Positions 1 to 36,065 of a stretch of DNA of 36,065 bases are shown one piece after another. Position 1 is the first letter of the stretch. The number at the start of each line of letters is the position of its first letter. The position numbers and the translations under genes were made by a program. The DNA is taken from IMG/VR virus record IMGVR_UViG_3300027833_000005, positions 1 through 36,065 of that record. One strand, 5' to 3'. Below the pieces are notes generated by a model, which saw only the letters and a program-made list of their open reading frames with translations, did not search any database and was not told the origin of the DNA. Source of the stretch: a virus.

Positions 1-127
1 AATGCGGTTGAAGTCCATTCAGCATAAATATCTGTATCAAAAGTAGTTATTGATCCAAATGATATGGATGTACCAGACACAGTGCCAACGATAGATTTCC
101 CGTAGTTTCCAACCTGAGCAGATATAA
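1..127. repeat. Terminal direct repeat, left copy (assembly circle overlap)
   Basis: Bases 1-127 are identical to 35939-36065, read base by base at both ends. An exact overlap of 127 bases is what a de Bruijn assembler running at k=127 leaves when a contig closes on itself. The simplest reading is therefore a circular map of 35,938 bp rather than a biological terminal repeat. It lies inside a tail gene, where a genuine phage terminus would be unusual. Confidence 0.95.
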
Positions 128-815
128 CAACTTTGCTATTGCTACTGTCAAATGCAATTGACAGATATTGAACTGCGCTGGATGTCCATGTTACAGCAGA
201 GCCGTAGCTGATGCTTGAACCAGACACCGTTCCTACAATGGCTCTTCCTATACTTGAATTACTATTGTCTTTATACGCAATAACGATTTTATTATTGCTA
301 CTATCAAAAACAGCACTATCAAAAGTAGCAACACCTGAATAAAAAATTACACTTGACCCAAAAGTGATGCTTGTTCCGCTGACTGTCCCGACAACTGACC
401 TCCCATAATCATTTGCGCCCGTGTAAGCTATAACAACTTTATTAGCGTTAGTGTCAAATGCAGGAGAAAAGTCTTGTCCAGCAGAGCTTTCAAATACAGT
501 GGGAGTGCCAAAACTAATGCTCGTGCCTGATACCGTCCCGACAACAGCAGTGCTGTAATTGCTATTGCCGCCATCTCTATAAGCTACAACTATTTTATTA
601 CTACTACTATCAAAGGCAGAACCTATTCCGCCTACGCCAGTAGTAGCACTTTCAAACACAGCAGAAGACCCGATAGCCTGACTTACACTGGTAGAGCCAA
701 CAACACTCACAGTCCCATCTGCATTCACAACAACAGGATTACCATTGGGCAACGCACCACTGGCAATGGCGTTCAGCTTCCGTGCTTGTGTGCTGGGTGT
801 ACCAATGGTGCGCAT
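1..815 (-). CDS. Seven-repeat tail protein A, N-terminal part (continues at 36065)
   Basis: N-terminal 272 residues of a 482-residue protein whose remainder is 35305-36065; the two parts join in frame. It begins MRTIGTPSTQARKLN, then has a segment conserved in its two paralogues (SGALPNGNPVVVNADGTVSVV). Repeats of about 50 residues follow, each with an AFDSSSNKIVVAYRD-like half and a VVGTVSGTSISFG-like half. The joined protein has seven such units, which suggests a seven-bladed beta-propeller (inference). The ATG at 815 follows the stop of the 87-residue gene (820) by a few bases. It probably acts at the virion surface as a tail fibre or receptor-binding protein. The position among late tail genes supports this, but no enzyme motif is visible. 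Confidence 0.85.
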   Translation of the reverse strand, partial: MRTIGTPSTQARKLNAIASGALPNGNPVVVNADGTVSVVGSTSVSQAIGSSAVFESATTGVGGIGSAFDSSSNKIVVAYRDGGNSNYSTAVVGTVSGTSISFGTPTVFESSAGQDFSPAFDTNANKVVIAYTGANDYGRSVVGTVSGTSITFGSSVIFYSGVATFDSAVFDSSNNKIVIAYKDNSNSSIGRAIVGTVSGSSISYGSAVTWTSSAVQYLSIAFDSSNSKVVISAQVGNYGKSIVGTVSGTSISFGSITTFDTDIYAEWTSTA

Positions 816-819
816 ATGA

Positions 820-1083
820 TTATTCCTCGTCGTCTAGTGTTGGGTCTACCCAATCAGGGTTCAGTGTCCAAGTCGCACCGTCAAAGAAATACTTGTTGCC
901 AGTCCAATCCGCAGGGGCGTTGGTCACGTTGTCAGTGACGGTCACTGTGGTGCTGTTCAAGTCACCAATGATGAACTGAGCAGGATCACCCACTGTGATG
1001 TTGTCTGCCGTGGCAGTAATAGTCACGTCATCAGCAAGAAGGTACTTGCTCAAGCCGCTGGATGTTTCAACGATAGTCTTCAT
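820..1083 (-). CDS. Small tail-associated protein, 87 aa
   Basis: Begins MKTIVETSSGLSKYLLADDV and ends with an acidic DPTLDDEE. The middle is Thr/Val-rich and beta-like, followed by NKYFFDGATWTLNPDW. It lies between two of the three seven-repeat paralogues, with 4-bp gaps on both sides. I recognise the general look of small virion accessory proteins encoded beside tail fibres in marine phages but cannot name a family. A role in fibre assembly or attachment is suggested only by position. No membrane segment or signal peptide is visible. Confidence 0.8.
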   Translation of the reverse strand: MKTIVETSSGLSKYLLADDVTITATADNITVGDPAQFIIGDLNSTTVTVTDNVTNAPADWTGNKYFFDGATWTLNPDWVDPTLDDEE

Positions 1084-1087
1084 GGTT

Positions 1088-2524
1088 TTAACCTTTCACG
1101 ATGAGTTTAGTAGCCGACACGGCAGTGCCAGCAAAGACAGATGGATCGGCGGGGGTTTCACTCAACGTGCCGTCAGTTTGGACATAGTAGTCCTGTCCCG
1201 CAGTTAAGCCAGACTGTGCGTCATTAATAGAGCAACCCGTCTGGACAACAGCAGATGTACCGTCAGCAGCAGCGCCCTTGGCAATGCCGATGTAGTTCTT
1301 AGCGGTGAGGTTTGTTGAATCAGCTTGATAAATAACGGCTGTTCCTGCACTGGAAGACCCGCCATCAGCAAAAGCTACTACAACATTCCCCGATGCGTCT
1401 GCCCCAAGAGCGACAGCATTGATGGAGTCGCCACTGTCTAAATCGATAGGGTCGGTGAAAGTAATTGAAGTCCCGCTGACCGTTCCAGACACAACTTTAG
1501 CAGTGCTGGTTGGTTGGTCATTATACGCAATAACAACCGTATTAGAACTAGGGTTATACGTTGCAGACGAAAAATCACCTCTAGTAGATGACGCATTCAC
1601 GACACTACCAAAAGATATACTTGTTCCACTTACCGTTCCGACTACAGCTCCTACAGCTCTAGCCTCAGAGAAAGTGTCTCTATCTCTAAAAACAAGGACT
1701 ACTTTTTGCGCATTGGAGTCATACACGAGAAAGAGATTATCTCCGTAGCTCGTACTCGCCACAACCTTTGTACCGTATGATATGGTTGTACCGCTAACTG
1801 TACCCACAATGGCTGTACTGGCGCTAGAATTTGATGTATCTCGCCACGCTATAACAATTTTTTGAGCGTTCTCATCATAGGTGGCGGCAGTCATGTAACT
1901 ATTACCGCTGTTAAACGTAACAACACCCCCAAAACTGATAGAGGTTCCGCTAACCGTCCCTACAACTGAATCACCTCTAATGGAGGAGGTGTAGTTGCTG
2001 TAAGAAACAACAATTTTATTTGAATTGCTGTCAAAGGCTATGGCGTTATAGTAGGAAGTGACACTGCTGTAAACTGTGGGTGTACCAAAGCTAATGCTAG
2101 TCCCGCTAACTGTACCTACTACCGCTGTTCCGTAGTTGTTGTTGTCCGTATCCGCATAAGCAAAAACCACCTTGTTTGAATTGCTGTCAAAAGCACCCAC
2201 TATAAAAGCTGCGTCGGCGTCAAAAGACACAGGGGTACCAAAGCTAATAGCTGAACCCGAAATAGTGCCAACAATAGCAAGAGCGTTAGCGTTGGCTTCA
2301 CGGTACGCTATAACAATTTTCCCTGCGTTACTATCATAAACAACACTAGGATAGGATGTGGAATCAGACTCAAATACAACGGGGGAGTTTACGCCTTCGG
2401 ATGTTCCACCAACAACACTAACAGTCCCATCAGAATTAACCACAACCGTGTCGCCGTTAGCCAATGCACCACTGGCAACAGCCCGTACTTCACCATCTAC
2501 AGGTGTGTTGCCTATGGTACGCAT
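1088..2524 (-). CDS. Seven-repeat tail protein B (putative beta-propeller)
   Basis: 478 residues. The N-terminal head is MRTIGNTPVDGEVRAVASGALANGDTVVVNSDGTVSVV-like. Seven units of about 50 residues follow, separated by six linkers of the type VVGTVSGTSISFG, each unit carrying YDSNAGKIVIAYRE-like strands. The C-terminal module ends GLTAGQDYYVQTDGTLSETPADPSVFAGTAVSATKLIVKG-like. Exactly seven units in a closed architecture suggests a seven-bladed propeller (inference). Repeats 5 and 6 are more diverged than in the paralogues. The ATG at 2524 shares its last base with the TAA stop of the upstream gene (TAATG), implying translational coupling. Probable tail fibre or adhesin. Confidence 0.88.
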   Translation of the reverse strand: MRTIGNTPVDGEVRAVASGALANGDTVVVNSDGTVSVVGGTSEGVNSPVVFESDSTSYPSVVYDSNAGKIVIAYREANANALAIVGTISGSAISFGTPVSFDADAAFIVGAFDSNSNKVVFAYADTDNNNYGTAVVGTVSGTSISFGTPTVYSSVTSYYNAIAFDSNSNKIVVSYSNYTSSIRGDSVVGTVSGTSISFGGVVTFNSGNSYMTAATYDENAQKIVIAWRDTSNSSASTAIVGTVSGTTISYGTKVVASTSYGDNLFLVYDSNAQKVVLVFRDRDTFSEARAVGAVVGTVSGTSISFGSVVNASSTRGDFSSATYNPSSNTVVIAYNDQPTSTAKVVSGTVSGTSITFTDPIDLDSGDSINAVALGADASGNVVVAFADGGSSSAGTAVIYQADSTNLTAKNYIGIAKGAAADGTSAVVQTGCSINDAQSGLTAGQDYYVQTDGTLSETPADPSVFAGTAVSATKLIVKG

Positions 2525-2898
2525 TAGCTGATCTCTTCGTATGAAACGATAACTTCCAAGTCGTTGGCTGTGCCAGCAGTTGCTGTGATTGAGCGGTCTT
2601 CTTCGAGGTAAATCGCTGTGTTCTTATCCAAAGCAATCAAGGATGAGTCGCCAGCAACTGATACAGTGCTTACCAGCGAGTATGCTGTGCCACCGCCAGC
2701 AGCGGCGCTGTGCATATCAACGGTAACGTCACAGGCGTTTGCGCCATCGACGTTAGCCACTTGGATCATGTTGACCTTGAAGACCTTGCCACTTGATGCA
2801 GCATTGCTAACCAGTGTGGTTTGCGAAGTTGAACTTAAAGCCACCAGCGCCGACTTGGCGGTGATTGTGGCGACATTTACTACGTTTGGGGCGGTCAT
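2524..2898 (-). CDS. Virion structural protein, 124 aa (tail region)
   Basis: A 124-residue Ala/Ser/Thr/Val-rich beta-type protein. It opens MTAPNVVNVATITAKSALVAL, has the central GKVFKVNMIQVANVDGANACDVTVDMH, and ends DLEVIVSYEEIS. The pattern resembles small virion proteins found next to tail fibres in many marine podo- and myoviruses, but no enzymatic motif is seen. The start is supported by a strong ribosome-binding site (AGGAGAAAACC before ATG at 2898). It overlaps the next gene (TAATG at 2524). It probably forms part of the tail or baseplate surface; function is inferred from context. Confidence 0.82.
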   Translation of the reverse strand: MTAPNVVNVATITAKSALVALSSTSQTTLVSNAASSGKVFKVNMIQVANVDGANACDVTVDMHSAAAGGGTAYSLVSTVSVAGDSSLIALDKNTAIYLEEDRSITATAGTANDLEVIVSYEEIS

Positions 2899-2910
2899 GG
2901 TTTTCTCCTA

Positions 2911-3096
2911 TTAACCGAATACAATAGCCATAGCGATGGCTTTTCCTGTTGAAGCCGCTGCGTCGGCCTTGTCTTCGACAGTCTTTAATGTCGTATCAAG
3001 GTCGTCCCAGTTTCCGTTAAGATACCCACCCCAAGCGTCTTCGTCGCCGCCTACGGATGGCTTATTCCAAGAATAATTTGTCGTTGTCGTAGGCAT
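2911..3096 (-). CDS. Short tail-fibre N-terminal-type protein, 61 aa
   Basis: 61 residues. It opens with the signature common at the N-terminus of phage tail fibres: TTTTNYSWNKPSVGGDEDAWGGYLNGNWDDLDTTL, split here as NYSWNKPSVGG, then DAWGGYLNGNWDDLDTTL. In larger fibres this motif anchors a long shaft; here the protein ends 25 residues later with a short hydrophobic tail (AIAMAIVFG). It may be a free-standing anchoring module or the remnant of a longer fibre. The TAATG overlap at 3096 with the preceding gene shows coupling. Confidence 0.78.
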   Translation of the reverse strand: MPTTTTNYSWNKPSVGGDEDAWGGYLNGNWDDLDTTLKTVEDKADAAASTGKAIAMAIVFG

Positions 3097-3881
3097 TACG
3101 CGGCCCTCTCTAAATAATCTGCTTCAACCCATGTATTACTTGGGTCTGGCGCTTCTGTCCATGCTGTCGTAGTTTCGCCTGCGTCAAGCCACTTGTAGCG
3201 AGACAGAACATTTACTGTCGAACTCAAAGCATCTGTCGCAGACATTAATCTAACGCGATTATAGCTTATATTTACAACGGATGATAGTGCCACATTAGCG
3301 CGACCTACAACGTCAATAACCCCGTTGCCCGTTACCGTGGCTGTAAGGCTTACATTTGATGCGGCATCTACAACTCTCACGGCGCTACTTGTTACGCTAC
3401 AAGTTAGACCAATCGAGGCAGCGCCTTCTTCAACACTGTGGTTGACGCCGTAAATATAAGTTCCGTAAGTGTTCAAGCCGTAGCCCGGCCTAAAGCCTTC
3501 CGCTTCTGGGTATTCTACCGCAACCGCTACCACCACACCCTGACAAACAATGTCAGCCGCAGCAGTCACAATCTTAATTGCCACTGCCGTTGTGGATGAC
3601 GTGCAGGTTAATGCCGCCGACGCATCAGTAATGACATTAGAGCCAGCGCTGACGTTTGCTACGCAAGATACACTGGCGCTACCTAATTTTACCTGCCTCA
3701 ACGTGGCAACTACCGAGCAAGATGTTACGTCAGCCGAGGCTGCTTCACGAACCCTGACGGCAGAAGACCCCACCGAGCAAATCGGCGATATGCTTGCCGC
3801 AGCATCAATTATAGAGCCGGATAAACCATAAATATCCTGCCCATAAAAAGCATCGCCATAATTTGCGCGGTAGACAGTCAT
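3096..3881 (-). CDS. Repeat-rich tail/fibre protein, 261 aa
   Basis: 261 residues. It opens MTVYRANYGDAFYGQDIYGL, and a related GYGLNTYGTYIYGVN segment recurs near residue 135, so it appears to be an internal duplication. After each, Ala/Ser/Val-rich beta repeats follow, such as IGLTCSVTSSAVRVVDAASNV. The C-terminus is aromatic and acidic (TAWTEAPDPSNTWVEADYLERAA). The composition suggests an extended beta structure at the virion surface. It overlaps its neighbours on both sides by one base (TAATG at 3881 and 3096). No family is recognised; tail fibre or decoration protein is the best guess. Confidence 0.75.
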   Translation of the reverse strand: MTVYRANYGDAFYGQDIYGLSGSIIDAAASISPICSVGSSAVRVREAASADVTSCSVVATLRQVKLGSASVSCVANVSAGSNVITDASAALTCTSSTTAVAIKIVTAAADIVCQGVVVAVAVEYPEAEGFRPGYGLNTYGTYIYGVNHSVEEGAASIGLTCSVTSSAVRVVDAASNVSLTATVTGNGVIDVVGRANVALSSVVNISYNRVRLMSATDALSSTVNVLSRYKWLDAGETTTAWTEAPDPSNTWVEADYLERAA

Positions 3882-4267
3882 TAGGCTAACGTAATGTCCA
3901 GATCACCAGTTGGGATACGGAACACATCTCCGTCATTAATTGCCTTGGCAACAGTCAAGGCGCTGTGGACAATCATGTCACCGCTGCTTGATGCAGTCAT
4001 AACCGCCATGTGCGATATTGTTCCCCAGTTACCGCCACTTGCAGCAGGAAACTCAACAGCCGACGAGTTAGTTGCTAAATCATTTGCAACATTAAAGCTG
4101 ACAACTGTTCGCGCATAACCGTTGCCCGAAACTTCGCTGGCAGTAGAACCAGAATCGGTTGGGTCGGCTGTGAACAGTCCAACATACCATGCGGTTGGCC
4201 TTGTCACGCTGGCCGCAGTGAACACATAGTTCAAAACGTGCGTTTCGTAAGTATTAGTAAAAGACAT
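3881..4267 (-). CDS. Phage tail-fibre-like structural protein, 128 aa
   Basis: Begins MSFTNTYETHVLNYVFTAAS followed by RPTAWYVGLFTADPTD and EVSGNGYARTVVSFN. This combination is familiar from small phage tail-fibre or structural proteins of about 120-150 residues encoded downstream of head-tail adaptors. The C-terminal half is beta-rich. It acts in the virion, probably at the tail. The start at 4267 follows a 50-bp gap after the adaptor gene; its stop overlaps the next start (TAATG at 3881). Confidence 0.82.
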   Translation of the reverse strand: MSFTNTYETHVLNYVFTAASVTRPTAWYVGLFTADPTDSGSTASEVSGNGYARTVVSFNVANDLATNSSAVEFPAASGGNWGTISHMAVMTASSSGDMIVHSALTVAKAINDGDVFRIPTGDLDITLA

Positions 4268-4317
4268 TTAGTCTCTCCGATCAGATATATCTGGTGCAAC
4301 CATACACCATGTTTTGC

Positions 4318-4938
4318 TTAATAGCTAGTGACCCGCATACGCAAACCAGAACCCGCAAATCGCGTGTCGTCAGACGCTTTTTGCAACGATTGCATTGCCG
4401 CCGAGTATAGAGCCGCCCAAGTCTGTGTTCGCTGGTCGTCTGCCAAGTATGGAGCCGACTGAACCAACGCGCCGTACAGGTAAACGTCAGGTGCGTCCTG
4501 TATCAACCAGTTGTATGTGTTTGTGTCTGTAAGGTCAGGTATTGACTGATAATACATGAGCTGCATTCCGTATTCGCCATCTGGCGTCGGAAAAACCTCG
4601 ATACTTTCGCCAACGTGAGAATAGAATTTAGGCGTGCCAGTGCCGTTGGAGTTGTCCTGACGGTACTTAATCATGTCGTCAAGGCTGGCCATCTCTAACG
4701 GTCTAGTTCCATCAGTTGTTAAGCTAAAACGCAAAGTTTCAAGCCAATCGGCAGGAACCTGCACGTATCTGCTGTCAAGCGTAGCGTCAACGCGGTTGAC
4801 CATCTTATAATGGCGCAAGTCGCGGTTTATGCCAGCTTCAGCCAACGAAATGAAGTCTGGAATGACCGCCGTAAGGTCATCGCGGTTAAGCCAGCTTGAA
4901 ATGCTGCTTTTTAACTCTGCGTAAGTTGTGATTGACAT
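4318..4938 (-). CDS. Head-tail adaptor / tail tubular protein A-like, 206 aa
   Basis: 206 residues with the order typical of podovirus adaptor proteins: an N-terminal helical YAELKSSISSWLNRDDLTAVIPDFISLAEAGINRDLR segment (read in parts), then DWLETLRFSL, GESIEVFPTP, YYQSIPDL and a helical C-terminus. In T7-like and P22-like phages the equivalent ring sits below the portal and connects it to the tail tube. The ATG at 4938 shares a base with the stop of the basic 48-residue protein (TAATG). Assignment rests on family resemblance and on late-operon context. Confidence 0.85.
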   Translation of the reverse strand: MSITTYAELKSSISSWLNRDDLTAVIPDFISLAEAGINRDLRHYKMVNRVDATLDSRYVQVPADWLETLRFSLTTDGTRPLEMASLDDMIKYRQDNSNGTGTPKFYSHVGESIEVFPTPDGEYGMQLMYYQSIPDLTDTNTYNWLIQDAPDVYLYGALVQSAPYLADDQRTQTWAALYSAAMQSLQKASDDTRFAGSGLRMRVTSY

Positions 4939-5084
4939 TACTTCTTGCCCTTCTTGGCAGTTTTCGCCGCAGCTTTAAACGCCGAAGCCTTGGGCGCACC
5001 CTTCGCGCCGGGCTTACGCATTTTCTCACCAGAGCCAGCGGCTATTCGCTTCTTCTTGGCGGCAATGTTGCTATAAAGCCCCAT
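4938..5084 (-). CDS. Small basic protein, 48 aa
   Basis: Encodes a 48-residue protein beginning MGLYSNIAAKKKRIAAGSGE and ending KTAAKGKK-like (AAAKTAKKGKK), with about one third Lys/Arg. Similar short Lys/Ala-rich proteins, often starting MGLY.NI..K, lie next to adaptor genes in many podovirus genomes. It may bind packaged DNA or the connector (inference). Its ATG (5084) overlaps the stop of the upstream cysteine-rich gene and its stop overlaps the adaptor start, so the four genes from 6456 to 4318 form a coupled chain. Confidence 0.8.
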   Translation of the reverse strand: MGLYSNIAAKKKRIAAGSGEKMRKPGAKGAPKASAFKAAAKTAKKGKK

Positions 5085-5176
5085 TACTTGCGCCTTTTGT
5101 TAAGGCACTTACCAGCACGCTTACAAGCGGCAGGTGTAGGGCAACCCTTGCAGGTCTTGAATACTGGTGCTTTCAT
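5084..5176 (-). CDS. Cysteine-rich micro-protein, 30 aa
   Basis: A 30-residue product, MKAPVFKTCKGCPTPAACKR followed by AGKCLNKRRK. It has four cysteines in a CxxC-x5-C-x5-C arrangement and a very basic C-terminus, as expected for a tiny metal-binding or nucleic-acid-binding peptide. ATG at 5176 overlaps the TGA of the preceding gene (ATGA) and its TAA overlaps the next ATG, which strongly supports translation despite its size. Function unknown. Confidence 0.7.
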   Translation of the reverse strand: MKAPVFKTCKGCPTPAACKRAGKCLNKRRK

Positions 5177-6456
5177 TGGAGTAATCCTTGTTGTTGGGTT
5201 GGCTGTGTTGGCGAAGGCGAGATAATACCTTGCGATTGCGAGCCTTGGGCCATTGCTTGCTCTACATCCATTGTGGAGACACCCAGCATAGCTGCCGCGC
5301 CTGCGATACCGTACTTTTTCACAATGCTAATTAGCTTGTCATCAAACACAACAAAGTTTTGCGTAGCCGCGTCGGTCCCGCGCGAGCCAGCATCTAAGTA
5401 TTTTATGCCGGGGATGCCTTCAGCCTTCAGATAGTTAGATAATTCAGCAGAGGGGTTTTCAGCGCCACCTTGAAGTTTCTTACCCCCGATGTCCAACATC
5501 AAATCCTTGCCAGTATTCGTTTTATGGGGCAGTAATGGCAATATTGACTGACCCGTCAGTGCCTCATAGTCCGAAATGTATTTGGCAGCCTTTCCTGTCT
5601 GGCTACTCAATGAAGCATCATAATCAAGAAAGTCATCTGGGTTTGCGTCGATATTAACCTCGTACAGACTACCTGCGTTAAAGTTTCCTGTGCGCTTGTA
5701 TTCCTCCAACTGGGCTATCTTATCTCCTTGGATTTGAAGCTGCATGTTAAAGTTGCGCTCCGCACCCTTGAATGCACCAGCTTTATTGCGCTCAAGTAGA
5801 CCGTTTAACTTTTGTTGTGTCTCAAATATGGCGCGATCAACGTCACCACCCACGGCCTTAAGTGTGCGCTCTGCGCCTGCCCTGCCAAAACCTGACAATT
5901 CATCTCGATACTTTTTGGCCACATCCTCTGCCTCTGCAAAGTAAAGCCCGTGCCCGTAAGCCTGCGCACCCTCACCTGTGCCGATTGCGTCCATGCTGAA
6001 CTCGTCAAAATCATGCGGACTGCCGTGATAGGCTTTAATGCCTTGGGAAGTCTCACCAGCAGGCCGTAACCGCACGTTACCGCCGACAGTGCCAAGCGCA
6101 GTCGGATCAAACTCAACACGGTCAGCCAAGTCAGCCACTTTGCGACCAGCAGCCATGATTGGACGTGCAAGCGCATCACCAGCGCCCGGCACAAGGCCAA
6201 TGGCCGCGCCAGTACCCAACAGACCCGCAGCCATAAGTTCACCGCGAGAAGCAGCATCGTATGCCTCGCCCAGCGCTAACGCATCACCAATGCCGGGAAT
6301 AAAGTCTTGGGACGCCTGCACAGCCTTAACACTAGATGGCATCTCGTCACGATTGCGAGCAAGAAGGCCATCTTGATATAAATCCGCATATCCGCCAGAC
6401 GGAGCCGCCGTGCGGTAATCCTCCTGCGAAAACAGCCTGTCCCAAATGCTAGCCAT
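5173..6456 (-). CDS. Putative ADP-ribosyltransferase (ART-PolyVal-like), 427 aa
   Basis: The middle and end of this 427-residue protein match the pattern of the ADP-ribosyltransferase domain of phage and plasmid polyvalent proteins. It has AYHGSPHDFDEFSM (H144), GTGEGAQAYGHGLYFAE (159-175, with the conserved Y) and, near the end, GIPGIKYLD (348-355) and NFVVFDDKLISI (367-378). Such enzymes transfer ADP-ribose from NAD to a target; no target can be read here. Residues 50-105 are Gly/Ala-rich and amphipathic or hydrophobic, and the last 45 are Gln/Ser/Pro-rich. It follows TerL directly, in the late operon, so the protein may be packaged and injected, or may act late on the host; both are inference. 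A catalytic role is likely but unproven. Confidence 0.75.
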   Translation of the reverse strand: MASIWDRLFSQEDYRTAAPSGGYADLYQDGLLARNRDEMPSSVKAVQASQDFIPGIGDALALGEAYDAASRGELMAAGLLGTGAAIGLVPGAGDALARPIMAAGRKVADLADRVEFDPTALGTVGGNVRLRPAGETSQGIKAYHGSPHDFDEFSMDAIGTGEGAQAYGHGLYFAEAEDVAKKYRDELSGFGRAGAERTLKAVGGDVDRAIFETQQKLNGLLERNKAGAFKGAERNFNMQLQIQGDKIAQLEEYKRTGNFNAGSLYEVNIDANPDDFLDYDASLSSQTGKAAKYISDYEALTGQSILPLLPHKTNTGKDLMLDIGGKKLQGGAENPSAELSNYLKAEGIPGIKYLDAGSRGTDAATQNFVVFDDKLISIVKKYGIAGAAAMLGVSTMDVEQAMAQGSQSQGIISPSPTQPTQQQGLLQ

Positions 6457-7856
6457 CAGGCCACCCCTTTTAAATTCCGTCGCAGTGGCTTACCCCACGT
6501 TGACGCCTTGCCGCCGAGTGCCGTCGCAGCGTCAGACGCCAGCGTAAGGCACACAGCGTCCGCCAAGTCAGGTGAAGCTAACCCACGCTTACGCATGTCA
6601 TCCTTACCTTCAGCCTTCATCTTGCCGCTGCTGACGAAACTATACCTGATTGACGTTAATTCTGCAATAAGCTGCTCGTTACGTGGCAACTTAGCTCCGC
6701 GCTGCTCCAGCCAGCCACGCATCTTAAACCACAACTCAGCCCGCAAGTTCGTATATGTATCCTTCATACTTGGCGATTCCGCCACGTTAATGCCACGCAC
6801 AGGCAGGCCAAGCTCACGCAAACGATCCACAACGCCACCACCCATGCCAATAACATCAACCATAATCTCACTAGGCCGTATACTCATCGGCAAGCCATCA
6901 TACTCAGCCTTCACCCGACCCACAGTCTGCATCAAATCCAAACCCTGCCAACTGTTAATCTCAGTTATCGTATTACCCTGACGCTTGGCCAACGCCGTCT
7001 TGTCCGACCCAAACCGTGCAACGTCCAAACCCCAGATGACCGTCGCGTGGTCGTCAGGCTCAATGTCGCGATGCACCGCAGCATCAACCAAATGAAACGG
7101 CACAATCGTGTCGTCATCCGCCAGCGGAAACTCACCAAGCACGCGAATCCGATAAGCATTGCTCTCCTCGCCATACCGCAACTTCATCTCGTCGATAAAA
7201 TCACGCGATACCAACGGCGACTTAATACACGACCAATGGTGGCACTTCCAACTGCCCGACAGCCGCGTCTGCGTCTCAAAGAACGTACCACTTGACCGCG
7301 TAGGGTTAGACGCCAGCAACGTAACCGCACTGTGACCAGACATCGAACCAGCCGCCGCCTCAAAGACCTGTTCAGGCACACCCGACGCCTCGTCCACAAC
7401 CAACATAACATTCGCAGAGTGAACACCAGCCAACGCCTCTGGCGTCTCAGCCCGACTCGTCCGAGCCGAAATAAAACCCTCCGACGGCGCAGCAATCAAC
7501 GACACCCGGTCATTCTTCACGTCAAGTATCGGACGCAACGCCTCCGGCAACTCATTGATCCAACGCTTCAACTCAGCAAACAACGCATCAAACAACTGGC
7601 CACTGGTCGGCGCAGTCACCACAACCTTGAACGGAAACCGCGTCATCGCAAACCAAAGCATGGCCCACGAGAACGTCGTAGACTTCCCCGTACCATGCCC
7701 AGAGCGAACACTAATCTTGCGCTCACCATTGGCAATATCAACAAGCAACGCCTGCTGATAATCAAACGGCTCAGCACCCAAAATTTCACGCACAAACGCA
7801 ACTGGGTCATCCCTATACGTCGAAACAAAGTCTACTAACGGGTTCTCTTCACTCAT
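6456..7856 (-). CDS. terL: Terminase large subunit
   Basis: 466 residues from the ATG at 7856, which overlaps the end of TerS by 8 bp; upstream in-frame codons lie inside TerS. Walker A is RSGHGTGKST (51-60), Walker B LVVDEAS (152-158), followed by a coupling motif LLASNPTR (180-187). The RNaseH-like nuclease begins GLDVARFGSD (D278), with a second acid in IMVDVIGMGGG and a last in SPDLADAV. This is the ATP-driven motor that packages DNA into the prohead and cuts it. It shares a base with the next gene's start at 6456. The packaging mode cannot be told from sequence alone. Confidence 0.96.
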   Translation of the reverse strand: MSEENPLVDFVSTYRDDPVAFVREILGAEPFDYQQALLVDIANGERKISVRSGHGTGKSTTFSWAMLWFAMTRFPFKVVVTAPTSGQLFDALFAELKRWINELPEALRPILDVKNDRVSLIAAPSEGFISARTSRAETPEALAGVHSANVMLVVDEASGVPEQVFEAAAGSMSGHSAVTLLASNPTRSSGTFFETQTRLSGSWKCHHWSCIKSPLVSRDFIDEMKLRYGEESNAYRIRVLGEFPLADDDTIVPFHLVDAAVHRDIEPDDHATVIWGLDVARFGSDKTALAKRQGNTITEINSWQGLDLMQTVGRVKAEYDGLPMSIRPSEIMVDVIGMGGGVVDRLRELGLPVRGINVAESPSMKDTYTNLRAELWFKMRGWLEQRGAKLPRNEQLIAELTSIRYSFVSSGKMKAEGKDDMRKRGLASPDLADAVCLTLASDAATALGGKASTWGKPLRRNLKGVA

Positions 7857-8346
7857 CGTCGCCACCCTCAATCTCAACAATCGTCGGCGTCACGTTGCGC
7901 ATCTGACGCAAAGCCTGCAAGTGCAAATCTCCAATATTAACATTAACGACATCACCCTTCGGCTGGAACCTCGCCGCATCGTACACACCCGTCATCCACT
8001 TGCGCACACCAATCTGCTCTCTGGCCGCCGCTACGTGCGTCGTCGTCAAGTCAGGCCCAACCAAGTTATCCGCAATCTCCAACGCCTCGTCAGCCATCGC
8101 GTCAGCACGAACCTTGCGGCCCTCCGCCAGCGCACGCTTAAAGTCATCATTCGCGTTTAACTTACGGCTGACAAACGAACGATCCAAACCCAACTCATTA
8201 GCCAGCGTCGCAACAGTCCCGCCGTCAGCAACCCACTGAAAAATAAAATCAGGCCCAGTGATGCTCTCATTCGCCTCACGCGCAGCTATCTTTGCCATCG
8301 CCTCTATAGACGTAAACAACGCCCGCTTCTTTGGTTGACCAGCCAT
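7849..8346 (-). CDS. terS: Terminase small subunit-like protein
   Basis: 165 residues. A helix-turn-helix (GTVATLANELGLDRSFVSRKLN, residues about 49-70) is followed by an Ala/Glu-rich helical segment (RALAEGRKVRADAMADEALEIADNL) and a C-terminal HVAAAREQIGVRKWMTGVYD segment. This layout is typical of small terminase subunits, which bind the packaging site and recruit TerL. It is the first gene of the late leftward unit, after more than 400 bp of non-coding DNA that holds candidate promoter and packaging elements. It overlaps terL by 8 bp. Confidence 0.9.
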   Translation of the reverse strand: MAGQPKKRALFTSIEAMAKIAAREANESITGPDFIFQWVADGGTVATLANELGLDRSFVSRKLNANDDFKRALAEGRKVRADAMADEALEIADNLVGPDLTTTHVAAAREQIGVRKWMTGVYDAARFQPKGDVVNVNIGDLHLQALRQMRNVTPTIVEIEGGDDE

Positions 8347-8471
8347 GTTTGCTCCAAGTTTTCAAAAATTTTTCTGACCGTAACATTATTTTTTCATTGA
8401 GGGTAGGGCATTGGTTTACTCACGTCTGATGCGGTTTTCTTGGGAATTAGTGCGTGAGATTGTACACACAC

Positions 8472-8502
8472 ACCCCCCGCCGAAAGCCGAGGTCGGGGGG
8501 GG
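8472..8502. other. GC-rich hairpin next to terS, candidate packaging or leader structure
   Basis: ACCCCCCG at 8472-8479 can pair with CGGGGGG at 8494-8500, with an inner CC/GG pair. Eight consecutive G occupy 8495-8502. There is no U-tract on either strand, so it is not a standard terminator. It lies 130 bp upstream of terS, within the leader of the late transcript. A packaging (cos/pac) or leader-RNA role is speculative. Confidence 0.35.
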
Positions 8503-8516
8503 TATCAGAATACCCC
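8499..8516. promoter_or_regulatory. 18-bp palindromic operator-like site, copy 1
   Basis: GGGGTATCAGAATACCCC: perfect 7-bp arms (GGGGTAT/ATACCCC) around CAGA. A related 18-mer lies at 8646-8663 (GGGGTACTATGATACCCG). The two bracket the candidate late promoter. Probably sites for a dimeric regulator; the protein is unknown. Confidence 0.55.
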
Positions 8517-8557
8517 AAATCGGGCCAGATCGACGCGAATGACCTATAATCACCATT

Positions 8558-8586
8558 ATGTTAATAAACGGATTCAATGATATCAA
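8558..8586 (-). promoter_or_regulatory. Candidate sigma70-type promoter for the late operon
   Basis: On the leftward strand TTGATA (8586-8581) is followed after exactly 17 nt by TAACAT (8563-8558), matching 5 and 4 of the 6 consensus bases. Transcription would begin near 8551, giving a leader of about 205 nt before terS. The flanking palindromes make regulation by a dimeric protein likely. Not proven; AT-rich DNA gives chance matches. Confidence 0.35.
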
Positions 8587-8645
8587 TGACTTAGCCAAAC
8601 TGGACTTATCATCAGATATGATTTCGCATAATGTTGACTGATTGT

Positions 8646-8663
8646 GGGGTACTATGATACCCG
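8646..8663. promoter_or_regulatory. 18-bp palindromic operator-like site, copy 2
   Basis: GGGGTACTATGATACCCG contains GGGTA/TACCC arms and matches the element at 8499-8516 at 13 of 18 positions, including all outer bases but the last. The centre-to-centre distance is 147 bp, about 14 helical turns, which would suit DNA looping. Confidence 0.5.
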
Positions 8664-8751
8664 CGCGCACATGTATGTGAGCAGCGTTGCTGTGCGTCAG
8701 CGCACCTTCAGCTCATGCCAGCGCATTAGCCAACTTATCAGCCGCTTATGC

Positions 8752-8775
8752 AAACGTACAACATCCTGTACGTTT
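8752..8775. terminator. Hairpin at the end of the 71-aa gene
   Basis: AAACGTACA (8752-8760) and TGTACGTTT (8767-8775) are exact reverse complements around ACATCC. It overlaps the stop codon of the leftward gene ending at 8774. There is no U-run, so any terminator function would be weak or protein-assisted; it may simply protect the 3' end of the early transcript. Confidence 0.4.
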
Positions 8776-8989
8776 ACTGCACTCGCCCATTTCCCCTCAT
8801 CACGTCAAGTATCATCTCATCCGCATCCATTACTGCATATTGGTACTGCTCACGCATGTGCATCAGCACGCTTGCGAGTGCTGACATTACAACCAGCGGA
8901 TCGTCGCCTTCATCGTCAACGAGGTATTGCGCCTCGGCAAACAGGTCCAACGACAGGTTAATCGTGCGCTGCTTATCGTCATCAGTCAT
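8774..8989 (-). CDS. Hypothetical acidic helical protein, 71 aa
   Basis: 71 residues, MTDDDKQRTINLSLDLFAEA then QYLVDDEGDDPLVVMSALASVLMHMREQ and a DADEMILDVM tail. It is predicted to be almost all helix and acidic. An AAGGTG ribosome-binding site precedes the ATG at 8989. It is the last gene of the leftward early unit. Sequence and position suggest a small regulatory or antagonist protein of the early phase, but nothing identifies a function. Confidence 0.7.
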   Translation of the reverse strand: MTDDDKQRTINLSLDLFAEAQYLVDDEGDDPLVVMSALASVLMHMREQYQYAVMDADEMILDVMRGNGRVQ

Positions 8990-9110
8990 CGTATCACCTT
9001 ACAAAAATGGCCCCAGCATTACGCCGGAGCCTTAGTTGAGACAGTGCAGGCCACAGGAGAGCCGGGAGAACACAAACACCTGCACAAGCCAAGCCTACGA
9101 CCAGCGCCCG

Positions 9111-9704
9111 CTAAAAGTCAAGCGTGTCATCTAACGATGTTGGCGTGTACCTCGTCACCTTCGCATCTGGGAACGCATCAGTGACCTTGTTGACGGCTGC
9201 CATCATGTCCTGCCACTGGTTCTCCATCATCGCGCAGACATCTGACACATGGTAAACCAGCCACGTTGGCCAGCGCTGGCGTATGGCTGACATTGAGCCA
9301 CTGATAACGAAGCAATACACCTTACCGCCACGCTCACACAGCACGCCATCCACAGCGGGCGGCTGATGGCCGCTTGCCCTCGCGTTCACGTCCATAACCT
9401 CTAGCGCTTTCATCAGGCTCTGTGCCGCCGCTACAGCCAGCTCAGCGTCACTCACGCGCATCGCATAGTCTAACTCATCCTTCAGCTCCCTGTATCTCAC
9501 CGCGTAAGCTGGCGGCACACAATCGACCAGCGTATCACCCCACACAGCCACTGAGCGTGCTGACGCGGCCACGTACGGCCTGACAGCAGCATACACCAGC
9601 GGAGAGTATGTGTGTGCGTCTGCTTCCCGCTTAAACGTGCCACGCTCTGCCATCGCCTTTTTAGCTGCCGCTGACTTTGGTTTCGCTTTAGTTGCTTTTG
9701 CCAT
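9111..9704 (-). CDS. Hypothetical protein, 197 aa, with basic N-terminus
   Basis: 197 residues. The first 30 are Lys/Ala-rich (MAKATKAKPKSAAAKKAMAE), like a DNA-binding tail. A mixed alpha/beta body with several Trp follows (IRQRWPTWLVYHVSD, MMENQWQDMMAAV), and the end is acidic (SLDDTLDF). ATG at 9704 follows GGGGATACA. It is preceded by the non-coding inverted-repeat region and followed by about 120 bp before the 71-residue gene. No family recognised; early-phase DNA-associated protein is a guess. Confidence 0.75.
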   Translation of the reverse strand: MAKATKAKPKSAAAKKAMAERGTFKREADAHTYSPLVYAAVRPYVAASARSVAVWGDTLVDCVPPAYAVRYRELKDELDYAMRVSDAELAVAAAQSLMKALEVMDVNARASGHQPPAVDGVLCERGGKVYCFVISGSMSAIRQRWPTWLVYHVSDVCAMMENQWQDMMAAVNKVTDAFPDAKVTRYTPTSLDDTLDF

Positions 9705-9808
9705 TGTATCCCCACACCATTTGACCTGTGCCTACGCTGCACTCTTTTTTTTTACATTAAGCCAACCAAGCAAACAACTGCTTGACTGCTCCTGACTGCG
9801 ACTGTGAC

Positions 9809-9835
9809 TTGTTCCCGCGAAGCGGTAAGGAACAA
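9809..9835. repeat. Inverted repeat / cruciform
   Basis: TTGTTCC (9809-9815) and GGAACAA (9829-9835) are exact reverse complements. A nested CGC-GAA-GCG mini-hairpin starts at 9816. No T-run follows, so it is not an intrinsic terminator. Confidence 0.5.
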
Positions 9836-9840
9836 TTCAC

Positions 9841-9860
9841 TGGCGCTGGCTGGCGCTGGC
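9841..9860. repeat. Tandem 10-bp duplication TGGCGCTGGC x2
   Basis: Two exact head-to-tail copies of TGGCGCTGGC. With the preceding CAC it forms CACTGGCGCT, nine of ten bases of the CACTGGCGCG arm found six times downstream, so it may be a degenerate seventh site. Confidence 0.6.
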
Positions 9861-9928
9861 TCGCAGTTTAAATAATAGCGTGTGACGGCTTTATGCCGAC
9901 ACTCATTTTAACGTAGTGCCTGAATGGG

Positions 9929-9955
9929 TTGACAGTTGCGCGCCAGTGGTATAAT
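9929..9955 (+). promoter_or_regulatory. Consensus promoter with operator arm inside its spacer
   Basis: TTGACA (9929-9934) and TATAAT (9950-9955) both match the sigma70 consensus fully. The spacer is 15 bp, shorter than the optimal 17, and contains the arm CGCGCCAGTG (9939-9948). A protein bound there would block polymerase, or could twist the short spacer into register. The promoter points right, against the surrounding leftward genes, and reads to the terminator at 10001-10024. Confidence 0.65.
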
Positions 9956-9989
9956 TTCCGGAGGAAATTCAGGTTTCAGCACTGGCGCG
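9939..9989. repeat. Inverted pair A of CGCGCCAGTG / CACTGGCGCG
   Basis: Arms at 9939-9948 and 9980-9989, separated by 31 bp. The left arm lies inside the promoter spacer and the right arm within the first 30 nt of the predicted transcript. Confidence 0.85.
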
Positions 9990-10024
9990 TTTGCCCACAC
10001 AGCTCCCATTCGGGGGCTTTTTTT
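9962..10024 (+). ncRNA. Putative short regulatory RNA of about 63 nt
   Basis: Delimited by the consensus promoter at 9929-9955 and the intrinsic terminator at 10001-10024. No start codon lies within it. It contains one CACTGGCGCG arm (9980-9989) and a purine-rich GGAGG close to its 5' end (9960-9964), which may instead lie just at the start site. The 5' end is estimated from the promoter. It would be antisense to the transcript that crosses this region from the right. Confidence 0.4.
10001..10024 (+). terminator. Intrinsic (rho-independent) terminator
   Basis: AGCTCCC (10001-10007), loop ATTC, GGGGGCT (10012-10018), giving a 7-bp GC-rich stem with one G-T pair. It runs into seven T (10018-10024). 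The T-run defines rightward polarity, opposite to the flanking genes. Confidence 0.8.
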
Positions 10025-10043
10025 ATGCCCTATTCAAACGCAA

Positions 10044-10077
10044 GCGCGCCAGTGAAATAACCCACTGGCGCGCTTTT
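10044..10077 (+). terminator. Perfect 12-bp hairpin, inverted pair B, possible terminator
   Basis: AGCGCGCCAGTG (10043-10054) pairs exactly with CACTGGCGCGCT (10063-10074) around an 8-nt AAATAACC loop, and TTTT follows on the plus strand. It is both the tightest of the three inverted pairs and a plausible second rightward terminator; as an operator it would present two abutting half-sites. Confidence 0.6.
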
Positions 10078-10078
10078 A

Positions 10079-10098
10079 TGTCAACGTATTCAGGCACT
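10079..10098 (-). promoter_or_regulatory. Inverted copy of the upstream promoter region
   Basis: TGTCAACGTATTCAGGCACT is the reverse complement of 9915-9934 at 18 of 20 positions. It carries TTGACA on the leftward strand (10084-10079), followed by a CGCGCCAGTG arm as in the rightward promoter. No good -10 lies at the right distance (best TATTTC or TTATTT), so leftward activity is uncertain. Confidence 0.5.
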
Positions 10099-10107
10099 TG
10101 CAAACTT

Positions 10108-10148
10108 GCGCGCCAGTGAACATTTTACCCGTTTCAGCACTGGCGCGC
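10108..10148. repeat. Inverted pair C of CGCGCCAGTG / CACTGGCGCG
   Basis: Arms GCGCGCCAGTG (10108-10118) and CACTGGCGCGC (10138-10148), with 19 bp between. The flank TTTCAG before the right arm is shared with pair A (9974-9979), so pairs A and C look like duplicates. Confidence 0.85.
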
Positions 10149-10168
10149 TTGATTGTTAGGCGGTTAGT

Positions 10169-10492
10169 TTACTCAATCACATCAAAGTCGTCATCGTCGC
10201 CATTTACCCGGCTTTGCAGTTCAGCGATAAACGCTGACATCGGTTCAATGGCTTTCTCGTATTTAAACTGCGCCTTGTTTTTGTGCGGCCAGAAGTTCAC
10301 CTCAACCTCACTGCCGTCGATCTCAATCATGCACTGTATGTGCCACGGGGACGCGTCATAGTTTGGCCAGTAGAAGTCCATATGCGTTTGTGCGTTGGCC
10401 CAGTCCGCCCAAGCCTGCACATTGTATTCCTGCTCCCAATCGCGCTTGGCGTAAAAGCAATCCGTCCAATCGCCTGTCCATTCAACTCTCAT
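10169..10492 (-). CDS. Hypothetical Trp-rich protein, 107 aa
   Basis: 107 residues, MRVEWTGDWTDCFYAKRDWE with eight Trp in the first 50 residues or so, then IQCMIEIDGSEVEVNFWPHKNKAQF and an acidic tail (VNGDDDDFDVIE). The ATG at 10492 is 1 nt beyond the stop of the PrimPol-helicase gene and preceded by GGGGAG, so it is co-translated with it. It acts presumably in the early or replication phase. No family recognised. Confidence 0.75.
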   Translation of the reverse strand: MRVEWTGDWTDCFYAKRDWEQEYNVQAWADWANAQTHMDFYWPNYDASPWHIQCMIEIDGSEVEVNFWPHKNKAQFKYEKAIEPMSAFIAELQSRVNGDDDDFDVIE

Positions 10493-10493
10493 C

Positions 10494-12809
10494 TCACTGC
10501 TCCCCTACTCTGCTGACCGACTGCACGCCCTTGCGCTCCTTGCGCTGGCTTGGACTGTGATACGTGATTTCCTCTAGCAAGCCCGTGTCCATCCACTCCT
10601 TGATGATGCCACGCGCCTGCACGGCTGACTTGTTGTCCGCAGCCTTCGGGAAGTTGAAGTTGGTGACGACTGTGCCAGCAAACCTTGTTCTGTCCTGTGG
10701 GCGTGATGAAAACATTTCACCCGTCTCTGGGCCAGCGTTGATAAGTGACAGCATACTGTTGACGATTGGCGTCGTCATGCCCTCCCACTTATCAGGCAGC
10801 TTATACTCGCAGCAAACGCCCACGCTCTCGCCATTGGCCAGCGTGACTGACACCATGCGACGGTAGACGCCTTTCTCTGCTGGCGGAGCCAAGTTTGCTT
10901 TGCCATTGTCCACGCGGAACAGGCCGATTACGTCATCTGGCTCCAGCCCCAGCCTGTTCAGTTCCTCATCTGTTAATTTATTTACAACTCTTGCTGACCT
11001 CGCTGCGCCGATGAGTGAACCTGCGCCACGCACTGAGTCAACCGTGGCTGCCTCGCCGTTTGATTTGCGGACGTGGTGAATCAAGTGGACCGCCGCGCCA
11101 GTTTCGCGTGCCAGCCTGCGCAGCATGGCCACGACGGCTTGAATGCTGCTGTTGGAGTTTTCGTTGACTGCGTGCGTACTGATAAACGGGTCAATGATGA
11201 CTGTGCCAATGGCATTGTCGTTGATCTTGTCGCGCATAAAGTTTAGCAGCGCGTCGTTCTGCACGATGCCCTCACGCCCCTCGGCGGCCAGCATGATTGA
11301 AATTGTGTCTTCGCCGTCCATGAACAGCTTTCCTGCGATTTCCTCATGCTGGATGCCGTAATGCTTCATGGCCGCTGCCAGTCGAATTTGCATTTCGGTC
11401 AGGTCATCCTCTAGGTTTACCAACCAAACAGATGTCGGCTCATGTACCTTTTCGCCCAGCAATGGCCGACCCGTCACGATTGCCAGTGCCTCGACCATAG
11501 CCAACGATGTCTTGCCGATACCACCTGCCGACGCCGTGACTGTCAGGAAACCACGAATATACGTGCTGCCATAAATCCAGCGGCGACGCGGCAATGTGGC
11601 CTCGTCAATGCGCGAGACAGGCGTTGGCCATTCCTGCGGCTTGTCGTCGTCGTCAATCATATCTGACTTCACCTCTGGCAGTGTGTGCTGTTCGTCTGGG
11701 ATATAGTCAAAGTCATCTAGGTCTTCACTGACGGGCGCGTCGCTGATTTGCTTGTTGACCTGTTCGAACGGACTTGGCTTTAACTCTTGCCCGTAAGTCC
11801 TTACGGCGCTTGTAAAATCACCAGAGTGGTCAAAGTAAACGTACAGGTCAAATGCGTCGCCCCAGCAGTAGTTTTCCTTGCCTGTACCAACGCCCGCAGC
11901 CACGTCGCTGCCCGACATGCTGACCCAGTAATCGCCAAAGCATTTCGTCGCGTGGCTGCCAGATGACTGCATTGGGCTTTTGTAGCTGTCGGCTACACCT
12001 TGGCGCTCATAGCCATTGGCGAGCAACATATCCTCGACAGTGTGACGCGCGTTGAACTCGTCAACTGGGTCAACATTGTCGGGATACTGCTCACGCTTTG
12101 CCAGCCTGTCTGCGGCGCGGCGCTCACGGTCAGCGGCAGCACGCTTGGCGGCCATCTCTTCGTTCTTGCGGCGGAACACAACTGTCGCATTGATCTGACC
12201 CGTCTTGGGTTGCAGAAAACCTTGGCCACGCTCCTTGCGGCTTTGGTAAAATAGCGGCTCACCGTCAAAACGCCTGTCCGCTGGCACGTTTGGCAGGTAA
12301 ATTGGCTGACCTGTGCGCGACAGCACATCATCGCACGTAATGTTGTGCTTAGTGCGTAGCTGCTCAAACAGTGCCAACTGGTAGTCAGCGTAATCAACGC
12401 CCAACAGCGGCTCGGCCAGCGGGATTAGCACGCGCCACTTCTTGTTGTCCTCAGTTGCGGAGCTGGATGAGTAGTAAAGCGCAGATGCGTTGCCTGTCAC
12501 GTCCTGGACGGCGTTATGAAGCGTGTCGAGCGACGGATTGCCCTCGTCAACGTCGATGGCCATCATGTGATACTCGCCGTTCAGACGTTGCGCCTCGTGG
12601 TTTCGGCCATCATGTTCGCGGTATGAGCTGCATATGACAAAACTAGCGGAGGTTTTGTCCAACGCTGTCGGTGCCTCAACAAGACGCCCAATTTCCTTGA
12701 GCGTGATGCCGTCGTACATCGCTGTGTTATTATGAACTTTTGTGTCCCGCGAGCCGTGCGCAAGTAGCATGGCTGGCTTGTCTGTCGGTGTGGTTTTTGT
12801 TATGCTCAT
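10494..12809 (-). CDS. Primase-polymerase / RepA-type helicase fusion
   Basis: 771 residues with two parts. Residues about 60-180 look like an archaeo-eukaryotic primase core: a DxD pair in MMAIDVDEG (D86, D88), YYSSSSAT (112-119) and KWRVLIPL (124-131). After a charged linker, residues about 395-650 form a RecA-like (AAA_25/RepA) ATPase, with Walker A ASAGGIGKTS (426-435), LVNLEDDL (463-470), Walker B TVIIDPF and VHLIHHVRK. It would unwind DNA and make primers at the phage origin. With no DNA polymerase gene seen, the host replicase presumably extends the primers. An AGGTC site precedes the ATG at 12809. Confidence 0.85.
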   Translation of the reverse strand: MSITKTTPTDKPAMLLAHGSRDTKVHNNTAMYDGITLKEIGRLVEAPTALDKTSASFVICSSYREHDGRNHEAQRLNGEYHMMAIDVDEGNPSLDTLHNAVQDVTGNASALYYSSSSATEDNKKWRVLIPLAEPLLGVDYADYQLALFEQLRTKHNITCDDVLSRTGQPIYLPNVPADRRFDGEPLFYQSRKERGQGFLQPKTGQINATVVFRRKNEEMAAKRAAADRERRAADRLAKREQYPDNVDPVDEFNARHTVEDMLLANGYERQGVADSYKSPMQSSGSHATKCFGDYWVSMSGSDVAAGVGTGKENYCWGDAFDLYVYFDHSGDFTSAVRTYGQELKPSPFEQVNKQISDAPVSEDLDDFDYIPDEQHTLPEVKSDMIDDDDKPQEWPTPVSRIDEATLPRRRWIYGSTYIRGFLTVTASAGGIGKTSLAMVEALAIVTGRPLLGEKVHEPTSVWLVNLEDDLTEMQIRLAAAMKHYGIQHEEIAGKLFMDGEDTISIMLAAEGREGIVQNDALLNFMRDKINDNAIGTVIIDPFISTHAVNENSNSSIQAVVAMLRRLARETGAAVHLIHHVRKSNGEAATVDSVRGAGSLIGAARSARVVNKLTDEELNRLGLEPDDVIGLFRVDNGKANLAPPAEKGVYRRMVSVTLANGESVGVCCEYKLPDKWEGMTTPIVNSMLSLINAGPETGEMFSSRPQDRTRFAGTVVTNFNFPKAADNKSAVQARGIIKEWMDTGLLEEITYHSPSQRKERKGVQSVSRVGEQ

Positions 12810-12848
12810 TGTGCGGACCTTTTTTGACCAGTTCGTTTTTCTCTGAGT

Positions 12849-12890
12849 GAACCCAGCAGCTTCCCACAGCCGCTGGGTTCTTTACTTTTC
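12849..12890. terminator. Hairpin between the SSB and PrimPol genes
   Basis: GAACCCAGC (12849-12857) pairs exactly with GCTGGGTTC (12872-12880), plus two inner pairs. On the plus strand it is followed by TTTACTTTT, but the genes run leftward, where no U-run follows. It may attenuate read-through or stop antisense transcription. Confidence 0.55.
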
Positions 12891-12897
12891 GGGTGAC

Positions 12898-13548
12898 TTA
12901 AAACGGGATTTCGTCACCTAGATCGTTGGCCGCTGGTGCCGCTGCGATATTAGCAAACGGGTCAGCAGCTTTTGCTGGGCCAAAGTCGTCAAGTGAAGCG
13001 TCAGAGCCGCCCGACATTGTTGACGCCACTTCCTCGAAATCGTCTAGGCCACCGCCACCGTACACTGCGTGAACAACTTGCACGGTGTCAATAAGCAACG
13101 AGATGCCACCTTGGCCGTCTGGGTCGGTCACTGGGTATGCCGTTACCTTGATTGAGCCAGTTGAGCCACCCCAGATATTTACGTCAGCTAGTGGCAGCTT
13201 GTCACCGCCGATGACTTTTGGCTTTGGGTTCTCATCGCCAGCGCCGTTGGTGCCGTTACGCTTTGCGCGGAAGTTAAACGTGCCGTCGTCGTTCTTGGAC
13301 ATGCCAAACACCTTGCCAAATGGTGCCTTCGTTTGGCAGCTCTCATAGTGCGCCTTTAGCTCTGTGTGCAGCTTGCCAGCGGCCTCCGGGTCCATCTTCC
13401 AGCCAATGCTGTATGCAGCGCCGTTGGCACGTGGTGGGCATTCCTCGCTACGCTTTTCTGCTGTGTTAAACTTATAAGTTGCGCCCAAGCGAGGGTACTG
13501 AAACTCTACGTTGCGAATCATTACTGGTTTGAAATCTGTCTTAGCCAT
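12898..13548 (-). CDS. ssb: Single-stranded DNA-binding protein
   Basis: 216 residues from ATG 13548, chosen because AGGAGAAA lies 7 nt upstream; a longer frame to 13599 would overlap the previous gene and lacks a site. It begins MAKTDFKPVMIRNVEFQYPR and has an OB-like beta-rich body (GKVFGMSKNDDGTFNFRAKR, IWGGSTGSIKVTAYPV). A flexible Ala/Asp-rich region leads to the acidic tip DLGDEIPF, the hallmark by which SSBs dock partner proteins. It resembles the T7 gp2.5/DUF2815-like group more than E. coli SSB. It would coat single strands during replication and recombination beside the exonuclease. Confidence 0.85.
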   Translation of the reverse strand: MAKTDFKPVMIRNVEFQYPRLGATYKFNTAEKRSEECPPRANGAAYSIGWKMDPEAAGKLHTELKAHYESCQTKAPFGKVFGMSKNDDGTFNFRAKRNGTNGAGDENPKPKVIGGDKLPLADVNIWGGSTGSIKVTAYPVTDPDGQGGISLLIDTVQVVHAVYGGGGLDDFEEVASTMSGGSDASLDDFGPAKAADPFANIAAAPAANDLGDEIPF

Positions 13549-13559
13549 GTGTTTTTCTC

Positions 13560-14363
13560 CTAGAAGTCTTCGTTGTCGGCTGATTCTTGCTCCAGCCACG
13601 GTGGTGTATCAATCATGTTGATACCTGTCGAATAGCCCGTTTCATACACGTTGGTTTCGCGGGCTGTCTTTATATCGCTGAGTGCCTTGTGCATCGCACT
13701 GTCGGCCCAAGCAACATAATCTAGTGTCAATTCAGTGACGTTAATAGCGAACGGTGCCGTCTTTTCAACAAAGACGAATATAAACCGTTCAGCCTTAAAA
13801 CCTGCGCAGCGTAAAGTGTGCAGATAAAAAGCCGCCTGAATTGCGTATGAGTATTTACGAATGTCTGCCTCAACTGCCCTTGGTGAGCTGTCTTGGCAAG
13901 TCTTGATGTCGAATATCGCACCCGTCTCAGGGTCGTAGCTGTCGGGGCGGCACTTGATGTCGAGACCAGTCAACGGGTCTGTGGCGAAGAACGACGCCTC
14001 GTTGATTGTGTCCTTGCCCTCCATTTTACGTCCCACTGGGTGGCTTAACACGCTGTCGGCCACTGACATAGCCAAGTCATAGTCACCCGCAGTCAGCAAC
14101 AGCTTACCTGCGGCCTCTGCGTCTGCAAATGCTTCCGACCATTGCTTGCCACGACGGTCAGCGCCGCCGCGCACGATATTCTGCCCGCCTTCTAAGCAGA
14201 TGTCGTGGACGGCAGTGCCAATGGCCATTGCCGGTGTTGGCTTGAACGATGCCCGGTGCTTCCAGTGTGCCAGCGATTTACCGTACACAGCTTTGACATC
14301 AGATGAGCTGATGGCTTCTGTCTTGTGGTATTCGGCATTGGATAGCTTGTCAGCGGTTATCAT
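13560..14363 (-). CDS. RecE/exonuclease VIII-like PD-(D/E)XK nuclease
   Basis: 267 residues from ATG 14363 (GGGAG upstream; ATGA overlap with the previous gene). The order is that of exonuclease VIII-like proteins: SNAEYHKTEAISSSDVKAVY near the start, AIGTAVHDICLEG (47-59), GLDIKCRPDSYD (133-144) and IFDIKTCQDSS (150-160). The D135 and D152-x-K154 pair forms the PD-(D/E)XK metal centre, and KYSYAIQAAFYLH is the usual helix after it. It would resect DNA ends for recombination. It is encoded directly before SSB; no separate annealase is seen. Confidence 0.88.
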   Translation of the reverse strand: MITADKLSNAEYHKTEAISSSDVKAVYGKSLAHWKHRASFKPTPAMAIGTAVHDICLEGGQNIVRGGADRRGKQWSEAFADAEAAGKLLLTAGDYDLAMSVADSVLSHPVGRKMEGKDTINEASFFATDPLTGLDIKCRPDSYDPETGAIFDIKTCQDSSPRAVEADIRKYSYAIQAAFYLHTLRCAGFKAERFIFVFVEKTAPFAINVTELTLDYVAWADSAMHKALSDIKTARETNVYETGYSTGINMIDTPPWLEQESADNEDF

Positions 14364-14749
14364 GCCATTTTCTCCCTTGCTATGAAGCAAAACGCCTCAA
14401 AATCTAGTTCAATTGTCCAAAAATCGTCATAATCAGACAGCGCAGACATCGGTATTACGCAGCGAATTGGCTTGCGGTCATACTTATATATCAACGCTGG
14501 TACTTTTCCCTCACGCTCGGCAGCGGCACAAGTCTGCGCCCACCAAGCTGTCTGGCCGCCGATTGGGCCATCCTTGTAGCGTTTAAGCTCCAGCGTAAAC
14601 GGAAAGTCAGGGTCACTTGGTATCAAGTCACCGTGCAGCCCTTCACGGTACTGCTCTAGGTCGCGCTTAAAGCTAACGCCAAGCTCATCAAATAACATGA
14701 TGGCAACCTCGCGCTCAAACGCTGCGCCCTTGTTGCGCCCGTTTACCAT
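14360..14749 (-). CDS. PD-(D/E)XK nuclease, Holliday-junction-resolvase-like
   Basis: 129 residues: MVNGRNKGAAFEREVAIMLF (conserved E14), LEQYREGLHGDLIP (D41) and FTLELKRYKDG (E54-x-K56). This is the E...D...ExK layout of Hjc-like resolvases and related phage nucleases. WWAQTCAAAEREGKVPALIYKYDR follows, as in many phage copies. It would cut branched DNA before packaging or during recombination. ATGA overlaps on both sides show tight coupling with the exonuclease and the ribbon-helix-helix gene. Confidence 0.8.
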   Translation of the reverse strand: MVNGRNKGAAFEREVAIMLFDELGVSFKRDLEQYREGLHGDLIPSDPDFPFTLELKRYKDGPIGGQTAWWAQTCAAAEREGKVPALIYKYDRKPIRCVIPMSALSDYDDFWTIELDFEAFCFIAREKMA

Positions 14750-14907
14750 CAGTCAGCACGCGGTTGAGCTGTTTGGTAGCCTGCCGCTGCCGCATCGGCA
14801 ATCGCCAGCATCCGCATGTAAGCTGTCACAGTCAGACCCTTTGACTTGGCGGACAGCTTGACCGCAGTGTATGCGGCCTCGTCCATATTAATCTGCACAT
14901 TCTTCAT
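14749..14907 (-). CDS. Ribbon-helix-helix (Arc/CopG-like) DNA-binding protein, 52 aa
   Basis: 52 residues from ATG 14907, preceded by AAGGAGAC. The pattern MKNVQINMDEAAYTAVKLSA then KSKGLTVTAYMRMLAIADA gives a short beta strand (VQINMD) and two helices, the ribbon-helix-helix fold that binds DNA as a dimer. It is the first gene of the leftward early unit, next to a strong inverted repeat (14943-14969), so autoregulation of the divergent promoters is a natural hypothesis. Confidence 0.75.
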   Translation of the reverse strand: MKNVQINMDEAAYTAVKLSAKSKGLTVTAYMRMLAIADAAAAGYQTAQPRAD

Positions 14908-15032
14908 CTGAAGTCTCCTTTTCTCCAAGCACCATATCAATTAAAAAACATTGTGCAAGAATGTTTTTTGCATTGACCTGCATTTGTTTTGCCTTTAATT
15001 ATGTTTTACGATTACTCAAACAAGGAAAACCC
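14908..15032. promoter_or_regulatory. Divergent early promoter/operator region
   Basis: 125 bp between the leftward replication genes and the rightward early genes. It contains a perfect inverted repeat (14943-14969), a possible rightward -35 TTGACC (14973-14978) with a poor -10 near 14996-15002, and a possible leftward TTGCAC (14958-14953)-16 nt-TATGGT (14936-14931). The leftward -35 falls inside the inverted-repeat loop. Confidence 0.6.
14943..14969. promoter_or_regulatory. 10+10-bp inverted repeat, operator candidate
   Basis: AAAAAACATT (14943-14952) and AATGTTTTTT (14960-14969) are exact reverse complements around GTGCAAG. The stem is too AT-rich for an intrinsic terminator. It directly abuts the candidate rightward -35 and overlaps the candidate leftward one. 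Confidence 0.6.
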
Positions 15033-15119
15033 ATGAACAATCTTATCGAACGCGCCGCCGAATTTGTATTCTTAATCGCCTTGCTGGCCATCCCAATGTT
15101 TTTCTCAGGAGGATTTTAA
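15033..15119 (+). CDS. 28-aa single-span membrane peptide
   Basis: MNNLIERAAEFVFLIALLAI followed by PMFFSGGF. One hydrophobic segment (about residues 10-24) with a charged N-terminus. AAGGAA lies 6 nt before the ATG at 15033. Its last codons contain the AGGAGG of the next gene, and the stop is 1 nt before the next ATG, so the two are coupled. It could be a tiny holin-like or inhibitory membrane peptide paired with the following hydrolase; this is inference. Confidence 0.65.
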   Translation: MNNLIERAAEFVFLIALLAIPMFFSGGF

Positions 15120-15120
15120 G

Positions 15121-15561
15121 ATGCTTGCTGCAACCTGCCTTGCAATGGCCGTTTACTATGAAGCCCGTTCAGAGCCGCTTGACGGCCAGCGTGCCGTCGC
15201 TGATGTCGTCTTGGCTCGCAAGCATCATGTATCGTACCCCGACACAGTTTGTGCAGTGGTCGCTGAAGACCGTGGCAGCAAGGATTGGGACTGCCAGTTT
15301 AGTTTCATGTGTGACGGCCTTCCAGAGCGACCCACAGGCGCTGCATGGACCACTGCGCAGGCCGTAGCAGCCAAGGCAATCGCTGAACCAGCCATTGTTC
15401 ACGCCACGCATTACCACACAATAAATGTGAAGCCTATCTGGCGGCACGATTTGACCGTAGTCGGCAAGATTGGCTCTCACGTATTCTACACAGATGGCAG
15501 TTGCCATTTGCCAACGTGTTCACTGCGCCCACAAGCGCGACCACAGGGAGACGTGTTATGA
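15121..15561 (+). CDS. SleB/CwlJ-like cell-wall hydrolase (early)
   Basis: 146 residues. MAVYYEARSEPLDGQRAVADVVLAR (read from residue 9; catalytic-type E14) and, later, HATHYHTINVKPIW and IGSHVFYTD follow the Hydrolase_2 (SleB/CwlJ) pattern of lytic transglycosylase-like enzymes. A second protein of this type is the virion protein at 27097-28725. AGGAGG sits 8 nt before the ATG. It is unusual to find such an enzyme at the head of the early unit and apart from the lysis genes. The N-terminus is hydrophobic, but no cleavable signal is clear. Confidence 0.82.
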   Translation: MLAATCLAMAVYYEARSEPLDGQRAVADVVLARKHHVSYPDTVCAVVAEDRGSKDWDCQFSFMCDGLPERPTGAAWTTAQAVAAKAIAEPAIVHATHYHTINVKPIWRHDLTVVGKIGSHVFYTDGSCHLPTCSLRPQARPQGDVL

Positions 15562-15599
15562 TTGAGTGTGAGCAGTGCAACGGAAAATACAAAGAATAA
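15558..15599 (+). CDS. 13-aa CxxC micro-ORF, possible zinc-finger remnant
   Basis: MIECEQCNGKYKE, starting within the stop of the hydrolase (ATGA) after AGGGAG. It closely resembles IIECIECGGTGE of the zinc protein at 16239-16412. It may be a leader or the stump of a duplicated copy. Translation is uncertain. Confidence 0.3.
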   Translation: MIECEQCNGKYKE

Positions 15600-15613
15600 T
15601 TGGGAGCATAATT

Positions 15614-16246
15614 ATGGAAAGCAACGATGACGACTTCAACCTAAAGATTACTGTTAGAAACGGCAGACTTCTCAGGGAAATACGCGCCAAATATGAGTCA
15701 TCCGCAGACATGGCTCGGAAGGGCAACCTGCAAGCCACCCAAGTTAGTGCGCTTGTCACAATGCGAGATAGGCCCATCAATAAGAATGGGCAGTGGCGAG
15801 ACATTGCCCTTGATGTAGCGGGTATGTTGAGCTGCGACCCAGAGTACTTGTGGCCTGAACACATGAAAGAGATCAAGCTAAAGCGGGCGACAGCAGAGAT
15901 GAGTGTAAGCTTGGACACCGTAACGCAGATTTCTAAATACGGCTCAATCGCAGACTTTGAGCGTGACGAAATAGTCGGATCATTAATGGATGGATTAACG
16001 CCAAGGGAAATAAAAGTGATTGGCATGATTTATCACTCTGGCGAAACACTGGATGCGATTGGAAAAGAGATTGGCGTAAGCAAAGAGCGCGTCCGTCAAA
16101 TTGAAGCCAAGGCTATACGAAAGATGCGGGCGCACGCACACAGGAAGAAGTACATATGCCGAAAGCCCCGCACGAGAACCGATTGGGCGCGGATCGGAGA
16201 TCGCGCTGTCCGAGCGGAAGTTCTGTGTGACGTTTTCGATGAATAG
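15614..16246 (+). CDS. HTH plus sigma-70 region 4 fusion regulator
   Basis: 210 residues from ATG 15614 (GGGAG upstream). Residues 12-82 (NGRLLREIRAKYESSADMAR, then VSALVTMRDRPINKNGQWRD, LDVAGMLSCDPEYLWPEHM) look like a lambda-repressor/XRE-type module. Residues 128-173 read LTPREIKVIGMIYHSGETLD then AIGKEIGVSKERVRQIEAKA and IRKMR, the classic sigma-70 region 4 helix-turn-helix that binds the -35 element and the core flap. Sigma region 2 is absent, so it cannot be a complete sigma factor. It may be an activator or appropriator steering host polymerase, for example to the late promoter. The C-terminal 35 residues are Arg-rich. Confidence 0.8.
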   Translation: MESNDDDFNLKITVRNGRLLREIRAKYESSADMARKGNLQATQVSALVTMRDRPINKNGQWRDIALDVAGMLSCDPEYLWPEHMKEIKLKRATAEMSVSLDTVTQISKYGSIADFERDEIVGSLMDGLTPREIKVIGMIYHSGETLDAIGKEIGVSKERVRQIEAKAIRKMRAHAHRKKYICRKPRTRTDWARIGDRAVRAEVLCDVFDE

Positions 16247-16412
16247 GAAGGGAAATGACATAATTGAGTGCATAGAGTGCGGTGGCACTGGCGAGTGCGA
16301 GGTTGATTACTACATGCCGCACAGCAGTGGCCGAGATGTCGGCTTTATTGAAACGAAAATTGAGGAATGTGACTGGTGCGGTGGCACTGGTGAAGTTGAG
16401 GAGGACGAATAA
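16239..16412 (+). CDS. Small zinc-binding protein with two CxxCxGxG motifs, 57 aa
   Basis: 57 residues from ATG 16239: IIECIECGGTGECEVDYY and IEECDWCGGTGEVEEDE. Two DnaJ-type CxxCxGxG half-sites flank a loop (MPHSSGRDVGFIETK), enough to hold one zinc ion. The ATG overlaps the previous stop by 8 bp and lacks a strong ribosome-binding site, so the start could be coupled. Such miniature zinc ribbons occur in phage early operons; partner unknown. Confidence 0.7.
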   Translation: MNRKGNDIIECIECGGTGECEVDYYMPHSSGRDVGFIETKIEECDWCGGTGEVEEDE

Positions 16413-17050
16413 TGGTTAATATAATCGGAACAATCGGAGAATTTAGAAGTGTCAGACGCAACAATAATAACGCAGCGCCTACTGAGGTTGAATGCCGTGA
16501 TGCTGGAGCAGTCGGAGAAAGCGGACAGGCCGAACCTACGACAGCAACTGCAAGCCCAGCAAGCATTGATGGAGATGCTAGAACGCTCCCTCCAGCGGTA
16601 ACAGATGCGGAAAAGGCAGAAGAGAGGCTTGGTATAGCCATGCTGCGCGAGGCTCTGAAAAACCCGCTGATTCCAAACCCGCCCAAGTGGCGACAGGCGA
16701 CGGCGTTTGCCCAAGCCAAACGTGCGCAGCTTGCAAAGGAGCGGAGAGAGCGAATTAAGCTCTACGCAGAGGAAGGCATAATGACTGTGCCGCAAGTCGC
16801 ACAGATTGAGCGTGTAGCCCAAACCACTATTCGGGCTGATTGCCAAGTATTGGGCGTGCGGTTGCGGGTTAGTGAGGTCAAGGTGTCTCCGTATCAGGGT
16901 GAAATCTCAGCCCGACGCGACAGACTTGAGGAAATGGCACCAACGGGAATGACACGCGCTGCTGCGGCTGCTGAACTAGGCGTGTCGGAATCAACGGTTA
17001 GGCGAGACGTGTCGATTATGAGAATAAAATGGAAGGGAAAAGACCAATGA
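16412..17050 (+). CDS. Double helix-turn-helix DNA-binding protein, 212 aa
   Basis: 212 residues. A low-complexity N-terminal third (Thr/Ala/Pro-rich, residues 20-65) leads to a basic helical segment (KWRQATAFAQAKRAQLAKERRE) and two helix-turn-helix units: GIMTVPQVAQIERVAQTTIR (about 122-141) and MTRAAAAAELGVSESTVRRD (about 180-199). GAGGAGG precedes the ATG, which shares one base with the previous stop. A replication-initiation or transcription-control role is plausible. The tandem HTH arrangement suits direct repeats, but no target is known. Confidence 0.75.
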   Translation: MVNIIGTIGEFRSVRRNNNNAAPTEVECRDAGAVGESGQAEPTTATASPASIDGDARTLPPAVTDAEKAEERLGIAMLREALKNPLIPNPPKWRQATAFAQAKRAQLAKERRERIKLYAEEGIMTVPQVAQIERVAQTTIRADCQVLGVRLRVSEVKVSPYQGEISARRDRLEEMAPTGMTRAAAAAELGVSESTVRRDVSIMRIKWKGKDQ

Positions 17051-17244
17051 GCGATAGAAGAATACTCATGCTAGAGAACAATCTCAACGAATCACGCACG
17101 CTAATCAGCGTTTTGCAGAGCAAGGTCGCACGCCAGCGCGATGATATAACGAGATTGCGCAGCCGCGTGGACACGTTGATGTTTGATAAGAAGGAAGTCA
17201 CAAAAGAGCGCGACGAACTACGGGAGATAGCCAATGGCCAATAA
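17047..17244 (+). CDS. Coiled-coil protein, 65 aa
   Basis: 65 residues from ATG 17047 (GGAAGGGAA upstream; ATGA overlap with the previous stop). MSDRRILMLENNLNESRTLI then LQSKVARQRDDITRLRSRVD and MFDKKEVTKERDELREIANG show leucine heptads over almost the whole length. Probably a dimeric adaptor for the neighbouring DNA-binding proteins. No known family. Confidence 0.72.
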   Translation: MSDRRILMLENNLNESRTLISVLQSKVARQRDDITRLRSRVDTLMFDKKEVTKERDELREIANGQ

Positions 17245-17605
17245 CAAACGTCATCCCATCAAAGAGCAAACCAAACAAATCTGGCGACTATCCAACCAAG
17301 GCATGTCTGGTAAAAATATCACCAAAGCCCTTGGTCTAAATCGTGGGATTGTCAGCGGTGCTATTAATCGCGGGCGTAAATCAGGAAGCTGCAATAAGAA
17401 GGTGAGAACAAAAACCACCGCCCGAAACAAAAGCCCACTGACTTATGGCTATATTGGTCAAGTCATTGATGCACTGTCAGTTGACCAACTTGATTGGTTG
17501 TTTGTTGAGAGCGAGACCGTAGGGTACAACACATGCGCGGAGTACATTGCTGAACTTGTGCAGGACGCCTATGAAGAAGCAATGGCAAAGGAAACCAACC
17601 AATGA
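17234..17605 (+). CDS. GcrA-like helix-turn-helix protein, 123 aa
   Basis: 123 residues. QTKQIWRLSNQGMSGKNITK followed by ALGLNRGIVSGAINRGRKSG (residues about 11-50) matches the layout of the GcrA DNA-binding domain of Alphaproteobacteria (W..G.S...IA..LG..RN.V.G...R.G). The rest is a basic linker and an acidic helical C-terminus (LDWLFVESETVGYNTCAEYIAE, read in parts). It starts inside the preceding gene. Acting on host cell-cycle or phage promoters is inference; the resemblance supports an alphaproteobacterial host. Confidence 0.7.
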   Translation: MANNKRHPIKEQTKQIWRLSNQGMSGKNITKALGLNRGIVSGAINRGRKSGSCNKKVRTKTTARNKSPLTYGYIGQVIDALSVDQLDWLFVESETVGYNTCAEYIAELVQDAYEEAMAKETNQ

Positions 17606-17886
17606 ACAGAGATGAAATACTGCAAACCGCAGAGAACTGCATCACAGTGGACCGCGCAGCAACTCACGGCGACGCTGAGGATAGCTTCCAAACCATAGCC
17701 GACGCTTGGTCGTGGTGGCTGTCAAATCGTAGCATCCCAGAAAGCCCACTTGAATCCAGCGATGTCGCAATAATGATGTCGCTGTTTAAGATTTCTCGCA
17801 TTGCTGGCAACGCCCAGCACGAAGACAATTACATTGATTTAGCTGGTTACGCCGCGTTGGCTGGCGAAATATCAACGGTGGAATAA
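17602..17886 (+). CDS. DUF6378-like protein, 94 aa
   Basis: 94 residues. RAATHGDAEDSFQTIADAWS, then SSDVAIMMSLFKISRIAG and YIDLAGYAALAGEI match the DUF6378-type pattern (THG...F..IA..W, DVA.MM.L.KI.R, D..GYAALAGE) seen in many phages. The family's biochemical role is unknown; its conserved Asp/His residues hint at nucleotide binding. It overlaps the previous stop by 4 bp and converges on the late operon's last gene, the two overlapping by 15 bp. Confidence 0.78.
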   Translation: MNRDEILQTAENCITVDRAATHGDAEDSFQTIADAWSWWLSNRSIPESPLESSDVAIMMSLFKISRIAGNAQHEDNYIDLAGYAALAGEISTVE

Positions 17887-18249
17887 CCCCGCAATGTCAT
17901 CCGCCTCGGCCCGCTCAGTAAATTCTGCGGGCCGAAGCGTCGTCGTCTGGAAACCCTTTAGCTGATACTCGCTAAACACGCGGATCATTTTTAGCGGCAT
18001 ACAACAGAAAACGAAAATCTCCGCACCTGAGTTGCCACGGCTGAACTTAAATGACCCAGATAATGTCGGCTGGATTGACGACTTAACCTCAACGCGCAGC
18101 ACACGCTTAGACGGTAGCGTGACATGCAAATCACACGCACCCGCAGCGACGTGAGCGGTCTCCAACCCAGCCATTTGAAACTTTGACGCGGCAAGGAATT
18201 CTCCCGCACGGCCAACGCCTGTGGAACTTAGTTTAGCTAACTTAGCCAT
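17872..18249 (-). CDS. Small PD-(D/E)XK nuclease-like protein, 125 aa
   Basis: 125 residues. GVGRAGEFLAASKFQMAGLE (E17), AAGACDLHVTLP (D44) and RVLRVEVKSSIQ (E-x-K, about 54-56) give the E...D...ExK arrangement of PD-(D/E)XK nucleases, as in Hjc- and restriction-like folds. This is the third such protein in the genome. It is the last gene of the leftward late unit, 9 bp after the o-spanin. DNA clean-up before packaging or a defence-type nuclease are both possible. Confidence 0.72.
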   Translation of the reverse strand: MAKLAKLSSTGVGRAGEFLAASKFQMAGLETAHVAAGACDLHVTLPSKRVLRVEVKSSIQPTLSGSFKFSRGNSGAEIFVFCCMPLKMIRVFSEYQLKGFQTTTLRPAEFTERAEADDIAGLFHR

Positions 18250-18258
18250 ATCAGCTAA

Positions 18259-18459
18259 TTACTTGCACAATTTTTCGCGGGTTTCATTGTGCCGCACAAT
18301 TTGGCGCAGCAAATCCGCGTCAGTCCAATCAACGACCGATTGATCTTTGAATGTAATTACTCGCGAAACATCGCAGTAAGTGTCACCCGTCACTGTCGCT
18401 GCGCACCCAGCGACTAGCACGGGCAGCAATGTCATCGTCACTAGCATTTTGAAGTTCAT
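18259..18459 (-). CDS. o-spanin lipoprotein (Rz1-like)
   Basis: 66 residues. The N-terminal MNFKMLVTMTLLPVLVAGC is a lipoprotein signal with lipobox LVAGC (C19), so the product would be anchored in the outer membrane and span the periplasm. ADLLRQIVRHNETREKLC forms a C-terminal helix. It starts inside the i-spanin gene in another frame, the classical Rz/Rz1 arrangement. An AGAGGTCGAAG site precedes the ATG at 18459. It would join the i-spanin to disrupt the outer membrane at lysis. Confidence 0.88.
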   Translation of the reverse strand: MNFKMLVTMTLLPVLVAGCAATVTGDTYCDVSRVITFKDQSVVDWTDADLLRQIVRHNETREKLCK

Positions 18460-18625
18460 CTTCGACCTCTTTCGCTGTCAATATTTTCTCAAGGCGATTA
18501 TCCTTGATTTCGTATTCTAACTCGTCACGGCCATCTGCACGACCCCGGTAGTACACAGTTACAATGGCCAATGCCGCAGCGCCAATCAACGCTGCGTACA
18601 GCTTCAGTTTGCCCAGCAAAAACAT
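18383..18625 (-). CDS. i-spanin (Rz-like)
   Basis: 80 residues with an N-terminal transmembrane helix (KLYAALIGAAALAIVTVYY, about residues 8-26) and a charged coiled-coil C-terminus (RDELEYEIKDNRLEKILTAK). This is the topology of an inner-membrane spanin. Its 3' third encodes the o-spanin in another frame. It overlaps the amidase stop (ATGA at 18625). It acts in the last step of lysis by fusing inner and outer membranes. Confidence 0.88.
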   Translation of the reverse strand: MFLLGKLKLYAALIGAAALAIVTVYYRGRADGRDELEYEIKDNRLEKILTAKEVEDELQNASDDDIAARASRWVRSDSDG

Positions 18626-19281
18626 CAGCGGTCACCTTTGTTCCATTTGCTAAGACGCTCAACGTCAATCACGCCCAGCGCCACCATCGCTACCACTGCC
18701 AGAACCCCCATGATTGCTAGGTTCTGCCAAGGCAGCCCACCGACAACACCAACAAGCGGCGTGGCGACAGATGCCATCTTTGCAACAGAAGAAGCTTGGA
18801 TTGTCTTGGTTTGGGCAATCCTCTTCCGCTCTGGCTTCTTTTCGGTTTCTGCGCTGTTTAGCCATGATGTCACTTGAAAGCACGGACATTGCTTGGCCGA
18901 AACCTCGTTATGTCCACGCACCTTTGTGATTGATGGGTACTCCATGCGCAGTTGAGCAATTAGCTTGCGCAGCGCACGATCCTGTTCAGGCGTAAAGTTT
19001 TCTTCAAACTTGTCGTCTTGATTGCCGCCGTGTCCACCCCATAGGGAGATAGCAACTGAACCCGTGTTGTGGCCCTTCTGCGCGGCTGGCGTCTTTTCAA
19101 TTGGGCGACCTTCAGTAATCGTTCCATCACGATCCACAAAATACGAATAGCCCACATCTGACCAGCCTCGGTCCAAATGCCAGCGCTTGCACTCGGCAGC
19201 TTTCTCGCTAGACCGACGTCCAGCCCACCACTCTGCGCGTGTTGCTGTGCAATGTACGAATATGCTATCTAGTTTTCTCAT
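18625..19281 (-). CDS. N-acetylmuramoyl-L-alanine amidase endolysin with C-terminal membrane segment
   Basis: 218 residues. The first 140 are an Amidase_2/T7-lysozyme-type domain: IFVHCTATRAEWWAGRR (H10), GYSYFVDRDGTITEGRP (45-60), HNTGSVAISLWGG, and the pair RGHNEV (H124) and SAKQCPCF (K130, C132). H10, H124 and C132 match the T7 zinc ligands. A Lys-rich linker leads to a hydrophobic stretch (LAIMGVLAVVAMVALGV, about 188-204) and a short charged tail, so the enzyme may be membrane-tethered. It would cleave the bond between muramic acid and L-alanine. Located between a small membrane-protein gene and the spanins. Confidence 0.92.
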   Translation of the reverse strand: MRKLDSIFVHCTATRAEWWAGRRSSEKAAECKRWHLDRGWSDVGYSYFVDRDGTITEGRPIEKTPAAQKGHNTGSVAISLWGGHGGNQDDKFEENFTPEQDRALRKLIAQLRMEYPSITKVRGHNEVSAKQCPCFQVTSWLNSAETEKKPERKRIAQTKTIQASSVAKMASVATPLVGVVGGLPWQNLAIMGVLAVVAMVALGVIDVERLSKWNKGDR

Positions 19282-19444
19282 CAGTCAAAACTCCTATCTT
19301 AAAGCAATGCAGGTACTCATTGTTCTTTGTCACAAGTACAGTTGCCTTTGTCAGTTGGGTAAAGCAACCATTCTCAGAGGCGTACTGCCCAATCTCGAAG
19401 TGTGTAACGACAGTTGTTAGCTGCATCCAGACAAGAACCCACAT
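19265..19444 (-). CDS. Small protein with N-terminal hydrophobic segment, 59 aa
   Basis: 59 residues from ATG 19444 (TGATG overlap with the preceding stop; a GTG at 19450 is an alternative). MWVLVWMQLTTVVTHFEIGQ is hydrophobic at the start. TKATVLVTKNNEYLHCFKIG follows with no further membrane span. It overlaps the amidase start by 17 bp. In a lysis cassette it could regulate the holin or the amidase; no family recognised. Confidence 0.65.
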   Translation of the reverse strand: MWVLVWMQLTTVVTHFEIGQYASENGCFTQLTKATVLVTKNNEYLHCFKIGVLTDEKTR

Positions 19445-19911
19445 CACCACTTCTCCATATATCTGCCAAGGAAAAACAACAACGCACCGATACCACCAAG
19501 ACTAGCCAACCCACTAAGAGACCAAGCGATAGCCTGCATCATCTCTTCACGCTCTTTTTCTTTTTGCTTCTGCGCTGCACGTCGAGCCTTACGCGCTTCG
19601 GCCTGATATTGTTGCCAACGGTCCCAAGTGCCGGGTGGCCCATATAGTCGGCACCAGCTCTCCAGCTCACGTCGCTTTTCTTTTAAATCTTCGAGTGCTT
19701 GGAACTCTTCCCAATCACCCTCGGCACCGCCTGTTATGGCTGTTATCGGGTTGTTTTTCTTGCGCTTAACCGCCTCTTTAAGCTCATCTTCTGCGGTGAG
19801 AAATTTACCAACCTGACCGATAAGTCCATTGATCTCAGAACCATTGGCCAAACAAGTCTTTATGACCGAGTATGCAGCGTTTGCTGCTGCAATGGTGGCG
19901 AGAACTGACAT
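19444..19911 (-). CDS. Helical protein with C-terminal membrane segment, 155 aa
   Basis: 155 residues. Helical N-terminus (MSVLATIAAANAAYSVIKTC), charged coiled coil with LYGPPGTWDRWQQYQAEARK (about 88-107), and one transmembrane helix near the end (IAWSLSGLASLGGIGALLFFLG, about 128-149). It belongs with the lysis genes by position. It might be part of a holin-antiholin pair with the 77-residue protein, or a virion membrane protein. It ends overlapping the next start (TGATG). Confidence 0.72.
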   Translation of the reverse strand: MSVLATIAAANAAYSVIKTCLANGSEINGLIGQVGKFLTAEDELKEAVKRKKNNPITAITGGAEGDWEEFQALEDLKEKRRELESWCRLYGPPGTWDRWQQYQAEARKARRAAQKQKEKEREEMMQAIAWSLSGLASLGGIGALLFFLGRYMEKW

Positions 19912-19914
19912 GGC

Positions 19915-20148
19915 TCACCGCTCCATCAATCGGTCTATCTTTTCCTCAATACGGTCAAACTTGGCAACAATTTGGCCCATCACGGCAGAGCTATCAACCT
20001 TTGTGACGTATTCTTTGGCCATCTCTTCACGGGTGCGGTTTAACAAAATACGCACCCGGTCAAGCTCTTCCTTTTGGGATTTGATCCACCACACAACAAA
20101 GGCAATTACCGCTGTCAGGCCAGTGTTCCATAGTGAATCCATTTCCAT
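19915..20148 (-). CDS. Candidate holin: N-terminal TM plus coiled coil, 77 aa
   Basis: 77 residues. TGLTAVIAFVVWWI (about 9-22) is a single transmembrane segment, followed by a long charged helix (KSQKEELDRVRILLNRTREE, then IVAKFDRIEEKIDRLMER). One span plus a charged C-terminus resembles the T7 gp17.5-type holin, and it heads the group 155 aa, 59 aa, amidase, Rz, Rz1. Holin identity is inferred from context. ATG at 20148 shares a base with the preceding stop (TAATG). Confidence 0.68.
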   Translation of the reverse strand: MEMDSLWNTGLTAVIAFVVWWIKSQKEELDRVRILLNRTREEMAKEYVTKVDSSAVMGQIVAKFDRIEEKIDRLMER

Positions 20149-20435
20149 TAGTAAGTACCTTCCCAGACGCGGAATTTGGCAAACTCGCCAGAAATCATCT
20201 TGCGTTTGACAACCTCTTTAGCAGCCTCTGTATCAGACCACGCCACGCCAGCTTCTTTCAGCCATGCACCAAGAACAGCGGGGTCCAGAAAGCCAGCAAG
20301 GCGATTTTCACCAGACATGCCTATGCCAGCGTCTCTAGCCATCTTCGCATCTTTTAGCGCTTGGCTTACGTCGTGGCGCTGCTTAATGACCATGTGGTCA
20401 TGCTCAAAGCTAATATTTTCTGAAATTTTTGCCAT
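20148..20435 (-). CDS. Hypothetical protein, 95 aa (between head and lysis genes)
   Basis: 95 residues. MAKISENISFEHDHMVIKQR then DVSQALKDAKMARDAGIGMS and a C-terminal KMISGEFAKFRVWEGTY. The layout (helix, Gly turn, helix, RVWEGTY end) is familiar from small podovirus virion-associated proteins, but I cannot name a family. Starts 3 nt after the preceding gene and is coupled to the candidate holin. Confidence 0.75.
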   Translation of the reverse strand: MAKISENISFEHDHMVIKQRHDVSQALKDAKMARDAGIGMSGENRLAGFLDPAVLGAWLKEAGVAWSDTEAAKEVVKRKMISGEFAKFRVWEGTY

Positions 20436-20438
20436 GTC

Positions 20439-20630
20439 TTATTTGCTCTTTGCACGCTTAGTGGGCGCTGGCGCTGGAGCTGGCTTAACGTCTCCGAGTA
20501 CCTTTAGCGCATCTGGACGAACGCGCATCAAGGTCTGGACCTCTGGATTAGGAAGCTCTGCGGTGTCACCTTGCACCAACTTGCCGATGGACGTGTGAAC
20601 TTTGAAACCTACAACTAAAACTTTTTTCAT
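20439..20630 (-). CDS. Small protein downstream of capsid, 63 aa
   Basis: 63 residues from ATG 20630 (GAGGAAAA site 6-8 nt upstream). It begins MKKVLVVGFKVHTSIGKLVQ, continues QGDTAELPNPEVQTLMRVRP, and ends with a basic Ala/Pro tail (VKPAPAPAPTKRAKSK). The beta-strand-like opening and proline linker recall head-completion or minor capsid accessory proteins. It is separated from the capsid gene by a strong hairpin. Confidence 0.75.
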   Translation of the reverse strand: MKKVLVVGFKVHTSIGKLVQGDTAELPNPEVQTLMRVRPDALKVLGDVKPAPAPAPTKRAKSK

Positions 20631-20650
20631 GTCATTTTCCTCAATGAAGT

Positions 20651-20676
20651 TAGAGGGGCGACAAGCCGCCCCTCTA
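20651..20676 (-). terminator. 10-bp GC-rich hairpin after the capsid gene
   Basis: TAGAGGGGCG (20651-20660) and CGCCCCTCTA (20667-20676) are exact reverse complements around ACAAGC, 10 nt beyond the capsid stop. No strong U-run follows on the leftward strand, so partial termination or 3'-end protection of capsid mRNA is more likely than full stop. Confidence 0.65.
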
Positions 20677-20685
20677 TTTAATGTA

Positions 20686-21642
20686 TTACGAAGTTGTGTT
20701 GTCGTAAATCGCGCCGTTGGCTTTTTCGTTCTTTGAGCAAAGAGCCAATTCGGTTGTGACCTGACGAGTAGTGTTGTCGCCATTTTTCGCAAGTGCAACA
20801 TTCTTGGTTCCACGCAATACTGCGCATTCCCACATGTTGTCCTGCAAAATAAACACGTCGCGTGAACGGTTCTCGCGGCTTGGCATAAACTCAACTGTAC
20901 CCCACGGAGTGACATACACCGCAAGAGATTTCACAACAGTCTCATCGCCAGCCTGTACGGAAGAACGCTGATTGTTGTTACCAGTGAAGCCCAGAGCTAC
21001 ATTCATTTGGAATGCAGACAAGTACACTGTATCTGGCTTGCCGCCTTCTTCCCAAATTGACTGCATAACGTCGTCAAACTTGGCCTGCGAGAATGCAGTT
21101 GGAGAAGTGTCGTCAGTACGAGCGTCTGTACCGTCGCCAGTTGGGTTTGCGCCTGAAGCACCAGACTGGAAGTTTACGTTAGTAATCAACCATGATGGTA
21201 CACCACCAGTTTTACGAGCAACTGAGTTGCTTCCAACTACGTTGCCTTGGTTTGCGAAAAGAGCTTTTTCGATGTCTAATTTTTGCGTTTTAGCGATGAG
21301 CAATGTTTGGTAGGCCAATTCCTTGGCACGACCCGCATTATCTACTGCTTCATCCGTATCGGAAACGACCACAGCATTTTTGAAAATCTGTGTGCGTGCG
21401 CCGAGACGTACAGTTGGAGTAACTGCATCGGCAGATGTTGCATCGCCTTCAACGTGAGCATTTACGGTAGAAGCACGCAATGCCTGAGTTTGCCACTCAA
21501 CCAGCGTGTTCTTCGCTTTGGTTTTGCTCGACTTAGAGTAGAACGGAGTGTCACTTGGGTCCACGTTGTAGATCATGTCACTTAGGTCTTCTCTGATGCC
21601 AACGGCGTCGTATGTGTCAAATAAATTTGTAGGTTGCGTCAT
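20686..21642 (-). CDS. Major capsid protein (SU10/DUF5309-like)
   Basis: 318 residues. LSDMIYNVDPSDTPFYSKSS near the start, then WQTQALRASTVNAHVEGD, then NAVVVSDTDEAVDNAGRAKE and KALFANQG fit the SU10-type (DUF5309-like) major capsid family, an HK97-fold protein. TVYLSAFQMNVALGFTG and ILQDNMWECAVLRGTKNVAL follow as in that family. It is directly downstream of the scaffold gene (28-bp gap) and followed by a hairpin, consistent with a heavily made product. It forms the icosahedral shell. Confidence 0.92.
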   Translation of the reverse strand: MTQPTNLFDTYDAVGIREDLSDMIYNVDPSDTPFYSKSSKTKAKNTLVEWQTQALRASTVNAHVEGDATSADAVTPTVRLGARTQIFKNAVVVSDTDEAVDNAGRAKELAYQTLLIAKTQKLDIEKALFANQGNVVGSNSVARKTGGVPSWLITNVNFQSGASGANPTGDGTDARTDDTSPTAFSQAKFDDVMQSIWEEGGKPDTVYLSAFQMNVALGFTGNNNQRSSVQAGDETVVKSLAVYVTPWGTVEFMPSRENRSRDVFILQDNMWECAVLRGTKNVALAKNGDNTTRQVTTELALCSKNEKANGAIYDNTTS

Positions 21643-21663
21643 TTGTTTAGTCCTTTCAAAGAC

Positions 21664-22635
21664 TTAGGAGTTAAGCATCAAGCTCAATGCGTCATTGATT
21701 GAGCCTGATTTCTGCAAGCGCTGTTGCGCTTTTTTGCGAGTGTTGGCTTTGCTGTCCACAGTTTTCTTTGCCCCAGCTTTCACAACAGGACGGGCTTTCT
21801 GACCCTTCTGCTGCGTTTCCTTGCGCTTAGATACCAATGCCCGATACTTACGAGCGTCGTTCAATGCCCGCACATAGCGTGCGTCTGATACGTTGGCCAT
21901 TTCCTCGGCTGTAAAGCCGTAATCCATGCCCACTTGCATCAAATCACCCTTCAATTTCTCGCCTCGTTCTGGGTCTGAAATCTCAGGTATATGCTGCTTC
22001 AAAACCTCGGCCTGCTCTTGCAGATACGACTGATGCGCCTGCTGTTGCTGCTCTGATTGCTGTTGCTGCAATTGTTGAACTTGGTACATTTGCTGGTCGT
22101 GACCTGCCTTGGCCTCGTCATATTTGAGCTTTTCTTCCATGTACCCAATTGGGTCATTGTCAAATAGCTCGCGGGACGGTGGGACGGGGGCAGTAACGCC
22201 ATTTTGCGCTTGCTGGTACAACTGCAAGACTTGCTGTTGCCGTTGTTGCAGCTCGGCGGCCTGCTGTTGGATTTGCTTTCGCGCCTCCGCAGCCTCTTGA
22301 AACCGCTTGCTGATTGCCGCTTGACCCGCAGCAGACTGTTTTAGCTGCTCAAGTGTCCAGTGTTCATCTTTGCCGTCAACTTTAACGGGGATGAGGTTGG
22401 GTTGAGCGTCTTCAACTTCTACTGAGTCTTCGTCGTCAATTTGGTCGTCATCGTAATCGTCGGACGCCTCAACGTCATCTGAATACTCTTCTGATGCTTC
22501 AATCTCTTCACTTGGACCGTCGTCTTCAGGCTCAGTGATTAAGTCAACAGCGTCACTCAAATTATCCGATGCTTCAGGAGCTTCGGAGGTCGATAGCAGG
22601 CTTTCAGCCGCTTGTTCTAGGGTAGTCGCTTCCAC
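21664..22635 (-). CDS. Scaffolding protein (GTG start)
   Basis: 323 residues. The first 90 are very acidic (Glu/Asp runs such as EEYSDDVEASDDYDDDQIDD). The centre is a long Gln-rich coiled coil (about 110-215: QQQAAELQQRQQQVLQLYQQ, QQLQQQQSEQQQQAHQSYLQ). The C-terminus is basic (KARPVVKAGAKKTVDSKANT), the part that usually grips the capsid protein. This is the standard scaffold layout, located between portal and capsid. The start codon is GTG at 22635, with GGAAG 7 nt upstream. Scaffold is expected to leave the head on maturation. Confidence 0.88.
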   Translation of the reverse strand: MEATTLEQAAESLLSTSEAPEASDNLSDAVDLITEPEDDGPSEEIEASEEYSDDVEASDDYDDDQIDDEDSVEVEDAQPNLIPVKVDGKDEHWTLEQLKQSAAGQAAISKRFQEAAEARKQIQQQAAELQQRQQQVLQLYQQAQNGVTAPVPPSRELFDNDPIGYMEEKLKYDEAKAGHDQQMYQVQQLQQQQSEQQQQAHQSYLQEQAEVLKQHIPEISDPERGEKLKGDLMQVGMDYGFTAEEMANVSDARYVRALNDARKYRALVSKRKETQQKGQKARPVVKAGAKKTVDSKANTRKKAQQRLQKSGSINDALSLMLNS

Positions 22636-22639
22636 GGTG

Positions 22640-22882
22640 CTACTTCCTTTGCTTGCGATCTAAAAATGTCTCTGCCGTCGTAGCGGCGTCGAGTTTCATT
22701 TCGATCTGGTTTAGCGCACAGATTATCCCGTGCGCCGCTTCGCGTGCCTCTACGTCAGAGGCAGCGCTGTCTGTGAAAACCGTTATCTGGTCATCACGAA
22801 CTTCTTGCATAAATGACAGAAACGAGGTGTCGGTTTTTAGCCGCCTCGCTTCGTCTGCTTTCATGCGTATTTCTGTTGTCAT
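22640..22882 (-). CDS. Small helical protein between portal and scaffold, 80 aa
   Basis: 80 residues. MTTEIRMKADEARRLKTDTS then FLSFMQEVRDDQITVFTDSA and IICALNQIEMKLDAATTAET form helical segments; the C-terminus is basic. Overlaps the portal stop by 4 bp. Comparable small genes sit at this position in many podoviruses and are thought to help prohead or connector assembly; no enzyme motif. Confidence 0.78.
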   Translation of the reverse strand: MTTEIRMKADEARRLKTDTSFLSFMQEVRDDQITVFTDSAASDVEAREAAHGIICALNQIEMKLDAATTAETFLDRKQRK

Positions 22883-25047
22883 TGCTGCGGTGTACCTTGT
22901 GCCATTCCACCAATCATACGAACTTTGTCCTGCTCGGCTTGAATTTTAGCCACATCAACGGAAGTGCCATACTGTCCGTAAATCTTAGCCGCATCAACAA
23001 GCAGGTCTTGCGCCATCTTATCACGTTGTAGGTCGTCATTTGAAGCCGCTTTTTGTGCGTCTAATTGCAATTTAGCCATGTCAGACTGCATCTTGGCCTG
23101 CGCCTTAATTTGCTCAGCCTGCAAGAACGCTGCGTTTGGATCGGCTGGCTGGCCTTGCGCCTCTTGAGCTTGCTGTTGCATTTGCAGCATTTGCATCTCA
23201 ATCTCTGGCGTAATCGGCGCAAAATAGCGGTCAGCGTTGCGTATGCCAGAAACGGCCAACTGATCGGCCAACGTGTTGCGAATGTTGGTCATGCTAACCA
23301 AGCCATTCTGCGGGCCGTATGTCTGGTAAACCATAGTCTGCATTTGCAGCGCTTGGTTTAGAGCTATCATCTTTTCCTCTTCACGGCCAGTGCCGAGACC
23401 GACGTTGATACTCACGTCATATGAGGAATCCCAAACCCGTGGGTCAACTGGCACAAATGAACCGTTCATCCGCACCATTTGCTCTTCGTCTACGTTCTTG
23501 CTGTAGAGGCGAAGCATGATGCCGAACAAGTCACGCATACCATCGGCCAGATTGCGAACCATAACTTCGACTTGGCCCGCAGCAGCCTGTACGGTGGCCG
23601 TCACAGCCGCCTTAGTTGTTGACTGCATAGCATCTGGGTCAAGGCCCATAGAGGCTCTGGATACGCCTGTTTTAGTCTCTACAAGGCTGTCTAAATAAGT
23701 CAGCGCGCTAAGTGTTTGGCCAGCGACAAAGGGAACCGTCAAATCTTGCACAGCGCCCGGCTGGCGCATACGCACGATTGCCCCGATTTCGTTATTTAAC
23801 ACATCGTCAATGTTACATTGTGATTCGACGATGGCCAGCCTTGGGTTGTTCGTCATCGCCACGTTGTCCAATATGCCACGCAAAACAGATGTGGCTGCGT
23901 CTTGGTCATCCATGACAATTTCGGCAAGCGATTGGCCATAGAACGTGTGAGGCTCTGGGTCGATCTCAAATTTTGCAAATGGAATTTCATCGCATGGCTC
24001 ATGGTCAAGCATTTCGTATGACGTGCCACCGCATGTAATCTTGTGCAAAACAGGAATGCCAGTGCCGTCTACGTCAATTCGCATATAGGCTTCCGTCACA
24101 GCGACATTGCGCATAGATGGGTCTTGCTCATCTTCGTCGGTTGTATCTGTTCCGTAACCTTGGCGCTCAAACACCTCGGCCTGCGTAATGTCAGAGCCAT
24201 CCTCAAAGCTGTCCAAGTTTAAAACAACTTCGGGGTCGTAACCCATAGCAATCAAATCGCCAGCGCGCATGTCCGTGCGGTGAGCCACAACGTAGGCGTC
24301 GGCAAGGCTTCTAGCGTCACGGTCAATAAAGAACTCTTCGGGTGGCACGCTTTCAATGCAAAGCTCACCCTTGTCCTTTTGACGGCTAATCTTTGTGCTG
24401 TGGACAGGCATTTCAATTTCCATGCCCATTTCGTCAATCTCAACAGACATTTCCATGCTGTGTTCCAACACGGTCACGTCATCGTCTTCAACGAGATATG
24501 TGTACTCATCATCTGACAGGTCTGTGAATGTGTAAATCTCAGCCTCTGGGTAGGTCATCCAATAGGCTTTCACGATGCCTTGCTTTTTAACCAGTGCGTC
24601 TTGGAATGCGTCATTCATCACGCGGTACCCGTTTAAGCGGGTAAACTCATGGTGCATAAACTCAGTGGCTTGCTCTGCCATTGCCACGTCTTCTGGCCCG
24701 TTTGGCGTGTACTCAACAGGCTTGGCTGTGCTGAGAAAAATGCGCATCAAGCTTGGCTTTACCGCACGTACAGTATCCCGTACCTTTGTGGCCACAACTT
24801 TGCTGCGTCCTTCCTCGTGGCCAAGGTCAACCTCGCCATCGTAGTAGCGCTGCGCCCGAATGCGGCCCCGGCTAATTTCGCCTTCAATGAAGTCCACAGC
24901 GTCGGAAATTGCGTCCTGCACGATGCTCTCAATTTCACGGTCAGACTTCGGCTTTAACTTTGTGTCAGCCACTGCCTCGTCGTCGATCATCTCGACTTCG
25001 CCGCCAGAAACCTCAAGCATTTCTTCGATCATATCTTCGGGTTCCAT
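22879..25047 (-). CDS. Portal protein (P22-like)
   Basis: 722 residues. An acidic N-terminus (about 1-30) leads to QDAISDAVDFIEGEISRGRI and EEGRSKVVATKVRDTVRAVK (about 77-96), then LMRIFLSTAKPVEYTPNGPE and ALVKKQGIVKAYWM. These are hallmarks of the large P22/podovirus portal family. Conserved parts include LCIESVPPEEFFIDRDARSL and EIPFAKFEIDPEPHTFYGQS. The C-terminus is a Gln/Ala-rich helical barrel segment (MLQMQQQAQEAQGQPADPNA). It forms the dodecameric vertex through which DNA enters and leaves. Confidence 0.92.
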   Translation of the reverse strand: MEPEDMIEEMLEVSGGEVEMIDDEAVADTKLKPKSDREIESIVQDAISDAVDFIEGEISRGRIRAQRYYDGEVDLGHEEGRSKVVATKVRDTVRAVKPSLMRIFLSTAKPVEYTPNGPEDVAMAEQATEFMHHEFTRLNGYRVMNDAFQDALVKKQGIVKAYWMTYPEAEIYTFTDLSDDEYTYLVEDDDVTVLEHSMEMSVEIDEMGMEIEMPVHSTKISRQKDKGELCIESVPPEEFFIDRDARSLADAYVVAHRTDMRAGDLIAMGYDPEVVLNLDSFEDGSDITQAEVFERQGYGTDTTDEDEQDPSMRNVAVTEAYMRIDVDGTGIPVLHKITCGGTSYEMLDHEPCDEIPFAKFEIDPEPHTFYGQSLAEIVMDDQDAATSVLRGILDNVAMTNNPRLAIVESQCNIDDVLNNEIGAIVRMRQPGAVQDLTVPFVAGQTLSALTYLDSLVETKTGVSRASMGLDPDAMQSTTKAAVTATVQAAAGQVEVMVRNLADGMRDLFGIMLRLYSKNVDEEQMVRMNGSFVPVDPRVWDSSYDVSINVGLGTGREEEKMIALNQALQMQTMVYQTYGPQNGLVSMTNIRNTLADQLAVSGIRNADRYFAPITPEIEMQMLQMQQQAQEAQGQPADPNAAFLQAEQIKAQAKMQSDMAKLQLDAQKAASNDDLQRDKMAQDLLVDAAKIYGQYGTSVDVAKIQAEQDKVRMIGGMAQGTPQQ

Positions 25048-25058
25048 GTGGTATCCTT

Positions 25059-27107
25059 CTATTCACTTCGACCTGAGAGTAGCCCGCCAGTAGCACCGAG
25101 AACCCCAGAATACATTTCAGGACGGTTAATCGCCCGCTGCCTTGATGCCACGTCTGTTGTCTCTCGCGCCATCAATCGTTGCAAGATTTCACGCTGCGCT
25201 TCGGGGTCCGCATTAAATATCATTTCTGACAATTTGGACGCGCTCTTTTCGTTCATACCACTCAGCCTTGATGCAGCCTGAGAGCCCGCCATTGATGCGG
25301 CACCAAGGACATCTCCAGTGGCCGCTCTGGCACCGATTCCGTAGATTGCCGATGGGTCAATACTTGCGTCACTGCTTTGAAGCAGCCTTTCTGCTGTGTC
25401 TGATCCACCGAAAACTTTTCTTTGCGTGCGCATCTTGTCAGACTGTACCTTCATCAACCTCTCAAAACGCTCAAATTGCTCAGAGTTGTCAAAGGCAAGC
25501 CTCAGAGCTGCTCGACGGCGAGGCGTGCCAAAAACTGTTTTTACAAAATCAGTTGCGTCGCCAGTTTTTGAGGCTAGTTCTTCAACTTGGCTTACAAGCC
25601 CAACCCTTAACGCCTCTTTTTCCGCAGAAGACATTTGACTTACATTCTTGACCAACTGCTTTTCTGAAGTCTTGTTGAAATCAAAGCCAGCATCGTAAGC
25701 GCGCTTTAAGCTGGCGTTATCTGCAAATTGTTTGTTCGCAGACTTGTAAATGTCATTTTGAGACGCAATTTCACCATCCCAAGATTTCTTTAGCTTTGTT
25801 AAAACCCTGCCTCTAGGCGTGGCTTTGCGTGTCAGATTATCTGTCTCAGCATCAATCAGGACATCAAGCCCCTTTTTAATGTTATGAGCCACCTCTGTCG
25901 GCATAAGAACCTTCTCACCTTTAGACGCTGCCTGACCTAAAAATTGTCCAAGATTTGATGGCATTCCCGATACGTCAATGTCCGGGTCAATGTCTGCCAG
26001 CTCAACGGCCTTGTTGTAAGCGTCCTGAATCACTTTGCTGCGAGCCATGCCCTGAAACGGAGTGGCGTCCAAATCAACGCTGTAAGCCCTTTTGTACGCT
26101 GGTCCTGCTTGCTTCTGAACCTTATCAGCCAAGTCATCAAGATACTGAACGCCAGTTGCGCCCTCCGTACCTGACATTTTAGCTGCTTGCTCTGAGATTT
26201 GCTCGGCCTGACCAGCTTGCCTCTCCGAAAACTGCTCTAAAACTCCTTGGCGGGATTTATTTGGAACTGCCTGCGCACTCCAAGCTGCTCCCCGCGTACC
26301 TTCGCCCAAATCGGCAAGTGTTATGTCGGATACCCCAAGGTCGCGAGCTTCCTGAAGAACCTGACCAGCGCGCTCTGGTGTCATACCTTCACGATCAATA
26401 GCTTCAAGCATCTTGCGCTCTGCAAATGTTGTGGCTCGCTTTTCGCCACCAACGCCAACTGAATCTAATACATTCCTAGCAACGCGGCCAACCTGCTGCG
26501 TAGCAATGGGAGCAACAGCACCAAGGGTCCCGCCGATAGTCCCGCCCAATGCTGCGCTCTTAGCCCTCTCTGCAAGACCACCTTCGCCAGCACCAAATCC
26601 AGCAACAGCACCCTCCGCTGCACCAATTTTAGCTGCGCGCAAAGCTGTAGGAGCGAGTCGAGCTGCGGTTGATGCGCCTACAGCGGCTGATCCTGCGCCT
26701 GCTGTCAAAGCACCCGCCGCTAAAGTTGGCAGGATAGCGCCACCCATCTCATATGCCATTGACTCAAGTGGGTTTTCAGTCCTGTAGCTGTCAAGTTTGT
26801 CGCGGACAATCTTTAATCTTTCGTTGTAATCTTTTCCCTCAAAACCAAAAGCCGAACCTAAAGCTGATATAGGGTTGCGAATGGCCGCTTCAAGCTCATC
26901 AGCAAAACCCAAGGTGACGCCCTGCGCCAAAGAGCGTACCCGCTGCTTTTCAGCAGGCGGCGCGCTTTCCACCTCGTCACTAGATAAAGCGCCCGATGAT
27001 GATTGACGCCTTACATTTTCAACAAAATTGTTTTGCTCTGATGGGTTAAGGTTTGCAAAACTGTCATCAACCTCAACGCGGCCGAGTCCGTCAATTTCAA
27101 TTATCAT
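25059..27107 (-). CDS. Internal virion / ejection protein, 682 aa
   Basis: 682 residues. It opens MIIEIDGLGRVEVDDSFANL, followed by GVTLGFADELEAAI and a long Gly/Ala-rich hydrophobic tract (about 110-200: GGAILPTLAAGALTAGAGSA and GAGEGGLAERAKSAALGGTI). It then becomes a helical Gln/Lys-rich protein. This is the profile of podovirus ejection proteins, which leave the head with the DNA and build a channel through the host membranes. It overlaps the transglycosylase-type gene by 11 bp and precedes the portal. Function inferred from layout. Confidence 0.85.
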   Translation of the reverse strand: MIIEIDGLGRVEVDDSFANLNPSEQNNFVENVRRQSSSGALSSDEVESAPPAEKQRVRSLAQGVTLGFADELEAAIRNPISALGSAFGFEGKDYNERLKIVRDKLDSYRTENPLESMAYEMGGAILPTLAAGALTAGAGSAAVGASTAARLAPTALRAAKIGAAEGAVAGFGAGEGGLAERAKSAALGGTIGGTLGAVAPIATQQVGRVARNVLDSVGVGGEKRATTFAERKMLEAIDREGMTPERAGQVLQEARDLGVSDITLADLGEGTRGAAWSAQAVPNKSRQGVLEQFSERQAGQAEQISEQAAKMSGTEGATGVQYLDDLADKVQKQAGPAYKRAYSVDLDATPFQGMARSKVIQDAYNKAVELADIDPDIDVSGMPSNLGQFLGQAASKGEKVLMPTEVAHNIKKGLDVLIDAETDNLTRKATPRGRVLTKLKKSWDGEIASQNDIYKSANKQFADNASLKRAYDAGFDFNKTSEKQLVKNVSQMSSAEKEALRVGLVSQVEELASKTGDATDFVKTVFGTPRRRAALRLAFDNSEQFERFERLMKVQSDKMRTQRKVFGGSDTAERLLQSSDASIDPSAIYGIGARAATGDVLGAASMAGSQAASRLSGMNEKSASKLSEMIFNADPEAQREILQRLMARETTDVASRQRAINRPEMYSGVLGATGGLLSGRSE

Positions 27108-28725
27108 TTACTATTCTCCAACCCATGTTCGGTGACACTGGCGCTTCGGGGATTTCAGCTCCCGACACACCGAACCTGCCTCTGCGCCGCTCAATGGCCG
27201 CCACCTTATTGGCGCGGGCGCGCTCGTTAATGACAAGCAGCTCCTGCACGGCTGCATATGCTGTCGCTTCAGTTTTTGCATCGCCAAGCTCTTTCGCTGC
27301 GCGTTGCGCGTCCCCTTCAGTTTGGACCCCCTTATTTAAACGCAGACTTTCGTTTACCAGTCTCGTCTTGAAGCGATCAAACTCTTGGCGAGCCTTTGCT
27401 GTAGCTATGTTTTCTGACCCCAAGCCGACAGCGCCGAACGCCCCTCTGATAAATCCACCTAAGCCTATGTCTAGCGGACCCGTAAACTCACCTGACTCTG
27501 GTTTGTATCCAAAATCCTTTATAATCCCGCCAATGTCTTGGATCAAATTGTCATACGATTCAATCGCCACAAAGTCAGATTCTTCGCTCTTTCGCGCGTC
27601 CGTTGGCAAAGGCGCTTTTCTCTTTTCAGCAGCTTCAATTCGCTGCTCCGCCGCAATGACATCCTCATTTAATGTTATTTTCGGAGCTGCATTTGGGCCA
27701 TCTGGATAAGTAATGCTATATTTTCCGCCGCCACCGACCTCGCTTTTGCGCCCTCTCATTTGAGATGCAAGTTGCTGCCCCATCGCAGTGGGCGATAGCT
27801 GCGTCAGTATTGCCATCGCCTCTTGGTTGTTTCCAGAACGCAATGCCGCCGCTGCCTGCATGGCAAGATTGCGCGATTCCTCGTCTCTTGACACTGCGAT
27901 TGCGTCTTTAGGTGTCATATAGCCATCTCGGACCAAATCTCCGGCTCCGGGCATGTATTTATTTAGATATTCTGCTGTCTTGTTACGCGCTTTATTCTCA
28001 GTACGCTGCTTTGCCACATTATCAGCAATCTCTTCCATGCCCATGATGCCCATGCGGCCAAAGCCCTGCGCCAGTGTTGCCGCCGTGTCTTTGAAGCTGT
28101 CACGGTTGTAGAAGCGCTGGCCAGTTTCACCCTCCGCGCCCTCCTGCATCTTCTGAATGCCGATATTTTCAAGTAGGCCGCGTGGCTTTTGCTGTTGCAT
28201 CATCGGTTTAGTCTCCGTTTCGGATGTCTGTGTCGGCGCGAGTATGCCCTTGGGCGACTTGCCCAGCGCACGCGTAGTGTCGTCGGCAATAGCCTGATTG
28301 GGGTTTGGTTTTTTGCCCGCATCGGCAAAGCCAAAAACATGATCGCCAATCTGCTTCCAGTCACCGCCAGCCTTATCACGCCCCCAGTTTGGACTGGAAA
28401 TTGACGGGTTGTAGTAGTGAGTCGCGCCACCAGTTTCGTCTTTGTAGCCGCCAGCAATAAGCGCGTCTGCCGCTTTATATGCGTCGTCGCTCGCCCGCAT
28501 GTTGGCCATATCCTGACCTTGCGCCCCACCAGCGTAACCCGTTGCGCTATTCCATGCCGAAAATTGACCCGGCTTGAGGATAACACCACGAAGGCCATTG
28601 CCATAGCCAGCAGCGTTGGCGCGATTCATAATGACCGAGCCAGCGGCCATCATGCCGCCGAAGCCTTGATTGCCAGCTTCGGCTTGCAGGGTTCTAGCTA
28701 GAAGTTCCCGGTCATTGATATTCAT
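27097..28725 (-). CDS. Internal virion protein with SleB-like cell-wall hydrolase domain
   Basis: 542 residues. The first 135 are a SleB/CwlJ (Hydrolase_2) domain: ELLARTLQAEAGNQGFGGMM (catalytic-type E16), AAGSVIMNRANAAGYGNGLR, ILKPGQFSAWNS, THYYNPSISSPNWG and IGDHVFGFAD. The remaining 400 are helical. This combination is a virion-associated peptidoglycan hydrolase that opens a path for DNA injection. Second SleB-type gene in the genome (the other is early, 15121-15561). TAATG coupling with the upstream gene at 28725. Confidence 0.9.
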   Translation of the reverse strand: MNINDRELLARTLQAEAGNQGFGGMMAAGSVIMNRANAAGYGNGLRGVILKPGQFSAWNSATGYAGGAQGQDMANMRASDDAYKAADALIAGGYKDETGGATHYYNPSISSPNWGRDKAGGDWKQIGDHVFGFADAGKKPNPNQAIADDTTRALGKSPKGILAPTQTSETETKPMMQQQKPRGLLENIGIQKMQEGAEGETGQRFYNRDSFKDTAATLAQGFGRMGIMGMEEIADNVAKQRTENKARNKTAEYLNKYMPGAGDLVRDGYMTPKDAIAVSRDEESRNLAMQAAAALRSGNNQEAMAILTQLSPTAMGQQLASQMRGRKSEVGGGGKYSITYPDGPNAAPKITLNEDVIAAEQRIEAAEKRKAPLPTDARKSEESDFVAIESYDNLIQDIGGIIKDFGYKPESGEFTGPLDIGLGGFIRGAFGAVGLGSENIATAKARQEFDRFKTRLVNESLRLNKGVQTEGDAQRAAKELGDAKTEATAYAAVQELLVINERARANKVAAIERRRGRFGVSGAEIPEAPVSPNMGWRIVNDN

Positions 28726-30083
28726 TAAGCCATCTCACCCATTAGCTCACGATAGTTTACGCGAAGGTAGCCGTCATTGCCACGCTTAACCAAATGCGGA
28801 TGCGTTGCCTGAACTTCGTCAGCCATAACGCCATACGTCGGTTGCTTTGGATCAGCAATCCGCTTGCCTTCGTCATTCCACTTCCAATTATAGAAGTTGA
28901 AACCGCCAACATTGCCAGCGGGTGTGACATCAGTTTTCAAACGAGCATCAGAAGCATACGCCGACGCACCCAAGCTAAGATAGTCAAATAAGCCCGGCGA
29001 CTTGCTTTGCGTAGTCGTAGACTGGTTTGGCGTAGCGCCAAGTGCCGCCAGCGGCGCTGAGAGCGAAGCCATTGGTGCGCCTGTATAGCCTGCATATTGG
29101 CCGCGTGCTGCGTCAATAAGAGACTGCTGCAAGCCTTGCTGCATAAGACCCTGCTGCATTTGGTTTTGCTGGATTGTTTGGCCAGTGTTAAACGCCTGCT
29201 GTCCAAGACCGCCCATTTGGTTTGCTGCGTTCATACGAAGCTGTGCGCCTTGCAAGCCTGCGCCTTGGTTAAGCTGCTGAGCCGTCATGCCTTGTGTAGC
29301 GCCAAACTGACGCTGCTGGTTAAGCGCTGCTTGGTTGGCCAAGTTTACTTGCTGACCGAGTTGAGCATTTGTTGTGCCTGCTTGCAAGTTTGCACCTTGG
29401 TTAGCCAAGCCCGCTTGCATGTTGTATCCAATGTCTTGACCAGCAAGCTGCTGAGCATTCTGGAAACCAGTTTGACGAAGCCCAGAAACCATTTGAGCCG
29501 CTTGATCTGCGTATGCTTTACGGGTTTCAGCTTCAGCAATTCCTTGGCGTGACCCGCCAAAGGCATTTGCTGCCGTTGCCTGCGCACCCATCTGGTTTAG
29601 CGATTTCTCCTGCGCACCACTAAGGTCACGCAGAGACTGCTGAACAACTTGAGTTTCGTATGGGTTGGTGTAGGCACCAAGGTCTGTGCCTGCAATTTGA
29701 CCTGCCTGCACTTGATCTGCTGTTAGGTTTGCTTGCTTGCCAGATTGTGCAGCGTTGTAATCCGTAGCTTTCACCTGCATGGGCTGGTATCCCATTGCGG
29801 CTTGCGTGCCTTGCATCGCTTGCTGAAGACCGCCCGCCGCTGCTTGGTTGACGTTAAAGTTACCCTGCGGCGCTAAAGGTGCATATTGCCCCTGCCTCGG
29901 CGGTTCATAGATCATTGAGGCGTCAACGCCACTCGGTGCCGCCCCGCCCTTACCGCCACTCGGTGCCGCCCCGCCCTTACCGCCGCTCGGCGCTGCGCTT
30001 GGAATATATTGAGGTCCGGGGTTTGAGTTTACGCCGCCCGCTATCGCACCTAAACCTGCGCCGCCTAATGCTGAACCACCCAT
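28725..30083 (-). CDS. Internal/tail protein with Gln-rich repeats and S74-like C-terminus
   Basis: 452 residues. The N-terminus is Gly/Ala/Pro-rich with GGKGGAAPS repeated in tandem. The middle (about 70-330) is a Gln/Ala/Asn-rich coiled region (QQGLMQQGLQQ, GANLQAGTTNAQLGQQVNLA). The last 70 residues, SDARLKTDVTPAG, then YNWKWNDEGKRI and YGVMADEVQATHPHLVKRGN, are the pattern of the Peptidase_S74 intramolecular chaperone, which folds and then cleaves itself off trimeric fibres. Here it is short and ends NYRELMGEMA. A trimeric virion component of the ejection apparatus or tail is likely. Confidence 0.85.
   Translation of the reverse strand: MGGSALGGAGLGAIAGGVNSNPGPQYIPSAAPSGGKGGAAPSGGKGGAAPSGVDASMIYEPPRQGQYAPLAPQGNFNVNQAAAGGLQQAMQGTQAAMGYQPMQVKATDYNAAQSGKQANLTADQVQAGQIAGTDLGAYTNPYETQVVQQSLRDLSGAQEKSLNQMGAQATAANAFGGSRQGIAEAETRKAYADQAAQMVSGLRQTGFQNAQQLAGQDIGYNMQAGLANQGANLQAGTTNAQLGQQVNLANQAALNQQRQFGATQGMTAQQLNQGAGLQGAQLRMNAANQMGGLGQQAFNTGQTIQQNQMQQGLMQQGLQQSLIDAARGQYAGYTGAPMASLSAPLAALGATPNQSTTTQSKSPGLFDYLSLGASAYASDARLKTDVTPAGNVGGFNFYNWKWNDEGKRIADPKQPTYGVMADEVQATHPHLVKRGNDGYLRVNYRELMGEMA
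29928..29981. repeat. Two exact tandem 27-bp repeats
   Basis: Bases 29928-29954 and 29955-29981 are identical; a third, partial, diverged copy follows. They encode the GGKGGAAPS repeats near the N-terminus of the S74-type protein. Copy number is likely to vary by slippage or recombination. Confidence 0.85.
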
Positions 30084-30084
30084 T

Positions 30085-31350
30085 TTATGCGTCCTTCTTA
30101 ACTAGACCAACTGCAAAAAACTGCGCAGTTCGTAGTGTAAATGTAATCGCGCCCGCAACGGTGCGCTTTTTGCCGTTCGCAAAATCAATATAGCGACGGA
30201 ACTCGCCGTAATGCTCACGCGCCTTGCCTTGCTTAATTTTCTTATTACCGCAATGACGATAACCACGGCGGATAGCCTCGCCCCACCATTTGCCGTGCAG
30301 TACATTCATGCACCACACAACAGCTTCGCGCTTGGTTGTCGGAGAAAACGCACCTGAGTTGACGGCGTGTGTTGCGACTACGCATCCATCGCCAGAGCTG
30401 CCAGAGTAACCACTGTCGCTTGAGCTGTCTTTTTTGCCTGCACCAATGTTTAAGGCCCGCGAAACAGCATTGCCGGGAAGATCAACGTCAGTTGTTAAAG
30501 AGTTGCCGAGGTCGGAGACAGCACCGCCGCCTGAGTATGTGTCGCCGCTTGTACCTTTTCCACCACCGTCAAACATATCCGCGAAGCCAGTGTAATTGCT
30601 GGGCTGACCGGGAACGATAGTACCTCGGCCTCCAGTAACTGAGGGGGCAAGGTTAAATCCAAGATCAACTGACGTACCATCCCCATTTTGCATTATTGCC
30701 GGACCGCCAGTCCCCATAGGGCTTGAATCAGAATACTGACGCTGCTCAGTAAAGTTTCCGGGTGTATTATCAACAAAACCATCTGGCCTTACGGTTGTCG
30801 GCGCTACAACTGTGTAAGGGGCTTCGTTGCCTTGGAAGTCAGTTGATGTATAGACTGGAGCTGACGCACCACCTCCGCCGTTGCTCCCGCCGCCGCCATT
30901 GCCACCAGTATCAGCAGGAGGCTGCGTATAATCAACAGTTGGCCCTACTCTGCTTCCAGCTTCACCCGTGTATGGGTCAATGAAAAGGCTATCAATAAAC
31001 TCTTTTTGGCCCGGACGCTGCCTGCCAAGCTCTGCAAGAGATTGCTCGTACATTGGGGCAGAAGAATAACCCTGAACCCCGCCCGCATATGTCGTCGGCG
31101 CTGGCATACCGCCCATAATGTCTTGCTGGCTAGTTGGAGATGACATACCAAACGCATCAGCAGTGTTCGCTGTGTTCTGAAATGCAGCCTGCTGCATCGG
31201 AGAAAATGCTGCGACATCTGGGCCGTAGTACGGCGTGTAGCCTATTTTAGAAATATCGTCTGCTCGTGACAAGTTGCGTCGCGCTGCATCCTCAATGTAT
31301 TGAGGGACTGTGACTGAGCTTGTGCTTGAGCCGCCTTTTCCGCCTGACAT
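30085..31350 (-). CDS. Virion structural protein, 421 aa
   Basis: 421 residues. It begins MSGGKGGSSTSSVTVPQYIE and DAARRNLSRADDISKIGYTP. A long Gly/Ser/Pro-rich and Asn-rich middle (110-330) follows, then a compact C-terminal part (SGDGCVVATHAVNSGAFSPT, AVVWCMNVLHGKWWGEAIRR, GYRHCGNKKIKQGK) with conserved Cys, His and Trp. The mosaic of disordered and compact parts fits an internal or tail protein made with the ejection set. TAATG-type overlap with the upstream gene at 31350. No catalytic motif identified. Confidence 0.78.
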   Translation of the reverse strand: MSGGKGGSSTSSVTVPQYIEDAARRNLSRADDISKIGYTPYYGPDVAAFSPMQQAAFQNTANTADAFGMSSPTSQQDIMGGMPAPTTYAGGVQGYSSAPMYEQSLAELGRQRPGQKEFIDSLFIDPYTGEAGSRVGPTVDYTQPPADTGGNGGGGSNGGGGASAPVYTSTDFQGNEAPYTVVAPTTVRPDGFVDNTPGNFTEQRQYSDSSPMGTGGPAIMQNGDGTSVDLGFNLAPSVTGGRGTIVPGQPSNYTGFADMFDGGGKGTSGDTYSGGGAVSDLGNSLTTDVDLPGNAVSRALNIGAGKKDSSSDSGYSGSSGDGCVVATHAVNSGAFSPTTKREAVVWCMNVLHGKWWGEAIRRGYRHCGNKKIKQGKAREHYGEFRRYIDFANGKKRTVAGAITFTLRTAQFFAVGLVKKDA

Positions 31351-31712
31351 TACTTGAACTCCTTAATGTATGAGGCGTGTTGGGCTTCCCAACCGTGTGC
31401 CTTTAATGGTTTCTTCCAGCCAAAACGGCCAGACATTGTTAGAGCGCTGCAACCTTGTGCTTTAGCCCAGTCTATCACGTCTTCGTGCATATCCATAATT
31501 TGATCCAGCTCACCGCCACCCAGAAATACGTTTAACACCGATTTCTTCGGGTATATCACGATTTCAGTGACGATGCACCCCCTTGGTGTTGGCCAAAGTT
31601 GTAACACACCCTTCTGCAATCCCTCAACAATATCGTCAAAGTCATGCGTGCCGCCGCTGTAGCTTAAAGCTGCATTGATCCAAGGCTTGCATCGCTCTAG
31701 CTCGTCGCTCAT
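31350..31712 (-). CDS. GNAT-like phage protein, 120 aa
   Basis: 120 residues. CIVTEIVIYPKKSVLNVFLG, then MDMHEDVIDWAKAQGCSALT and MSGRFGWKKPLKAHGWEAQH have the strand-helix rhythm and GR.GW...L..HGW ending of GNAT-fold acyltransferase-like proteins seen beside podovirus tail genes. The acetyl-CoA P-loop (R/QxxGxG/A) is not evident, so it may be structural rather than enzymatic. Overlaps both neighbours by a few bases (ATGA at 31712, shared base at 31350). Confidence 0.75.
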   Translation of the reverse strand: MSDELERCKPWINAALSYSGGTHDFDDIVEGLQKGVLQLWPTPRGCIVTEIVIYPKKSVLNVFLGGGELDQIMDMHEDVIDWAKAQGCSALTMSGRFGWKKPLKAHGWEAQHASYIKEFK

Positions 31713-32359
31713 GCGTTCACCCTTGAGATAGCAAGCGTAGCCGCTGGCGTAGCTGGCGCAAATGCGTTAGCCGCGTTGTGCTGCAAGCTGCCCTGCGTCC
31801 TGTCCGTGGCCCAATACGCCTCAAGGTAATCGCCAGCATTCACATTAAAGATTTGAGTGCGAGATATAATCATTGTCGCGTTGTTCTGGTGCAGGGTGTT
31901 TCGCATTGCACTATCAACAATATCCACTCCGTTCAATTTTGGCCAGAACCAGAAATTGACCGTGGAGCCAGATGACGAATGCGTTTGAGCCGTAAAGCTC
32001 AGTGTGTACGCGCCACCTTCAGTGAAAACAATGCGGGACGCTGGAGTGCCAAGCGTTACGCCAACGCTGCCAGCCATAATTGTAAACGTCAGCGGGTAGG
32101 CGGTATTGGCCGAGGCTGCGGTTACATCCGATGTAATCTCAAGGTGAGCCACGCCGTTGGCCAGCACGACCTGACGCCATACGCCATTTTTGGAGACCAC
32201 TGGGTAGCCGTTAATCCGATCCCACAGCAATACGCCATCTTCCGCCGCAGAAGCTGTCGCATCTTTAGCATCAAGTTGGTTCAAAGCCTTTCCAAGATAA
32301 CGGCGTAGGTTTTCTGCCCACGACGCTAAATCAAAAGTAATCGGTGGGACAACTCTCAT
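31709..32359 (-). CDS. Tail protein, 216 aa (C1q/TNF-like C-terminus)
   Basis: 216 residues from ATG 32359, which forms ATGA with the upstream stop; a longer frame to 32407 lies inside the stopper gene. It begins MRVVPPITFDLASWAENLRR. Residues 80-215 form beta strands: TIMAGSVGVTLGTPASRIVF, YTLSFTAQTHSSSGSTVNFW, LNGVDIVDSAMRNTL and NVNAGDYLEAYWATDRTQGS. The C-terminal rhythm resembles the C1q/TNF-like trimeric head domains of phage fibres, but that is a tentative reading. Probably a spike or fibre near the tail tip. Confidence 0.8.
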   Translation of the reverse strand: MRVVPPITFDLASWAENLRRYLGKALNQLDAKDATASAAEDGVLLWDRINGYPVVSKNGVWRQVVLANGVAHLEITSDVTAASANTAYPLTFTIMAGSVGVTLGTPASRIVFTEGGAYTLSFTAQTHSSSGSTVNFWFWPKLNGVDIVDSAMRNTLHQNNATMIISRTQIFNVNAGDYLEAYWATDRTQGSLQHNAANAFAPATPAATLAISRVNA

Positions 32360-33834
32360 CGACGCCCGCCCTGCCGAGCATCTAGCCGCATAATGCCAAC
32401 GCGCCAATCATCAGCGACAACACCCTCAACGCGCATACGAATTTGACGGCCTTGGAAGCGAACTGATGTCGGATTACTCATGTCAAATGGACCGTATTCG
32501 CTTTCACTTCCGTTGGGGTAAAAGCGTGTTTTAAACGTAGCCGACACATCACCTTGCGTTTTCTCGTCGGGAATCAGCTCAACCACATTCATAATGTTGT
32601 CACCAGCGCCGATTGAGATAGGTCCAGTTTCAGCATAGGGAGTGCTGGCACCGTAGCTGTAGCCGATTTCATGCTCATACAGTGTGCCATCGCTGGCAAT
32701 AAACATTGGATAGCGGAACACGCCACGATCAACTCCAGCAGTGCGATCCATCTCGCCTGTGATCCAGATGTTTTCCACGAAGTCATAGGCAACGTAGCGG
32801 TTACACTCAATGCTGTCTGCACTTGGGTAGAACCACCAGATTTCGTTCCACGCGCTGTTTACTACGCAAGACACTTTAGAGCGTTGGTCTTTGTTAATGT
32901 CGCTGAATACATAATCAGCAACTTCGCACGGAATGCTCTGAACATTACCGCCAGAATAAATGAAGAAGCCGCGCGTTCCCATCCAGATGACACCGTTATC
33001 AACAGACGCCGCCGCACGAGCCGCTATAAGCCCACATGAGGTTCCAACGCGCTCCACACCCTTCACAAACGGCGGTCCTTGATACGTCAAACTGTGGGCA
33101 TCCTCCGTCGTTAGGATAAGCGACTGACCGCGTGTGCGCAGCCCAGCCAAGATAACGCCGTTGGTTTGCAGGTTTATGTCGCCAGCTTCGTTTGTAGCTG
33201 CGGGCGTCCAAGTTGTGTTGTCTTCGCGATCTGACCACTGCACTTTGCGTGGGTCGCCGCCAGCGCCGAAGCACACGACGAAACGCTCTTCCGTAACCAT
33301 CATGCCAGTACAGCTTGTTGGAGCGTTTGCAATTAAAGCAGCATCAGTCGCCACGTCACCCTGCCACTCGTACAGCTTGCCGTCATCGCTAGACATGGCC
33401 AGCAAATACTCGCCCCAGTTTTCTAGTGACCATGTTGTCGCTGGCAGGATTGTTTCGGTATCAGCGCGTGGCAGACCGTATTCTTCGCTGCCGTAATACC
33501 CGCCGCCGTAAGCCGTGTTGATGTTTGCGTCAATACGGCCAGCGGTTAAGCCAGCGGGCGTTATGTCGGTAGAATTGCCAATCGCGTTAATGACGTACAG
33601 GTTGTTGTACGTTCCCGCAGAAATCTGGCGCGTTCCGTCGTTCTCCTCCCATGTAACTATTGAGCGGACAACACCGTTAAGATCAACAGACGCACGTTGA
33701 CGCCAGCCGCCGACAGGACGCAAAGCATCCTCATGCCAGCGGACAAGGTTAATGTCCCGCCAGCGGCCCTGAGACATAAGATCAGTACCGTTGCGATACT
33801 GACCTGCTGGGATTTTAAGCGGAATTAGCGGCAT
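32356..33834 (-). CDS. Stopper / tail nozzle protein (P22 gp10- or T7 gp12-like)
   Basis: 492 residues. It begins MPLIPLKIPAGQYRNGTDLM and LVRWHEDALRPVGGWRQRAS, and then cycles through beta-propeller-like strands: ATTWSLENWGEYLLAMSSDD, ERFVVCFGAGGDPRKVQWSD, GVIWMGTRGFFIYSGGNVQS and NRYVAYDFVENIWITGEMDR. This order is that of podovirus tail-hub proteins that close the portal channel and carry the fibres (P22 gp10, T7 gp12 group). Encoded next to the tail fibres, with a 9-bp gap after the paralogue C gene. Identity by pattern, not by search. Confidence 0.85.
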   Translation of the reverse strand: MPLIPLKIPAGQYRNGTDLMSQGRWRDINLVRWHEDALRPVGGWRQRASVDLNGVVRSIVTWEENDGTRQISAGTYNNLYVINAIGNSTDITPAGLTAGRIDANINTAYGGGYYGSEEYGLPRADTETILPATTWSLENWGEYLLAMSSDDGKLYEWQGDVATDAALIANAPTSCTGMMVTEERFVVCFGAGGDPRKVQWSDREDNTTWTPAATNEAGDINLQTNGVILAGLRTRGQSLILTTEDAHSLTYQGPPFVKGVERVGTSCGLIAARAAASVDNGVIWMGTRGFFIYSGGNVQSIPCEVADYVFSDINKDQRSKVSCVVNSAWNEIWWFYPSADSIECNRYVAYDFVENIWITGEMDRTAGVDRGVFRYPMFIASDGTLYEHEIGYSYGASTPYAETGPISIGAGDNIMNVVELIPDEKTQGDVSATFKTRFYPNGSESEYGPFDMSNPTSVRFQGRQIRMRVEGVVADDWRVGIMRLDARQGGRR

Positions 33835-33843
33835 GGTTTCGCC

Positions 33844-35301
33844 TTATGTTTTTACTACTAAACTTGTAGCAGATATTGCGGTCCCTGCAAAGACACTTGG
33901 GTCGGCAGCGGTCTCTCCTATCGTCCCGTCTGTCTGAACGTAATAACTCTGCCCTGCCGTGAGGCCAGACTGGTTTGTGCTGAGTGAGCCGATGATGTCT
34001 ACCGTGGCGCTGCTACCGTCTGCGTATGTGCCGCCAGTAGAGATGCCGATGTAGTTCTCGGAGGTGAGGTTTGTGGATGTGTAGGCGGTCTGCCTAACAA
34101 TTGCAGTACCTTTATTTGTGCTTGCAACTGGAGCATATGAAACAACAGAAACCTTTTCATTCATGTCGTAAGCCATTGATGTATAATTACTAGCACCAGT
34201 GCTATCCAAAATAGTATCAGAGCCAAAACTTACAGTAGTTCCACTAATCTCTCCCTCTTGCAGAGTTAAATAGCTTGAGTTTCCAGCGTCTGAATAGACA
34301 ATAACCACTTTGTTTGCGGCAGAGTTATAAACAATTCTTAAATAATCTGATTGATTGGCATTAAAAACAGTTTTTGACCCAAACGAAATAGATGTTCCAG
34401 AAACAGTTCCGACTATGGCTGAACCTTGATAACCACCACTGTAACTGTTGTACGCTATAACTACTTTATTGCTGACACTATCATAAGCAGGTATGTTGTA
34501 AATATTAGTGGCGCTGCTATCGTATACGACCGCACTGCCAAACGAAATAGATGTTCCACTTACTGTTCCTACTACAGCTGTGCCTTTTTGAGAGTTACCA
34601 TTGTCATTATAGGCAACCACTACCTTATTATTTAAGCTATCAAAAGTAATGCCGACATGATCTGATCTTGCACTCTCGAACACAACAGGTGAGCCAAAGC
34701 TAATAGATGTTCCAGAGACAGTGCCAACTACTGCCGTACCATAATTTGAGTTACCAGCATCTCTGTATGCAATTACAACTTTGTTGTTAGAACTGTCAAA
34801 TGTAGCCGCTGTATAAATTGTGCCTCCCGCTTCAAAAACCACTGGCGTTCCGAAGCTAATAGATGTTCCAGAAACATTCCCAACTACTGCCGTCCCCTTC
34901 CCAGCGGTGGCATTGTCATAGTAAGCAATAACAACCTTGTTTTCGTTGCTATCAAATGTTGCCGTTACATAATAAATAGACGCTGAGTTAAAAACTACTG
35001 GGGAACCGAAACTAATAGATGTCCCTGAGACAGTGCCGACTACTGCTGTGCCGTGTCCAGAATTACCCCCATCACTATAAGCAAATACAACTTTATTACT
35101 ACTGCTATCATAGGCAGCAGCCTGCCAAGTTGTTTGACCTGTTTCGTAAACAGTTTCAGACCCAATAGCCGAGCTTACAGAGGTTGAAGAAACAACACTC
35201 ACAGTACCGTCAGCATTCACAACAACAGGCTTACCATTCGGCAGAGTACCAGAAGCCTTGGCCCTATGCGTACCCTCTTTTAACTCTGGGATAATTCTCA
35301 T
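33844..35301 (-). CDS. Seven-repeat tail protein C (putative beta-propeller)
   Basis: 485 residues; third member of the family at 815-35305 (A) and 1088-2524 (B). Head MRIIPELKEGTHRAKASGTL, then NGKPVVVNADGTVSVV, seven units of about 50 residues (for example SPVVFNSASIYYVTATFDSN, then ENKVVIAYYD), with linkers such as AVVGTVSGTSISFG. The tail module ends QSYYVQTDGTIGETAADPSV, FAGTAISATSLVVKT. Seven units again suggest a seven-bladed propeller. Units 2-5 are more alike here than in B, suggesting recent internal repeat exchange. Probable tail fibre or adhesin. Confidence 0.88.
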   Translation of the reverse strand: MRIIPELKEGTHRAKASGTLPNGKPVVVNADGTVSVVSSTSVSSAIGSETVYETGQTTWQAAAYDSSSNKVVFAYSDGGNSGHGTAVVGTVSGTSISFGSPVVFNSASIYYVTATFDSNENKVVIAYYDNATAGKGTAVVGNVSGTSISFGTPVVFEAGGTIYTAATFDSSNNKVVIAYRDAGNSNYGTAVVGTVSGTSISFGSPVVFESARSDHVGITFDSLNNKVVVAYNDNGNSQKGTAVVGTVSGTSISFGSAVVYDSSATNIYNIPAYDSVSNKVVIAYNSYSGGYQGSAIVGTVSGTSISFGSKTVFNANQSDYLRIVYNSAANKVVIVYSDAGNSSYLTLQEGEISGTTVSFGSDTILDSTGASNYTSMAYDMNEKVSVVSYAPVASTNKGTAIVRQTAYTSTNLTSENYIGISTGGTYADGSSATVDIIGSLSTNQSGLTAGQSYYVQTDGTIGETAADPSVFAGTAISATSLVVKT

Positions 35302-35304
35302 GGT

Positions 35305-36065
35305 CTAGCCTTTCACGATCATCTTGGTTGCCGATATGGCTGTGCCAGCAAAGACACTTGGGTCTGCTGGCGTGGTGCCGAGTGTTCCGTCTGTCTGGAC
35401 GTAGTAGCTCTGACCCGCAGTCAAACCTGATTGCCTGTCGTTTATCGCACCTTGCACATCAATGGTGGCCCCAGCAGTGTCAGGGTAGCCGTTGCTGGAT
35501 AGGCCGATGTAGTTCTCTGAGGTGAGGTTGGGTATCGAACCCGGCGGCTGCACCACAATAGATGTGCCGTAACTAGAGTTTCCAGCGTCTTGATATGCTA
35601 TGACAACTTTATTAGAGTTACTATCAAAGGAAGATGTAATGTAATTAGTTGCATCTCCCTCAAATACCGTTGGACTCGTAAAACTTACACTTGTTCCGCT
35701 AACCGTGCCTGTTACAAAAGTGCCTTTATTGGAGTTGCTTTCATCTCTGTAGGAAACAACAACTGTTCCAGTATTGCTATCAAAAGTATTAGAAATTGAG
35801 GTAATGGTAGCAGACGCATAAGACACAGCAGTTCCGAAGCTGATACTGGTTCCAGACACGGTGCCGACGATAGCTTTACCATACCATCCTCCAGAGTAGA
35901 TACGCCAAGCTACAACAATTTTGTTGTTAATGCTGTCAAATGCGGTTGAAGTCCATTCAGCATAAATATCTGTATCAAAAGTAGTTATTGATCCAAATGA
36001 TATGGATGTACCAGACACAGTGCCAACGATAGATTTCCCGTAGTTTCCAACCTGAGCAGATATAA
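35305..36065 (-). CDS. Seven-repeat tail protein A, C-terminal part (start at 815)
   Basis: C-terminal part of the protein that starts at 815; bases 35939-36065 duplicate 1-127. It carries the last repeats, then a tail module shared with both paralogues: NLTSENYIGLSSNG, QSGLTAGQSYYVQTDGTLG, DPSVFAGTAISATKMIVKG. This module recurs at the C-terminus of all three copies and may serve trimerisation or attachment (inference). The TAG stop at 35305-35307 is 3 nt before the ATG of the next paralogue at 35301, so the genes are tightly co-transcribed. Total length 482 residues, against 478 and 485 for the paralogues. Confidence 0.85.
   Translation of the reverse strand, partial: ISAQVGNYGKSIVGTVSGTSISFGSITTFDTDIYAEWTSTAFDSINNKIVVAWRIYSGGWYGKAIVGTVSGTSISFGTAVSYASATITSISNTFDSNTGTVVVSYRDESNSNKGTFVTGTVSGTSVSFTSPTVFEGDATNYITSSFDSNSNKVVIAYQDAGNSSYGTSIVVQPPGSIPNLTSENYIGLSSNGYPDTAGATIDVQGAINDRQSGLTAGQSYYVQTDGTLGTTPADPSVFAGTAISATKMIVKG
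35939..36065. repeat. Terminal direct repeat, right copy (assembly circle overlap)
   Basis: Exact second copy of bases 1-127. Joining the two copies restores one uninterrupted leftward reading frame of 483 codons including the stop, from 815 through 1/35938 to 35305. This supports circular closure. Confidence 0.95.

What the first reader, a model, noticed from the sequence alone, without database searches (positions are those of the whole stretch)
5173..6456. ART-PolyVal-type ADP-ribosyltransferase encoded as a stand-alone late gene next to TerL
HGSPHDFDEF, the YGHGLYF core and the NFVVFDDKLISI end match the ART domain usually embedded in very large polyvalent proteins injected by phages and plasmids. 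Here it is a separate 427-residue protein with a Gly/Ala-rich amphipathic N-terminal part and a Gln/Pro tail, in the late unit. It may be packaged with the DNA and modify a host target on entry, as T4 Alt does, or block a host defence.
Basis: partly seen in the sequence, partly recalled or inferred. Interest (0 to 1): 0.72.

Follow-up and report, generated by a model that had tools for sequence, protein, structure and literature searches.

The report
Phage ADP-ribosyltransferase in swappable cargo slot
A small phage carries, directly behind its DNA-packaging motor gene, a stand-alone enzyme of the ADP-ribosyltransferase (diphtheria-toxin/PARP) fold, and near-identical phages carry a quite different protein end at exactly this spot, so it is most likely an exchangeable weapon loaded into the particle and injected into the host, although the loading itself has not been shown.

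Summary
The gene is real (minus strand 5173-6456, 427 aa). Its start overlaps the TerL stop (TGATG) behind a good ribosome-binding site. Residues 139-384 form a confidently predicted ART domain matching diphtheria toxin and tankyrase; the best chain is the cyanophage A4 pre-ejectosome. H144 (64/69 relatives; Gln in 5), Y172 and N367 (69/69) and D372 (57/69) are conserved. Pfam ART-PolyVal is hit only below its cutoff. Relatives abound in viral contigs, are scarce in cellular genomes, and are mostly stand-alone proteins of 332-650 aa, often beside portal, TerL or scaffold genes, so stand-alone is the normal form here. The new point is the surroundings: the interval between TerL and the next virion gene is a hypervariable slot. 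A phage about 95% identical in flanking DNA keeps the same N-terminal ~119 residues and C-terminal tail but has a different, ART-like domain. Others carry PBECR nuclease, GNAT, DUF7178 or unknown domains, joined in many combinations to at least seven N-terminal modules. Best reading: a compact, cassette-swapped relative of polyvalent proteins, packaged and ejected to modify a host target on entry. Packaging, activity and target are inferred. A strong GLL tripeptide excess in slot proteins is unexplained.

The parts
5173..6456 (-). ART cargo gene, 427 aa
   Evidence: ORF and translation; relatives
6052..6456 (-). N-terminal module NT-A, residues 1-135: Gly/Ala-rich, helical at low confidence; shared with slot proteins that have other C-terminal domains
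5305..6042 (-). ART domain, residues 139-384, with helical inserts
   Evidence: model mostly pLDDT above 90; diphtheria toxin, tankyrase and A4 pre-ejectosome matches
6025..6027 (-). codon of H144 (strand 1 His)
   Evidence: His in 64 of 69, Gln in 5
5941..5943 (-). codon of Y172 (strand 2 Tyr)
   Evidence: 69 of 69
5356..5358 (-). codon of N367, in the register of the PARP Glu by my alignment
   Evidence: 69 of 69
5341..5343 (-). codon of D372, Asp of the HYD set
   Evidence: 57 of 69
5176..5301 (-). C-terminal tail, residues 386-427, ending QQQGLLQ; last codons overlap the ribosome-binding site of the next gene
5201..6098 (-). segment replaced in L007 between flanks about 95% identical
5084..5176 (-). 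small gene s1, 30 aa, four Cys
4938..5084 (-). small gene s2, 48 aa, Lys-rich
4318..4938 (-). virion structural protein phrog_2941, downstream border of the slot
6456..7880 (-). terminase large subunit, upstream border of the slot, TGATG overlap with the ART gene
7849..8346 (-). terminase small subunit

Best explanation
The gene encodes a probably NAD-dependent ADP-ribosyltransferase that works as an exchangeable virion cargo effector. Shown by computation: it lies in the late unit with its start overlapping the TerL stop; residues 139-384 form an ART domain of the HYD type; the gene occupies a fixed slot where closely related phages exchange effector domains behind a limited set of N-terminal modules. 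Inferred: the Gly/Ala-rich N-terminal module and/or tail takes the protein into the head with the ejection proteins; it enters the cell with the DNA; H144 and Y172 hold NAD+ and D372 and/or N367 assist transfer of ADP-ribose to a host macromolecule early in infection. The rapid exchange of domains at the slot suggests an arms race, so blocking a host defence is somewhat more likely than re-tuning RNA polymerase as T4 Alt does.
For: ART fold: mostly pLDDT above 90 over 139-384; diphtheria toxin Z 8.7 and tankyrase-2 Z 8.1; PF18760 E=9e-6. Conserved candidate active site over 69 diverse sequences. Late head-module location: TGATG overlap with TerL; relatives beside portal, TerL, scaffold and virion genes. 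Precedents for ejection: best structural match is the cyanophage A4 pre-ejectosome, whose long protein A4L_27 carries YHGT..GSGTYFS..LVINPDAVSVI; the same ART family sits in a 1974-aa protein next to a phrog_418 internal virion protein, with homologues in BPP-1, Caulobacter and Vibrio podoviruses. Cargo-swap pattern: L007, about 95% identical in flanking DNA, has a different C-terminal domain; module matrix; 50 non-redundant complete slots with ART-HYD 5, ART-c 12, PBECR5 2, DUF7178 2, other large 16, no large protein 13. Family nearly absent from cellular genomes (6 loci) against at least 538 viral stretches.
Against: No virion proteomics for this phage. Mass-spectrometry data exist for phiGT1, which has the closest cultured relative (45% over 67% of the query), but that table is in a supplement that could not be read. 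The N-terminal module has no recognised packaging or MuF domain and a low-confidence model. Five of 69 relatives have Gln for the His. The Pfam score is under the gathering cutoff. The match to A4 has rmsd 5.3 over 152 residues, and sequence support for its ART segment is weak (PF18760 E=0.21; hhalign probability 0.4%).
Confidence: 0.6

Rival explanations
1. An ART that acts in the cell where it is made, late in infection (like T4 ModA/ModB in timing or as a superinfection or competitor block), and is not packaged.
For: Late, TerL-coupled expression alone does not prove packaging; no known packaging domain is recognised; the slot could simply be a tolerant site for accessory genes, as it is empty of large proteins in 13 of 50 cases.
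Against: Conserved placement among head genes in many unrelated lineages; ART domains within ejection-type proteins; kept N-terminal modules in front of unrelated enzyme domains suggest a shared delivery role.
Confidence: 0.2
2. A structural or ejection-channel component in which the ART fold is a non-catalytic relic used for binding.
For: Gly/Ala-rich N-terminal part similar in composition to the likely ejection protein IVP682; His replaced by Gln in some relatives.
Against: Y172 and N367 invariant and H144 kept in 64 of 69 sequences at about 40% identity; the domain is replaced wholesale by unrelated domains in near-identical phages, which a needed structural part would not allow.
Confidence: 0.1
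3. A toxin of a toxin-antitoxin or addiction module carried by the phage, with s1/s2 or another small gene as antidote.
For: ART toxins of TA systems are among the structural matches (MbcT, NatT); small unknown genes follow directly.
Against: s1/s2-like genes also lie beside quite different cargo genes and do not follow the ART; no TA, macro or hydrolase domain in the proteins scanned; family almost absent from cellular genomes; no PADLOC match.
Confidence: 0.05

Closest known systems
ART-PolyVal (PF18760), the Tox-ART-HYD2-like ARTs of polyvalent proteins (PMC5512222)
   Same: Motifs HGSP and GxGLYF, His/Tyr/Asp set, late-gene neighbourhood
   Different: Score under the Pfam cutoff; single recognised domain with large helical inserts; close family mostly stand-alone; invariant Asn367
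Polyvalent proteins of phages (e.g. Roseovarius Plymouth podovirus 1 vRNAP-ART, P1 DarB)
   Same: Overlapping domain repertoire (ART, PBECR, GNAT) at one late locus
   Different: Here domains come singly or in twos and threes on short proteins and are swapped at one slot between near-identical phages, not strung together in giants
T4 Alt
   Same: Proposed logic: ART injected with the DNA
   Different: Alt belongs to the R-S-E clade (PMC5512222); different active site
phiGT1_5 (QLB38217.1) of Sulfitobacter phage phiGT1
   Same: 45% identity over 67% of the query, stand-alone 387 aa, in the head module
   Different: Lies between a structural protein and the scaffold gene; different N-terminal part without GLL; annotated only as hypothetical
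A4L_27 of Anabaena cyanophage A-4L (presumed chain B of PDB 9k3a)
   Same: ART-like fold matched in a pre-ejectosome chain (Z 10.1)
   Different: ART-like part near the C-terminus of a 1717-aa protein; weak sequence similarity only
Polymorphic toxins (PMC3482391)
   Same: Kept N-terminal part, exchangeable C-terminal effector domain
   Different: No immunity gene and no secretion system recognised; the carrier would be the phage particle

Membership tests
ART-PolyVal PF18760 | Score at or above the Pfam gathering cutoff (31.2 bits) | tested here: not met
   26.9 bits, E=9.1e-6, covers profile 8-46 only; one relative (L012) reaches 31.9
ART superfamily | ART fold | tested here: met
   High-confidence model of 139-384; diphtheria toxin Z 8.7, 127 residues, 3.5 A; tankyrase-2 Z 8.1, 112 residues, 2.8 A. 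Foldseek alone gave nothing significant in the PDB but 31 matches at E<=0.001 in BFVD, several named ART-PolyVal-like
Tox-ART-HYD2-like clade | His in strand 1, Tyr in strand 2, Asp in strand 5 | tested here: met
   H144 in strand 140-146, Y172 in strand 170-174, D372 just after strand 366-370; D372 is not invariant (57 of 69)
ART superfamily | Transferase or NADase activity | not testable with these tools
   needs biochemistry
Polyvalent proteins | Two or more disparate domains in one polypeptide | tested here: not met
   Only an ART domain is recognised in this protein; some slot relatives carry two or three (L119, L137, L140)
Polyvalent proteins | Encoded among late/virion genes | tested here: met
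   TerL and phrog_2941 neighbours
Virion-packaged effectors (Alt-like) | Protein present in the particle and injected | not testable with these tools
   a phiGT1 virion mass-spectrometry table exists but its supplement was not readable
T4 Alt / R-S-E ARTs | Arg-Ser-Glu active site | tested here: not met
   H-Y-(N/D) pattern instead
MuF-fused effectors | MuF domain in the same protein | tested here: not met
   No MuF match in Pfam or PHROGs scans
Toxin-antitoxin ART toxins | Adjacent antitoxin or ADP-ribose hydrolase | tested here: inconclusive
   No such domain among the window proteins scanned; two tiny unknown genes follow

The most novel reading that the evidence does not exclude
A tag-addressed cargo system: in this phage lineage short linear motifs built on Gly-Leu-Leu (and in another lineage Pro-Val-x-His-Asp-Pro-Phe) at the ends and module joints of slot proteins act as loading or processing signals, so that any effector domain recombined into the slot is packaged into the head, a phage counterpart of encapsulin cargo peptides.
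Probability: 0.18. Interest if true: 0.82.

Novelty: new variant of a known kind. Interest (0 to 1): 0.55.

Why it matters
Phage ARTs near head genes and polyvalent proteins were already described. What is added is a fixed late locus at which near-identical phages exchange effector domains behind a kept N-terminus. That is a natural collection of matched, fairly small proteins (about 300-850 aa) for testing how short-tailed phages load enzymes into the head and what those enzymes do in the first minutes of infection. If the N-terminal modules or GLL motifs prove to be loading signals, they would explain how unrelated enzymes reach the same particle and give a way to find injected effectors from sequence alone.

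Tried and rejected
Sequence search of the PDB found no relative, by single sequence or profile. Foldseek against the PDB gave no significant match for the whole model; only the second-look aligner did. NCBIfam and PADLOC gave nothing. A structure prediction of the swapped domain of L007 (ART-c) failed (mean pLDDT 49), so that domain is called ART-like on its motifs, on weak Pfam hits of relatives (L112 E=1.5e-6; L164 E=1.1e-4) and on a weak profile match (P=1.4e-4, probability 53%). The likely ejection protein at 25059-27107 has too few relatives to test the GLL motif there. The conserved stretch 4925-5200 first looked like non-coding DNA guiding recombination, but it encodes two small genes. 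The C-terminal GLL copy cannot be counted as a pure protein signal because it overlaps the ribosome-binding site of the next gene. The cyanophage A4 paper (PNAS 2025, cited in PMC12810830) is not held. The MuF-fusion idea was dropped: no MuF domain.

Full report
WHAT IS THERE. The ORF 5173-6456 is on the minus strand and gives a 427-aa protein with all the motifs quoted. TerL (6456-7880, minus) precedes it; the sequence AAAAGGGGTGGCCTGATGGCT shows a ribosome-binding site and a TGATG stop/start overlap. The ART stop codon in turn overlaps the start of a 30-aa Cys-rich gene (5176-5084), followed by a 48-aa Lys-rich gene (5084-4938) and the phrog_2941 virion gene (4938-4318), each overlapping the next. 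The window is one virus record with a 127-nt exact direct terminal repeat, so probably a complete, circularly assembled genome of about 35.9 kb. The portal is SU10-like; the nearest annotated TerL are from uncultivated phages and, at 54%, Sinorhizobium phage phiM5. The first 25 kb have no nucleotide-level relative in the annotated phage collection.

IS IT AN ART. Pfam ART-PolyVal is hit at E=9e-6, below its cutoff and over motifs I/II only. A 70-sequence alignment gave a model with mean pLDDT 77; most of 139-384 is above 90, while 1-138 is largely around or below 70. The second-look structural alignment places the cyanophage A4 pre-ejectosome chain first (Z 10.1, 152 residues, rmsd 5.3), then diphtheria toxin (Z 8.7) and tankyrase-2 (Z 8.1). 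The chain numbering up to 1603 fits only A4L_27 (1717 aa) of Anabaena phage A-4L, which has an ART-type motif set at about 1425-1600; this assignment is inference. The start of the diphtheria toxin alignment (model 137 to toxin 14) would put H144 on the toxin's His21 if ungapped; that is my reading of the ranges, not a printed pair. Across 69 sequences H144 is His in 64 and Gln in 5, Y172 and N367 are invariant, and D372 is present in 57. This fits the His-Tyr-Asp set described for polyvalent-protein ARTs (PMC5512222). N367 falls, by alignment of NFVVFD with the PARP EYIVYD pattern (from memory), in the place of the PARP catalytic Glu. Activity is not shown.

HOW COMMON IS THE STAND-ALONE FORM. 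Of 57 complete non-redundant relatives 53 are 332-650 aa and four are 834-1363 aa. Recognisable neighbours are mainly portal, TerL, scaffold, head closure, virion proteins and endolysins; many neighbours have no assigned family. The domain does also occur inside giant proteins: a 1974-aa protein beside a phrog_418 internal virion protein, homologous over its later part to large proteins of BPP-1, Caulobacter and Vibrio podoviruses, and a 1489-aa protein with several ART, GNAT and NUDIX domains.

THE CARGO SLOT. Among contigs with related TerL, the interval from TerL to the phrog_2941 gene is hypervariable. The clearest case is L007: DNA 94.8% identical to the window from 10000 to 6098, i.e. 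through TerL and the first ~119 codons of this gene, then no similarity, then 94.2% identity again from 5201, about ten codons before the stop. The replaced part encodes another domain with YHGT..GKGIYFAP..RSRFARFDP. L096 (96.6% identical DNA up to the slot; S2941 protein 97% identical) has only a 186-aa small gene there; L100 has yet another large protein. In 50 non-redundant complete slots I found the present ART in 5, the RSRFARFDP type (ART-c) in 12, PBECR5 nuclease in 2, DUF7178 in 2, other large proteins in 16 and no large protein in 13 (PBECR5, GNAT and DUF7178 named by Pfam; the counts use motif patterns). At least seven N-terminal modules are joined to these domains in many combinations: NT-A occurs with ART-HYD, ART-c, DUF7178 and several unknown domains, NT-B with ART-HYD, ART-b, ART-c, PBECR5 and others. 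This resembles polymorphic toxins: kept front, changing back.

MECHANISM. The best reading is a cargo effector made with the head proteins, loaded into the capsid and ejected. Shown by computation: fold, conserved site, late coupled location, slot exchange. Inferred: loading, ejection, NAD-dependent modification and target. Packaging is supported by analogy with ART domains in ejection-type proteins and by the published estimate that 44% of phage ARTs lie in contexts suggesting head packaging (PMC9503650). An existing virion mass-spectrometry table for phiGT1, which encodes a 45% identical relative, could settle packaging for the branch, but I could not read it.

AN UNEXPLAINED PATTERN. The tripeptide GLL occurs 143 times in 42 representative slot proteins against 13.6 expected from shuffles; after grouping homologous contexts 65 remain against 14.0, the strongest of the 60 commonest tripeptides. 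Core genes show no excess (53 against 47.3); TerL has 1 against 27.5. Copies sit near both ends and at module joints. In the window protein they are at 30, 78, 219 and 424. Another set of ART proteins, some directly behind portal genes, repeats PV[DE]HDPF at one or both ends. These patterns were noticed after the fact, so they are leads; the last GLL here also overlaps the next gene's ribosome-binding site.

COMPARISON AND NOVELTY. Phage ARTs by head genes, PBECR and ART effectors, and polyvalent proteins are known (PMC5512222, PMC9503650). I found no description of this exchangeable slot in the papers searched, within the limits of that library. I rate it a new variant of a known kind.

Noticed in passing
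ART protein residues 30, 78, 219, 424 (window 5173-6456); slot proteins in L002-L183: Strong excess of the tripeptide GLL near ends and module joints of slot proteins, not seen in core genes.
   Followed up: partly
L050:4188-5897, L063:3346-4491, L068:2470-3615, L072:342-1400, L092:4659-5810, L095:3069-4217: ART proteins of another lineage carry PV[DE]HDPF motifs at the N- and/or C-terminus, three copies in some.
   Followed up: partly
window 4938-5176: Two tiny overlapping genes, 30 aa with four Cys and 48 aa Lys-rich, whose DNA occurs before or after different cargo genes in relatives.
   Followed up: partly
window 1-2524 and 33844-36065: Three long proteins (1-815 joined to 35305-36063, 1088-2524, 33844-35301) built of a roughly 52-residue repeat with GTVSGTSISFG; 13 DNA copies of 65 nt. 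Possibly fibre-like.
   Followed up: no
window 30085-31350 (residues about 249-287) and small slot genes such as L102:6422-6937: A shared DxFDGGGxGxSGD-like element links a protein with a DNA ejection protein match (phrog_4287) to the small slot gene.
   Followed up: partly
window 15121-15561 and 27097-28725: Two separate Hydrolase_2 cell wall hydrolase domains, one in a likely virion protein, besides an amidase at 18625-19281.
   Followed up: no
L017:3564-9488: A virus assigned to a methanogen host carries the same ART domain in a 1974-aa protein homologous to bacterial podovirus proteins; the host assignment may deserve a check.
   Followed up: no
L006:892-2259: Relative with Gln in place of the catalytic-type His (AYQGSPHDF), as in 5 of 69 sequences; possibly inactive versions.
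   Followed up: no

Follow-up and report, generated by a model that had tools for sequence, protein, structure and literature searches.

The window, that is, the whole stretch of 36,065 bases of viral DNA that we have analyzed, has a 127-base direct terminal repeat. It contains a gene coding for a putative primase-helicase of 771 amino acids (10494–12809, minus strand), with SSB, exonuclease and resolvase genes upstream. The only Pfam match in the helicase is AAA_25, at residues 396–584, which corresponds to a RepA-type helicase, and the helicase family profile matches RSF1010 RepA (1g8y) with E = 1.2e-5. The N-terminus has no Pfam match, either to Toprim or to the AEP catalytic domain of PrimPol primases. 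Weak PHROG helicase/primase matches at residues 79–181, together with a DVD motif seen by eye, suggest that it is a primase. The C-terminal domain, residues about 680–771 (nt 10497–10772, minus strand), is the part of the protein that we propose as an iteron reader. Its structural model has a low confidence (pLDDT 52) and reaches Z values up to 4.8 against solved structures with VIA-align. The domain is probably a winged helix; as it is poorly modelled, this is only likely.

The array of repeats described below lies 3' of this gene, with one small ORF in between, ORF Y (10169–10492, minus strand). On its far side the array is bordered by ORF X (9111–9704, minus strand), in the window as in most relatives. 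The original prediction placed the repeats in a non-coding region between replication genes. The region is in fact intergenic, between ORF Y and ORF X, and the primase-helicase gene adjoins ORF Y, but neither ORF has a family match.

Other features of the neighbouring genes may be mentioned. The protein encoded at 5173–6456, which adjoins the terminase gene, contains YHGSPHDFDEF...YGHGLYFAE, which by eye recalls an ADP-ribosyltransferase-type domain. The region 6456–9704, with putative terminase genes and ORF X, has a fourfold-site GC skew of 0.43–0.63, unlike most of its neighbours. GC skew, including that of fourfold sites, does not mark any origin.

The repeats and the elements found among them

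Six exact copies of CGCGCCAGTG are found, and the window contains no further exact copies. They form three inverted pairs: pair A with iterons 1 (9939–9948, plus strand) and 2 (9980–9989, minus strand), pair B with iterons 3 (10045–10054, plus) and 4 (10063–10072, minus), and pair C with iterons 5 (10109–10118, plus) and 6 (10138–10147, minus). The loops of these pairs are 31, 8 and 19 nt long. In both pair A and pair C, TTTCAG precedes the second arm, as part of GTTTCAGCACTGGCGCG at 9973 and 10131. A copy with one mismatch, AGCGCCAGTG, lies outside the array (9838–9847, minus strand), followed by more CTGGCGCTGG repeats; it is conserved in relatives, and its role is uncertain. The positions of the six copies, the three loops, the flank common to pairs A and C and the nine-of-ten relative agree with the original prediction. 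When the whole window was shuffled 60 times with its dinucleotides preserved, no 10-mer had more than two copies within 210 nt, compared with the six observed. All clusters of 9-mers (at least four within 350 nt) in the whole 36 kb are part of the iteron array.

A larger inverted repeat of 20 bp, 90% identical, encloses pairs A and B. Its left arm is found at 9915–9934 (plus strand) and its right arm at 10079–10098 (minus strand, TGTCAACGTATTCAGGCACT on the plus strand). It includes the −35 element described next, and the right half of the array looks like the left half in inverted orientation.

A sigma-70-like promoter is found inside the array (9929–9955, plus strand). It is formed by TTGACA (9929–9934) and TATAAT (9950–9955), with iteron 1 in the spacer. 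The spacer is 15 nt long, and a stock promoter scan, which allowed spacers of 16–18, does not find this promoter. A palindrome, AATTTCC-GGA-GGAAATT (9953–9969), covers −10/+1 and is flanked by the two inverted iterons of pair A. An intrinsic terminator-like site is detected by a terminator scan at 10001–10025 (plus strand); promoter and terminator-like site, as read from the sequence, would yield an RNA of about 60 nt. With an iteron in the promoter spacer, the array may possibly have a local regulatory role as well.

The same cassette (TTGACA, arm in the spacer, −10 hexamer, palindrome) recurs in class II relatives and in L144, L154 and L155. L152, L153 and L143 have it too, but their spacer arm is more degenerate. 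Terminator-like sites downstream of the cassette are also found by eye in L143, L152 and L153. The two halves of the palindrome change together, with compensatory changes that were read by eye: It is AAATCTC-GGTA-GAGATTT in L003, L005, L006 and L154, and AATTTTCC-GTA-GGAAAATT in class II. The version of the palindrome is independent of the iteron. For example, L144 and L154 have GTGCGCCACTG in common and different palindromes.

Conservation and spread among relatives

A search at the DNA level gives no similar phage record, and no relative is found in the bacterial genomes searched. Scans with primase alignments give about 100 usable loci, 87 of them with enough sequence for a cluster test. 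In the close relatives L003–L006 the arms keep their places and have changed little (C or T at the first base, G or C at one inner base), and the position of iteron 1 is conserved. Iterons 2 to 6 are also conserved in relatives. Conservation of the arms had been proposed as a check on the original prediction, and they are kept. In class II, whose primase is 62% identical over its full length, the layout is the same and the word is TGCGTCACTG.

In 78 of the 87 relatives a significant 7-mer cluster follows the primase gene on its 3' side, at a distance of up to 1.4 kb. In the other nine no 7-mer cluster close to the gene is significant; among them, L143 and L151 have their words farther downstream, past other genes, and L155 and L156 retain pair A only. 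ORF Y lies between primase and array in most class I and class II loci, but not in L149, L150 and L154. In L149 and L150, which have no ORF Y in between, the array begins 14–17 nt past the primase stop, and in L018 the gene order is primase-array-Y-X. The array therefore follows the primase and not ORF Y.

In class III the primase is common up to about residue 602, and the C-terminus is not. The words of this class are AATCGTA, CTATAAA, CTACATA, CTACAAA, GTATAAA, TCATACA, AACCCGAC, GTCCTAA and ATGTGAA. These arrays have up to 14 copies, and the promoter cassette is not seen by eye. The marine loci L162 and L168 have the word CCACACC. Direct and inverted copies are mixed in many relatives, with irregular spacing. 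The exact IHF consensus is present in 9 of 33 class III arrays compared with about 1.1 expected, a figure which comes from simple shuffles, with arrays that are not independent; it is absent from the window's array.

The inverted pairs allow another explanation, according to which the arms are maintained as hairpins, in RNA or as a cruciform (for example in a regulatory RNA or a set of terminators), and not as protein sites. The compensatory changes in the inner palindrome, and the RNA of about 60 nt to which the promoter and the terminator-like site would lead, would suit such a role. Pair A would not be transcribed as a hairpin from this promoter, since the RNA would start inside the palindrome, and Rfam gives no family match. 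The mixture of direct and inverted words at irregular distances in many relatives, and the fact that changes in the word follow the helicase domain (see below), make hairpins a very unlikely explanation.

A few additional observations on these loci are worth recording. An IHF-like element is present in class III arrays such as those of L076, L100 and L104; it is similar to TATCAATGGGTTA, and its other strand may be read as a −35-like TTGATA. In L195 (CRP-406), the region 3' of the primase gene (484–2277) has an array of GGCTGGAAAT with a central palindrome, and the C-terminus is another one, an HTH by eye. Small genes which by eye recall mobile genes of the AP2/HNH type are found beside or inside the origin region in several relatives: in L004 (8501–8848), where the insertion starts right after iteron 6, in L157, just past the primase stop, and in L136, about 380–640 nt past the stop.

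The word and the helicase C-terminus change together

A clear case is found when L021 (class II) is compared with L023 and L026 (class III). Their DNA is about 90% identical up to about primase codon 340, and this level of identity resumes 55 bp before ORF X. Between those points helicase, C-terminus and array are unrelated: One block has been replaced. This comparison also bears on the proposal that the array, which is close to the terminase genes, serves in packaging (as a pac site) or in partition. A putative small terminase gene is in fact found about 1.6 kb away in the window (7849–8346). Nevertheless, the terminase region of L021 and L023 is 96% identical in DNA while their arrays are completely different, and the terminase of the CRP phages does not track the word either, which leaves a packaging or partition site as the most improbable of the explanations considered here.

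The cultured roseophages CRP-811, CRP-821, CRP-823 and CRP-831 give a finer picture. The primases of CRP-823 and CRP-821 are 97–99% identical over residues 1–599, but only 58% over residues 640–679 and 65% over residues 700–719; their words are CTACAAA and GTATAAA, respectively. On the other hand, the C-termini of CRP-823 and CRP-811 are 95–100% identical and the word is the same, while other parts of the primase differ more. Among the CRP-823 genes compared, only the primase C-terminal domain clearly tracks the word (98% identity to CRP-811, 70% to CRP-821 and CRP-831). Most other genes show the opposite trend, and one phage HTH gene tracks the word weakly (97% compared with 92% and 81%).

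These results may be set against the other reading of the original prediction, an operator array in which a phage regulator of transcription (RHH, double-HTH or another) binds the arms and controls the internal promoter. The sigma-70-like promoter whose spacer holds an arm, in the window's class and its kin, and the palindrome over −10/+1 speak in its favor. However, the exact copies in the window are all in one array, class III arrays reach 14 copies with no cassette seen by eye, and among the CRP phages it is the primase C-terminus that goes with the word, one HTH gene doing so weakly at most. The word of the window is also found in L004, yet the HTH protein there is just 67% identical to that of the window. 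We consider it quite improbable that the arms serve mainly as an operator. The reading that is strongly supported, by the covariation of word and C-terminus, is that of iterons of an origin used by the primase-helicase.

A statistical comparison of 30 dereplicated class III initiators gives the same picture. The similarity of words is correlated with the identity of the recognition helix when the identity of primase and ATPase is taken into account (partial Mantel r 0.46, p 0.0005, a p-value which is just a guide since the lineages are related). The reverse partial Mantel tests on the same initiators give nothing. Out of about 150 alignment columns, those which best predict the word are 117, 122, 114, 111 and 118, with 119 close behind. 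The model of the class III C-terminal domain is a winged helix (pLDDT 84) whose helix alpha-3 corresponds to 116–129, so that the columns which predict the word lie in this helix and just before it. The solved structures nearest to this model are winged-helix domains: VIA-align places human ORC1 first (Z 8.3, rmsd 3.0, 82 residues aligned), and many winged-helix proteins are found at Z 7–8.3. Foldseek gives no significant match for the class III domain, and a sequence-profile search of the PDB with either C-terminal domain gives nothing. Profile comparison detects no homology between the window-type and the class III C-terminus, so the common role of the two types rests on their place and on the covariation. 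Since the word and the C-terminal tail are swapped together, a protein-DNA recognition code should be readable by comparison.

The association extends to distant helicases. The helicase of Microcystis phage Mae-Yong1326-1 is 30.6% identical to that of the window over helicase and C-terminus, and the wings are similar (YRDVDQRKERLGV compared with YHSPSQRKERKGV). Five copies of GCGCCAGTC are found 3' of its helicase gene, around a palindrome, and none elsewhere in 7.1 kb. This is nearly the word of the window, a match which rests on one phage. Plasmids from the alphaproteobacteria Microvirga, Rhodoplanes and Methylobacterium have helicases that are 35–38% identical. Their helicase genes are followed on the 3' side by arrays whose word is CCCCACC or GCGTCACC, again around a central palindrome. 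Proteins of the plasmid "helicase RepA family" match the window helicase at 31%. In three of four plasmids a separate toprim primase gene lies beside the helicase gene: The array goes with helicase and C-terminus, and not with one kind of primase. The gene of a related helicase in Rhizobium phage RHph_X2_26 (L200) is not followed by any array in the next 450 nt on its 3' side; this phage must have its origin in a different place, or an origin of a different kind. We also note that L196, L198 and L199 are plasmids with separate genes for a toprim primase and a RepA-type helicase and with repeats 3' of the helicase gene, that L197 has a terminase gene nearby, and that some of L196–L199 may be phage-plasmids.

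A proposed origin and its relation to known systems

What sequence comparison establishes is an array that is conserved, linked to the helicase C-terminus and exchanged together with it as one unit. From these results it appears very likely that the array is the replication origin of the phage, with the arms as iterons read by the C-terminal domain of the adjacent primase-helicase. We infer the following mechanism. The iteron core GCGYCAST would be bound directly by the C-terminal, probably winged-helix, domain. Several copies of the initiator, placed at inverted iterons around the central palindrome, would load the RepA-type hexameric helicase, and the inverted arrangement would probably lead to two opposed helicase rings. 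The helicase would open the DNA, and the N-terminal primase would then prime it. In the window's class, an initiator on iteron 1 should shut off the short transcript from the origin promoter, since this promoter would be blocked when the arm in its spacer is bound. The short transcript may help in the opening of the origin or in priming.

Several known systems may be compared with this proposal. In staphylococci, the C-terminal domain of SaPI Rep binds iterons directly downstream of its own gene, and SCCmec Cch2 acts in the same mode with its own repeats (PMC7581432). The loci described here are similar to SaPI in having short iterons 3' of the initiator-helicase gene (in the 78 relatives mentioned above), and also in an iteron specificity which, judged here by comparison, would be set by the C-terminal domain. 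They differ from SaPI and SCC, whose helicases are of the DUF927 or D5/Primase_Cterm type, in having an AAA_25/RSF1010-RepA-like helicase, and the window's class differs from SaPI in having a promoter inside the array. The alpha protein of P4 combines primase, helicase and winged helix in one protein, and binds origin repeats (PMC4234260, citing Ziegelin and Lanka 1995 and Yeo 2002). It has a Toprim primase (PMC4234260) and a P4-type SF3 helicase, whereas here the helicase is RepA-like and there is no Toprim match; unlike P4, a single array is found here.

In RSF1010 (IncQ) the work is split over RepC, RepA and RepB', and RepC reads the iterons (PMC4234260). Our loci have in common with its oriV a RepA-type hexameric helicase, iterons, a hairpin-like element at the origin and a primase partner. 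The difference is that the reader appears to be the C-terminus of the helicase itself, with which the word goes, and that no clear link of the word to another gene is seen. RSF1010 has ssi hairpins for its primase; here a palindrome with compensatory changes is found between inverted iterons. ORF904 of pRN1 is also a primase-helicase-winged helix protein, with the origin 3' of its own gene (PMC4234260). That origin is a 100-nt stem-loop without iterons and the helicase belongs to SF3, unlike the loci studied here, where iterons are present. Finally, the window resembles the CRP-822-type roseophage family, which has a related replication module and gene order, and whose cultured hosts are Roseobacter. 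The main text of the paper on this family (PMC12629253) does not mention origin of replication, iteron, repeat or primase. The proposed mode would therefore be like that of SaPI Rep and P4 alpha, but with a helicase similar to RSF1010 RepA. The literature search covered open-access papers, and an earlier report is possible.

A wider reading, to which we give about an even chance, is that many marine phages and phage-like plasmids have a RepA-type helicase with an exchangeable winged-helix origin reader and a code in which a few residues of the recognition helix specify the word, coupled in the window's class to a promoter. As part of this joint reading, S or A at the residue before the helix tyrosine would correspond to TAT or TAC, respectively, and N, T or G/S at the second residue after the tyrosine would correspond to TATAAA, TACATA or TACAAA.

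The interest of the system lies in this readable covariation of recognition helix and iteron, and in the cultured phages where it may be tested. For a whole group of marine phages, the sequence by itself may suffice to locate the replication origin. The natural swaps provide ready pairs of protein and site for measuring how winged helices read DNA. The proposed origin would show that the origin reader can be part of a RepA-type ring helicase itself, with no need to assume a separate initiator or loader. It would also show that origin specificity is exchanged between phages as a cassette, plausibly as a way out of competition with co-infecting kin. If this is true, a natural and readable specificity code lets phages change the identity of their origin.

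Follow-up and report, generated by a model that had tools for sequence, protein, structure and literature searches.

A promoter within a probable iteron-type replication origin beside a phage primase-helicase gene

Why would a phage direct a consensus promoter rightward into DNA that holds no gene, in a region whose genes all run left? The question arises from virus record IMGVR_UViG_3300027833_000005, the 36,065 bases of which were analyzed as a whole and are here called the window. On balance, positions 9915 to 10155 are best read as a replication origin bound by the neighboring helicase, with the promoter being convergent, repressible by the initiator, and similar in its working to pO of phage lambda.

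Genomic setting

The promoter and a cluster of repeats lie in a gap at 9705-10168. This gap is flanked by a left-running replication operon (encoding a RusA-like or PDDEXK nuclease, an exonuclease VIII-like protein, a single-strand binding protein, a primase-helicase, and a 107-aa protein) and by a left-running gene for a 197-aa protein, after which the terminase genes follow. Structural and packaging genes were located as follows.

6456-7880: large terminase
7849-8346: small terminase
20686-21642: major head protein
22879-25047: portal

The portal shared 47% identity with its counterpart in Octadecabacter Antarctic DB virus 2, and the helicase-primase was 37 to 38% identical to those of Roseobacter phages of the CRP-8xx series. 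Among host genomes, the helicase had only distant relatives, most of them in Alphaproteobacteria. Searches of a phage collection at the DNA level, and with the neighboring 197-aa and 107-aa proteins, gave no match, nor did Rfam. The paper on CRP-822-type phages does not mention an origin, iterons, or repeats. Elsewhere in the window, the minus strand encodes proteins made of VVGTVSGTSISFG-like repeat units (1088-2524, 33844-35301, and 35305-36018), apparently related copies of which occupy both ends of the record.

A conserved promoter with a repeat in its spacer

9929-9955, plus strand: sigma-70-type promoter, TTGACA-15-TATAAT, with iteron 1 in the spacer (chance expectation, 0.02)
10079-10098, minus strand: inverted copy of the upstream element and TTGACA at 9915-9934

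The promoter consists of TTGACA (9929-9934), a 15-bp spacer (9935-9949) with CGCGCCAGTG at 9939-9948, and TATAAT (9950-9955). It is the sole perfect TTGACA/TATAAT match with a spacer of 15 to 19 bp in the window, where 0.02 would be expected by chance, and the rightward consensus promoter of the earlier note was thus confirmed, as was its isolation among left-running genes. The spacer holds one of six copies of CGCGCCAGTG; the protein-binding site proposed there is probable. That note had seen one copy of this "operator"; the five further copies, a palindrome at the start site, the inverted copy of the promoter half, and a second hairpin had been missed.

In the marine phages examined that have the window type of helicase, the promoter was present in every case; it ran antisense to the helicase, and its TTGACA was invariant. 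The -35 element and the promoter position were conserved across five sequence classes while the linker varied. The -10 element was TATAAT, TAAAAT, or TAAATT, and the spacer was 15 bp in the window and in one relative (L007) and 17 bp in the remaining marine relatives. The promoter was absent from 31 other origins examined, 11 with the same helicase type and 20 with the other type. Judged by this distribution, it is a branch-specific addition of the marine subgroup and not a requirement of the origin type.

A spacer of 15 bp is suboptimal for sigma-70. This, together with the confinement to one subgroup, could indicate a fortuitous or weak promoter without function, leaving the iterons alone to matter. 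Such a reading is very doubtful given the low chance expectation and the retention of the -35 element and promoter position in five sequence classes despite the changing linker. The short spacer had also been taken as a sign of activation by a bound protein; relatives keep the spacer site with a 17-bp spacer, which speaks against this. A MerR-type activated promoter, dependent on spacer distortion, was likewise rejected: promoters of that type have an over-long spacer of 19 to 20 bp, and those found here were 15 bp (window) and 17 bp (relatives).

The inverted copy at 10079-10098 supplies a weak leftward promoter-like sequence (TTGACA-17-GTTATT, 10084-10056) that was not conserved in two relatives (L008 and L012) and was not adopted. 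In another relative (L025), a near-perfect inverted repeat flanked by A and T runs, with the look of a bidirectional terminator, immediately precedes the conserved promoter on its left (about 255 to 295 of the segment), shortly upstream of the -35 element.

A predicted short noncoding RNA

9953-9969: palindrome AATTTCC-GGA-GGAAATT, centered on the expected transcription start
9962-10022, plus strand: predicted short noncoding RNA of about 61 to 63 nt, from promoter and terminator positions
10001-10024, plus strand: intrinsic-terminator-like hairpin with a tail of seven T, conserved in the window subclade only

The terminator comprises a stem at 10001-10018 and seven T at 10018-10024. Terminator-like patterns were not rarer in shuffled sequences (8 found in a 6-kb region versus 6.3 expected); what makes the terminator credible is that it follows the promoter and is conserved in close relatives, not that hairpins are rare. 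Together, promoter and terminator make possible a noncoding RNA of about 61 to 63 nt, in line with the terminated RNA of roughly 63 nt proposed earlier. A second hairpin with a T tail was found at 10042-10077, in which iterons 3 and 4 pair perfectly over 13 bp; it is a possible second terminator.

The single open frame in the RNA (starting at TTG 9991 or CTG 9982) reads through the terminator, and its nonsynonymous changes outnumber synonymous ones. A small-protein gene was rejected, as the frame crosses the terminator, is mostly altered by amino acid-changing substitutions, and is not a conserved coding frame. No coding-like ORF was found in the RNA. The fold of the transcript was no better than that of shuffled sequences (z = -1.4). 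The whole region folded as a single strand was far better than shuffles (z = -6.5), as is expected from its inverted repeats.

Two roles suggested for the RNA were not supported. As an antisense RNA, it would need a complementary gene; within the window, no gene matched it beyond 11 bases, matches of 12 bases and longer were to another iteron, and the single target outside the iterons was an 11-base match at 16703. As a decoy, it would offer one single-stranded copy of a repeat that looks like a double-stranded DNA site.

The start-site palindrome lies between the iterons of the first pair. It is kept in relatives, where its arms change in step (AAATCTC-GGTA-GAGATTT and AATTTTCC-GTA-GGAAAATT). 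Its left arm is upstream of the start site, so that it cannot be a hairpin of the RNA and is instead a DNA-level element. Small palindromes between repeats (CCCTATAGGG, CCCTTAGGG, CCTATAGG, and AACCCTTTAGGGTT) were also seen in the origin regions of six other loci with helicases of both types (L096, L051, L121, L018, L043, and L044), at a place matching that of the start-site palindrome.

Iterons near the primase-helicase gene

9915-10155: proposed replication origin
9938-9948, plus strand: iteron 1 (GCGCGCCAGTG)
9980-9989, minus strand: iteron 2 (CGCGCCAGTG)
10044-10054, plus strand: iteron 3
10063-10073, minus strand: iteron 4
10108-10118, plus strand: iteron 5
10138-10148, minus strand: iteron 6
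10494-12809, minus strand: primase-helicase (RepA-type AAA_25 ATPase), proposed initiator
10494-11003, minus strand: C-terminal domain of the primase-helicase (residues about 603 to 771), proposed iteron-binding domain, which tracks repeat class in relatives

All six exact CGCGCCAGTG sites of the window fall within about 210 bp (9938-10148), starting at 9939, 9980 (minus), 10045, 10063 (minus), 10109, and 10138 (minus). They form three inverted pairs with centers 41, 18, and 29 bp apart. With one mismatch allowed, 14 sites were found in the window versus 3.9 expected. GC skew tracks gene direction and thus gives no independent origin signal.

The helicase has a primase-like N terminus with primase-type family matches, fused to an ATPase domain with a detectable relation to RSF1010 RepA. 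Its C-terminal domain matched no family or solved structure indicating DNA binding. The repeats cluster near the primase-helicase gene and match its C-terminal domain, as in SaPI Rep and SCCmec Cch2, and for this reason the region was read as an origin; with good confidence, the promoter may be placed in an iteron-type replication origin. The link to replication in the earlier note is likewise supported.

Repeat class tracks the helicase C-terminal domain

Relatives of the 197-aa gene had repeat clusters in the same gap, of differing sequence classes. In phages with CGCGCCAGTG- or GCGTCACTG-type repeats, the helicase was similar to that of the window over residues 3 to 770, whereas in phages with other repeats (AAATCGTA, CTATAAAA, and ATATACAGAT) the similarity extended only to about residue 602. 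This split held even at equal closeness of the terminase and 197-aa genes (L027 versus L025). The two C-terminal domain types showed no detectable relationship when their profiles were compared. In one relative (L022), the 107-aa gene and the repeat cluster have traded places (4302-5006, against 9705-10492 of the window): in L022 the repeats lie between the helicase and the 107-aa gene, whereas those of the window are on the far side of that gene.

When the window-type C-terminal domain was used as the query, 80 loci were obtained. At least four repeats of the window family within 320 bp were present in 97 of 101 window-type loci, which are not independent (many overlap, are near-identical, or come from the same contig), and in 0 of 11 loci with the other domain, none of which had more than two; shuffled sequences had at most two. 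Three of the four exceptions end at the locus edge, and in the fourth (L120) the copies have diverged. Linkage accounts for part of the association, because the repeats usually lie next to the end of the helicase gene. At three loci (L062, L099, and L108), no repeats lie beside the helicase, and the matched iterons come only after other sequence, more than 1 kb downstream; neighborhood linkage therefore cannot explain the whole association. At the usual place of the repeats, right after the helicase, two of these loci have a hairpin-like inverted repeat (GGACATTTGGCCC...GGGCCAGATGTCC; L062, 3100-3145; L099, 2750-2795).

Three contigs with the C-terminal motif GQYKDRKG carry TCCGCC instead of TGCGCC in the repeat, and the other family members listed have QRK or QRR in the motif. 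The coincidence, which represents at least one evolutionary event, makes the QR-to-QY position a candidate specificity residue. The contigs concerned are L147, L148, and L149 (the contigs of L087, L097, and one more). Helicases of the other type, including those of isolates CRP-811, 821, 823, and 831, were followed by repeats of very different sequence, with an 8-mer occurring as many as 12 times within 330 bp; a minority of more distant phages of this type had no repeated words after the helicase. Together, these patterns suggest that the C-terminal domain of the window helicase probably recognizes the CGCGCCAGTG iterons.

The plus strand at 15575-16246, in a right-running gene block, encodes a 223-aa protein with sigma-70 region 4 in its C-terminal half (PF04545, E = 2.7e-16), possibly a phage transcription regulator. 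The repeats could then be operators through which such a regulator switches the replication and terminase operons, with no origin present; they do overlap the promoter and lie between two operons, and a regulator of this kind is encoded nearby. This explanation is nevertheless unlikely, as the repeat class tracks the helicase C-terminal domain, no exact CGCGCCAGTG site lies near the regulator genes, and other origins examined have repeats without such a promoter.

Comparison with known replication systems

The C-terminal domain of SaPI Rep and SCCmec Cch2 recognizes iterons directly downstream of the helicase gene (PMC7581432). The window shares the placement of iterons near the initiator helicase gene and the match between repeat class and C-terminal domain, but its iteron sequences differ from those of SaPI and SCCmec. 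Those helicases are of the DUF927 or D5/Primase_Cterm type, whereas that of the window combines a RepA-type AAA_25 ATPase with a primase-like N terminus; its relation to RSF1010 RepA thus sets it in a different helicase family. Satellite phage P4 alpha and the pRN1 replication protein are also primase-helicases with a C-terminal DNA-binding domain; P4 alpha, whose primase is of the TOPRIM type, binds origin repeats, and in pRN1 the gene is followed closely by the origin (PMC4234260). Their arrangement resembles that of the window, but the primase and helicase families are different. The oriV of RSF1010, to whose RepA the window helicase domain is related, likewise has iterons, which are bound by a separate protein, RepC (PMC4234260), in place of the fused iteron-binding domain proposed here.

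In lambda, transcription from pR falls when pO is active and replication suffers when pO is lost, which led to the suggestion that excess transcription hinders the initiation complex (PMC3985674). The window shares with pO and its product OOP a short, terminated RNA, predicted here from a sigma-70 promoter and a nearby terminator, that runs counter to the main transcription next to an iteron origin. Whereas OOP is complementary to cII, the window RNA is antisense to no gene (matches of at most 11 bases); the window promoter also differs from pO in its position within the iteron array, one iteron of which occupies its spacer. By analogy of layout and proposed function, the unit may work like pO without being an OOP homologue.

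Proposed role of the convergent promoter

From the promoter, the terminator, the iterons, their conservation, and the tracking by the helicase domain, all read at the sequence level, we infer binding, origin activity, transcription, and an effect of that transcription. The C-terminal domain of the primase-helicase would bind the six CGCGCCAGTG iterons in their three inverted pairs, and the bound protein, encoded just upstream on the left-running strand, would open the DNA and prime synthesis. From one end of the origin, the promoter would fire rightward against the left-running transcription that leaves the replication operon, and the RNA would stop about 60 nt on, short of the second and third iteron pairs. 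With iteron 1 occupying the spacer, binding of the initiator and of RNA polymerase should be mutually exclusive; the promoter would therefore be active early, restraining transcription through the iterons, and be shut off as the initiator accumulates.

The RNA of about 60 nt, or an RNA-DNA hybrid, might instead prime DNA synthesis at the same origin or melt it. The promoter is at the edge of the iteron array, transcription is expected to start on the central palindrome, and the RNA would end inside the origin, all of which would fit, but this role is improbable: the helicase itself has primase-type matches, and the equivalent idea for lambda, where OOP RNA was once proposed as a primer, has been deemed unlikely (PMC3985674). 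The restriction of the promoter to one branch, with 31 origins lacking it, argues against an obligatory primer. The leading-strand primer suggested in the earlier note is thus improbable, with the promoter missing from those origins and a predicted primase-helicase encoded alongside. Like the OOP RNA of lambda, the short RNA would more probably restrain traffic locally at the origin than serve as a primer.

These results point to the probable site of a replication origin in phages for which metagenomes are the main source and offer a rule for finding others, namely, to look for repeats downstream of a RepA-type primase-helicase. The iteron part could be studied in culture with isolates CRP-811, 821, 823, and 831, and the natural series of domain-iteron pairs provides a route to a recognition code. 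Tentatively, the iteron "code" of the origin may evolve rapidly in this widespread aquatic phage group along with a swappable primase-helicase C-terminal domain, and in one marine branch RNA polymerase and initiator may vie for a shared stretch of 27 bp, the onset of replication being timed by a short origin transcript. Whether phages and satellites share replication or block that of one another could depend on origins of this kind.

Follow-up and report, generated by a model that had tools for sequence, protein, structure and literature searches.

An exchangeable phage gene joining a lambda-repressor-like domain to sigma-70 region 4, and its possible role in re-targeting transcription

A 210-residue protein of a small marine phage joins an XRE (lambda-repressor-like) domain to sigma-70 region 4 in a single chain. 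Its gene is a mobile, horizontally exchanged accessory with the presence/absence pattern of a moron or cargo gene, because near-identical phages have empty sites, an otherwise different phage shares the module, and the corresponding slot in a second phage group is variably occupied. The reading that we prefer, tentatively and with slightly less than even confidence, is that the protein is an accessory regulator of transcription whose XRE domain selects the target and whose region 4 works at the -35 element or the beta-flap of host RNA polymerase, giving activation by re-targeting.

Results

The gene and its genome

The window, by which we mean the whole stretch of DNA analysed, is a viral record of 36,065 bases. 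Positions 1-127 are repeated exactly at 35939-36065, and this 127-bp terminal direct repeat is probably the assembly overlap of a circular genome; the identical ends therefore suggest a circular assembly and a near-complete genome. The gene content (terminase, portal, scaffold, head protein, ejection proteins, helicase-primase, exonuclease, single-strand-binding protein, RusA and amidase) is that of a small tailed phage. No RNA polymerase gene is annotated in the 36 kb genome, in agreement with the first-pass annotation. At the junction of the circle, a degenerate array of ~156-bp (52-aa) repeats spans adjacent genes (37-2484 and 34032-36039) and is probably tail-fibre-like. Separately, the gene at 17602-17886 (+) carries a PHROGs phosphofructokinase label that looks misleading, the Pfam match being to DUF6378 (E=2e-30).

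The open reading frame of interest starts at an ATG preceded by an SD-like GGGAG. A full-length relative in contig L001 is 94% identical, with 5, 7 and 31 differing sites at codon positions 1, 2 and 3, respectively (31 of 43 nucleotide differences at third positions), and the ATG and RBS are common to both; we therefore regard 15614-16246 as a real gene. Its features are as follows:

15614..16246, + strand: XRE-sigma region 4 chimera CDS, 210 aa (ATG at 15614, upstream GGGAG, stop at 16246; third-codon-position bias relative to L001)
15635..15907, + strand: XRE / lambda-repressor-like domain, residues 8-98 (AF2 fold, Foldseek/VIA, relatives' profiles)
15731..15742, + strand: start of the predicted XRE recognition helix, residues 40-43 (hypervariable in close relatives)
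15983..16132, + strand: sigma-70 region 4, residues 124-173 (PF04545, RpoD alignments, conserved -35 contacts)
16133..16207, + strand: hypervariable linker, residues 174-198 (pLDDT <50 from 181)
16208..16243, + strand: C-terminal hydrophobic/acidic tip (likeness to the last helix of RpoD in sequence only)

Domain architecture

Residues 124-173 match Sigma70_r4 (PF04545, E=2.3e-16, 59.5 bits against a cut-off of 24.1), a phmmer search with the chimera returns region 4 of E. coli and other RpoD proteins, and direct alignment places the segment at about 547-600 of E. coli RpoD. The helix-turn-helix motif that the first-pass annotation had given for this part, GVSKERVRQIEAKAIRKMR, is exact, and region 2 is absent as it had claimed, with no match to Sigma70_r2 (PF04542) in the chimera protein or anywhere in the 36 kb genome. 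The chimera is thus not a complete sigma factor, in which region 2 provides -10 recognition and promoter opening, and because it has no region 2 it would not start transcription alone. Relative to RpoD/SigA it also lacks regions 1 and 3, has a 4-residue deletion in the turn between 4.1 and 4.2 and an isoleucine in place of R562, and carries a long linker before its tip.

The N-terminus of the window's protein is by itself below threshold in Pfam (HTH_35, E=0.012, 16.1 bits against a cut-off of 25); among the N-termini of its relatives HTH_35 is matched in 12 of 24, HTH_31 with E-values down to 1e-9, and HTH_3 to 2e-7. A PDB search with the whole model gave region 4 only, and the N-domain was therefore folded separately. 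The AlphaFold2 model of residues 1-105 has a mean pLDDT of 91.8, and its nearest PDB folds are 434 Cro, P22 C2, SinR and ImmR, with Z of ~8 over 62-65 residues (ImmR 8.1, P22 C2 8.0, 434 Cro 7.7). Residues 8-98 are predicted to form a multi-helix XRE fold with the helix-turn-helix at helices 2-3 and a bracketing beta strand on either side (8-13 and 93-98). The proposal that an XRE-like module is fused to region 4 thus holds, residues 1-90 being modelled as lambda-repressor-like rather than as a different fold.

This N-terminal fold is like that of lambda CI, P22 C2 and 434 Cro, but the two bracketing strands are additional, the C-terminal oligomerisation or cleavage domain of the lambda CI class is missing, and sigma region 4 stands in place of the effector domain. 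The N-domain of lambda CI and sigma region 4 are seen together on DNA in PDB 1rio, although there they act in trans, whereas the chimera has both in one chain.

Beyond region 4, the linker varies in both sequence and length among relatives, and the tip (VRAEVLCDVFDE) has no predicted helix and a model pLDDT of <50. A D-[LIV]-[LF]-x-[DE] terminus is nevertheless kept in 12 of the 13 long-tailed relatives, which are not independent of one another, compared with at most 1 of 13 in 20,000 shuffles. The last 12 residues of the chimera resemble RpoD C-termini (P ~1e-4) in a comparison with E. coli RpoD and a second RpoD. The last helix of sigma70 touches the beta-flap (PMC2988021). Hydrophobic/acidic C-terminal tips are also found in T4 gp55 and gp33, where they bind the sliding clamp, and that of gp55 likewise lies behind a divergent linker (PMC2988020); by analogy, sliding-clamp binding is a possible alternative role for the chimera tip.

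Conservation of the two reading helices

Using the lists of -35 and core contacts of E. coli sigma70 in PMC4943231, we compared region 4 across the family (24 rows, one of which, L018, is wrongly cut and lowers the figures slightly). The -35 contacts in helix H4 are the best-kept part of region 4, with 84% identity to the E. coli protein; for core-binding positions the figures are 47% identity and 87% similarity, and for the remainder 36% and 54%. As judged from these alignments, both functional surfaces of region 4, for the -35 element and for core, appear to be kept above background family-wide. In the window's protein six of the eight H4 contacts are identical (E585, R586, R588, Q589, K593 and R596) and the other two are conservative. 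Among its beta-flap positions E555 and G577 are kept, F563Y and L598M are conservative, and R562I and I565S are changed; throughout the window's subgroup R562 is replaced by isoleucine and I565 is replaced beside the 4-residue deletion. With these two substitutions, docking to the flap may be weaker in this subgroup. Engagement of polymerase or of a -35 element by the chimera, as the first-pass annotation had envisaged, is plausible.

The two reading helices behave differently among 20 close relatives: that of the XRE domain is hypervariable, whereas its counterpart in region 4, which reads the -35 element, hardly changes. Residues 40-43 vary more than any other part of the XRE domain (mean entropy 1.9 bits; P=0.0001 by permutation), and there is almost no variation at the -35-reading positions of region 4 (readout entropy 0.30 bits, P=0.016).

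A possible but doubtful explanation is that both helix-turn-helix domains bind DNA only, such that region 4, placed on a -35 hexamer beside an XRE operator, would exclude sigma70 and give repression or superinfection immunity at a promoter of the phage itself, of the host, or of a competitor. It would account for H4 being better kept than the rest of region 4, for the two core-binding residues lost in the window's subgroup, and for a variable XRE readout like that of immunity-specific repressors; an accessory, moron-like distribution also suits immunity genes. Such a repressor, however, has no need of a conserved detached tip or of core-binding similarity across the family, and the chimera's own locus offers neither an operator nor a promoter.

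Another explanation is an anti-sigma-type host takeover, in which a free region 4 would compete with that of host sigma70 for the beta-flap and depress -35-dependent transcription, the XRE domain being a mere tether or dimeriser. There are precedents in AsiA, gp39 and P7, all of which displace sigma region 4 (PMC7403470), and the early-gene neighbourhood of the relatives and the accessory distribution are compatible with it. We nevertheless judge it improbable, in that neither a fixed -35 readout nor a varying XRE readout would be needed, and the flap residues are partly lost in the window's own subgroup.

The insertion locus

The neighbouring helix-turn-helix protein served as bait to collect 23 sibling contigs, and comparison with these defines the following features:

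15584..16259, + strand: 676-bp insert with the chimera gene (empty sites in L235, L236, L237 and L255)
15558..15599, + strand: truncated zinc-knuckle ORF remnant (MIECEQCNGKYKE*), compared with the intact sibling ORF MIECEQCNGAGECEVDYY...
16239..16412, + strand: restored zinc-knuckle (CxxC) ORF, overlapping the end of the chimera gene (weak DnaJ_CXXCXGXG)
16412..17050, + strand: neighbouring HTH protein, conserved in all siblings and L001

In the four siblings with an empty site, position 15583 is joined directly to 16260, and the flanks are mostly 91-95% identical to the window (one L237 flank is 88%). The insert splits the zinc-knuckle ORF, with a 13-residue stub upstream and the restored ORF downstream, and in a further sibling, L112, the slot holds two unrelated ORFs. 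Neither the chimera N-domain nor region 4 was found above cut-off in the 23 sibling records, which are mostly fragments with two of 31-32 kb; the N-domain search recovered the chimera in known carriers as a positive control. The gene is therefore dispensable at this locus in near-identical phages. Conversely, L001/L066, otherwise a different phage, shares 15602-16423 at 91% nucleotide identity. Only ~30 bp separate the start of the insert from the ATG, and 13 bp the stop from its end; because there is so little space upstream, the gene would have no promoter of its own, and the promoter and terminator pair typical of morons was not found around it.

These data bear directly on the role that the first-pass annotation had assigned to the chimera, as the essential early-to-late switch of the window phage. 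Its regulatory domains, in a 36 kb genome with neither an RNA polymerase nor a region 2 gene, had made this attractive, but it is unlikely because the gene is missing from near-identical siblings, with empty sites in four and no copy in the 23 records; these being mostly fragments, there is a small chance of a copy elsewhere in those genomes. Moreover, the regions proposed as its targets (8499-8663 and 9929-10148) are both intact in L112, where other genes occupy the slot, and we now regard the switch as highly improbable.

The second group consists of 57-kb phages with a Pol I-type DNA polymerase, whose helicases are 93-100% identical between contigs. Ten contigs carry the chimera gene, and L271, L276, L277, L278, L303 and L327 are among those without it downstream; these have either nothing in the slot or, in its place, an HNH endonuclease or a different ORF. 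In L303 (1237-1812) the occupant is an HNH endonuclease with an AP2-like domain, and near-identical phages carry the chimera there, which may make the slot a hot spot for homing or recombination. A small CxxC zinc gene adjoins the slot in both phage groups.

Candidate target sites

Both proposed target regions are conserved in siblings L111, L112 and L113. Upstream of the terminase small subunit gene lie two GGGTA...TACCC palindromes ~147 bp apart (8499-8516 and 8647-8662), a pair that is operator-like in sequence; as chimera targets they were rejected, being kept in these three siblings regardless. The stretch at 9915-10148, also conserved in siblings, contains facing copies of AGTGCCTGAATNNGTTGACA at 9915-9934 (+) and 10079-10098 (-), with a chance expectation of 0.03, and six GCGCGCCAGTG half-sites, one with 1 mismatch, and has the appearance of a dense regulatory or origin-like region. 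The GCGCGCCAGTG palindromes and the AGTGCCTGAATNNGTTGACA composite are not supported as chimera targets either, since they are intact in L112 without the gene at the locus and are missing (allowing <=2 mismatches) from the chimera-bearing relatives L066, L067, L071, L072 and L079. A 14-mer, GCCTAACAATCAAG, at 10148-10161 and in L067 and L001, was rejected as an operator: its 17-nt form occurs mostly in contigs whose available sequence shows no chimera, and sits in another shared leader or inside genes. No operator could be assigned to the chimera, the presence of palindromes nearby being unrelated to that of the gene.

Two RNA-level elements were also observed. A candidate small RNA (9929-10024, +) has a TTGACA-15-TATAAT promoter as well as an intrinsic terminator (10001-10018) and is kept in L111, L112 and L113; in L111 and L113 the spacer is 17 with TAAAAT, and the 5' stem AATTTCC/GGAAATT is changed to AATCTC/GAGATT. 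Its fold is better supported in L111 (z -3.2) than in the window, where support is weak (z -0.7), and it has no Rfam match. Contigs L095, L097, L099, L101, L104, L105 and L107 have a common leader immediately before start codons, made up of a AAAGGGGTAA...TTACCCCTTTA hairpin and then GTGCCTAACAATCAAGA; it is possibly a conserved 5' leader element.

Distribution of the family

Environmental viral contigs yielded some 33 full-length relatives, and for several of these the neighbours are early or replication genes (DNA polymerase, primase, helicase, exonuclease and SSB). The full architecture was found in none of 50,697 isolate phage records and, with a relative as the query, in none of 72,556 plasmids; those matches that were examined proved to be complete RpoD-type sigma factors or a long plasmid sigma factor. 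Run against genome contigs through two narrow search patterns, which leave room for bacterial copies, the family profile matched only region 4 of sigma factors. A BFVD entry from an uncultured marine virus, A0A0F7L6V6, aligns over 193 columns, nearly the whole length, at 26% identity and is apparently a member of the family by sequence, although its automatic name, 'Sigma-70 region 3 domain protein', misses the XRE domain. We found no description of the XRE-region 4 architecture in the open-access papers that we searched, and the gene looks unstudied.

Discussion

Our preferred reading, that of an XRE-targeted accessory regulator working through region 4, is supported by the fixed -35 readout, the variable XRE readout, the 87% core similarity, the tip, the early-gene neighbours and the mobility of the gene; we count against it the R562I and I565 changes in the window's subgroup and the lack of an assignable operator. 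The protein would be an auxiliary regulator acting in trans, whose XRE domain picks an operator differing from phage to phage and whose region 4, with the detached C-terminal tip, contacts a -35 element, the beta-flap of the host's RNA polymerase, or both. In this way it could steer the sigma70 holoenzyme of the host, or adjust its activity, at selected promoters, as a one-protein analogue of sigma appropriation. Our data show the domain composition, the XRE fold, the pattern of conservation, the mobility of the gene and its dispensability at the locus; that the protein binds DNA, that it docks on the flap and in which direction it acts we infer, slightly favouring activation over blocking.

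The proposed mode is similar to that of T4 AsiA/MotA, in which a DNA-binding domain and a sigma4-side function re-target host polymerase, but AsiA and MotA are separate proteins with no sequence relationship to the chimera found, and PHROGs scans of the window's main genes gave no AsiA/MotA annotation. T4 gp33 mimics sigma4 at the beta-flap but, unlike the proposed action of the chimera, does not read DNA sequence, and a gp55-like region 2 protein of the T4 late system was not found in the window genome. Known phage regulators at the sigma region 4 or flap site (AsiA, gp39, P7 and gp33) are separate small proteins; in the chimera a repressor-type and a sigma4 domain share a single exchangeable gene, with one reading helix changing fast and the other near-fixed.

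A broader and rather unlikely proposal is that the family constitutes a mobile, re-targetable sigma4, a one-gene cassette whose repressor domain diversifies freely and guides a conserved region 4 to sites particular to each phage. If true, a phage could re-specify host RNA polymerase through acquiring one gene. Sibling phages with and without the chimera gene provide a ready comparison, and if region 4 engages host polymerase, the family would be a simple natural system for the evolution of promoter targeting.
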